A stretch of DNA of 36,679 nucleotides from an uncultured bacterium (lineage in GTDB: Bacteria; Planctomycetota; Phycisphaerae; Phycisphaerales; SM1A02). How positions within the stretch are numbered: position 1 is the first letter of the stretch; each line of letters opens with the position of its first letter. Where the stretch lies: positions 1-36,679 of the forward strand of contig CAJCCX010000193.1 of the NCBI GenBank assembly GCA_903961015.1, written 5' to 3'. A program made the translations under genes and the position numbers. Shown here piece after piece: positions 1-36,679 of this stretch. The notes under the pieces are model-generated. The model was not told where the DNA came from and made no database searches. It saw nothing but the letters and a program-made list of their open reading frames with translations.

Positions 1-1180
1 GAGTCATCTGTTCTGGTGAAGGGTCAGATCCATTTTGCAGAATACGTTTGTCACTCCAGAGTTCGTTTGTGAAGGTAATGACACCGAGTGATTCGGCAAG
101 CCAATTCACAAATCCGCCGTGAACCGTATAGAGATCTTGATAGATCACCATTGATCGATAAAAGGGCAGCATTTCCGCTCCGACATTCGCGATCGAGTCA
201 TATGTCGCACGATCAGCTCCGACATATTCACCCTCCAGATAATTTGCGCCAGGTCCGCGCAGAATCATTCCGCCCGCATTGTGATAACTCTGGCCTGCGG
301 CAATGTTGGGATGCTTCAAAATCCACTGTGAAATAGCCTTTGTTTCTGGGAAGCAAAATGGGAAGTCTCCAGCACCGCCTTGCACATGTTCTGGCTGCCA
401 GTCAGCTGCCCAATTTCGATTCATGTCATAACCACCTGGACCGTCTTCGTTGACTCGGCCATCACCATCATTGTCGATTCCTTCACTCCCAGCCATGGAC
501 CACTCTCCATACTCCATCGTTCCGTCAGGACGAAGTTCTGTCGATACGCGTTCGAGAATGCGCGGATCGCGTGCATTCCGGCGATGCGAACCCTTCGAAT
601 CTTTTCGCCACATCTGTCCGATGGAACCATCGCCGTCAAGATCATCTGGTCCATCTTCATCGCAGACCCCATCTCGATCATCATCGGTGGGTTGCATTCC
701 AGTTCGCGACGAGTGCGGACTATTTTGCTGGTTGAACCAGTTCGCGCGTCCATCTGGATTGACTGAAGGAAGAAAATAGAAAGCGCATCGATCGACGAGT
801 TCCGTTAATGCTGGAACTTTTCCGTACGCGCGGCAGAGATAGTCGACGGAATACATCACAGTTTCAGTCGCTTGGATTTCATTTCCATGAATGTTGCCAT
901 CAATCCACATCGCAGGCTTGGAAGTATCTGCGCCAGTCGCTGTATTATTGAGAATGATCACAATCAGCGGTCGATTCTGCGATGTTCTGCCGATTTCCTG
1001 AAGTGAGAGCAAATTTGGATAGGCAGTCACCAAATCATTCGCCATCTTGAGCACCTCTGGATAGTCATAGAAACGATTCCATGCAATCAGCACTTTCCCA
1101 GGCAATTGCTGTTGCGCTGATGCCGATGCGACTGGAATCATGATGAGGAGTAGTGTTGAAAACAATCTTTTAAAATTCAC
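1..1180 (-). CDS. Secreted M14 zinc carboxypeptidase (3' end outside window)
   Basis: Predicted secreted zinc exopeptidase of the M14 (carboxypeptidase A-like) family. 393 codons are visible and the C-terminus runs off the left edge. I translated it by hand from a GTG at 1180; its signal peptide (about residues 1-22, ending ASASA before QQQ) supports this start. The metal site is intact: HGNE at 98-101 gives zinc ligands H98 and E101, NPDGR at 141-145 and DMNRNW near 252-257 are family motifs, H300 in YHNAGG is the third ligand, and E373 in TNELW is the likely catalytic glutamate. Residues 165-250 contain several acidic Dx[DN]xDG stretches that may bind calcium. The GTG overlaps the TGA of the upstream gene (GTGA), and GGAGGT lies six bases before it, so the two genes are probably translationally coupled. 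The substrate is unknown. Confidence 0.9.
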   Translation of the reverse strand, partial: MNFKRLFSTLLLIMIPVASASAQQQLPGKVLIAWNRFYDYPEVLKMANDLVTAYPNLLSLQEIGRTSQNRPLIVIILNNTATGADTSKPAMWIDGNIHGNEIQATETVMYSVDYLCRAYGKVPALTELVDRCAFYFLPSVNPDGRANWFNQQNSPHSSRTGMQPTDDDRDGVCDEDGPDDLDGDGSIGQMWRKDSKGSHRRNARDPRILERVSTELRPDGTMEYGEWSMAGSEGIDNDGDGRVNEDGPGGYDMNRNWAADWQPEHVQGGAGDFPFCFPETKAISQWILKHPNIAAGQSYHNAGGMILRGPGANYLEGEYVGADRATYDSIANVGAEMLPFYRSMVIYQDLYTVHGGFVNWLAESLGVITFTNELWSDKRILQNGSDPSPEQMT

Positions 1181-2907
1181 GGGATGACCTCCGATGGCAG
1201 CGTGACCTTCTCGCCAACGATTGTGGCGCGATATGTTCCGCTTGGTTTCCAATTGGCTTCAAGAATGAGTTGCTCGGATGATGAGGACTCAACGAGCCAC
1301 CGAAACGATTTTCTTCCTCCAGCGCCAGTGAGTCCATCGATGATGGTCATTCGTTGGCCGGAGAGAATCCGATCTTTTGGACTCGAAATCCGAACAATAA
1401 TTGGGAAGGGTTTGTGATTGATTCGCCCCATTTCAGTGACGGTCGGCAACCAACCATCATTCGCAATCTCCGCTTCGATTTCATAGATGCCAGGTGCAGT
1501 CATTTTCGAAGTTAAATTACAAAGAGAAATCTTCGGTTGTCGCTTTGCCAGTTCGCTCAGAAAGGCAGCGACCGCATCTGCGATCTTGGGGATTTCACTC
1601 GGAGGCGGATTTGATCTAAAACCAGTGAGAAATCCACCAACTTCAACTGGACCAAGGGTTGGATGATTGAAGGTTGTCCAAGGAAGAAATCCTCGACCTG
1701 CTTGATCACGGTCGCTCCAAGCAAGCCATCCAGCAGCTTCTTCATCGGCAGGTTGATCTGGAGGCGCAGGTGTAACAACTGGTACCGCGGGAACAACTGG
1801 CACAGCAGGAACAACTGGCGCAGCAGGATCAACTGGCGCAGCGGGAACAGGTGTGGGATCTGGTCGACCCCACGCTTGAGTCGCAAATGTTGGAATCCCT
1901 CGATGAGCATAGAGCCACAGAGCGAATGAGCCTGATGGATCACACTCAGTCGAACGAGCTTGTCCAGAAAGTTCGCGCCACTTGCGTCCCATTTCTTCCC
2001 AAGTTGCAGCATCGCCAGAATCCAAAGCAATTGGAGTTTTCCCAGTGACATCGCGCGCTTTCGAATCCGGAGTCTTTACCAAATTATCCCAGCGCCCAAT
2101 CACAAGTGCTCCGATGATGCGCGGATGTTCAAGTACGAACTTCACAAGTGATTGCGATTCGGGCTCACTCAATTGAAACTGGCCAGCTGAGGGATTGAAT
2201 TCAGGCCAAAGATGTGGAAAGTTGCGGTCAATATCAACGCCACCTATGTCATCTTCAGCGATGAGCCCATCGCGATCTGAGTCCAAACCTTCGGTATAGA
2301 GCGTATAAATCGCTCGCTGATCTTTCGTTGTGTCTGGAGTTCGCAGCAGTCGAGGCTCGCCTGGATCTGCGAGATGAGTTGGCGGATCATTCGCAGGCGG
2401 GTTGAGCCTGCGCATCATTGTGATTGCGCCATCAGCGTTGATGTCTTGCGCAGGATCTTCATCGATGCGTCCATCGCGATCTTCGTCGACTGGTCTTGCA
2501 TTGCGATTTGCACGACCATCTGATTTCATGAACGTATCGAGAAACACATCAGGATTCGCGCACGGGATGACATAGAAAGTATTCTTCTTCAGAATCTCTG
2601 GCATTTCAAGAAGTTTCTTGATTGCTGCGACGGAGATTGCAACGGAACTTGGACGACTTCCATCGAGTCCGCTGACAAGAAGGATTGCGGGTTTCTTCTC
2701 TGCATCGACAACATTTTCACTGAGTGTGATCAACTCAATTGGTTGGCCAGTCCATGATTTTCCGATGGTCGCAATCGATGCTCGTGCTCGATTGTTTTGG
2801 ACAATCGTGTTCGCTTGTGCCATTGCATCTCGCACAGAAGTGGTCTCTGCAACCGGTGGGTCCGTGGCGAGTCTCAATGCAAGAAGTGTGATCGGGATCA
2901 AGAACAT
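1177..2907 (-). CDS. M14-like pseudopeptidase (active-site residues lost)
   Basis: A 576-residue exported protein with the M14 carboxypeptidase layout but no usable active site. Family landmarks align with the intact neighbour: NPD at 118-120, an acidic Dx[DN]xDG region at 141-161, VDIDRNF at 224-230, and a C-terminal part with HPTLGPVEVGGF near 415-426. By eye alignment, the HxxE zinc motif is replaced by LDGSR (D82, R85), the third-ligand region reads GRWDN (271-275) with no histidine, and the catalytic glutamate region TNELW reads TQAW (343-346). Residues 357-380 are a Pro-Ala-Val linker built from six-residue repeats. A hydrophobic stretch at 4-14 suggests a short signal sequence. The start is three bases after the DUF3299 stop, with GGAG nine bases upstream. 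A non-catalytic role, such as binding peptide or acting as partner of the adjacent active enzyme, is inferred. Confidence 0.85.
   Translation of the reverse strand: MFLIPITLLALRLATDPPVAETTSVRDAMAQANTIVQNNRARASIATIGKSWTGQPIELITLSENVVDAEKKPAILLVSGLDGSRPSSVAISVAAIKKLLEMPEILKKNTFYVIPCANPDVFLDTFMKSDGRANRNARPVDEDRDGRIDEDPAQDINADGAITMMRRLNPPANDPPTHLADPGEPRLLRTPDTTKDQRAIYTLYTEGLDSDRDGLIAEDDIGGVDIDRNFPHLWPEFNPSAGQFQLSEPESQSLVKFVLEHPRIIGALVIGRWDNLVKTPDSKARDVTGKTPIALDSGDAATWEEMGRKWRELSGQARSTECDPSGSFALWLYAHRGIPTFATQAWGRPDPTPVPAAPVDPAAPVVPAVPVVPAVPVVTPAPPDQPADEEAAGWLAWSDRDQAGRGFLPWTTFNHPTLGPVEVGGFLTGFRSNPPPSEIPKIADAVAAFLSELAKRQPKISLCNLTSKMTAPGIYEIEAEIANDGWLPTVTEMGRINHKPFPIIVRISSPKDRILSGQRMTIIDGLTGAGGRKSFRWLVESSSSEQLILEANWKPSGTYRATIVGEKVTLPSEVIP
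1187..1192 (-). promoter_or_regulatory. Shine-Dalgarno site for the M14 peptidase
   Basis: On the minus strand the sequence reads GGAGGT, six bases before the GTG start at 1180. It lies inside the last codons of the upstream gene. This is one of the few strong ribosome-binding sites in the window, and it decides the non-ATG start of the peptidase gene. Confidence 0.75.
1775..1846. repeat. Four tandem 18-bp repeats coding a Pro-Ala-Val linker
   Basis: Four head-to-tail copies, at 1775-1792, 1793-1810, 1811-1828 and 1829-1846, have the form ACAACTGGCGCAGCAGGA with a few changes each. On the minus strand they code the six-residue repeats PAAPV(D/V) and PAVPVV between the two halves of the pseudopeptidase. 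The period is a multiple of three, so copy number can change without a frameshift. Confidence 0.85.
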
Positions 2908-2910
2908 GTA

Positions 2911-3633
2911 TTACATCTCCGTTGAGAGGGTTGCGTTATCCATTGTGTACAAGCCAACCAACCATTTTTCGACAACATATGGATCGATATGAAAAACACC
3001 TTGAAGAGTGCCGACACGGACAATATGCCGTTTCGAGTTGTCGGCAGGCGTGACGAGTTTCACTTCGATTGCGTCATACGGCGAAGGCGGAACGCCGATG
3101 CAACAACCATCCCACTGATTCAGCATCACGAGGCATTCACTCGATTCTGTGACGATGAGTGGAAATGCGATGAATCCAGAGATTCGTACATACGCTCCAT
3201 TGAGCATTGCAATGCGCTGTGGAATTTCTTTTTCGCCCAAGCGGGGGATGTATGTGTCTGCGGCACTCATGAGTAATTCCCATGACACTTCATATGGACT
3301 TTCTTTTGTTCCTTTTCCCTGGATGACAAATTTCCCATCTGCTGAAATCGCTCCATCTTTTTCAACGAGTCTTCCTGGACGAACCTTTGCGTCTTTAATA
3401 GTTTGATCCAGCCCCTTGGTGAATGTTCCAAGAGTTGGTGATGCAGCAGATGGCTCGGCGACGAATGGTGTTTTCGGCGCGGCGGGTGAAGGAGTGATCG
3501 TTGGAATCGTATTTGCTCCGCTTGTTGCAATTCCAATCTCGACAGTCGGCGCGACTTCTGGGGCAGGAATCAAAAAGAGAGCAGCAAGTCCAGCGGCAAT
3601 AACAATCGAGATTGTGATCCAGAAGGTTCGCAC
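2911..3633 (-). CDS. DUF3299-domain membrane-anchored protein
   Basis: A 240-residue protein with one N-terminal membrane segment (about 4-24), a Pro/Ala/Thr-rich linker (25-70), and a C-terminal domain (about 115-238) that I recognise as DUF3299-like: GAYVRISGFIAFPL followed by CCIGVPPSP, with the cysteine pair at 177-178. The open frame extends upstream into the permease gene, but the GTG at 3633 puts the membrane helix at the N-terminus and starts 25 bases after the permease stop, so I chose it; no strong Shine-Dalgarno is present. DUF3299 proteins are known beside FtsX-type ABC transporters in zinc-regulated operons such as Zrg of Vibrio, and the same order is seen here. The biochemical role is unknown; a periplasmic metal-handling partner of the transporter is an inference. 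Confidence 0.7.
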   Translation of the reverse strand: MRTFWITISIVIAAGLAALFLIPAPEVAPTVEIGIATSGANTIPTITPSPAAPKTPFVAEPSAASPTLGTFTKGLDQTIKDAKVRPGRLVEKDGAISADGKFVIQGKGTKESPYEVSWELLMSAADTYIPRLGEKEIPQRIAMLNGAYVRISGFIAFPLIVTESSECLVMLNQWDGCCIGVPPSPYDAIEVKLVTPADNSKRHIVRVGTLQGVFHIDPYVVEKWLVGLYTMDNATLSTEM

Positions 3634-3658
3634 GGGTAGTTTCGCAGGAATTGAAAGG

Positions 3659-4984
3659 CTATGCGATTGGTCGCAAGTGTCGAGCAACAGGAGTTCGATA
3701 AGACTTAATTGCAGGAATGATTCCAGCCAGAGCAGCGAGCACAACGGCGCCCGCCATGACAAGCGCAGCGGAGCGAGGATCGATTGTTCCTGCGACTGTG
3801 ATGCCAATGCGTTGTGCAAGAATTGTGCTTGCAATTGCACTTCCACCTATGGCAAGAAATGCCCCCAGTATCGCGCCAATCAGGCCAATCAGCGTGCTTT
3901 CAGTGATGGCAAGTGCAAAGACTCGCCAAGCACTTGCACCTAGGACGCGCAAGACTGCAACTTGGCGGCGACGAAGTTCCATAGACGCAACCATCGCAAG
4001 CATGATGCTGATCGCACTCGAGACAAGCACCACAACCGCCATTGCAAGGAAGAGCCAGTCAATATCACCAACGATGGCCATCAATCGTCCGATCTGTTGT
4101 GCAGGTTGGGCAACAGTGATTGCCATGTCGCGGCGAAGTCGGTCGAATTGGGCTGCGATGGATGCAGATGCATCGCTGCCGGGTCGAGTTGGAAGTCGCA
4201 GAAGGATCCCAGTCATGAGTTTGTCGGCATCGGTCAAGTCTGCAGCTTCAACATGTTCATGTTCATGGGCATGATCGTGACCTGCATGATCTTCCTCTGC
4301 CTCCGCTTCATGTTCTGCACGCGCGGCATTCTCTCGACGATCTTCTGCATGAATGATCCAAGTACTTTGCAGATTGGTAAAAAGCGCTCGATCATGAGCA
4401 GATCCAGTCGGTTTCAGAATGCCAACAACCTCGTATGGATGGTCCGCATGTTGATGACCGCCTTCTCTGCTCCCACCAGTTCCGTGAGAAAAGACAATTT
4501 TCTGACCGACGCTCAATCCATGTTCACTCGCAGCTTGCGATCCAGCGACGACCTGAAAATCCTCGGCAAATGATTTCCCAGATGCATATTGGAATGGTTG
4601 ACCACTGACAGGTTCGAAGTTGCTTAAGAACTCTGGTGTTGTCGCCATCACCGGACTTCCGCGAAAAGAATCGCCAAGTTGAGTTGGTATAGCCCACTGC
4701 CACGGAAAACTATTCTTGATCTCTTCATACTTTCCCCATGCAATAGGATTTGCAGGAGCGTTGGCATAAAATAGTCCGTTGAGAACTCCAACGAGGGGGC
4801 TTGCGTCCGCACTTACGAGAAGATGAATGTTTCCAGTTCCGCGCCGAAATGCTTGCGATGCTGCTTCACGAAGCGACATCAGTACCAAGAGCAACGCCAC
4901 TGCAATGGCAACCATGGCGACGGTGACAGAACTTGCCAAGAGTCGTACACGAAGGCTTCGCAGCACGATGATCATGTCATTCAT
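3659..4984 (-). CDS. FtsX/MacB-type ABC transporter permease with His-rich loops
   Basis: A 441-residue inner-membrane permease with the FtsX/MacB layout: one helix at about 16-36, a large extracytoplasmic domain (about 40-305), then three helices at about 310-335, 355-390 and 405-428. The extracytoplasmic domain has two histidine-rich patches. The first is around 167-182 (H167, H177, H179, H182), just before HPYEVVGILKPTG. The second, at 225-244, has seven histidines among acidic residues. Such patches usually bind zinc or a similar metal. FtsX-type permeases generally act as mechanotransmission or lipoprotein-release machines rather than channels, so metal may be sensed or handed over rather than pumped. 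The ATG overlaps the stop of the ATPase gene by four bases (ATGA). The closest described parallel known to me is the permease of the Vibrio zinc-linked Zrg system. Confidence 0.85.
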   Translation of the reverse strand: MNDMIIVLRSLRVRLLASSVTVAMVAIAVALLLVLMSLREAASQAFRRGTGNIHLLVSADASPLVGVLNGLFYANAPANPIAWGKYEEIKNSFPWQWAIPTQLGDSFRGSPVMATTPEFLSNFEPVSGQPFQYASGKSFAEDFQVVAGSQAASEHGLSVGQKIVFSHGTGGSREGGHQHADHPYEVVGILKPTGSAHDRALFTNLQSTWIIHAEDRRENAARAEHEAEAEEDHAGHDHAHEHEHVEAADLTDADKLMTGILLRLPTRPGSDASASIAAQFDRLRRDMAITVAQPAQQIGRLMAIVGDIDWLFLAMAVVVLVSSAISIMLAMVASMELRRRQVAVLRVLGASAWRVFALAITESTLIGLIGAILGAFLAIGGSAIASTILAQRIGITVAGTIDPRSAALVMAGAVVLAALAGIIPAIKSYRTPVARHLRPIA

Positions 4985-5685
4985 CGGACTGCCTCCGTCG
5001 GCGCAAACTGCGAGACTTCGACAATTCTTGTGAATGCCTCGCGCAGTGAAGGATCGTGGCTTGTCACGATCAGTGCGGCTCCCGCAGCTCGCGCCGCTTC
5101 TTTTATCAACTCAATTGCGACGCGTGCGTTTGCAGGATCGAGGCTTGCAGTTGGTTCGTCTGCAAGCACAACGCAAGGTTCGCCTGCAACTGCACGCGCG
5201 ACGGCCACACGTTGCTGTTGACCAACAGAAAGCATTTCGATTGGAGAATGTGGATCTGCGATTGCAAGTTTGCTTAGTGCCGATTCTGCGCGCGAACGCT
5301 GCTGCGAAGAGGAGTATCCCGCCAACATCAACGCCATCATGACATTTTCAAGAGCTGTAAAACCTTGCAGCAAGTTAAAAGTCTGAAAGATCATTCCAAT
5401 GTTCTTGCCACGAAACGTATCCCGCTGTGCGCCGTGAAGGCCTAGAATATTGGTCCCGCGGATTCGGATTTCGCCGGCGGAAGCATCGTCGATTCCTGCA
5501 ATCAAGTGAAGCAATGTCGACTTCCCAGATCCAGACGAACCTGCGAGCAGGACATGTTCTCCAGATGCGACATGAAAGTATGGAATCGAAAGTTGGAAGC
5601 CTCTGCGATACGCAAAGTGCAACCCTGAAATATCAATTCCAAGAGTGTCGGAAGTTTGTGCGGAAGAAGCAACTTTCATCTTCAT
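4981..5685 (-). CDS. LolD/MacB-type ABC transporter ATPase
   Basis: A 234-residue ATP-binding subunit that powers the FtsX-type permease encoded next to it. Walker A is GSSGSGKST at 49-57, the Q-loop is at IFQTFN (99-104), the signature is LSVGQ at 152-156 (a Val in place of the usual Gly at position three), and Walker B is CVVLADE at 171-177, followed by the D-loop SLD. Length and motifs fit the LolD/MacB/FtsE group. The first ATG (5685) is used; a second ATG two codons later is also possible, and neither has a strong Shine-Dalgarno. It starts 16 bases after the recG stop, and its own stop overlaps the permease start (ATGA), so the two subunits should be made in step. Confidence 0.93.
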   Translation of the reverse strand: MKMKVASSAQTSDTLGIDISGLHFAYRRGFQLSIPYFHVASGEHVLLAGSSGSGKSTLLHLIAGIDDASAGEIRIRGTNILGLHGAQRDTFRGKNIGMIFQTFNLLQGFTALENVMMALMLAGYSSSQQRSRAESALSKLAIADPHSPIEMLSVGQQQRVAVARAVAGEPCVVLADEPTASLDPANARVAIELIKEAARAAGAALIVTSHDPSLREAFTRIVEVSQFAPTEAVR

Positions 5686-5701
5686 AGCCTAGCCAAGATG
5701 A

Positions 5702-7825
5702 TCAACCAATGTCGCTCAAACCGAGCGCTGCGCCATAAAGTCCAAGAACTCGGCGTCGAAGTGCAAGGTCGCACGATTCGGTCAAGTCACCACTCGTGCC
5801 GATCCAAGCTTGCGCATCGCTTTTTGCATCTGTGAGCAGTGAAAAGTCTCGCGTCAAATCTGCAACTTGAAGCGGGGGAAGTCCAGATTGACGTGCGCCG
5901 AAGAATTCGCCTGGGCCGCGCAATTTTAAGTCCATTTCTGCAATTTCAAAGCCGTCGGTGCTGTTAGCGATCGTATCGAATCGACCTTGCGCGATGTCGC
6001 TGGGAGGGTCGCCTATCAGCACGCAATATCCGGGCTTACCTCCGCGGCCGACTCGACCTCGCAGCTGATGGAGTTGCGCAAGTCCAAATCGTTCTGCATG
6101 TTCGATGACCATGACAGTTGCGTTTGGAATATCAACACCAACTTCAATGATGATCGTCGCGACCAGCACGTCGATTTTCCCTGCACGAAATTCATCCATC
6201 ACTTGATCGCACTCCGCACTCTTCATCTGTCCGTGCAGTTGGCCAATTCGACAACCGTGCAATGGTCCTTCTGCCAGACTCTTCGCATGGGAAGCAACAT
6301 CCTTCAGTCCCATTTCGCTCTCTTGAATTGCAGGAACGACAACGAATGCTTGCTCGCCACGTTCGATACGTGTCTTGAGCCATGCGTACACCTCGAGCGC
6401 ACGAAGACTTGGCATGACACGAGTTGTCGGAGCAGTGCGCCCTGGCAAGAGTCCGCGCAGAGAACTGACTTCAAGGTCGCCGAAGAAGGAAAGCGCGAGC
6501 GTTCGTGGAATAGGAGTCGCAGTCATGACAAGAGTGTGTGGAACTTGTTGTGGAGTTGCTCCCTTTGACCGCAGCGCGGCGCGTTGTTCGACTCCAAAGC
6601 GATGTTGTTCGTCGATGATCGCGATTGCCAAACTCTTGAATCGAATATCTTCGCTAAGAAGCGCGTGCGTGCCGACGGCCATATCGAAATCGCCAGATGC
6701 AAGTCCATTGACCACAATCGCGCGATCGGCGGTGCGCAAACTGCCAGTCAGTCCAGCAATTCGAACTCGACTTCCTTTGAGCATCTCTTCCACAGTCCGC
6801 AGGTGCTGTTCTGCAAGAATTTCCGTTGGTGCAAGCAGAACTGCTTGATGCCCGTGCGCAATTGCATTCAACATTGCATGAACTGCGACGGCTGTTTTTC
6901 CTGATCCAACATCGCCTTGAAGTAGACGATTCATTGGAATCGTCTTGGCAAGATCATCAGAAATTTCTTTGCACACTTGGCGCTGTGCATCAGTCAGTAC
7001 AAACGGAATTCGCGCAAGAATTTTCTCCTCGATGGTGTTTGTCAGCACAAGTGCTGGTGCGCTCATCGAATATCGCACTTGCCATCGTCGCATCGCCATC
7101 GCAAGTTGCAGGCAGAGAAGTTCGTCATAAGCCAAGCGTGTTCTGCCACGTTCCGCTTCGAATGCATCTTTGGGGGCATGGACCATTCGATATGCATCGC
7201 GCAGAGAAACAAGGCCGCGCCGAGTGATAATCTCGGGTCGAATCAGATCGACAATCGAATTCAGCGCTGGTTGCAAGACTGAACCAAGAACTTTTTCGAT
7301 CCTTGCTGTCGCCAATTCTTCAGTCGCCGAATAGATCGGTCGCAATCGCCCAGCACGGACTGGCACTTGATCTTCTTCGTTCACTGGTTCCCAAAGTGGA
7401 TTGACCATCTCGAGATATCCGCCGCGTACTTTCGCCCGACCTTTCGCAATGCCCAACTGTCCAGGATGAATTCGCTTCATCAGCCACGGTGCGTTGAACC
7501 AAACAAGTCGAATCGTGCCACTCTCGTCGGCGAGAATCGCTTCGATTCTTGGTCGGCGAGATGGAACATGACGCACTTTTTGGATTTCGCCTCGAACGGT
7601 GCGTGTGACCGATGCTTCTGCAAGTTCTGTCGCCTCCTTCGCCTCTGTGACTGCAGCCTCCGCAACTTCGATTTCATACCGAATTGGAAGATGATTGAGC
7701 AAATCTCCAATAGTCCGCAATCCTAAATATGCGAAACGTGCGCCGATCTGCGGTCCGACTCCAGCGAGTTGGATGATGGGCGCATCGAGAGCAATCTTTG
7801 TGGTTGGGTCTACGTCTTGACTCAC
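5702..7825 (-). CDS. recG: ATP-dependent DNA helicase RecG
   Basis: A 707-residue superfamily 2 helicase that remodels stalled replication forks and recombination intermediates in the cytoplasm. The N-terminal wedge/OB-fold region occupies about 1-260. The helicase core has Walker A GDVGSGKT at 304-311, the RecG-type DEQHRFGV box beginning at D405, and the C-terminal motifs EVGVDIPNATVM and QLRGRVGRG. Length is normal for RecG. The start is a GTG at 7825, because an in-frame stop lies two codons upstream; no good Shine-Dalgarno is visible. Only 18 bases separate it from the divergent xseA start, so the promoters for the two repair genes must overlap each other's coding ends. It heads the run of transporter and peptidase genes. 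Confidence 0.97.
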   Translation of the reverse strand: MSQDVDPTTKIALDAPIIQLAGVGPQIGARFAYLGLRTIGDLLNHLPIRYEIEVAEAAVTEAKEATELAEASVTRTVRGEIQKVRHVPSRRPRIEAILADESGTIRLVWFNAPWLMKRIHPGQLGIAKGRAKVRGGYLEMVNPLWEPVNEEDQVPVRAGRLRPIYSATEELATARIEKVLGSVLQPALNSIVDLIRPEIITRRGLVSLRDAYRMVHAPKDAFEAERGRTRLAYDELLCLQLAMAMRRWQVRYSMSAPALVLTNTIEEKILARIPFVLTDAQRQVCKEISDDLAKTIPMNRLLQGDVGSGKTAVAVHAMLNAIAHGHQAVLLAPTEILAEQHLRTVEEMLKGSRVRIAGLTGSLRTADRAIVVNGLASGDFDMAVGTHALLSEDIRFKSLAIAIIDEQHRFGVEQRAALRSKGATPQQVPHTLVMTATPIPRTLALSFFGDLEVSSLRGLLPGRTAPTTRVMPSLRALEVYAWLKTRIERGEQAFVVVPAIQESEMGLKDVASHAKSLAEGPLHGCRIGQLHGQMKSAECDQVMDEFRAGKIDVLVATIIIEVGVDIPNATVMVIEHAERFGLAQLHQLRGRVGRGGKPGYCVLIGDPPSDIAQGRFDTIANSTDGFEIAEMDLKLRGPGEFFGARQSGLPPLQVADLTRDFSLLTDAKSDAQAWIGTSGDLTESCDLALRRRVLGLYGAALGLSDIG

Positions 7826-7843
7826 CCTTCATACGATAGACGC

Positions 7844-9331
7844 ATGGCTCGCAAACCCTTTGATCCTTCACTCGCAGCTGGCGGATTGTTTGACAAGCCC
7901 GCATCGCCTTTGCCCGCGAAAGAAGAACTGAATGCTTCGGCAGCTCTGGGAGTTTCTGCCCTCTCGCTGCTCATTCGAAATGCGCTTGAAGGTGGCGTTG
8001 GGACGGTTCGAGTTGTTGGAGAGATGTCCAACTTTCGCGCGGTACAAGGTCACTGGTATTTTTCTCTCAAGGACGCAGATGCACGAATCGATTGCATGAT
8101 GTTTCGTTCGGCAGCGGATCGAAGCGCTTGCAAACCAACAGATGGAATCGAGGTGATTGTCACCGGGCAGGTGACTCACTATCCGCCTCAAGGGCGCACG
8201 CAAATCCAGTGTGCGAAAGTTGAATTGGCTGGAGCGGGGGATCTTGATGCGCAGTTTCGGCAACTCTGCTTGGAACTTCGTGCGTTGGGATATTTCGATG
8301 ACTCCGCGAAGGTCGAGATTCCGGCGATGCCAATGTGCATCGCACTCTTGACTAGTGCTGGCAGTGCAGCGGAGGCGGATTGTCTCGATGCTGCTCGTCA
8401 GACTTTTCCATCAACCAAAATTATTGCTGTCGACATTCGAGTGCAAGGGACGAACGCTGCGCAAGGAATTGCTCGTGCAATCACCGCTGTCGACGCCTCT
8501 GCGAAAAGGCTTGGAATTGAAGTCATTTTGCTCGTTCGAGGAGGTGGAAGTCGCGAAGATCTGTGGGCGTTCAACGAGCGCGTTGTCGCCGATGCGATTC
8601 GTCGCTGCGTCACTCCAATTGTGACGGGAATCGGGCACGAAATCGATACTACGATTGCAGATCTCGTCGCTGATTTTCGCGCGGCAACTCCATCGCGGGC
8701 AGTCACTGAAGTTCTTCCCAAGCGCGAAATCCTGCACGAGCAACTTGCCGCGCTGACTCGTCGACTGTCGCGTGCTATGACCACGCATTTCGAGCGCGCT
8801 CGTGGTCGTGTCGAACTTGCAGCACGTTCGCGTGGTCTAGTTGATCCTCTCACTGGATTGTCAATTCATCACAATCGTTTGATGCGCAGCGCGATGGGAC
8901 TTGTTCACGCCATGCGACAGAGATCGAATAGACGGGAGCAACTTCTTGCGGATTCGATCGCACGACTTGCGCAAATTCATCCCACAAGTCGATTGCGCAC
9001 GGCGGATGCGAGGATTACAGCAGCAACTGTAAGTTTGCGTCGGAGTGGTCGGACACTTGTTGACGCAGCCGATCGTCGCATTGAATCGGTGTCGCGCACG
9101 CTCGAAGCCATTGGCCCAATGGCGGTTTTACAACGGGGATATTCGCTGACCTTGAACTCCAGCGGAACGCCAGTTCGTAGCGCAGATTCGCTGCGGGTGG
9201 GCGAGAAAATTGAAACAGTTTTGGCAGATGGGCAAATTCGTAGCGTGGTTGATCACATCGCGCCTTCATCTTCGACGAGTGCATTACCAACAAAGCCTTC
9301 TGATGGCGGATCACTAGACTCCACAGTATGA
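7844..9331 (+). CDS. xseA: Exodeoxyribonuclease VII large subunit
   Basis: A 495-residue catalytic subunit of exonuclease VII, which degrades single-stranded DNA in mismatch and damage repair. An N-terminal OB-fold runs to about residue 130. The catalytic domain carries the family motifs RGGGSREDLWAFNE and TGIGHEIDTTIADLVAD, and a long helical region follows that binds the small subunit. The open frame extends upstream to a TTG, but the ATG at 7844 (MARKPFDPS) fits better: the extension would overlap the recG start. TACGAT lies six bases before this ATG and there is no Shine-Dalgarno, so the message may be leaderless. The stop overlaps the xseB start (ATGA), the usual arrangement for a coupled xseA-xseB pair. 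Confidence 0.95.
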   Translation: MARKPFDPSLAAGGLFDKPASPLPAKEELNASAALGVSALSLLIRNALEGGVGTVRVVGEMSNFRAVQGHWYFSLKDADARIDCMMFRSAADRSACKPTDGIEVIVTGQVTHYPPQGRTQIQCAKVELAGAGDLDAQFRQLCLELRALGYFDDSAKVEIPAMPMCIALLTSAGSAAEADCLDAARQTFPSTKIIAVDIRVQGTNAAQGIARAITAVDASAKRLGIEVILLVRGGGSREDLWAFNERVVADAIRRCVTPIVTGIGHEIDTTIADLVADFRAATPSRAVTEVLPKREILHEQLAALTRRLSRAMTTHFERARGRVELAARSRGLVDPLTGLSIHHNRLMRSAMGLVHAMRQRSNRREQLLADSIARLAQIHPTSRLRTADARITAATVSLRRSGRTLVDAADRRIESVSRTLEAIGPMAVLQRGYSLTLNSSGTPVRSADSLRVGEKIETVLADGQIRSVVDHIAPSSSTSALPTKPSDGGSLDSTV

Positions 9332-9606
9332 GCGAAGCGAAACCCAATCGTGCAGCAAGCAAGACTTCGGCAGTTGTTGACGAAAATTTGTCGAGCATCA
9401 CATACGAAGCGGCGCTGACGGAATTGGAATCGATCATCGCTCGCATCGAATCTGGTGATGTCGCGCTCGAGGAAAGTTTGCGCCAATATCGCAGAGGCGC
9501 AGCGCTTGTTCGACGATGCCGTGAAGTTCTGGATGGAGCGCGAGCTGAAATTGAACGCATCGCTGCGGCCGATCTGATTTCCAAAGCCGACTCGACAGGC
9601 GCGTGA
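9328..9606 (+). CDS. xseB: Exodeoxyribonuclease VII small subunit
   Basis: A 92-residue small subunit of exonuclease VII. The core (about 28-70) has the family pattern SYEAALTELESIIxRIESGDVxLEES, followed by a second helix with RRGAALVRRCREVLDGA. The N-terminus (1-25) is a low-complexity extension, and the C-terminus is short. Several XseB chains are expected to wrap each XseA. It starts inside the xseA stop codon, so the two subunits are translationally coupled. Recognition is strong because of both sequence and position. Confidence 0.95.
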   Translation: MSEAKPNRAASKTSAVVDENLSSITYEAALTELESIIARIESGDVALEESLRQYRRGAALVRRCREVLDGARAEIERIAAADLISKADSTGA

Positions 9607-9625
9607 TGCGCAGCAAACGATCACG

Positions 9626-10858
9626 ATGAACGACACGCTCTTGATTTGGATCCCACATCTATTGGGTTTAGGCTTTGTCTTTGCATTTGGCGCATGTGTC
9701 GGAAGTTTTATCAATGTTGTTTCACTGCGAATTCCAGAAGGAATGAGTGTTATTTCCCCACCGAGCCGCTGTTCAATCTGCGGACGCAGATTGACTTGGT
9801 ACGAAAATCTTCCGGTGATAGGTTGGCTGATTGCTCTGGGAAGATGTTGGTCATGCAAGACGCATATCTCGTTTCGATATCCAGCGGTCGAGATCATCAC
9901 TGGAGGACTCTTCGCGGCGTATTACGGTGCAGTCTTTGTCGCCGATCCGTACGGATGGCTCGGGCGATTCGGCGGAGCGTGGTTCCAGAGTCAAGGATTT
10001 ATTGCGACCATTCCCGCATTCGCAGCGATCGTTGCACTTCTTGCTGCGCTGTTCGCTGCGACGTTGACTGACCTGCGAACATTTTCAATTCCATTGTCAA
10101 TCACTCTGACGCCAACAATCATCGGACTTGTGGCTTGGACTGCGCAAGGGATGATTACGTCTCCAACTCGTCCGCAACCTTGGCCGATTCCTTTGGCGGA
10201 AAGTTGGTCCGTTTGCGCTGCGGTCATCGGTGGTGGTTGCGGTACTGCGATCTCGCTCTTGCTGCTTGCAAAGGGCGTTTTTCTTCGCTCATTCAGCGAC
10301 TATCACGAGTATGTGAAGGAAGGGGAAGTGCTGGCGGATTATCCTCACGCTCGCCGCGAAATGCGGCGCGAATTGGTGTTCTTGTTGCCGATTGTCGCGC
10401 TCGCGATCGCAGGATTCTTCGTTGGCAGAGGGATGGAAGGCTTTCCGCCAAAGGTCTTGCAAAGTCTTGCAGGAGCAGGGCTTGGATACTTCGCAGGGGC
10501 TGGCATCATGTGGTTTGTCCGCATCCTTGCATCGTTGATCAAGGGAGTTGAAGCCATGGGTATGGGTGACGTGCATTTGATGGGTGCTGCAGGCGCGACA
10601 CTCGGTTGGATTGATCCAGTCATCGCATTTTTTCTTGCGCCGTTTTCTGGACTTGCCTGGGTTGCAATCAGCGGAGTGTGGGGATCGTTTCGCAAAGGTT
10701 CGTCTCGACGCGAGATTCCATACGGTCCTCATCTCGCACTTGCAATTGTGGCGGTTGTTCTGCTTCGACCCGTGATCATCGACGCAGGCAGATTGCTTTT
10801 CCCAGGCTTGATTTCTGCAAATACCTCTTTACATGAGAGACCGAATAGGTTCAAATAG
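9626..10858 (+). CDS. Prepilin peptidase (A24) with a long insertion
   Basis: A 410-residue polytopic membrane aspartyl peptidase that cleaves and usually N-methylates type IV prepilins or pseudopilins. The N-terminal part has GACVGSFINVV (22-32), then the zinc-type cysteine pairs C49/C52 and C74/C77 typical of bifunctional enzymes. The two catalytic aspartates are D149 (in TLTDLRTFSIP) and D315 (in GMGD). They are about 166 residues apart, whereas ordinary enzymes have roughly 60. The extra part (about 213-290) is a charged cytoplasmic segment plus one or two more helices. No pilin or secretion gene is nearby. It starts 19 bases after xseB. The symbol pilD or gspO is not assigned because the substrate system is unknown. 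Confidence 0.88.
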   Translation: MNDTLLIWIPHLLGLGFVFAFGACVGSFINVVSLRIPEGMSVISPPSRCSICGRRLTWYENLPVIGWLIALGRCWSCKTHISFRYPAVEIITGGLFAAYYGAVFVADPYGWLGRFGGAWFQSQGFIATIPAFAAIVALLAALFAATLTDLRTFSIPLSITLTPTIIGLVAWTAQGMITSPTRPQPWPIPLAESWSVCAAVIGGGCGTAISLLLLAKGVFLRSFSDYHEYVKEGEVLADYPHARREMRRELVFLLPIVALAIAGFFVGRGMEGFPPKVLQSLAGAGLGYFAGAGIMWFVRILASLIKGVEAMGMGDVHLMGAAGATLGWIDPVIAFFLAPFSGLAWVAISGVWGSFRKGSSRREIPYGPHLALAIVAVVLLRPVIIDAGRLLFPGLISANTSLHERPNRFK

Positions 10859-10865
10859 TCACACG

Positions 10866-10884
10866 CTTTCGGAATGTCCGAAAG
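10866..10884. other. Perfect 8-bp inverted repeat between prepilin peptidase and OmpA-like gene
   Basis: CTTTCGGA, a three-base spacer ATG, then TCCGAAAG. It lies 7 bases after the prepilin peptidase stop and 32 bases before the next start. No T-run follows, so it is not a classical intrinsic terminator. It could be an operator half-site pair or an mRNA hairpin that protects or insulates the downstream message. Confidence 0.7.
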
Positions 10885-10916
10885 TAATAATCACGTTTCG
10901 GAGAAAGGACTCTCGA

Positions 10917-11555
10917 ATGAAAAAGACATGGATTGTTTGCGGCGGTATCGCCATCCTCGCGCTCGCGGCGGGTTGTGACAGTTCGGTTCAGAGACAAAAT
11001 GGAACACTACTGAGCGAGAATGAAACGCTCAAGCAGCAGCTTGCAACTAGTTCTGCGGCACTCGAACAAGCAGACCGCGAGAAGCAAGCTGCCATTGCAC
11101 GCGCTCAAGCTGCGGAAGCACAATCGAAAACTTCGATTGGAGATCCCGCGACAGCTGATGCCGGCGCATTTGCTGGCATCGAAGGTGTGACAGCCGCTGC
11201 ACAAGGAAAAGACATTCACGTTTCAATCGAAGGTGATGTCCTGTTCGATTCTGGCAAAGATGTGCTGAAAAGCGGCTCAAAAAAGTCGCTCGATAAAATC
11301 ATCGGAATCTTGAAGGACAATTATGCATCCAAGTCGGTTGACGTCGCTGGATTCACAGATACGGATCCAATCAAGTATTCCGCGTTCAAGAACAACTACT
11401 ACCTCGGCTTCGAGCGTGCGTATGCAGTTCGTGAGTATCTGATTTCCAAAGGATTGAATGGCAAGCAGATTTCGCTCTCAAGTTTCGGACCAGATCAACC
11501 TCTCGATTCGAAGTCAAAGAGTCGACGCGTCGAGATCGTCTTGATTGGTCAGTGA
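10917..11555 (+). CDS. OmpA-family (Pal-like) lipoprotein
   Basis: A 212-residue predicted outer-envelope lipoprotein. The signal sequence ends in a lipobox LAAGC, giving a lipidated Cys near residue 20. A charged helical segment at about 30-72 (repeated E, K, Q and A) should form a coiled coil, and the C-terminal 100 residues are an OmpA/Pal peptidoglycan-binding domain with DVLFDSGKDVLKSG, VDVAGFTDTD and SSFGPDQP, followed by SRRVEIVLIG. The frame is open further upstream, but the ATG at 10917 has GGAG and AAAGGA before it and starts directly at the signal peptide. It probably tethers the outer membrane to the cell wall. It converges on the MlaD-like gene with only eight bases between stops. 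Confidence 0.9.
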   Translation: MKKTWIVCGGIAILALAAGCDSSVQRQNGTLLSENETLKQQLATSSAALEQADREKQAAIARAQAAEAQSKTSIGDPATADAGAFAGIEGVTAAAQGKDIHVSIEGDVLFDSGKDVLKSGSKKSLDKIIGILKDNYASKSVDVAGFTDTDPIKYSAFKNNYYLGFERAYAVREYLISKGLNGKQISLSSFGPDQPLDSKSKSRRVEIVLIGQ

Positions 11556-11563
11556 AAAAGCGT

Positions 11564-12445
11564 TCAGAATTTTACGCCGAGACCTTCGGCGCGAATCTTC
11601 TGCATAAGCAGTTCGACTTCGCCCAGTGTGCTTTTCAGCCGCTGGGCGGAGTCGTTTAATGAGTTATACAAATCTGGGTTGCTCATCAGTTGGCCAATAG
11701 TTCCCTTGCCATCTTGTGCTTGCTTTGTCAGCAATTCAACTTGCGCAAGTGTCTTTGAGAGTTGGTCGAATACGGGCTGAACGCTCGCAAGCAATGCATT
11801 GGCATTGCCTTGCAGACTGTTGGCAGTTTTGGTCAGAGCCATCACAGTTGATGCCGTCGCATCAATCAAATCGTTTGCCTTCGCAACTGCGCTCTTCGCA
11901 TCTGCAAGCATTTGCTCGTCTCCAAGCCATTTCTGTGCATCTTTTCCAAGTTCATCAATTCTTCGCATTGCCAAATCAAGCCCCGCCAGTTTTTCGCTCA
12001 GCGTGCGGGACAGGCGTTCTTCGAGTCCCTCAAACTTTGCTGTGACGATCGCATTTCCATCATGCGGAAGCGTTGCTCCACCAGTCGTGTATCCAGCAGG
12101 AATCGAAAAGTCCAAGCGTGCTGTTCCACCGATCAAACTGGTGCTCACCGTGGCTTCGACTCCAGCCGGAATATCAATTGACCCTTCAATATTCAAAATG
12201 ATCTGCACCGGATTTTCGCTGTCAATGACAACCGTGACTGCTTTGACTTCTCCAATTGGTACACCAACAAGTGTGACCTGACTACCTAATCGCACGCCCA
12301 TCGCTTGATTGGCGTGGACAGTCACGTCGTATTTTTGGCGAAGAGATGTGGTGAGATTGCCAAAGAGAAGCAGCAGAAATGCGAATCCCGCAACTCCTAA
12401 GATGGCGACAATTCCTATGACGAAGTTTCGAGTGGTTTCTTTCAT
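11564..12445 (-). CDS. MlaD-like MCE-domain lipid transport protein
   Basis: A 293-residue protein with one N-terminal membrane helix (about 8-29), an MCE/MlaD domain (about 38-115, with NQAMGVRLGSQVTLVGVPIGEV), and a long C-terminal helical region (about 140-290) rich in Ala, Leu and Asp. MlaD-type proteins form hexameric rings that carry phospholipid between the inner and outer membranes, driven by an MlaF ATPase and an MlaE permease. The partner ATPase is directly upstream and its stop overlaps this ATG (ATGA). No MlaE permease is adjacent. The long helical tail resembles MCE proteins that build a needle or tunnel, but this is inference. Confidence 0.88.
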   Translation of the reverse strand: MKETTRNFVIGIVAILGVAGFAFLLLLFGNLTTSLRQKYDVTVHANQAMGVRLGSQVTLVGVPIGEVKAVTVVIDSENPVQIILNIEGSIDIPAGVEATVSTSLIGGTARLDFSIPAGYTTGGATLPHDGNAIVTAKFEGLEERLSRTLSEKLAGLDLAMRRIDELGKDAQKWLGDEQMLADAKSAVAKANDLIDATASTVMALTKTANSLQGNANALLASVQPVFDQLSKTLAQVELLTKQAQDGKGTIGQLMSNPDLYNSLNDSAQRLKSTLGEVELLMQKIRAEGLGVKF

Positions 12446-13242
12446 AACTGTCTTTGCACTCCATCATCCCTCTTTCCACGGATTCGCGCTAGTTCATCAA
12501 CGCCCAGTTCTCCGCGAAGGAATTGACCTGCGACTGGATCGGTTGTGGATTGAAATTCTTCGGCAGACCCTTGCAGAATGACTTTTCCCTCGTGTAGAAG
12601 AATGAGATGATCAGCGATTCGATATGCGCTCACCAAATCATGCGTCACCACGATGCTTGTTATCCCGAGTGTTTGGGATAATTTCAGTATGAGTTGATTG
12701 ATGACTTCCGAGCGAATTGGGTCCAGTCCGGTCGTGGGTTCGTCATAGAGCACCACTCTGGGCTCGAGTACGACCGCACGCGCCAAAGCGACTCGCTTTC
12801 GTTGACCACCAGATAATTCAGCTGGCATTTGTTCAATGACTTCGTCCAGAGCGACCAAACTCAAAACCCGCTGGACTTTGTCTTGGATGAGATTTTCGTC
12901 GTTCATCCCATGCTCACGAAGTGGGAAAGCAATATTTTCTCGCACACTCATCGAATCAAAAAGAGCGCTTTGCTGAAAGAGAAAACCAATTTGTCTGCGG
13001 ACGATGCCGAGTTCACGCTCAGGCAATTTATCAATCCGAGTGGATCCAAACCAAACCTCGCCTCGGTCTGGCCGCAGTAATCCCACGAGATGTTTTAAAA
13101 GGACGCTCTTGCCACATCCCGAAGCGCCAAGGACCACGGTGATTTTACCGCTCTGGAATTCGAGATTCACTCCGCGAAGCACTTCCCTCCGTGCGAATCG
13201 CTTGCGAAGATTTACCACCCTCATATCAATCTGAACGCTCAT
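12442..13242 (-). CDS. MlaF-like ABC transporter ATPase
   Basis: A 266-residue cytoplasmic ATPase of an MCE-type lipid transporter. Walker A is GASGCGKS at 39-46, the Q-loop is FLFQQSALFDSM around 88-99 (typical of MlaF), the signature is LSGGQ at 143-147 and Walker B is VVLYDE at 163-168. It starts at the ATG at 13242 with AGGA seven bases upstream, and its stop overlaps the start of the MlaD-like gene. The divergent NUDIX gene begins 31 bases away. The permease it must work with is not in this cluster, so it is encoded elsewhere or the system is unusual. Confidence 0.9.
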   Translation of the reverse strand: MSVQIDMRVVNLRKRFARREVLRGVNLEFQSGKITVVLGASGCGKSVLLKHLVGLLRPDRGEVWFGSTRIDKLPERELGIVRRQIGFLFQQSALFDSMSVRENIAFPLREHGMNDENLIQDKVQRVLSLVALDEVIEQMPAELSGGQRKRVALARAVVLEPRVVLYDEPTTGLDPIRSEVINQLILKLSQTLGITSIVVTHDLVSAYRIADHLILLHEGKVILQGSAEEFQSTTDPVAGQFLRGELGVDELARIRGKRDDGVQRQL

Positions 13243-13273
13243 TGCTTCATCCTATGATCTCCAGCGCAACTCC

Positions 13274-13819
13274 ATGGAACATCAAATGCAAGAAAGACAG
13301 AAAGATCCACAACGTGACATTGTCCTTCAAAGCACTGTCTTTGCGATTGAGCGTTTGCAGGTTTCTTTGCGAGGGGGCGAAACGGCCGTTCGTCACATCG
13401 TTCGACACCCTGGGGCAGTGTGTGTTCTGGCACTCCTCGACGATGGTCGGCTTGTCACGATTCGAAATTTCCGTATCGCCATAGGAAAGTGGATGAACGA
13501 ATTCTGCGCCGGCAAGTTGGAACCAGGCGAAGATCCACTTCACGCTGCAGGCCGAGAGTTGGAGGAGGAGACTGGCTATCAAGCAGGTTCGATTGAATCA
13601 CTCGGAACGTTCTTTACATCGCCAGGATTCACAGACGAGTTGATGTATGCATTTGTCGCTCGTCAACTTCGTCCATGCCCCGCGCGCTTGGAATTGGATG
13701 AACGAATTGAGGTTGTCTTGAGAACCACCGACGAGTTTGCACAGTTGGTTCGAACTGGCGAAGTTTGTGATGGGAAAACTCTAGCAACATTTCTACGTTG
13801 GCAACTGGCGAACATATGA
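13274..13819 (+). CDS. NUDIX hydrolase, ADP-ribose pyrophosphatase-like
   Basis: A 181-residue cytoplasmic NUDIX enzyme. The complete NUDIX box spans 80-102: G80, E86, R94-E95, E98-E99 and G101 are all present. The upstream RNFRIAIGKWMNEFCAG and downstream TSPGFTDE fit the ADP-ribose/nucleoside-diphosphate-sugar pyrophosphatase (NudF-like) group, which hydrolyses ADP-ribose to AMP and ribose 5-phosphate. The exact substrate cannot be read from the sequence. TATGAT lies 15 bases before the ATG and no Shine-Dalgarno is seen. It is the first gene of a tight seven-gene run; its TGA overlaps the start of the next gene (ATGA). Confidence 0.88.
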   Translation: MEHQMQERQKDPQRDIVLQSTVFAIERLQVSLRGGETAVRHIVRHPGAVCVLALLDDGRLVTIRNFRIAIGKWMNEFCAGKLEPGEDPLHAAGRELEEETGYQAGSIESLGTFFTSPGFTDELMYAFVARQLRPCPARLELDERIEVVLRTTDEFAQLVRTGEVCDGKTLATFLRWQLANI

Positions 13820-14856
13820 ACACGCATTTCTACGATGGTGAAGGTTCGAATTCCTGCGACCCTCTCTTGGGCAGCGTGATGCAGGAGAGATTGATTCCTG
13901 AGCGACCTTGGACATGGTCAATCTCAGTCGTTCGCATCCGAAGTTATTCAATCCGATTGCATGTCACCTTGTTGGCGTTTGTGGTTCTGCAGATTCTGCG
14001 AACATTTTTATCTTCGGCGACTGGCCCACTTCCAAGCGAAAGCGCACCGATGATTGTTTCGCTTGTCGCGCTTTTTTGGCTTGTGATGATCCACGATGCG
14101 GCACGCGAATTCGTTTCGCGGCGCGTTGGTGCTGAATTTTCAACGCTCATGCTTTGGCCCGCTGGGGGAATTTCATGGCGTCAACCAAGCGATGTATGGG
14201 TCAACCGACTCTCTGCTGCACTTGCTGGTCCAGTCGCATTGTTGCTTGTGGGTGTTTGTATTGCTGGGATTCTCTTCGCACGACTTGGATCATGGCAGAA
14301 CGCTCTTCTCCCATCTCCGCTTTCCCTCGAGGGGCTTTCTCTTTTCGATTCCGATCGAATCGGCGCAATTCTTTGGTTGATTCTTTGGACCGATGCGATG
14401 GTTCTCGCTGCAAGTCTTCTACCAATGCATCCATTTGCAGGTGGGCGAATCGTGGCATCCCTTTTGGAGGTTCGATTTGATTTTCTACGCGCTCAACGCA
14501 TTTCGCTGATTGCCACCATTGTTCTGGGAATCTTGCTGGCAATAATCGCATTGGCATCAAACTCGCTCATTGTTCTGCTTGCCGCAACGGTCGCAATCAC
14601 AACAGGAATGGCTGGAGCTCGCGGGTTGATGCAGAGTGAATTCAGTTCTGGATTTGTTCAATTCGTGCCTCGCAATGAAGCCAACAGAACCGATGAACAT
14701 CGCCGAAAAAAAGAAAACCGTACAGCGGAAAAGTTGCGAGCCGAAGAGGCGAAAGTCGATGCAATCCTTCGCAAAATTGCGCAAACAGGAATGAGTTCGC
14801 TTTCGTGGTCAGAGCGCAGGTTGCTCAAGAACGCAACTCGTCGCAAGCGAATGTAG
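13816..14856 (+). CDS. Degenerate site-2-protease-like (M50) membrane protein
   Basis: A 346-residue polytopic membrane protein with the layout of an M50 site-2 protease but without its catalytic residues. Where M50 enzymes have HExxH, it reads IHDAAREFVSRR (H93, D94, R97). It is followed by the family pattern LMLWPAGGISW, matching the usual LLPLGG. The second metal motif, normally NxxPxxPLDGGR, reads LLPMHPFAGGR (202-211), with Ala for the metal-binding Asp. Helices lie at about 48-66, 78-96, 132-155, 183-203 and 230-262. After a charged linker (288-312), the tail at 313-342 matches the tail of the rhomboid encoded next. The ATG overlaps the NUDIX stop, and an upstream TTG is rejected because this ATGA overlap is cleaner. 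A substrate-binding or chaperone role is inferred. Confidence 0.75.
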   Translation: MNTHFYDGEGSNSCDPLLGSVMQERLIPERPWTWSISVVRIRSYSIRLHVTLLAFVVLQILRTFLSSATGPLPSESAPMIVSLVALFWLVMIHDAAREFVSRRVGAEFSTLMLWPAGGISWRQPSDVWVNRLSAALAGPVALLLVGVCIAGILFARLGSWQNALLPSPLSLEGLSLFDSDRIGAILWLILWTDAMVLAASLLPMHPFAGGRIVASLLEVRFDFLRAQRISLIATIVLGILLAIIALASNSLIVLLAATVAITTGMAGARGLMQSEFSSGFVQFVPRNEANRTDEHRRKKENRTAEKLRAEEAKVDAILRKIAQTGMSSLSWSERRLLKNATRRKRM

Positions 14857-14866
14857 TCTCACGCTC

Positions 14867-16006
14867 ATGGGTGCATACGACCGTGATTACTGGAGATCAG
14901 AGCCGACATCGCAGACTCGTTCTATCGGCGGGGGGATCAAGTGGACTGCGACCACATGGATCATCGTTGCATGCGTTGCGATCTTTGTACTGGATGGTTT
15001 TCTTCCACGGCAGTGGGTGGTCACCGAATCGAAGTGGCAGCCTGGACTTCCTGATGATGTGCGGCGATTGATTCTTGATGGAAAAATCCCAACATCGACT
15101 GACCCATCAGAACAAAGTGCAAGCAAATTCTTGAGTGTCGAACAACCTGTCTATGCACAGCAGCCGAACGGTCAAACCCAACTTATTGCTGTCAATACGC
15201 TTCAGTCCATGCCATGTATTCAAAAATGGCTCTATTTTTCAACATCGACTGCGCTCTATTCCACAATTCCTGGAGTCGGAACAAGCGCATTACAACTCTG
15301 GAGATTCATTGGATTTCAATTCTGTCATGCCAGCCTTCAGCACTTGCTTTTCAACATGCTTGGCCTCTTTTTCTTTGGCCCTGTTGTTGAGCGCTATCTC
15401 GGTGCGAAGAGATTTACAGCGTTTTATCTCATCTGCGGAATCGCGGGAGCTCTTGTTTATCTCCTACTGAACTTTGCCGGATTTATGGTCACAGAATCGA
15501 CCAACGGGCGTGTGATGATTCCTGGGCTTCTTTCGAATGATCCAGATATGCCACTCGTCGGAGCAAGCGCAGGAGTTTTTGGAATCATCGTCGCAGCAGC
15601 GCGCCTGATGCCCGATGCAACGGTGTTACTGTTCTTTGTCATTCCGATGCGCTTGAAGACATTGGCGTATGGGCTGGTACTCATCGCAGCCGCAAGTGTT
15701 TTCTTGAAATGGAAAAATGCAGGAGGTGAAGCTGCTCATCTCGGTGGAGCAATCGCTGGTTGGTACTTCATCAATCGCCCAGAAAGACTTCGCAGTTTCT
15801 TCGATTTTCTCGGTCGTGCAGATCCCACCAGTACGTTTCACTCTGCTCGCAAGGTGCAGCGTGCTGGATTGGTCGATGGTCGGGGTCCATCCAATGCAGA
15901 AATCGATCGGATCTTGGACAAAGTTCGGTCTGGCGGATTAGGTGCGCTCAATGAATCTGAACGACGAACTTTGCGCGATGCGACGCGGCATCGAAGTGAC
16001 TCATGA
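14867..16006 (+). CDS. Rhomboid-family intramembrane serine protease
   Basis: A 379-residue membrane protein with an apparently intact rhomboid active site: nucleophile S234 in GASAG (232-236), H291 in AAHLGG, and the upstream HASLQHLLFN (154-163) with H154, H159 and N163. Helix 1 (29-43) is followed by an unusually long extracytoplasmic stretch (about 44-140) before the core. After the last helix comes a soluble tail; residues 344-373 carry a small motif, xDRILDKVxxGGLxxLxxxERRxLxxAT, of the kind found at the end of many bacterial rhomboids (DUF6576-like). The preceding M50-like protein has the same tail. It starts 10 bases after the preceding stop, and its own TGA overlaps the tgt start. 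Substrates are unknown. Confidence 0.9.
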   Translation: MGAYDRDYWRSEPTSQTRSIGGGIKWTATTWIIVACVAIFVLDGFLPRQWVVTESKWQPGLPDDVRRLILDGKIPTSTDPSEQSASKFLSVEQPVYAQQPNGQTQLIAVNTLQSMPCIQKWLYFSTSTALYSTIPGVGTSALQLWRFIGFQFCHASLQHLLFNMLGLFFFGPVVERYLGAKRFTAFYLICGIAGALVYLLLNFAGFMVTESTNGRVMIPGLLSNDPDMPLVGASAGVFGIIVAAARLMPDATVLLFFVIPMRLKTLAYGLVLIAAASVFLKWKNAGGEAAHLGGAIAGWYFINRPERLRSFFDFLGRADPTSTFHSARKVQRAGLVDGRGPSNAEIDRILDKVRSGGLGALNESERRTLRDATRHRSDS

Positions 16007-17208
16007 TGCGTTCAAACGCGCTTGGATTTGTGGTCTCGCATCAATGCACTTCTGCAATTGGAGTGCACGCTCGTCGAGGTCGTGTCACAACACCGCACGG
16101 AACTTTCGAAACTCCAGCGTTTATGCCAGTTGCAACTGCAGCTGCAATGAAAGGACTCACTCCCAAGCAAGTTCGCGGGACAGGCAGCGAATGCATCTTG
16201 AACAATGCATTTCATCTTCTTCTGCGCCCCGGCGCTGAGCGCATCAAAAATCATGGCGGCGTCGAGAATGGCGGAGTTCATAATTTTATGCGCTGGAATG
16301 GTCCGATCCTGACTGATTCGGGGGGATTCCAAGCCTTCTCGATGGCGCAGATCAATCGGATGGATGAAGATGGCGTCACCTTCAAATCATTCATTGATGG
16401 CGCAATGGTTCACCTTGGACCAGAGTCAAGCATGAGCGTGCAGCAAGCTCTTGGGGCAGATATCGCAATGGCTTTCGACGATTGTCCACCTGCGGGCGAT
16501 TCGATCCCAGAATCTCAGCGGCGCGAGCGAACATTGCAAGCGAAGGATCGCACCATTCGATGGCTCAAGCGCTGTGTTGCTGCGCATCACCGCGAGGATC
16601 AAGCGCTCTTTGGAATTGTTCAAGGCGGCACCGAACTCGATCTGCGAACTGCATCGGTCGAAGAGACGTGTGCATTCGATCTCTCTGGATATGCCATTGG
16701 CGGAGTTGCAGTTGGCGAGGGGACCGATGCGATCGAAAGTGTCGTTCGTCACACCGCGCCGCTCTTGCCCGCCAATCGTCCGCGATATTTGATGGGAGTC
16801 GGATATCCGCGAGACATCATGATGGCTGTCGAAAGCGGCGTTGATATGTTTGACTGCGTCTTGCCGACGCGAAACGGTCGAAACGGGATGGCGTTCACTC
16901 GCGACGGTGCGATTCGCCTTCGCAATGCGATTCACTCTGACGACCCCAATCCCATCGAACCCGACTGCGACTGCGAAGCGTGTGCGGGCGGTTTTTCCCG
17001 AGCATATTTGCGCCATCTTTTTATGGCCGGCGAGATGCTGGGCCCGACATTGGTCTCACTTCACAACATCCGCCTATTCCAAAGGTTGCTACTAGACATT
17101 CGGCGTGCAATCGAGGATGATGCGTGGCTTCAATTACGCAATCGTTGGCCCTGTGTAAATCAGGCTCACGGTGAAACTCAAGAACTCAACGGAGTATCGG
17201 ATGAATGA
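16003..17208 (+). CDS. tgt: tRNA-guanine transglycosylase (queuine tRNA-ribosyltransferase)
   Basis: A 401-residue enzyme that exchanges guanine 34 of GUN-anticodon tRNAs for the queuosine precursor preQ1. Motifs are complete: TDSGGFQAFS (104-113, D105), FDDCPP (159-163), GIVQGG, GYAIGGVAVGE, and GVDMFDCVLPTRNGRNG with the nucleophile D284. The C-terminal zinc site CDCEAC...H is present. The first ATG (16003) overlaps the rhomboid stop; the adjacent ATG at 16006 is an equally possible start. The last bases overlap the yajC start by eight. The order tgt-yajC-secD-secF is conserved in many bacteria, and here the Sec genes follow as a fusion. Confidence 0.97.
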   Translation: MMRSNALGFVVSHQCTSAIGVHARRGRVTTPHGTFETPAFMPVATAAAMKGLTPKQVRGTGSECILNNAFHLLLRPGAERIKNHGGVENGGVHNFMRWNGPILTDSGGFQAFSMAQINRMDEDGVTFKSFIDGAMVHLGPESSMSVQQALGADIAMAFDDCPPAGDSIPESQRRERTLQAKDRTIRWLKRCVAAHHREDQALFGIVQGGTELDLRTASVEETCAFDLSGYAIGGVAVGEGTDAIESVVRHTAPLLPANRPRYLMGVGYPRDIMMAVESGVDMFDCVLPTRNGRNGMAFTRDGAIRLRNAIHSDDPNPIEPDCDCEACAGGFSRAYLRHLFMAGEMLGPTLVSLHNIRLFQRLLLDIRRAIEDDAWLQLRNRWPCVNQAHGETQELNGVSDE

Positions 17209-17656
17209 AATTATGACGACATCACTTCTGCTCGGATCACTTCAAGATGCGCCACCACTGGCTGGTGAAGCTGTCGCTCCTTCGACGACAGCGACAACCA
17301 CAGCAGCAGGAACCGTCCCAGCAGGCACAGGGCCAACTGCTGCTCGTCCCGCGCAAGATCCGTTTGGAATGATTTGGATGCTGATCCCATTCCTCGTCAT
17401 CATGGTCTTGGTTTCTGTCATGGGCTCACGCCGCGACAAGAAAAAGCGCAACGCACTTATGTCATCTATTAAGAAGCATGACGAAGTTCAAACAACCGGC
17501 GGAATCATCGGTTCCGTGGTGGAATTGAAGGATGACACAGTCGTTTTAAAAATCGATGAAAATTCAAATGTCCGAATGACATTCGCGAAGAGTGCCATCG
17601 TTCAAGTCATCTCATCTGGTTCGTCATCCGAAGTTGTTCAAGGCATCAAATCATGA
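17201..17656 (+). CDS. yajC: Preprotein translocase subunit YajC
   Basis: A 151-residue single-helix accessory subunit of the SecDF-YajC complex. The helix is FGMIWMLIPFLVIMVLVSVMG (about 66-86), followed by the family block RRDKKKRNALMSSIKKHDEVQTTGGIIG and the VVELKDDTVVLKI fold. The N-terminal 60 residues before the helix are a longer Ala/Thr/Pro-rich segment than in most YajC proteins. The ATG at 17201 has GGAG six bases upstream; a GTG at 17171 would be deep inside tgt. It overlaps the tgt end by eight bases, and its own stop overlaps the secDF start (ATGA). Confidence 0.93.
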   Translation: MNEIMTTSLLLGSLQDAPPLAGEAVAPSTTATTTAAGTVPAGTGPTAARPAQDPFGMIWMLIPFLVIMVLVSVMGSRRDKKKRNALMSSIKKHDEVQTTGGIIGSVVELKDDTVVLKIDENSNVRMTFAKSAIVQVISSGSSSEVVQGIKS

Positions 17657-20600
17657 ATATCAAAATCCTCCCACGATTGCTCCTCGCACTTTTTGTGATT
17701 GCCATTTGTGTTTGGCAAGTTTTCCCTCTGGATAAAAAAATCCGCCTCGGGAAGGATTTGCGTGGAGGAGTCAGCATGGTCTATTCCGTGGCGATGCCGC
17801 CAACGGGAGATTCCCAGCGCGTGCTTGCTCAAGTTGTTGAATCTCTCAAGCGGCGCGTCAATCCTCAGGGCGTACTCGATATCTCACTTCAACCGCAAGG
17901 AGCGGATCGCATCGATGTTGTGATGCCACTTCCATCCCCAGAAGTTCGTGATTTAGGTGACAATTACCGAACCAAGTTGACAGCACTCGGCGCTCAGATG
18001 ACGATCACGAGTCGCGAACTCGATCAAGCATTGGCAGCGGGAACAGCAGCGGATTTAGCACCCGCCCCTTCGAAAGGTGTTGTTGCAGGGGTGAGGCGTA
18101 ATCAGTTGACGGAACTGCAGGCAGCCTTCAATGATGCGACTTCCGCTCGGATCGCATATCAAGCGGCAATCGCCCAGAATGCTCCGGCGAGTGACATTGC
18201 AGCTATTGAAGACAAGATTGCCAAAGCCGAAGTCACTCAGCAGGCATTGATTGCGTCGATCGCTGCGACGAACATTGATGAAGCGAAGTTAAAAAGCAGC
18301 TTTGGGCTCTCGAATGTCCGTCCGTTTTCCAAGGACGAAAAGGGAAACACCAAGTTTGCAACTGATGGCACTCGTGAAACAGTGGCGAGCCCACGTGAAG
18401 TCGCAGTCAATCAATTGAAGATCCAATTGCCGGACTTTGCCATTGATATTGATGCACTTTCGCAAATGCAGATCGAGTACGCATCCAAGGTCACTGGCTA
18501 TGACGACCCAGAAGATCTCAAGCGACTCTTGCGCGGTGCAGGCGTTTTAGAATTTCATATCGCTGTTGGTGCGGCGACTCCAGAAGGCGTCAATCCAGAC
18601 GAGATGCGTAAGCAACTTGCAGAACGCGGACCCGCTGGAACCGATTCGCCCGTCGCTCGTTGGTTTCCGATCAATGACCCAAAGCAGTGGGGTGATAGCC
18701 AAGCTTCCATCGATTCTCTGATGGCAGATCCGGCTTCATACTTACGCAGCCGAGATATGGTCGGTGCAAAATATGACGGCGTTCCTTATGCGCTTCTGTA
18801 CGTGACTGATTCGATGAGCCTTGATCATCTCGGTGGTCGACAGTGGACAATGCAGAATGTTTTCCCCAGTCAAGATCAACTTGGTCGTGTTGCGGTTGCA
18901 TTCCAACTCGATCCCGCAGGTGGCACTTTGATGGGACGATTGACCGGTGCAAACATCGGTCGTCCGATGGGAATTGTGCTTGATGGACAGCTTTTCTCTG
19001 CTCCAAATCTTCAGAGCCAGATTTCCAATAATGGGCAAATCACTGGCTCATTTAGCAATGAAGAAATCGAATATCTCGTTCGCGTTCTGCAAGGCGGCGA
19101 ATTGGAAGCAAAATTGCAGCCAGAACCGCTGTCGGTCAGCATCCTCGGTCCAGCGCTTGGTCGTGACAATTTAGAGCGTGGATTGTGGGCGGTTTTTATC
19201 GCTGCCTGTGCAACTGCCGCCTTGATGGCGGTCTATTACCTCGGCGCTGGATTGGTTGCAGACTTCGCAATCATTTTGAATGTTGCAATGATCTTTGGAA
19301 TCATGGCAGGAGTCGATGGAGCATTCACCTTGCCAGGACTAGCAGGTATCGCACTCGTCATCGGTATGGCAGTCGATGCAAACGTGCTCATCTACGAACG
19401 AACGCGCGAAGAACTGATCGACAATAAAGAGCCACTCAAGACTGCAATCGATCTCGGATTTGCTCGCGCTTTCAACGCGATCATCGACGGCAACGTCACA
19501 AATCTGATTGTCTGCGTCGTGCTGTACAAGTTGGCTGCAACGGAAGTGAAGGGATTCGCCCTCACAATGATGATCGGCGTGATTACGACTCTTTTCACGG
19601 CGCTCTACTGCACAAAGTTGATCTATGCAATGTTGATCAACTGGTTTGGCATGAAGAGATTGCCGATGTTGCCAACCATTTTCCCATGGCTGATGAAGTT
19701 CCTTCGGCCAAGCATTGATTGGTTGAGCATTCGATATGCATGTTGGATTGGTTGCGGTGTGGTTTCGATCATCTGCCTTGCACTTTGTTGGTCTTCTGGC
19801 CGCGAGATGCTCGAAACCGAATTCCGCGGCGGTGTCACGATGACTCTGATGACCCGCAAAGCCGCAACTGGCGAACCCGCTTCTGCAAGTGGTCGTCTTC
19901 TGCTCAGCCGTGAAGCTGTCGAAGCGAAGGTTCGTCAGCTTGGCGACAACTCGACCGATCCAATTCTTCAGGAACTTCGCTCGGCGAATGTCTTGACAGT
20001 TGGAGACTCGACTCCTGATGGTCAATCCAGTGGATTCCAAGTCAAGGTCTCCAACCCCGCGCAATTGGCTTCCGACCAGACTGTTACGGAACCATTAGTT
20101 GCCGCAGTTGCAGGTGCGTTTGCAGATTCACTCGATGTGGTAAAGCCAGTTCAGTTTGCAGGATCCGATGACCCAGAAGGTGCGCTTTACACCCAAGCAA
20201 TCAGCTCCGACACACTTGGAGCATCGATCGGCAATCCTGCGATCAAAGATTCTTCCCGTGACTTTCTTGGAGGAGTGGTGGTTGTTCTAAAAGACCTTCA
20301 GCCTCCGGTGACTATCGAGGAAGCAGAAACTCGCATCGCCCGCATGCGAAAGCAGCCAGACTTTTCAGCGATCAGTTCTCGGCCCACCCAAGTTGTTGGA
20401 GTGCAGTTGGCAGACCCAGCGAATCCCGCGAAGGGTTGGTCCTCGGTCGCAGTCATGGTGACAGAGCCAGCAGCTCTCTTGAGCAAGGTCGATGCCGCAA
20501 CATGGGAACGCGTTGTCGCCAAACCAGAATGGCAGTTGATTCAAGCTGCATTTACGTCAAAATTGAGTTTGGATCAAGTCAACAGTTTCTCGCCAGTTGT

Positions 20601-21201
20601 CGCAGCCAACTTGGCAGCGACGGCAATTGTGGCGATCATCGTCAGTCTGATCGGAATGATTTTGTACATATGGATTCGGTTTGCCAGCTTCCGATACTCC
20701 ATGGCGACCATCGTCGCTGTCTCATTTAACGTCTTGGTTTGCCTTGGTGCGTTGGCTCTCAGCCTTCGCATCGACGGGACCAGTTTTGCCAAGATGTCTC
20801 TTATGGAAGAGTTTCGAATAGATCTCAATGTTATTGCTGCCCTTTTGACGATAATCGGATACTCATTGAACGACACAATCGTCATCCTCGATCGCATCCG
20901 AGAAAACAAGGGCAAAAATCTCTTTGCTTCTTGGGCACATATCAACAATGCGATCAATCAAACTTTCAGCCGAACGCTGATGACCGGTGGAACCACCCTC
21001 GTCAGCGCAGCGGTCTTGTATCTCTACGGAGGCCCGGCCATTCAGCCGTTCGCCTTCACTTTCATCGTTGGTCTGCTCGCTGGTACGGTCAGTTCTGTCG
21101 TGATTGCCGCCCCCATGACTTACATCAAGGGGCAAGATCATTCAGTCCTTGGTCTCGCCAAAGCAGGCTCCGGAGGGGTCGTTAACCCCACTCCGGCATA
21201 G
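17653..21201 (+). CDS. secDF: SecDF fusion protein of the Sec translocase
   Basis: A single 1182-residue chain joining SecD and SecF, the RND-type subunits that use the proton gradient to complete export through SecYEG. The SecD half has helix 1 (about 8-24), the LGKDLRGG motif at 32-39, and the membrane motif GMAVDANVLIYERTREE from about 571. The SecF half begins near 682 with its own first helix, an EFRGG motif, and GYSLNDTIVILDRIRENKG from about 1069; the key aspartates are retained in both. Residues 143-217 are an Ala-rich, probably coiled-coil insertion within the first periplasmic domain. A second periplasmic region in SecF (about 730-970) is also long. Fusions of this type are common in planctomycetes. 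A 49-base gap leads to the LysM gene. Confidence 0.97.
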   Translation: MNIKILPRLLLALFVIAICVWQVFPLDKKIRLGKDLRGGVSMVYSVAMPPTGDSQRVLAQVVESLKRRVNPQGVLDISLQPQGADRIDVVMPLPSPEVRDLGDNYRTKLTALGAQMTITSRELDQALAAGTAADLAPAPSKGVVAGVRRNQLTELQAAFNDATSARIAYQAAIAQNAPASDIAAIEDKIAKAEVTQQALIASIAATNIDEAKLKSSFGLSNVRPFSKDEKGNTKFATDGTRETVASPREVAVNQLKIQLPDFAIDIDALSQMQIEYASKVTGYDDPEDLKRLLRGAGVLEFHIAVGAATPEGVNPDEMRKQLAERGPAGTDSPVARWFPINDPKQWGDSQASIDSLMADPASYLRSRDMVGAKYDGVPYALLYVTDSMSLDHLGGRQWTMQNVFPSQDQLGRVAVAFQLDPAGGTLMGRLTGANIGRPMGIVLDGQLFSAPNLQSQISNNGQITGSFSNEEIEYLVRVLQGGELEAKLQPEPLSVSILGPALGRDNLERGLWAVFIAACATAALMAVYYLGAGLVADFAIILNVAMIFGIMAGVDGAFTLPGLAGIALVIGMAVDANVLIYERTREELIDNKEPLKTAIDLGFARAFNAIIDGNVTNLIVCVVLYKLAATEVKGFALTMMIGVITTLFTALYCTKLIYAMLINWFGMKRLPMLPTIFPWLMKFLRPSIDWLSIRYACWIGCGVVSIICLALCWSSGREMLETEFRGGVTMTLMTRKAATGEPASASGRLLLSREAVEAKVRQLGDNSTDPILQELRSANVLTVGDSTPDGQSSGFQVKVSNPAQLASDQTVTEPLVAAVAGAFADSLDVVKPVQFAGSDDPEGALYTQAISSDTLGASIGNPAIKDSSRDFLGGVVVVLKDLQPPVTIEEAETRIARMRKQPDFSAISSRPTQVVGVQLADPANPAKGWSSVAVMVTEPAALLSKVDAATWERVVAKPEWQLIQAAFTSKLSLDQVNSFSPVVAANLAATAIVAIIVSLIGMILYIWIRFASFRYSMATIVAVSFNVLVCLGALALSLRIDGTSFAKMSLMEEFRIDLNVIAALLTIIGYSLNDTIVILDRIRENKGKNLFASWAHINNAINQTFSRTLMTGGTTLVSAAVLYLYGGPAIQPFAFTFIVGLLAGTVSSVVIAAPMTYIKGQDHSVLGLAKAGSGGVVNPTPA

Positions 21202-21250
21202 TTTCTTTTCACGGACGGTTCTTTCAAATTCTGGACATGGAGGTCCAACA

Positions 21251-22129
21251 ATGACTCGCGGAGCTAAGATTGTCGTTTTTTCTGTCGTAGGCTTATTCGT
21301 ACTTGCAGGGATCTATTACGGTTTTATGGCGCCAACAACGCCAACAGAGCTGAGTTCAGATTCAACCCCACAAGTCAGCGAGAGCCCAACCCTCACAATG
21401 ACACCGGCCATTGACGGTCAGCCACTCAACGGAATGGGCAATGCTCTTCCGGAAATTGGCGGAACCACAATTGGCACTACAAGTGGAACTACAGACGGAA
21501 CCATGACGGTCAATCCAAACGGATTCCCAACTGTCTCGGATCCCGCCTTTGCGCCATCGAGTGGTTTTCCTATTGGAACGCCATCGGTTGTGACCCAGAA
21601 TCCTGCCATTGGTGGTGGCGCAGCATTTCCTTCAGTTGTGCAAGAAACTGTTGGTCCAGTCGGACCTGTTGTCACAAACTCGCCAGCTCCAACCGCACCG
21701 ACAAAGAAAGTGGCGACTGCGAAAGCCAAATCTTCGTCGTACACGGTCTACACCGTCGAAGCTGGTGACACGCTGACTGCGATTGCAGGTACTTGGTTCA
21801 AAGACACCAGTAAGTGGAAGGAAATCGTTGCTGTCAATCCAGGCTTGAGCGCATCGAATCTGAAAGTTGGTCAGAAGATCAATCTTCCAGCAAAGTCAGG
21901 CAGTTCAGCCACGAAAGTTTCTGCAGCGACCAAGTCGCCCGCGCCAGCAGTGGCCGCAGGAAATCAGCATGTCGTGACTGCAGGTGAAACGCTCGCCTCA
22001 ATCTCGGACAAGGCGTACGGAAATCGCACCAACTGGAAGAAGATCTACGAAGCCAACAAGTCTGTGATTGGATCGAATCCAAGCACGCTCAAGGTCGGCA
22101 TGAAGTTGACGATTCCTGCCAAGGGTTGA
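21251..22129 (+). CDS. Membrane-anchored protein with two LysM domains
   Basis: A 292-residue protein with an N-terminal membrane helix (about 6-25), a long Pro/Thr/Gly-rich linker (28-160, including a GTT-type repeat at 71-84), and two LysM domains at about 165-214 and 240-290. Both start with the V(E/T)AGxTL pattern, have a W-K-x-I-x-x-x-N core and end in LKVGxKxxxPAK. LysM domains bind peptidoglycan glycan chains, so this protein should link the inner membrane to the cell wall. The frame is open upstream, but the ATG at 21251 has GGAGG (21239-21243) seven bases before it and starts at the helix. It is the last gene before a strong terminator. Confidence 0.9.
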   Translation: MTRGAKIVVFSVVGLFVLAGIYYGFMAPTTPTELSSDSTPQVSESPTLTMTPAIDGQPLNGMGNALPEIGGTTIGTTSGTTDGTMTVNPNGFPTVSDPAFAPSSGFPIGTPSVVTQNPAIGGGAAFPSVVQETVGPVGPVVTNSPAPTAPTKKVATAKAKSSSYTVYTVEAGDTLTAIAGTWFKDTSKWKEIVAVNPGLSASNLKVGQKINLPAKSGSSATKVSAATKSPAPAVAAGNQHVVTAGETLASISDKAYGNRTNWKKIYEANKSVIGSNPSTLKVGMKLTIPAKG

Positions 22130-22180
22130 TTTCGCGCTGATTCAGTTTTTAGTTCAGGTTTTTTTACTTTATAAACCTTC

Positions 22181-22217
22181 AGGCTCCCTTCGGCTCAATG
22201 CTGATGGGAGCCTTTTC
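22181..22217 (+). terminator. Intrinsic terminator after the LysM gene
   Basis: AGGCTCCC (22181-22188) pairs with GGGAGCCT (22206-22213) around a 17-base loop, followed by a short T-run. It lies about 50 bases after the LysM stop and closes the run that begins with the NUDIX gene. Confidence 0.75.
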
Positions 22218-22256
22218 AATACTTGAGCAGCAAGAGCGTGCTATCGTCTGCGCTTC

Positions 22257-23279
22257 ATGAAATACACGGCTGTTCTTGTTGCTGGCGATGGAATCGGTCC
22301 TGAGGTTGCGCACGCTGCCCGCGAAATTCTTGCTGCGGCTAAGGCCCCGATTGATTGGGTCGATTGCTTGGCAGGAGTTGCGGCGCTCGAAGCGGGGGGC
22401 AAAGATCTCCTACCGATTGCAACGATCGAAGCAATACGCAAGCACGGCGTTGCGCTGAAAGGTCCGTGCACAACTCCAGTGGGTGGAGGTTTTTCTTCTG
22501 TCAATGTCGCAATGCGAAAGACACTGGATTTATATGGCGCTGTCCGTCCAGTTCGTTCGCTCAATGGCGTGCAGACGCGCTTCGACAATGTGGACATTGT
22601 CGTTGTCCGCGAAAACACAGAAGGCTTGTATGCGGGGATTGAAAATGAGATCACCAGCGGTGTTGTGACAAGTCTGAAGGTGGCAACTCGTGTTGCGTGT
22701 TTACGAATCGCGGAATTCGCATTCCGATACGCAGTCCACCGCAAGCGCAAGAAAGTCTCTGTTTTTCACAAAGCAAACATTATGAAGTTGTCCGACGGAA
22801 TGTTTATCAAGTGCGCTCGAGAAGTGCATGAAAGTAAATTCCCATCGATCGAATATGAAGAACTCATCATCGATGCGGCATGTATGCGTCTTGTTCAAGA
22901 CCCGACGCGCTTTGATGTATTGCTTATGGAAAATCTATACGGCGATGTCATCAGCGATTTGTGCGCAGGACTTGTCGGTGGATTGGGCGTTGTTCCTGGC
23001 GCGAATCTTGGCGAGCACTGTGCAATCTTCGAAGCTGTCCACGGAAGTGCGCCAGATATCGCAGGAAAAGGAGTCGCCAACCCGCTTGCAATCACCATGA
23101 GCGCCGTGATGATGCTCAATTACATCGCTGAAAAACATTCGGATACATCGCTTGCTGCGATTGCCACGCGCATTCGAACTGCCTATGACCGAGCGCTTGT
23201 CGACGGATGCAAGACGCGTGACTTAGGTGGCAAGCTCAACACGAAAGAGTTTGCAGCGGCCGTGATCGATCGGTTATAG
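22257..23279 (+). CDS. NAD-type isocitrate/isopropylmalate dehydrogenase family enzyme
   Basis: A 340-residue decarboxylating dehydrogenase, most likely NAD-dependent isocitrate dehydrogenase, which makes 2-oxoglutarate in the TCA cycle. Substrate-binding SSVNVAMRKTLDLYGAVRPVR-type sequence lies at about 80-100 (S80, S81, R87, R97), RENTEGLYAGIE at 119-129, the catalytic Lys in FHKANIMKLSDG (170-181), and the metal aspartates in NLYGDVISD (227-235). The cofactor loop reads HGSAPDIAGKGVANP; the Asp-Ile pair at 267-268 points to NAD rather than NADP. Homoisocitrate or isopropylmalate activity cannot be excluded. TATCGT lies nine bases before the ATG and there is no Shine-Dalgarno. The end overlaps the convergent hydrolase gene by six bases. 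Confidence 0.85.
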   Translation: MKYTAVLVAGDGIGPEVAHAAREILAAAKAPIDWVDCLAGVAALEAGGKDLLPIATIEAIRKHGVALKGPCTTPVGGGFSSVNVAMRKTLDLYGAVRPVRSLNGVQTRFDNVDIVVVRENTEGLYAGIENEITSGVVTSLKVATRVACLRIAEFAFRYAVHRKRKKVSVFHKANIMKLSDGMFIKCAREVHESKFPSIEYEELIIDAACMRLVQDPTRFDVLLMENLYGDVISDLCAGLVGGLGVVPGANLGEHCAIFEAVHGSAPDIAGKGVANPLAITMSAVMMLNYIAEKHSDTSLAAIATRIRTAYDRALVDGCKTRDLGGKLNTKEFAAAVIDRL

Positions 23280-24278
23280 CTGCTCTGAATCCAAGAACGA
23301 ACTGATCGCGCGAAACGTTTCCTTCGGAGCGTCATAAAAAATAACGTGCCCCGCGCCTTCGATCAAGACTCCAGTCGAGTTTCGAATGCCCTCTCGATAG
23401 ACATTCAAGAGCGATGCATCGGTGATTTGGTCCGCGGTTCCATACAAGATCAGTGTCGGAGCACGAATCGATCCCAAAATTTCAGCATTACCGTTCAGCA
23501 GAAAACTTTGGAGTGTGTTGACCATTTCTTTCTGTCGATGCAAGTTAGAAATTGAACGGTCGATGAGAAAAGTCTTGAATGGCGTAGGGATCGGTGGAGG
23601 TTTGGCAAAGCAGAGATTGATGACACGATCAAAGTCCGATGAACTTGCGATCAAGAGTGGATTTTTCCCCGCAGCCACATCACGCATAAACGCATTGACT
23701 CTGGGAGCCTGCAGGCCAGCTGCAGATTGCAGCACGACTCGCCGAACAGAATCTGGATATGCAGCGGCATATGCCGCAGCAAGCGCGCCGCCCATCGATT
23801 CTCCTACAACATCAACTCGCCCAAGATTCGCAGCGATGCGAAAGTCTTCGATCCATTTCACATACTCAGCTCCATCAAGTGCGGGTTGATCCGCATGCAG
23901 CATATTTGCTCCAAAACCAGGCATATCTGGGGCAATGACTCTGCGCGTGGAAACAAACCACCTCATCTCGCTCATCATTGCTTCTTTGCTCGTTCCCCAA
24001 CCGTGCAGAAACAAAATTGGTGTGCGATCAGGCTGCAGTGGATCAGGAGAAACAGAACTGCCGCCATCAAGCGTCGGGGTGGCAATTCCGCGCACGAGGA
24101 TTTCCTCCAACCGAACCCCCGAACTCAAACGCCCAAGCGCAGTTGCAACCGTATAAAAACCTGTTGGCCAATTCCACAAGATCACTCCACACGCAATGAA
24201 AGTGCCAAAGCAAATCCCTGCGATCTTTAGCAGGCGAAAAAATACCTTTTGAATTCTCGATCTTTCGTGTTTGGACAA
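23274..24278 (-). CDS. Membrane-anchored alpha/beta hydrolase
   Basis: A 334-residue alpha/beta-hydrolase with an N-terminal membrane helix (about 14-36), so the enzyme domain is probably held at the membrane surface. The oxyanion HGWG is at 92-95, nucleophile S161 in GESMGG, the acid D283 in GTADQIT, and H311 in GAGHVIFYDAP: a complete triad. Esterase, lipase or C-C hydrolase activity is possible; the substrate is unknown. The frame has no ATG in the right place. I chose TTG 24278, eight bases after the stop of the upstream pseudouridine synthase gene. AAAGGG lies 14 bases upstream, which is rather far, so the start is uncertain. The two genes form a likely operon. Confidence 0.8.
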   Translation of the reverse strand: MSKHERSRIQKVFFRLLKIAGICFGTFIACGVILWNWPTGFYTVATALGRLSSGVRLEEILVRGIATPTLDGGSSVSPDPLQPDRTPILFLHGWGTSKEAMMSEMRWFVSTRRVIAPDMPGFGANMLHADQPALDGAEYVKWIEDFRIAANLGRVDVVGESMGGALAAAYAAAYPDSVRRVVLQSAAGLQAPRVNAFMRDVAAGKNPLLIASSSDFDRVINLCFAKPPPIPTPFKTFLIDRSISNLHRQKEMVNTLQSFLLNGNAEILGSIRAPTLILYGTADQITDASLLNVYREGIRNSTGVLIEGAGHVIFYDAPKETFRAISSFLDSEQL

Positions 24279-24286
24279 ATCGATTT

Positions 24287-25159
24287 CTATTTCCCTTTGA
24301 CTTTGGCTTTGATCCACCAATTTGCTCCTTGAATTTGCGCAGTGATGCGCTGCATTGCTTGGATCGATGGAGATCCTTTGGTACCTTGGGTGGAAAGACA
24401 TTGACCGATCAATTCCAAGATGTTCAGTGGGAGAGGTGCTTCGATTTCAATGCGCTTGCCACTCTTTGGATGTGCAAATGCAATTCTCCACGCATGCAAT
24501 CTCAGCGTAGGGGGCAGATGCCGTTGATTTGATGGGAGCGGGCTAGTATTCGGCGGCAGCAACGATCGATAGACCCGATCACCTTCGACAGGTGCGCCGA
24601 GATATGCCATGTGTGATCGAATTTGATGAAGTTTCCCTGTTTCAATCGCACATGCAACCACTGCCAATTCTTTCGATGCAGCAAGCACGCGCCAATGTGT
24701 GACAGCACTTTCGCCACGAGGTGATGGCACGCTGATCTTCATATCTCCGCGCCGTACTTCACTGAGAGATTGCCGACAGCATCCTTCCACACCCGGCAGT
24801 CTGCCACGAACAATTGCGAGATATGTTTTCTCAATCGTGCGTGCTTCGAATTGTCCCCGAATCTTGTCATATGCATCTGCAGTGCGCGCGACAAGAATCA
24901 CTCCCGATGTTTCTCTATCCAAGCGGTGCAACAGCCCATAGTCTCGCTCAGTACCAAGTCGTGTCAGCGCAATACGTTCTTTGGCAAATATCCCATTCAT
25001 TAGACTGTCATTCAGATGGCCAATCCCAGGTTGGGTCACCATCCCTGCCACCTTATTCAGAGCAAAGACATCCTCGTCTGAATAAATCTCGCTGACAAGA
25101 ACTTTGGCATTGGCGGTGGGGGCTGCTGGCACGCCTCTATCATCGCAGACCATTGGCAT
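24287..25159 (-). CDS. RluA-family pseudouridine synthase
   Basis: A 290-residue enzyme that isomerises uridine to pseudouridine in rRNA or tRNA. The catalytic block HRLDRETSG is at 78-86, with D81 the catalytic Asp. Other family motifs are LNKVAGM (34-40), ARTIEKTYLAIVRG, and ETGKLHQIRSHM, followed by AYLGAPVEGDRVY. There is no N-terminal S4 domain, so it resembles short RluA-type proteins rather than RluD, and the target site cannot be assigned. The open frame reaches 25216, but that would overlap the divergent aminotransferase start. I prefer ATG 25159, with ATG 25153 also possible. The gap to the aminotransferase start is 43 bases and must hold both promoters. Confidence 0.88.
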   Translation of the reverse strand: MPMVCDDRGVPAAPTANAKVLVSEIYSDEDVFALNKVAGMVTQPGIGHLNDSLMNGIFAKERIALTRLGTERDYGLLHRLDRETSGVILVARTADAYDKIRGQFEARTIEKTYLAIVRGRLPGVEGCCRQSLSEVRRGDMKISVPSPRGESAVTHWRVLAASKELAVVACAIETGKLHQIRSHMAYLGAPVEGDRVYRSLLPPNTSPLPSNQRHLPPTLRLHAWRIAFAHPKSGKRIEIEAPLPLNILELIGQCLSTQGTKGSPSIQAMQRITAQIQGANWWIKAKVKGK

Positions 25160-25202
25160 AAATGTCCACCGCACACTTGATGACGAAGAGAGAGCCCGCA
25201 AC

Positions 25203-26399
25203 ATGACAGAGATCATTCAGCACACCAGTACCCGCCTTGCGCCATTTGGAGAATCCATCTTCAGCACGATGAGTCGATTGGCGGTCGAGCACAAAGCCGT
25301 TAATCTTGGGCAGGGTTTTCCAGATTTCGATGGCCCAGACTTCGTTAAAGATGCCGCAAAGCGAGCGATTGACAGTGGTTTCGGCCAGTATGCACGCGCC
25401 TTTGGATTGCCAGAAACAAATCGTGCAATCAGCCGTTACACCGAAAGATTCTGCGGCTTTGCAGCGGATCCCGAGCGCGAAATCACCGTGACGGCGGGCT
25501 GCACAGAAGCGATCGCCGCAGTTCTTCTTGGTCTGTGCAATCCAGGCGACGAAATTGTTCTTCTTGATCCTTCGTATGACTCCTATGCCGCATGCGTTGC
25601 AATGTCCAGCGCAACTGCGCGCAGAGTGCAATTGAACGGTCCTGACTTTCGCATCACCGATGCCCTCTTGCGTCCTGCATTTTCCAAACGTACACGCGCA
25701 ATTATTTTCAATTCTCCGCATAATCCAACTGGTCGAATGTTTGACGAGGCCGAATATCAAATCGTCGCGTCACTCGCCAAGGAGTTCAACGCACTCGTCC
25801 TTTCCGACGAGGTGTATGACGCAATCACATATGCACGATCGCACCGTTCGATCTCGCATCTTGCAGGAATGCGCGAGCGAACAGTGATCTTGGGGAGCCT
25901 TGGAAAAACATTCTCGATGACAGGTTGGAAAATTGGATGGGCGATTGCACCAGCAGCAATCACGAATGCGATCCGATCCGCGCATCAGTTTCTAACTTTC
26001 TGTGCAGCGACGCCGTTGCAACGCGCGGCAGCGGATGCGCTCAATTCTGTGTGCGATGATGGTTCGTATCTTGAAGAACTCCGGCGGGATTATTCCCAGC
26101 GTCGTGAGACGATGTTGGAGATTCTGCAAGAGGTTGGTTTTTCCTGTATCCACCCTGAAGGTTCGTATTTCATCTTGGCGGATGCGATTGGCGCTGGCTT
26201 TTCCGATGATGTCGCCGCCGCGAAAGCGTTGGTTAAAGCGGGGGTCGCCACGATTCCAGCCAGCGCTTTTTATGACCCAGCGTGCCCAGATCGGCGCTGG
26301 TTGCGCGTCGCATTCTGCAAACGGGAAGAGACAATGCGCGAGGCACAAAGGCGCCTGAAAGCCCAACCTCTACGGCAGTTGGCGAATTCCACACTTTGA
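25203..26399 (+). CDS. PLP-dependent class I aminotransferase
   Basis: A 398-residue fold-type I aminotransferase. PLP-binding residues are visible: NPTG at 174-177, D202 and Y205 in SDEVYDA, Lys235 in GSLGKTFSMTGWKIGW (Schiff base), and R368 in RVAFCK for the substrate carboxylate. The N-terminal VNLGQGFPDFDGP and the overall pattern fit the methionine/kynurenine/glutamine-K transaminase group (YbdL-like), which acts on aromatic amino acids and Met with 2-oxo acids. Specificity cannot be fixed from sequence. The ATG at 25203 matches the usual N-terminus; upstream in-frame sequence lies in the promoter gap. The strongest promoter-like sequence for rplU lies at its very 3' end. Confidence 0.88.
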   Translation: MTEIIQHTSTRLAPFGESIFSTMSRLAVEHKAVNLGQGFPDFDGPDFVKDAAKRAIDSGFGQYARAFGLPETNRAISRYTERFCGFAADPEREITVTAGCTEAIAAVLLGLCNPGDEIVLLDPSYDSYAACVAMSSATARRVQLNGPDFRITDALLRPAFSKRTRAIIFNSPHNPTGRMFDEAEYQIVASLAKEFNALVLSDEVYDAITYARSHRSISHLAGMRERTVILGSLGKTFSMTGWKIGWAIAPAAITNAIRSAHQFLTFCAATPLQRAAADALNSVCDDGSYLEELRRDYSQRRETMLEILQEVGFSCIHPEGSYFILADAIGAGFSDDVAAAKALVKAGVATIPASAFYDPACPDRRWLRVAFCKREETMREAQRRLKAQPLRQLANSTL

Positions 26400-26407
26400 T
26401 GTATACT
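26379..26407 (+). promoter_or_regulatory. Sigma-70-like promoter of rplU, leaderless geometry
   Basis: TTGGCG (26379-26384), a 17-base spacer, then TATACT (26402-26407). Transcription would start at about 26413-26415, two to four bases before the rplU ATG at 26417. The -35 lies inside the aminotransferase coding end. No Shine-Dalgarno can fit on such a message, so rplU is probably translated from a leaderless mRNA. Confidence 0.6.
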
Positions 26408-26416
26408 TAACGCCCC

Positions 26417-26737
26417 ATGTACGCGATTATTGAAGATAGTGGAACTCAGATCATGGTCCGCAAGGACGATGTTCTTGATATTGACCTTCGCAAGATTCCA
26501 GATGGAACAACCACTCTGACCTTCGGCAAAGTTCTTGCTGTTGGAAAAGAGGACGGTTCTGTCGCTTCGATCGGGCTTCCATATCTGGACAAGGTCACGG
26601 TCACTGCCGAGATCATCGGTATCAAGCGCGGAGCAAAGACTATTTTGAATAAGTACAGCCGTCGCAAGGGATATCGACGACACAAGGGTCACCGTCAGTC
26701 GTATGTCCAAGTGAAAATTTCAGACATTGTTCTTTAA
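26417..26737 (+). CDS. rplU: 50S ribosomal protein L21
   Basis: A 106-residue ribosomal protein that binds 23S rRNA. It starts MYAIIEDSGTQ and ends with the typical KYSRRKGYRRHKGHRQSYVQVKI block, which decides the family. Length is normal. In most bacteria rplU is followed directly by rpmA (L27), often with obg; here the next gene is on the other strand and L27 is absent from the window. No Shine-Dalgarno precedes the ATG. The last codons (GTT CTT TAA) form the start of a 22-bp tandem repeat. Confidence 0.97.
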   Translation: MYAIIEDSGTQIMVRKDDVLDIDLRKIPDGTTTLTFGKVLAVGKEDGSVASIGLPYLDKVTVTAEIIGIKRGAKTILNKYSRRKGYRRHKGHRQSYVQVKISDIVL

Positions 26738-26794
26738 TTTCGCTTGCGCGGTTCTTTAATCTTGCTTGCGCGGTTCTTTGATTTTCCTGCGCAG
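26729..26794. repeat. Three tandem 22-bp repeats starting at the rplU stop
   Basis: Copies lie at 26729-26750, 26751-26772 and 26773-26794. Each begins GTTCTTT and carries a GCGCG-like end. The first two agree at 20 of 22 positions and the third is diverged. The first copy includes the last two codons and stop of rplU, so the array looks like duplication of the gene's own end. It fills the space up to the convergent gene. No hairpin with a T-run is seen. Confidence 0.8.
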
Positions 26795-26800
26795 CAGATT

Positions 26801-27787
26801 TCATCTATTACTTAGAATCTCGGCCATCTTTGATGGCGATTCTGATTCGAGCGTGAATGCACTCAAGCAAGCGGCTTCAATGAATGCGCGACTTTGCTCA
26901 TGATGCTGTCGACCAAGAAGACGGCCATTAGCACCACTACGCAGAGTATTGGCAATGATCGAAACATGATCTCCTGATTCCCATTCACTTGGTGCTGGCG
27001 CAGTGTGTTCAACCAAAGCATTTGCAGCATCTCTCCAATCAAGCGTGGCGTCATCGACTTGAACTGCACCAAATGGCCCACACGCAAGCGCCTTTCTGCT
27101 CCATGTTGGATGTTGATTCGACGCCATAATGAGCCCTGCACGACCGTCTAAAAATTGGCATGTCAATGCAAATGATCCGACCCACAAACGAAGTGAACGG
27201 CTCGCAGAATCTGGATGGTCATCGCTCGATCGTGTCAATCGTGGTCCACCGACAGATGCACTGACACGATCTGGAACTCCCATCCATTTCAGAAGAATGC
27301 CTGCAGACTCTTGAATACGCGCGAGTATCGATCCGTGGACAACTGATCCGAGTGATGTGATCTGTGCAATATCTGGCGAACCTGATTGCTCAAAGATATC
27401 GCTTGCTTGGGACAATCGGCCGTCGAGTGGAATTCCTGGCAATGTGACTTCACCGATGTCTGATGCGCTACCAATCAATGGAGCAAGCCATGGTTCTGTT
27501 GTAAAGACCATTGGATGATTCGATCCAATGGCGGTGTGCGATGCCGAGTTTCCAAAACCGACGAACAGGAGGGGTATTCCCCGCATACTTGAAGAAAAAA
27601 CACGAAGGTCTGAAAACGAATCATTGTCGCAACCAAAACAACTTCGCACATCTGCACGAGGCGATCCCACTGCGATTACTTTCAATCCACTCGAGCACAC
27701 TGCTTGAATCAACCAATCGGAAATCGGCGCAGCTGACCAAATGCACAGAGCGCATGGTGATGAGCCTGTGCTGTTCAAATGATCCAT
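26801..27787 (-). CDS. Unrecognised protein, perhaps a diverged Gfo/Idh/MocA-type oxidoreductase
   Basis: A 328-residue soluble protein (334 if the GTG at 27805 is used). I do not recognise it with confidence. The N-terminal part (about 10-110) alternates hydrophobic strands and helices like a reduced Rossmann fold, with SDWLIQAVCSSGLKVIAVGSP, but no GxGxxG motif. The C-terminal half has FLDGRAGLIMASNQ, followed by a segment ending ACGPFGAVQVDDATLDW, which resembles the end of Gfo/Idh/MocA-family oxidoreductases. The usual catalytic EKP is not visible. It lies between rplU (convergent) and rnpB (divergent), with the rnpB promoter inside its 5' end. Codon use is like its neighbours. Function unknown. 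Confidence 0.6.
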   Translation of the reverse strand: MDHLNSTGSSPCALCIWSAAPISDWLIQAVCSSGLKVIAVGSPRADVRSCFGCDNDSFSDLRVFSSSMRGIPLLFVGFGNSASHTAIGSNHPMVFTTEPWLAPLIGSASDIGEVTLPGIPLDGRLSQASDIFEQSGSPDIAQITSLGSVVHGSILARIQESAGILLKWMGVPDRVSASVGGPRLTRSSDDHPDSASRSLRLWVGSFALTCQFLDGRAGLIMASNQHPTWSRKALACGPFGAVQVDDATLDWRDAANALVEHTAPAPSEWESGDHVSIIANTLRSGANGRLLGRQHHEQSRAFIEAACLSAFTLESESPSKMAEILSNR

Positions 27788-27791
27788 CCCG

Positions 27792-27821
27792 TTGCGATTC
27801 GCCACGATGTCAGTCTACGAC
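27792..27821 (+). promoter_or_regulatory. Probable rnpB promoter
   Basis: TTGCGA (27792-27797), an 18-base spacer, and TACGAC (27816-27821) lie seven bases before the predicted 5' end of the RNase P RNA at 27828. Position supports it more than sequence, since both hexamers are imperfect. It lies in the 5' end of the divergent gene. Confidence 0.45.
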
Positions 27822-27827
27822 TACCCT

Positions 27828-28201
27828 GCGTGGGTGGTCAGACAATCGCCCCCGACATTTGTCGGGCGAGGAAAGTCCGAACACGGCAGGACACGGTGGT
27901 GGCTAATGACCACCAGCCTCGACGCAGGCTCGGGACAGTGCCACAGAAAAGACACCGCCGGTGCCTCACGGCAACGGTAAGGGTGAAAAGGTGCGGTAAG
28001 AGCGCACCGCTTCTTCGGTGACGAAGGAGGCATGGCAAACCCCACCGCGTGCAAGCGCAAGCAGTCCTCAGGCGGGTTCTCCGCCACCTGCTGTCCGTAG
28101 GTTGAGGACGGGTAGCGTGCTTCGAGACCATCGGCAACGGTGGCCCAGAGAGAAATGATTGTCACCCGCAAGGGAACAGAATTCGGCTTACGACCACGCG
28201 C
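27828..28201 (+). ncRNA. rnpB: RNase P RNA, bacterial type A
   Basis: The catalytic RNA of RNase P, which removes the 5' leader of tRNA precursors. About 374 nt, the normal size. Conserved blocks are all present: GAGGAAAGTCCGAAC at 27868-27882, GGTAAGGGTGAAAAGGTGCG with GGTAAGAGCGCACCG near 27976-28012, and ACAGAATTCGGCTTACGACC at about 28176-28195. The ends pair to make helix P1: GTGGTC near 27834-27839 with GACCAC at 28192-28197. A Rho-independent terminator follows at once. No protein gene is expected here, so the open frames across it are not real. Confidence 0.97.
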
Positions 28202-28204
28202 GTT

Positions 28205-28237
28205 GGGCGGATCCGCAAGGGTCCGCCCTCTTTTTCC
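28205..28237 (+). terminator. Intrinsic terminator of rnpB
   Basis: GGGCGGATCC (28205-28214), GCAA tetraloop, GGGTCCGCCC (28219-28228), then TCTTTTTCC. Ten base pairs with one G-U, a stable GNRA loop and a T-run: the strongest terminator in the window. It begins three bases after the RNase P RNA. Confidence 0.93.
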
Positions 28238-28332
28238 TGTTTGTGAAATGAGTGAAAGCAACGCTGCTGCAAGCACTTGTACATGTTTTTAGCCATTCAA
28301 TTGCGCATATCTCAAATTACTAAAGAAAAGTA

Positions 28333-28360
28333 TTGATTCTCAATTGGAAATCTGTAAACT
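28333..28360 (+). promoter_or_regulatory. Possible promoter of the DUF2617 gene
   Basis: TTGATT (28333-28338), a 16-base spacer, and TAAACT (28355-28360). Transcription would start about three to five bases before the ATG at 28371. The surrounding stretch 28238-28370 holds no gene and is AT-rich. Confidence 0.35.
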
Positions 28361-28370
28361 CGATTCAACT

Positions 28371-28952
28371 ATGAACCCGATCATCAAGACAAACAGTCTT
28401 CAGACATACACAATGCTTCTGTATCGCAAGGCGATTCACCCAGAGTTCTTCGCAATTGATAGTCGAAAGCGAATTGAAAATGGCGGAATCGAAGCTGAAG
28501 CATGGATTTTTCGAGGTGGACATTCGATCCGCTTTCAGCAGGACAAACTGTGCCTTTGCGAAGTAGTGACGGATCAGCCGCACGTTCTTCCAGAGCGCGG
28601 GTTGTCCAACAATGTTCCCTGCGCTGGTGAGCACGATCACGAAGAAAGTCTGTCCGAAACACTTAAGTTTATGTCCACTGTGCAGACTGAGACTCTTGCC
28701 GAGCATTTATATATTGGCACATACAAGGAGATGCAAGCGCATGCACGTGAGAATGAATCACTGGTGTGCGATTGGGTCGATCCAGTCACTCACAAATCAA
28801 ATCTTTCAGTGATTGATTTGCAGCGTTATCGATCTGAGATTCATGTTCAGAGTTGGCATCTCCGCAGTGATTGCGGCTTGGTTCTGCGAACTCAGTCCAT
28901 GTTTCAGTTGATCGAGACTCCAACGAAAAGTGAAAATCGCAAGACGAAGTAA
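28371..28952 (+). CDS. DUF2617 family protein
   Basis: A 193-residue soluble protein that I recognise as DUF2617-like from the run LYRKAIHPEFF, EAWIFRGGHSIRFQ, LCEVVTDQ, LPERGL, then VQTETLAEHLYIGTYKEM, IDLQRYRSEIHVQSWHL and GLVLRTQSMF. No function is known to me for this family, which is well represented in planctomycetes. There is no signal peptide or membrane helix. The conserved His, Cys and acidic residues (LCLCEVVTDQPH and CAGEHDHEE) could bind metal, but this is speculation. The ATG at 28371 is preferred to a TTG at 28344 because a promoter-like sequence fits between them. Confidence 0.75.
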   Translation: MNPIIKTNSLQTYTMLLYRKAIHPEFFAIDSRKRIENGGIEAEAWIFRGGHSIRFQQDKLCLCEVVTDQPHVLPERGLSNNVPCAGEHDHEESLSETLKFMSTVQTETLAEHLYIGTYKEMQAHARENESLVCDWVDPVTHKSNLSVIDLQRYRSEIHVQSWHLRSDCGLVLRTQSMFQLIETPTKSENRKTK

Positions 28953-29004
28953 GAATCAAGATTCGGTTGATGTTTGATGATTGCTTCGAGAGTGGTGCTC
29001 TCTA

Positions 29005-29880
29005 ATGTCAACGAATTTCAGATCAGCTCAACAACTCATTCAGACCGACCTTCTTCTGGGTATGGTCGATATTCCTTGTCGACGCACCTCCGACACTGGT
29101 CGGACATCAGCGAATGTGCCGACTTCGATCATCGTCGAACCCACTCGTGATTCTGAATCGAGCGTTACAGAAGTCAGCCTCACTCCAAGTCTCACCAATC
29201 AAAGAGCAGCTCTTGCTTCAACAACTGTGTCATTTGTGCCAGTACAACAACTCGATTCGAAAGAAAACGGTTCTCTCTGTGAGAAGGGAAAGCGACTTGC
29301 TGAACTCCTTGAGAGGCACGAATTAGAGTGCGAACATTGCACAAATGTTCGTGGGCATATTCAGACAGTCTTTGGAGAGGGCAGCCCCGACGCAGATATC
29401 TTTTTCGTTGGTGAAGCGCCAGGTGAAACTGAGGATCGTATAGGGCGCCCATTTGTTGGCGCTGCAGGGCAAAAACTGGATGAAATGATTCGTGCAATGG
29501 GACTTCGTCGGGAGGATTGCTATATCGCAAATGTTCTCAAGAGTCGCCCGCCCGAGAATCGAATGCCGCTTCCAGAAGAAATTGAGCGTTGCGGTCCATA
29601 TCTTGTGGATCAGATTCTCATTGTCAATCCAAAGGTGATCGTGACTCTTGGAGGACCAGCGACTAAATTGTTGTTGAAAGTTGATCTGGGAATCTCCAAA
29701 TTGCGTGGGATTTGGGCAGAATGGATTCCTCCACCGAGCACTCGGCGAGAGCCAATTCCTGTGATGCCAACCCATCACCCCTCATATTTACTGCGGAATT
29801 ACACTGTGGAAACGAGAAAAGAAGTCTGGTCTGACTTGCAGGCTGTGACACGGAAAATTACGCAGTCGCCGATTTATTGA
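29005..29880 (+). CDS. Family 4 uracil-DNA glycosylase (iron-sulphur type)
   Basis: A 291-residue DNA repair enzyme that removes uracil from DNA. The catalytic domain runs from about 100 to 285: GEAPGETEDRIGRPFVGAAG (136-155), NVLKSRPPENRMPLPEE, VTLGGPAT, and HHPSYLLRN (257-265). The first 95 residues are a low-complexity N-terminal extension not needed by the family. Iron-sulphur ligands: C109 and C112 (CEHC) and C196 are present, but the third, normally Cys in KCRPP, is Ser180. C172 lies eight residues before it and might substitute. The start at ATG 29005 is chosen over a TTG at 28981; neither has a good Shine-Dalgarno. Confidence 0.88.
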   Translation: MSTNFRSAQQLIQTDLLLGMVDIPCRRTSDTGRTSANVPTSIIVEPTRDSESSVTEVSLTPSLTNQRAALASTTVSFVPVQQLDSKENGSLCEKGKRLAELLERHELECEHCTNVRGHIQTVFGEGSPDADIFFVGEAPGETEDRIGRPFVGAAGQKLDEMIRAMGLRREDCYIANVLKSRPPENRMPLPEEIERCGPYLVDQILIVNPKVIVTLGGPATKLLLKVDLGISKLRGIWAEWIPPPSTRREPIPVMPTHHPSYLLRNYTVETRKEVWSDLQAVTRKITQSPIY

Positions 29881-30071
29881 AAATCTTTTTCGGTCGAACC
29901 AATTCGCATGCGAAGCGTAATTGATAATGAATCGTGCATCCCGACAGTGAAATGGTGCGTATGGATTCATGGAGGAAGTGGAAAGGAATAGGTACGACAA
30001 ACTCATGAAGGCTGCGTTGCAATTGATTTGAGTGGCCTGATTGCATGGAATTCAATAAATACCCCCACGAG
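29881..30071. other. Gap with no supported gene
   Basis: The stretch between the uracil-DNA glycosylase stop and its terminator. The only open frame worth naming is a 20-codon one at 29969-30031 (MEEVERNRYD...), with nothing to support expression. The length before the terminator would also fit a long 3' untranslated region or a small RNA, but I see no conserved structure. Confidence 0.5.
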
Positions 30072-30109
30072 GAGCCCGTCGCGATTAGTTCTGCGATGGG
30101 CTCTTTTTT
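30072..30109 (+). terminator. Intrinsic terminator, plus strand
   Basis: GAGCCCGTCGC (30072-30082), ten-base loop, GCGATGGGCTC (30093-30103), then six T. Eleven pairs with one G-U. It would stop transcripts from the glycosylase gene. A long pyrimidine-rich tract continues to about 30148. On the minus strand no T-run follows, so it does not obviously serve dtd. Confidence 0.88.
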
Positions 30110-30174
30110 ATGCTTTCCCTTCTTTGCTTTTCCCTTTTATGTTTTTCCAAGACTAAATTCTTTAAAAATCAGTT

Positions 30175-30621
30175 TCAAGGTCTTTTTGAATCGAGCACAA
30201 TTGTGACAGGGCCGTCGTTCTCCAAAGAGACCAACATGTTCGCGCCAAATTCCCCGTGCGCAACTCGAATGCCTCGCCCCACAAGTTGTGCCGCAACTTC
30301 ACCGCATCGAATGCGAGCGATAGTTGGTTCTTCTGCATGAGTGAAACCAGGTCGATTGCCACTGGAAAGATCTGCGAGCAAAGTGAATTGACTGACGAGC
30401 AGTATGGAACCCTGAGCTTGGTGAATGTCCCAGTTCATCTTGCCTGCCTCGTCGCTGAAAATTCTCAGGGAAGCGATTCGCTTCGACATCCAAAGCACAT
30501 CGCTTTCAGAATCTCCGCGTGCGATGCCCAACAAGACGACAATCCCTCGTTCAATCGATCCAACCTCTTTCGAACCAACATCAACTTTGCCGCGTGTCAC
30601 TCTCTGAAGAACGGCGATCAT
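30175..30621 (-). CDS. dtd: D-aminoacyl-tRNA deacylase
   Basis: A 148-residue proofreading enzyme that hydrolyses D-amino acids, and glycine on tRNA-Ala, from mischarged tRNAs. The family pattern is complete: MIAVLQRVTRGKV at the start, LLVSQFTLLAD (SQFT at 77-80), NRPGF (89-93) with the Gly/cis-Pro region, and NDGPVTIVL at the end. The ATG at 30621 matches the usual N-terminus; an alternative GTG at 30633 overlaps the stop of the upstream MEMO gene and would add four residues. In either case the two genes are adjacent or overlapping and probably co-transcribed. Confidence 0.94.
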   Translation of the reverse strand: MIAVLQRVTRGKVDVGSKEVGSIERGIVVLLGIARGDSESDVLWMSKRIASLRIFSDEAGKMNWDIHQAQGSILLVSQFTLLADLSSGNRPGFTHAEEPTIARIRCGEVAAQLVGRGIRVAHGEFGANMLVSLENDGPVTIVLDSKRP

Positions 30622-30629
30622 CGGCGAAG

Positions 30630-31844
30630 TCACACCTTTATCAACGCAAGCGCGGCGCTCGAGACGAGTGCATTTCCCTTCGGGTCAGACTCAACAGGAC
30701 TTTGCGAATACTCGCAGAGTTCGGGCAGTCCGCCAGTCACAATTTTGGCCGCAGTCATATTTCCGATGCTGCACCAGCGTTGATGATTTCTATCGCGTGT
30801 GACCTTATGCAAAAAACTCTGAATATTGCCTTCGAGATATGTCGCAAGAAGTGATCGATCATACGACTCAACTTCTTTACGAATCTCGCCCCCAATAGGA
30901 GTCTCATCTCCAAACTGTGGCCCCACATGGCTGAGATCCGCACTGGCGATGACCAATGTTCGGCCGGGCGATTCTGCGATCGTGGTTTGCAGCGCAGTGA
31001 CAATTTCGTCGAAAGACACACGCGCGCCATCATCAGAAAGAAGTGGGACAAGTGGACTAGGTACAAGGGCTGCGACGATTGGAACATTTCCAAAGACTGT
31101 GTGAATCCAAGGAAGTTGAATCGATATGGAGTGTTCTCCAAGATGATCGACTTCATCCTTGAAGAGTCGATCTCCAAGTTTCTTATGCAGAGAATCAAGG
31201 AATGCAGAGTCGGCCTTGAAAATTCCAAATGGGCTATTGAATCCAAATCGACTCATCACGACGCCATCGCCAGCACCGAAATGATTTGTGCCCAAGATGA
31301 CAATCCGATCAACTTTTGTGTCCGTACCAAATGATTTGTAAGCAGCGGCGTATGTTTTTCCACCGCGGCCATAATCAAGATGTGGAGCAACGATGCCCAA
31401 GATTTCTCCTTCAAGTTCAGGGTCTTCCGCTGCGGCAAGCATCTCCCGAATCCGTTCGGTTGCCTCGGCAGCATCTTGTCCTGCGGCATCTGCGGCATTC
31501 GTAGAGAACGCGCCGCTTTCGCGAACTCGATCCATCGCTTCTTTTTCCAGACGGTCACAATTCGGTCCCCACAAAAGTCCGGCTTCATCCAGAACAGTCA
31601 CCAACTGAAGAAGAAATTCTTTGGGAGCGCCTGTTGCTTCGCTGATCTGGTCGATCGTTTGTTCTCCTTGAAAAATGGAGAGCAGGGGCAGTAATTCCGG
31701 CGGAATGACGGGGCTATTCCCATCCCCACGCAGATTCGCAGGGTCGCGTAATGCAAGAAAAACCTTCTTCTCGGCATTCTCCACCGCAATCGGCATGAAT
31801 TGGCGGACATGAGGGCGTTCACGATGTGCAGGTATCTGGTCCAT
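30630..31844 (-). CDS. MEMO-family protein (AmmeMemoRadiSam system protein B type)
   Basis: A 404-residue protein. The MEMO domain covers about 145-404: APHLDYGRGG (153-162), GTNHFGAGDG (185-194), EHSISIQLPW (237-246), SADLSH (301-306), and C358 in RWCSIGN. These match the His, His, Asp, His and Cys residues that bind copper or iron in human MEMO1, so the metal site looks intact. The N-terminal 140 residues form an extra domain; LSIFQGEQTIDQISEATG followed by a helix resembles a PqqD-like or winged-helix fold. MEMO proteins often work with a radical SAM and an AMMECR1 protein; neither is in this window. TACAAT lies 11 bases before the ATG. Confidence 0.88.
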   Translation of the reverse strand: MDQIPAHRERPHVRQFMPIAVENAEKKVFLALRDPANLRGDGNSPVIPPELLPLLSIFQGEQTIDQISEATGAPKEFLLQLVTVLDEAGLLWGPNCDRLEKEAMDRVRESGAFSTNAADAAGQDAAEATERIREMLAAAEDPELEGEILGIVAPHLDYGRGGKTYAAAYKSFGTDTKVDRIVILGTNHFGAGDGVVMSRFGFNSPFGIFKADSAFLDSLHKKLGDRLFKDEVDHLGEHSISIQLPWIHTVFGNVPIVAALVPSPLVPLLSDDGARVSFDEIVTALQTTIAESPGRTLVIASADLSHVGPQFGDETPIGGEIRKEVESYDRSLLATYLEGNIQSFLHKVTRDRNHQRWCSIGNMTAAKIVTGGLPELCEYSQSPVESDPKGNALVSSAALALIKV

Positions 31845-32086
31845 AAAGAAAAATGATTGTATGGCGAAATCAAATGTTTATCTGCCACTCGTAGAGGGAA
31901 TCTGTTGAATCTTGCCGAGCAAATTGATCTTGAATTGCGAATAACCGATAGTTGAGACAGTTCATTGTGAATATGGATTTGGTCTATGCTGATCAACCCA
32001 ATCCAAAGTGAACTGCTTCATTTGTTTCTGCCTCTGCTTCATTCACCACACGACTCGATCAAGAATTCAAAGGATAATTCAACACA

Positions 32087-33853
32087 ATGAAATCATTTAC
32101 TCACAACCGTCTGCTTCTCGTGCTTGCTCTCGTTGGATCAACAACAACCCTTGCGTTCTCCCAGCAGGCATCGCCTGAGTCGGCAGGTGGAGCAGTCATT
32201 CCAACCAAACCACCTGGAAGTCAATCGGATGGGATCCTGTCAACCCACAATCAGGTGGGTGCAAGCCCTCGTGATTTGATGTCATCTACCAAGCCTGTGA
32301 ATCAGGTTGGGGATCCAAGTCTTGGGAAGCAAGATGGTTCTCAAGCAGATGTTCCATCAGGTCCGCCTCCGATCGTCTTTGATCCACCAATTCTCGACCT
32401 TGGAGAAATGCAAGCAGATGTTCCCAAGACAGGGAAATTGATTATTCGAAATGTGACTGACAAGCCTGTCACGATTGCACGAGCAATTCCAGGTTGCGGT
32501 TGTACGACGGCGAATGCACCGAAGGATCCCATCCCAGCTGGTGGCTTTACCGAGATGGAAATCACGCTCAAGCCAGGGCCAAAGCAGGGCGTGAAGTTAT
32601 CCAAGCGCGTGACATTTCAAATCGAAGGTGCAGCACCAATCATTCTGACTGTCGAAGGAAACGTTGCTGCGTACGTAACGATTGCTCCCGACGTTATTGA
32701 AGGACCAGCGAAGGCGGATGCTCCTGGAAATCTCGATGGAAAGCTTGTAATTACTGCTGCTGACGGGCAGGAATTCAAAATTACTGGAGTCAATCCTCCC
32801 GTCATTTCTAACATCAGTCCAAATGCTGCCAAAGAGCACATTCTCAATATCGATTGGGCGAAATGGGAAGAACAAGGTCGTGCGATGAAAGTGACTATTG
32901 CAACAGATCATCCCAAGGCATCCTCTGTGAGTGTGATGATCAAGCGACCGATGGTTGCTGGTGATCGTCCAACTCCTCCGCCGCCAACCCAGCGTGCCGT
33001 TTCAACGCCAACAAGTGAACTTGTACTCGCAGCTCAACAGGGAAATGTTGCGAAGGTCAAGGAATTGCTTGCTGTTGCTGGAGTGAATGTGAATCAGGTC
33101 GATGCCGATACTGGCCGGACAGCCCTGCATTGGGCAGCCCGTGAAAACCGTGGAGAAATCGTTGCGATTCTTATCGAGGCGAAGGCCGATGTGAATGCGC
33201 AAGACCGAACAGGAAAAGGTCCATTGACTCTCGCGGCTGAAACTGGAAGCGTTGATGCAACTCAAAAACTTGTTGATGCTGGCGCAAGTTTGACAGCACG
33301 CGATTCAATCGGCGGAACTCCTCTCACGTGGGGTTGCGGATTAGGTTCTGCCGAGACTGTCAAGATATTGCTTGCAAAGGGAGCTGATGCGACTGTGGTC
33401 GATGTCAATGGATTGACTCCCCTTATCTGGGCAGCGGGTATCGGCAAGCCAGAAACAGTTGCTGTTCTATTGGAAAAATATCCAAATCTTGATTTGAATA
33501 TCAAAGATGGAGTGACCGGCGACTCTGCTCTGATGCGAGCTGTCCGAAGTGGCAAGATTGAAAGTGTTCGCATGCTTATTGAGAAGCATGCAGATGTGAA
33601 CTCAATCAATAAGCAGGGATATACGCCACTTCAACTCGCAGCTCTTTCGGGGACCCCCGAGAAAGTTCAATTGTTGATTGAAGCAAAAGCTGACTTGAAT
33701 TCGAAGGATGCGACCGGGCGAACTGCGCTTGATCTTGCGCAACGACGAACGGATGCCTCAGGAAAGGAAATCGCTGATTTGCTCCAAAGCAAAGGCGCAG
33801 TGAGCGCTGTTCCACTTCCTGCAACAACTCCCGCAGTTCCTGCGGCGAAGTAA
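32087..33853 (+). CDS. Secreted DUF1573-ankyrin repeat fusion protein
   Basis: A 588-residue exported protein with a signal peptide at about 1-26. After a low-complexity linker, residues about 95-200 form a DUF1573 domain: IVFDPPILDLGEM, then KLIIRNVTDKPVTI and the hallmark GCGCTTA (C137, C139). Residues 200-290 form a second immunoglobulin-like region. After a proline linker (294-308), about seven ankyrin repeats fill 310-575, with patterns such as GRTALHWAARENRGEIV and GYTPLQLAALSGTPEKV. The C-terminus is Pro/Ala-rich. DUF1573 proteins are common and often multi-copy in planctomycetes; ankyrin repeats bind proteins. An extracytoplasmic protein-binding role is inferred. AAAGGA lies 12 bases before the ATG. 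It is a single gene with its own terminator. Confidence 0.88.
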   Translation: MKSFTHNRLLLVLALVGSTTTLAFSQQASPESAGGAVIPTKPPGSQSDGILSTHNQVGASPRDLMSSTKPVNQVGDPSLGKQDGSQADVPSGPPPIVFDPPILDLGEMQADVPKTGKLIIRNVTDKPVTIARAIPGCGCTTANAPKDPIPAGGFTEMEITLKPGPKQGVKLSKRVTFQIEGAAPIILTVEGNVAAYVTIAPDVIEGPAKADAPGNLDGKLVITAADGQEFKITGVNPPVISNISPNAAKEHILNIDWAKWEEQGRAMKVTIATDHPKASSVSVMIKRPMVAGDRPTPPPPTQRAVSTPTSELVLAAQQGNVAKVKELLAVAGVNVNQVDADTGRTALHWAARENRGEIVAILIEAKADVNAQDRTGKGPLTLAAETGSVDATQKLVDAGASLTARDSIGGTPLTWGCGLGSAETVKILLAKGADATVVDVNGLTPLIWAAGIGKPETVAVLLEKYPNLDLNIKDGVTGDSALMRAVRSGKIESVRMLIEKHADVNSINKQGYTPLQLAALSGTPEKVQLLIEAKADLNSKDATGRTALDLAQRRTDASGKEIADLLQSKGAVSAVPLPATTPAVPAAK

Positions 33854-33905
33854 GACCAGCATTTCTCGGATTTTTTATAAAGGTTTTTAAGAAGTCTTCA
33901 CCTAA

Positions 33906-33930
33906 GCCTCCGCATGTGCGGGGGCTTTTT
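33906..33930 (+). terminator. Intrinsic terminator of the ankyrin gene
   Basis: GCCTCCGC (33906-33913), ATGT loop, GCGGGGGC (33918-33925), then five T. Eight pairs with one G-U, about 50 bases after the stop. Confidence 0.88.
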
Positions 33931-33934
33931 CTAT

Positions 33935-33964
33935 TTGGTTCATTCCAATGGTTGGCGATAGAGT
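33935..33964 (+). promoter_or_regulatory. Probable leaderless promoter of the M32 gene
   Basis: TTGGTT (33935-33940), an 18-base spacer, TAGAGT (33959-33964). The predicted start of transcription, six to seven bases on, falls on the ATG at 33971. It lies just after the terminator of the upstream gene, where a promoter is expected. Confidence 0.45.
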
Positions 33965-33970
33965 AGCCAC

Positions 33971-35524
33971 ATGACTTCAGCAACTCTTCAATCGTCGACA
34001 ACATCCGACAAGACTCCCAAGGCATATCAAGCGCTCATCGAAAGAGTTCGTGATGCACATTTGCTTGGTGCCACGGGTGGAATCTTGAGTTGGGATCAAG
34101 AGACAATGATGCCAGCAGGCGGAGTCGAATTGCGAAGTCAGCAATTGGCGATTCTCGCTCGACTGCAACATCAGATGTCGACTCATCCCTTGGTTGGAGA
34201 GTTCATCTCGCAGTGCGAAGCAGATCGTTCGTTTATGGAAAGTAATTCTGTCGAGTCAGCAAATATCGTGGAACTGCGACGTGATTTCGATCAAGCGACC
34301 AAATTGCCAGAAAGGCTCATCAGCGAATTCGCGGAGGTTTCCAGCAAGGCTCAACATGAGTGGGCGTCAGCACGAAAAGCCAGCGACTTCAAAATGTTCT
34401 TGCCTTGGCTTGAGAAGCTCGTTGCACTCAACCGCGAAAAAGCAGCATGCTTAGGAATTCCAGCGGATGGAGAACCTTGGGATGCGCTTGCAAATACATA
34501 CGAACCTGGTTGTACGGCAGCATCTGTGACAAAGGTATTCAACCCACTTCGAGCTCGTTTGGTCAAATTGCTTGGAGATTTGATGGGAGGATCACGTCGT
34601 CCATCGAATCGATTCAACGAACTTGCATTGCCAATCGAAGCCCAGGCAAAGTTTGTTCGAATGGTTGTCGAGTCAATTGGGTTCGATTTTCAAAGAGGGC
34701 GATTGGATTCGAGCACGCATCCATTTTGCGGCGGCAGTCATTGCGATGATGTTCGCATGACAACCCGATATAGCGAGACGTGTTTGAATGATGCGCTGGG
34801 ATCGTCGATGCACGAGGCTGGCCACGGAATGTACGAACAAGGATTGCCATCACGTGCAATTGGAACGCCTGCAGGCACGGCGGTTTCGCTCGGAATTCAC
34901 GAAAGTCAAAGTCGTCTCTGGGAAAATCAAGTTGGGCGCGGACTTCCATTTTGGAAATGGTGCGCGCCAAAGCTTGAAGGATTCTTTGGGCGGAGCGTCG
35001 ATGGATTTTCTTTGGATGAGTTGTATGGCGCGGCAAATACCGTCGAGCCTGGATTCATTCGTGTCGATGCAGACGAAGCGACTTACAACATGCACGTGAT
35101 GGTCCGATTTGAAATCGAACGCTTGCTCATTGCGGGTTCACTTGCACCGAAGGATTTGCCGAGCGAATGGAATCGCAGATACAAGGAATATCTTGGTCTC
35201 ACCGTGCCGGATGATCGAAGAGGGTGTTTGCAAGATGTGCATTGGAGCATGGGAGCATTTGGATATTTCCCGACATACACGCTTGGCACTTTGTATTCGG
35301 CTCAATTCTTCGACGCTGCAAAGAAAGCGATACCTGGACTTGAAGATGGATTTGCCAAAGGCGATTTCGTACCACTGCGCGAATGGCTCAATCGAGAAGT
35401 TCACTCGCACGGTCGCAGATTTTTGCCTGAAGAACTTTGCAAGCGAGTGACTGGATCGCCGCTTTCGTCGGAACATTACATGGCATATCTCGAAGGAAAG
35501 TTGCGACCGCTCTATAACTGCTGA
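33971..35524 (+). CDS. M32 family metallocarboxypeptidase (Taq-type)
   Basis: A 517-residue cytoplasmic zinc carboxypeptidase with broad specificity for C-terminal residues. The HExxH motif lies in SSMHEAGHGMYEQG (about 278-291), the third ligand Glu is in GIHESQSRLWEN, and the M32-specific ILSWDQETMMP near the start, DVRMTTRY, GFIRVDADEATYN and DVHWSMGAFGYFPTY are all present. Length is normal for the family and there is no signal peptide. ATG 33971 has no Shine-Dalgarno but fits a leaderless promoter. The last 13 bases overlap the convergent small membrane protein gene, and a 15-bp tandem repeat begins at its stop. Confidence 0.96.
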   Translation: MTSATLQSSTTSDKTPKAYQALIERVRDAHLLGATGGILSWDQETMMPAGGVELRSQQLAILARLQHQMSTHPLVGEFISQCEADRSFMESNSVESANIVELRRDFDQATKLPERLISEFAEVSSKAQHEWASARKASDFKMFLPWLEKLVALNREKAACLGIPADGEPWDALANTYEPGCTAASVTKVFNPLRARLVKLLGDLMGGSRRPSNRFNELALPIEAQAKFVRMVVESIGFDFQRGRLDSSTHPFCGGSHCDDVRMTTRYSETCLNDALGSSMHEAGHGMYEQGLPSRAIGTPAGTAVSLGIHESQSRLWENQVGRGLPFWKWCAPKLEGFFGRSVDGFSLDELYGAANTVEPGFIRVDADEATYNMHVMVRFEIERLLIAGSLAPKDLPSEWNRRYKEYLGLTVPDDRRGCLQDVHWSMGAFGYFPTYTLGTLYSAQFFDAAKKAIPGLEDGFAKGDFVPLREWLNREVHSHGRRFLPEELCKRVTGSPLSSEHYMAYLEGKLRPLYNC

Positions 35525-35925
35525 TTCGGAAACTGCTGATTCGGCAATTGCTGATTGGGAGGAGCGGGAGGTGTGTTTGCCAGATCATTGGGCAGATCCT
35601 TGCCAACGGAAGTCATCGCACCCATTCTGCCCGGAAGTCGACCCGTCGTAGCGAGGAGCGCCACGACCATTGTCCAAAGCGGAACCATTCCTACGCCTGG
35701 TATCGCCTCAGCGAGGAAGACAGCTAAAAGAAGCATCGGTCGTCCAAGTGCGAACCAAATCAGAACGCCGGTCACGAGGTCGATGCCGATGACGAGCGGT
35801 TCGGCGATCACTGTGGGAGATAAGAAGAAACTCAAACCGTCAGAAACAAGCGCAATTGCCATTGCAAGCCCGATTCGGACCCAAGAAGGAGATTTCCAAA
35901 TATTTGATGGTGCGGAATCTGGCAT
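35512..35925 (-). CDS. Small membrane protein of unknown function
   Basis: A 137-residue protein with hydrophobic segments at about 15-36, 42-60 and 63-92, then a short hydrophilic tail. I see a resemblance to small DUF4112-type membrane proteins ([21 protein letters not shown], then [17 protein letters not shown]), but the assignment is tentative. The C-terminal 30 residues are rich in Pro, Asn and Gln and end in three PNQQ repeats made by the 15-bp tandem repeat. The gene converges on and overlaps the M32 end by 13 bases, and is divergent from typA with 35 bases between starts. Confidence 0.6.
35516..35560. repeat. Three tandem 15-bp repeats at the M32 stop
   Basis: Copies of AACTGCTGATTCGGA at 35516-35530, 35531-35545 and 35546-35560, the last two slightly changed. 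The first copy contains the M32 stop codon. On the minus strand they code [15 protein letters not shown], the end of the convergent small membrane protein. Confidence 0.85.
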
Positions 35926-35960
35926 TGCGAGTAGGCTCGGAGGACTCTACCTGTTTTCCT

Positions 35961-36679
35961 ATGGCATACGAACAAAAAAATATCCGAAATGTTGCAATCA
36001 TCGCCCACGTTGACCACGGAAAGACAACGCTGGTGGACGCCATGTTGCGATCTTCTAGCGCTGCTCTCGAAGTGGAGACAGGAGCTGAATGCGTTATGGA
36101 TTCCAATCCGCTCGAGCGTGAGCGAGGAATCACCATCCTCTCGAAAAATTGCGCAGTGAATTATGTCGTGAAGAAGGGGCCTCATGCGGGCCTTGCGATG
36201 CGCGTGAACATCATTGACACACCAGGCCATGCTGATTTCGGTGGCGAGGTGGAACGCGTTCTCCGTATGGCCGATGGTTGTCTGTTGTTGGTTGATGCAA
36301 TGGAAGGTCCGATGCCGCAAACGCGCTTCGTACTTTCCAAGGCACTCGAAGTTGGATTGAAGCCCATCCTCGTCGTCAACAAATGCGATCGTCCTGATTC
36401 GCGACCAACCGCAGTGGTCGATGAAGTCTTTGATCTCTTGATTGATCTTGGAGCGGATGAAATTGCTTTGGACTTCCCAGTTGTTTGGGCATCAGGTCGT
36501 GATGGTTGGGCAAGTCGAGATCGTGAAGATCGTTTGAATGGTGTCGATGATCTCTTCGCAACAATTGCAGAACGTGTGCCTTCGCCTACTGGCGACATGA
36601 ATTCACCCTTGAAATATCTCGTTGTGAATCTCGATTCCAACGATTATGTCGGGCGACTGGGTATCGGTCGAGTTTTCGA
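35961..36679 (+). CDS. typA: GTPase TypA/BipA (3' end outside window)
   Basis: The first 239 residues of a translational GTPase that acts on ribosomes, notably in assembly and stress growth. G1 is AHVDHGKTT (about 15-23), G2 falls in [13 protein letters not shown]3 is [16 protein letters not shown], and G4 is NKCD. The TypA-type sequence [33 protein letters not shown] separates it from LepA and EF-G. The domain 2 start ([25 protein letters not shown]) is reached at the window edge. A GGAGG at 35939-35943 is 17 bases before the ATG, too far for normal initiation. Confidence 0.96.

Follow-up and report, generated by a model that had tools for sequence, protein, structure and literature searches.

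A peptidase gene paired with a zinc-less M14-fold twin and joined, in one planctomycete lineage, to a ZrgBCE-like transporter locus

The window, a stretch of 36,679 nucleotides that makes up the whole of contig C193, opens with five genes on the minus strand at positions 1-5685, closely spaced as the earlier note had said. Reading along that strand, these encode an ABC ATPase of the ZrgC / MacB-NBD-like type (4981..5685; Pfam ABC_tran 2.6e-31), a ZrgB-like FtsX/MacB-type permease (3659..4984; FtsX 3.9e-17, MacB_PCD 2.3e-12), a ZrgE-like DUF3299 protein (about 2911..3633; PF11736, borderline), a carboxypeptidase-fold pseudopeptidase termed M14-A (1177..2907; Pfam M14 5.7e-15), and a secreted M14 peptidase with an intact active site, M14-B (1..1180, with its end at C262:3-716; Pfam M14 5.1e-46). 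The last gene is cut by the edge of contig C193, and its remainder is found on contig C262. The permease and ATPase genes overlap by 4 bases, as do those for M14-A and M14-B if the latter begins at an inferred GTG codon at 1180. Gaps of 25 bases separate the permease gene from the DUF3299 gene, whose GTG start is inferred from orthologues, and 3 bases separate the DUF3299 gene from that for M14-A.

The five-gene operon proposed earlier therefore has the expected members in the expected order, but the run of genes extends in both directions beyond them. The housekeeping gene recG, assigned by Pfam and by an NCBIfam equivalog model over its cut-off, lies directly upstream (5702..7825, minus strand), and its end is only 16 bases from the ATPase gene, so the tight run starts before the transporter. 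At the other end, on C262, the start of a gene for an HI0933-type flavoprotein overlaps the end of the M14-B gene. NCBIfam places this protein among the aminoacetone-oxidase-family FAD enzymes. It may be an rRNA dihydrouridine synthase, a role for which a literature search returned nothing. Both recG and the flavoprotein gene are unrelated members of the run whose products are probably cytosolic.

The first three genes resemble parts of the ZrgABCDE and PA4063-PA4066 systems, with which they share a separate ABC ATPase, a MacB-like FtsX permease with a large outer domain, and, at borderline strength, a DUF3299 protein. The role tied to those systems is transport of zinc or of cobalt-pyochelin. 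For the ATPase, the best NCBIfam models among those listed were LolD, DevA, and FtsE, none of which reached its cut-off. A close relative of the permease (E <= 1.4e-82) occurs in 39 of 61 genomes, among the matches listed. The DUF3299 protein matches its counterparts at the Pfam threshold only, scoring 21.2 bits against a PF11736 cut-off of 22 (22.9 in a whole-genome search), and members over the cut-off are present in 19 of the 61 genomes. An N-terminal membrane helix is predicted by its structure model, and WDGCC and PP.P motifs are conserved in alignments. AlphaFold modelled it with moderate confidence (pLDDT 75.8); Foldseek gave weak OB-like matches, none at E <= 0.001, and a profile search of the PDB yielded no relative. 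None of the 50 Foldseek matches listed for this model could be recognised as PA4066, so the case for kinship with ZrgE is built on gene context and the borderline score in Pfam.

The two M14 proteins differ sharply in their active sites. In M14-A, the positions of the zinc ligands and the general base are occupied by D82, R85, G271, and Q344. The zinc site is lost in all 32 rows of a first comparison and in 20 further rows, and among 80 loci no M14-A row has H69 together with E72 and none has His at 196. Across 112 distinct M14-A sequences, the three ligands are retained in none. The AlphaFold model of M14-A (pLDDT 88.7) aligns with carboxypeptidase T, a bacterial secreted M14 enzyme, over 285 residues (VIA-align Z 28.6, rmsd 3.0), and thus the protein is predicted to have the M14 carboxypeptidase fold. 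It is best read as a catalytically dead pseudopeptidase of this fold. Two Asp-rich inserts stand out in a 43-row alignment. The first, of the DxDxDG..DED / NGDG type (2428..2487, minus strand) and putatively calcium-type, has invariant D143, D145, E150, D151, and D155 and nearly invariant D141, D159, and G160. The second, of the form DxDxDG....ED (2251..2283, minus strand), has invariant D209, D211, D213, E218, and D219.

M14-B carries a complete catalytic set comprising the ligands H69, E72, and H196, the base E270, and R127, N144, and R145. The whole set is present in all 32 rows of the first comparison, including the protein from the window, and was kept in the 18 full rows of the second but for one change at R127. 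Among the 80 loci, it is found in 70 of 70 fully covered rows, and four partial rows agree. In a sequence comparison, a relative's M14-B matched carboxypeptidases of solved structure, with gp180 giving the best value (1.7e-15). No cell-wall substrate is claimed for M14-B, as nothing pointed to one.

Pairing of the two genes is widespread. M14-B lies directly downstream of M14-A in 74 of 80 loci from named genomes, and the pairs carry depositor labels that span several phyla. Five of the other six loci stop at a contig edge; L159 is a true exception that has M14-A with no adjoining M14-B, an observation that runs against a strict A-B unit. Over all 74 pairs, the distance from the M14-A stop to the profile-projected M14-B start ranges from -22 to 274 bases (median 21.5). 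This measure replaces a first one that chose the start codon nearest the M14-A stop and was biased short; it covered 70 of 74 junctions and gave a median of -1, with 4-base overlaps at 28. In a tree of 41 loci, taken from the 74 named pairs, M14-A and M14-B are divided by a single split with support of 100, and their identity matrices correlate (r = 0.92); alignments A1-A5 were built from chosen subsets.

If M14-A were a functionless, decaying duplicate of M14-B, its lower conservation (in 820 of 820 comparisons) would be readily explained. Yet the single A/B split reaches across depositor-labelled phyla, and the open frames remain long, the Asp-rich inserts invariant, and the pairing with M14-B steady, which makes such decay very improbable.

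Metal supply offered another possible account of the locus, in which the transporter would hand zinc to both secreted peptidases. In its favor are the ZrgB/C/E-like genes, the zinc that M14-B should need, and a His-rich stretch in the permease (about 4253..4312, minus strand). In addition, Zur mediates a zinc response of the zrg operon in Vibrio, and V. cholerae requires ZrgA, in the portions of that literature available. The likeness of the window locus extends to ZrgC, ZrgB, and, at borderline strength, ZrgE, but not to ZrgA or Zur. No ZrgA (PF10986) match over the cut-off was obtained in any of the 61 genomes; sub-threshold matches alone occur in 14, and none in the genome that includes the window. 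A search of that genome (estimated 93.5% complete) for the FUR family gave no match, whereas the same search matches 13 of 14 control genomes. With no Fur or Zur found, the Zur-box search suggested earlier has no footing. Furthermore, the genome carries a separate znuABC-like operon, and the neighbours of the window locus are different from those of ZrgABCDE and PA4063-PA4066. The recent argument that PA4063-PA4066 of P. aeruginosa is a MacB-type exporter, with a DUF3299 protein lacking evident zinc binding in the parts of the report available (PMC11481552), also speaks against zinc delivery.

The histidines of the permease lend little help to this idea. Alignments and His counts reveal that the long His stretch is variable and missing from several orthologues, which counts against zinc delivery. 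A different region of the permease, SHGTGGSREGGHQH (4448..4489, minus strand), is better conserved in an alignment of 18 rows, where H179 is invariant and H167 and H177 are nearly so, and it may be a metal or partner site. The zinc site of M14-A is missing from all 112 sequences and each module occurs without the other; hand-over of zinc to the pair is not supported, and a chaperone role for the transporter in supplying the secreted peptidases is improbable.

A search of related genomes for adjacency of the five families, as had been recommended, revealed that the block is kept in the scorable members of the genus and that seven more genera within the family have it too. In 16 of the 19 genomes of the genus, the permease, DUF3299, and M14-A genes adjoin one another, among the matches listed; in a 17th the DUF3299 and M14-A genes do, and the other two are not scorable. 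G010, G014, and G028 were left out of linkage scoring owing to contig ends or a missing pair. The seven further genera (G019, G024, G033, G034, G035, G278, and G309) show the same contiguity, with M14-A proteins that are 36-45% identical to that of the window. Overall, DUF3299 adjoins the pair in 22 of 80 loci, and the transporter link was found only in one planctomycete lineage.

Another possibility is that two unrelated modules simply fell into a compact housekeeping run and were kept there by vertical descent. In the tree, all nine linked loci group as a single planctomycete clade, both among the A sequences (support of 93) and among the B sequences (95), two unrelated and probably cytosolic genes share the run, and in G023 (L058) the order recG-ATPase-permease-DUF3299-flavoprotein persists without the pair. 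History alone might well suffice, and might equally well fall short. Although recG is directly upstream in most linked loci, it was not found there in seven, in each of which the upstream sequence runs to about 5 kb or more, and the five-gene block is intact in all seven. In L051, the block is intact even though both recG and the flavoprotein gene are missing from its flanks. That the five genes hold together in these loci suggests some benefit of linkage.

A stronger interpretation of the same evidence is that the five proteins form one machine. FtsEX acts on its cell-wall hydrolases by ATP-driven motion. By analogy, motion transmitted through the periplasmic domain of the permease and the DUF3299 protein might switch on or position M14-A and M14-B. 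The contiguity across the genus and seven more genera, together with its persistence where one or both flanks have changed, is consistent with this idea, as is a pair in G030 (L061) that is followed by a MacA/MacB/TolC-like set, although this is only one of 88 unlinked loci. Outside the family, however, the modules are adjacent in none of nine order-level genomes that have both, among the matches listed; seven of these have them on separate contigs, and two have them on a shared contig at distances of about 97 and 766 kb. Likewise, adjacency was seen in none of 18 checkable genomes of a phylum sample, among the matches listed, with 16 of these representing separate contigs of drafts (both modules occur in 20 phylum genomes from beyond the order, of which G124 and G175, with no listed pair position, are not among the 18).

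The modules also occur independently. Of 42 relatives that do not belong to the genus, both modules are present in 16, the pair alone in 10, the permease alone in 4, and neither in 12. Co-occurrence in the relatives exceeds expectation (34 seen versus 28 expected, p 0.0009, not kinship-corrected) but becomes weak when the genus is left out (p 0.03, not kinship-corrected). In the phylum sample, the corresponding values are 28 versus 21 (p 0.05, not kinship-corrected), with the pair set trimmed by hand from the 98 genomes listed at 1e-10 to the 79 with E <= 1e-30. Moreover, the flavoprotein gene, which has no evident secretion link, is joined to the pair just as tightly as the transporter genes are. 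It is unproven that the five gene products work together, and the FtsEX-like machine must be regarded as doubtful.

The reading that we prefer, with a probability of roughly two in three, is that the locus comprises two separable modules. The first would be a ZrgBCE-like ABC assembly consisting of an ATPase, a MacB-type mechanotransmission permease, and a membrane-anchored DUF3299 partner. The second would be a two-gene peptidase/pseudopeptidase unit similar to M16B, in which the catalytically competent M14-B and the pseudopeptidase M14-A are both secreted. Most likely, the two are made together, exported by Sec, and come together in the periplasm. There, M14-A may serve as the partner without catalysis, either by shaping the access of substrates or by holding and stabilising M14-B. 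In one planctomycete lineage, this unit would have been joined to the first module inside the housekeeping run between recG and the HI0933-type flavoprotein gene. It is only a tentative extension to propose that M14-A is an obligate zinc-less twin in a widespread two-subunit M14 peptidase, which in one lineage is gated or positioned from the cytoplasm by a MacB-type mechanotransmission ABC transporter.

A model for the possible role of M14-A is the zinc-less subunit of M16B peptidases, such as mitochondrial MPP, Sph2681/Sph2682, and Bcn-gP1/Bcn-gP2, which have two homologous subunits, one without the zinc motif. According to the available parts of two reports, bacterial M16B subunits are encoded by a two-gene operon (PMC11266112, PMC8960859). 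The window likewise has paired genes for one active and one zinc-less homologue. The likeness is one of working principle, as M14-A and M14-B have the M14 fold rather than the M16 fold with HXXEH and are known here from their genes. From other bacterial secreted M14 carboxypeptidases, which share the fold, the present proteins are distinguished by the Asp-rich calcium-type inserts, an extra C-terminal region, and a dead-homologue partner.

Pseudopeptidases with the M14 fold and lost catalytic residues are familiar from eukaryotes, where AEBP1/ACLP, CPXM1, CPXM2, CPD domain III, and Ecm14 are examples. Peptidase/pseudopeptidase pairs are known in M16B. In the portions available of a 2024 pseudopeptidase review, only eukaryotic M14 pseudopeptidases are named, and none is presented as having its gene coupled to that of an active partner (PMC11266112). 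M14-A differs from the eukaryotic proteins in that all three zinc ligands are gone in nearly every row. Our literature search found no paper plainly on a bacterial M14 active/inactive pair. Given how steadily the two genes pair in phyla as labelled, they would add a bacterial case in which a dead paralogue regulates an enzyme. For the locus itself, the earlier view is corrected in that only one of the M14 proteins has a zinc site and the transporter link was found in a single lineage only.

Away from the transporter, no other gene family recurs near unlinked pairs in more than 4 of 58 named loci (which differ in length), and 12 order-level unlinked loci have no common gene neighbours beyond close relatives. 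Weak FtsX-like or ABC ATPase matches lie nearby in 9 of 88 unlinked loci, several from the same genome or genus, and no enrichment is claimed. In one case (L052), the two proteins are naturally fused into an A-B chain of 1235 aa, an arrangement that recalls CPD domain III, which shares a single chain with further peptidase units.

The first 5685 nucleotides of the window are occupied by five genes, all on the minus strand, and the order and spacing that an earlier note had claimed for them are borne out, with neighbors lying 3-25 bases apart or overlapping by 4 bases. The ABC ATPase and FtsX/MacB-type permease genes overlap by 4 bases, the gene for a borderline DUF3299 protein (GTG start inferred from orthologues) begins 25 bases after the permease, the first M14-fold gene (M14-A; 1177-2907) begins 3 bases later, and the second (M14-B; 1-1180; GTG start inferred) shares 4 bases with the end of M14-A. 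M14-B is incomplete here because the window is one entire contig (C193) of a draft genome of 2.88 Mb, estimated to be 93.5% complete, and the rest of the gene was found on contig C262. An identical 46 M14-B residues are encoded by the first bases of the window and the first frame of C262, so these contigs are probably adjacent in the genome. On C262, M14-B overlaps the next gene, for an HI0933-type flavoprotein, by 4 bases, and on the other side recG stops 16 bases ahead of the ATPase gene. The tight run therefore includes at least seven genes, two of which are, judged by family, ordinary and non-secreted.

M14-A and M14-B are a unit. Among 80 loci from named genomes, M14-B lies directly downstream of M14-A on the same strand in 74, and the distance from the M14-A stop to the profile-projected M14-B start ranges from -22 to 274 bases (median 21.5; 74/74 loci). 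Five of the remaining six loci stop at a contig edge. Only L159 (M14-A at 8869-10776) truly lacks an adjoining M14-B although the sequence runs on; there, M14-A is followed by a convergent frame of the threonyl-tRNA-synthetase type. In genome G033 the two proteins are naturally fused in a single 1235-aa frame (L052:9504-13211). Depositor labels for pair loci, which can be wrong for metagenome-assembled genomes, include Planctomycetota, KSB1, Verrucomicrobia, Calditrichota, Bacteroidota, Chlorobi, Balneolaceae, Aminicenantes, and Sumerlaeota. A quick tree built from 41 loci parts M14-A from M14-B at one branch (support 100), and the two subtrees are broadly similar. The correlation between the identity matrices is 0.92, and M14-A is the less conserved protein in 820/820 comparisons. 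Of 58 loci outside the linked lineage, no more than 4 share any other gene family near the pair. Directly upstream of the unlinked pair of G020 sits a gene for a pappalysin-like M43 peptidase (L055:11930-13519).

Both M14 proteins had been read as needing zinc, but only M14-B has a zinc site. Its catalytic set is complete (HxxE, R127, N144-R145, H196, and E270 in carboxypeptidase numbering), whereas D, R, G, and Q occupy the four ligand/base positions in M14-A. Across the window and its relatives, the ligand set is kept in 0/32 M14-A rows and the catalytic set in 32/32 M14-B rows. All 20 M14-A rows from 20 phylum-wide loci lack the ligand set, and their 18 full M14-B rows are intact except for one R127 change, with one partial row agreeing where covered. 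In the 80 named-genome loci, no M14-A row has H69 with E72, or His at 196 (one row is gapped at 69 and 72), and 70/70 full M14-B rows are intact, with four partial rows in agreement. These overlapping sets combine to 132 M14-A rows, 112 of them distinct when compared by their last 150 residues. Because the loss recurs in every set, it does not reflect one broken gene. The AlphaFold model of M14-A (pLDDT 88.7) matches carboxypeptidase T with Z 28.6 and an rmsd of 3.0 over 285 residues, so M14-A retains a carboxypeptidase fold but has lost its zinc chemistry. In place of the zinc site, M14-A conserves a pair of Asp-rich inserts of calcium type, together with parts of a C-terminal region. At the former zinc-ligand sites (alignment A1, M14-A residues 82-85 and 271-274), DG.H and GRHD-type patterns are carried by many of the order's distant M14-A proteins, a hint that the pocket may have been re-used; in the window's genus, R and W stand there instead.

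The most likely reading of these comparisons is that the two proteins would be produced together, secreted, and act jointly, with M14-B as the cutting subunit and M14-A as the one that would provide binding, shape, or anchoring. By eye, the listed M14-B starts show plain signal sequences of the Sec type, and those of M14-A are weaker. The same principle is documented for M16B peptidases (PMC11266112; PMC8960859); an M14-A/M14-B complex is inferred. Among the open-access papers listed in literature searches, none is plainly about a bacterial M14 peptidase/pseudopeptidase pair.

The five-gene adjacency suggested for checking in other planctomycetes was found only in the genus and in other members of its family. 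Among the matches listed, permease, DUF3299, and M14-A genes are contiguous in 16 of 19 genomes of the genus; in G004, DUF3299 adjoins M14-A with the permease on a separate contig, and G010 and G014 are not scorable. Of seven family members from other genera that have both modules in the relatives set, five are linked, G020 is unlinked, and G028 is not scorable; the phylum sample adds two more linked genomes, G278 and G309. Farther out, among the matches listed, the modules are adjacent in 0/9 genomes that carry both elsewhere in the order (separate contigs in 7/9) and in 0/18 checkable ones elsewhere in the phylum (separate contigs in 16, more than 250 kb apart on one contig in 2). DUF3299 adjoins the pair in 22/80 named loci; the permease is also seen in 21 of these, and in L136 it falls past the end of the contig. 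The tree includes nine linked loci, which group as a single clade in each subtree (support 93 and 95). In G023 (L058), the run from recG to the flavoprotein is present without the pair. Speaking against history alone, the five genes remain together in seven linked loci where recG was not found upstream, each with about 5 kb or more of sequence on that side, and in L051, where both flanks differ. Thus, the linkage is real and has been maintained across much divergence, which is as far as this evidence goes. In the family member G030 (L061:1-10909), a MacAB-TolC-like set lies beside the pair: downstream on the same strand come genes for an 814-aa unknown protein, an HlyD-type adaptor, an ABC ATPase, a MacB-type permease, and an outer-membrane efflux protein.

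The likeness to zinc operons stands in part: by family the transporter is a ZrgC/ZrgB/ZrgE-like set, but ZrgA exceeds the cut-off in 0/61 genomes and no Fur-family gene was found in the window's genome at its estimated 93.5% completeness. This genome does carry a znuABC-like operon. The long His stretch of the permease is variable and absent from several orthologues, the histidines of its SHG...GHxH region vary hardly or not at all, and the WDGCC motif of DUF3299 is invariant. The P. aeruginosa relative has recently been argued to work as a MacB-type exporter whose cargo is cobalt-pyochelin (PMC11481552). Elsewhere in the window, a single 1182-aa frame (17653-21201) carries SecD and SecF domains, and one protein (32087-33853) joins a DUF1573 domain to ankyrin repeats behind an N-terminus that appears signal-like by eye.
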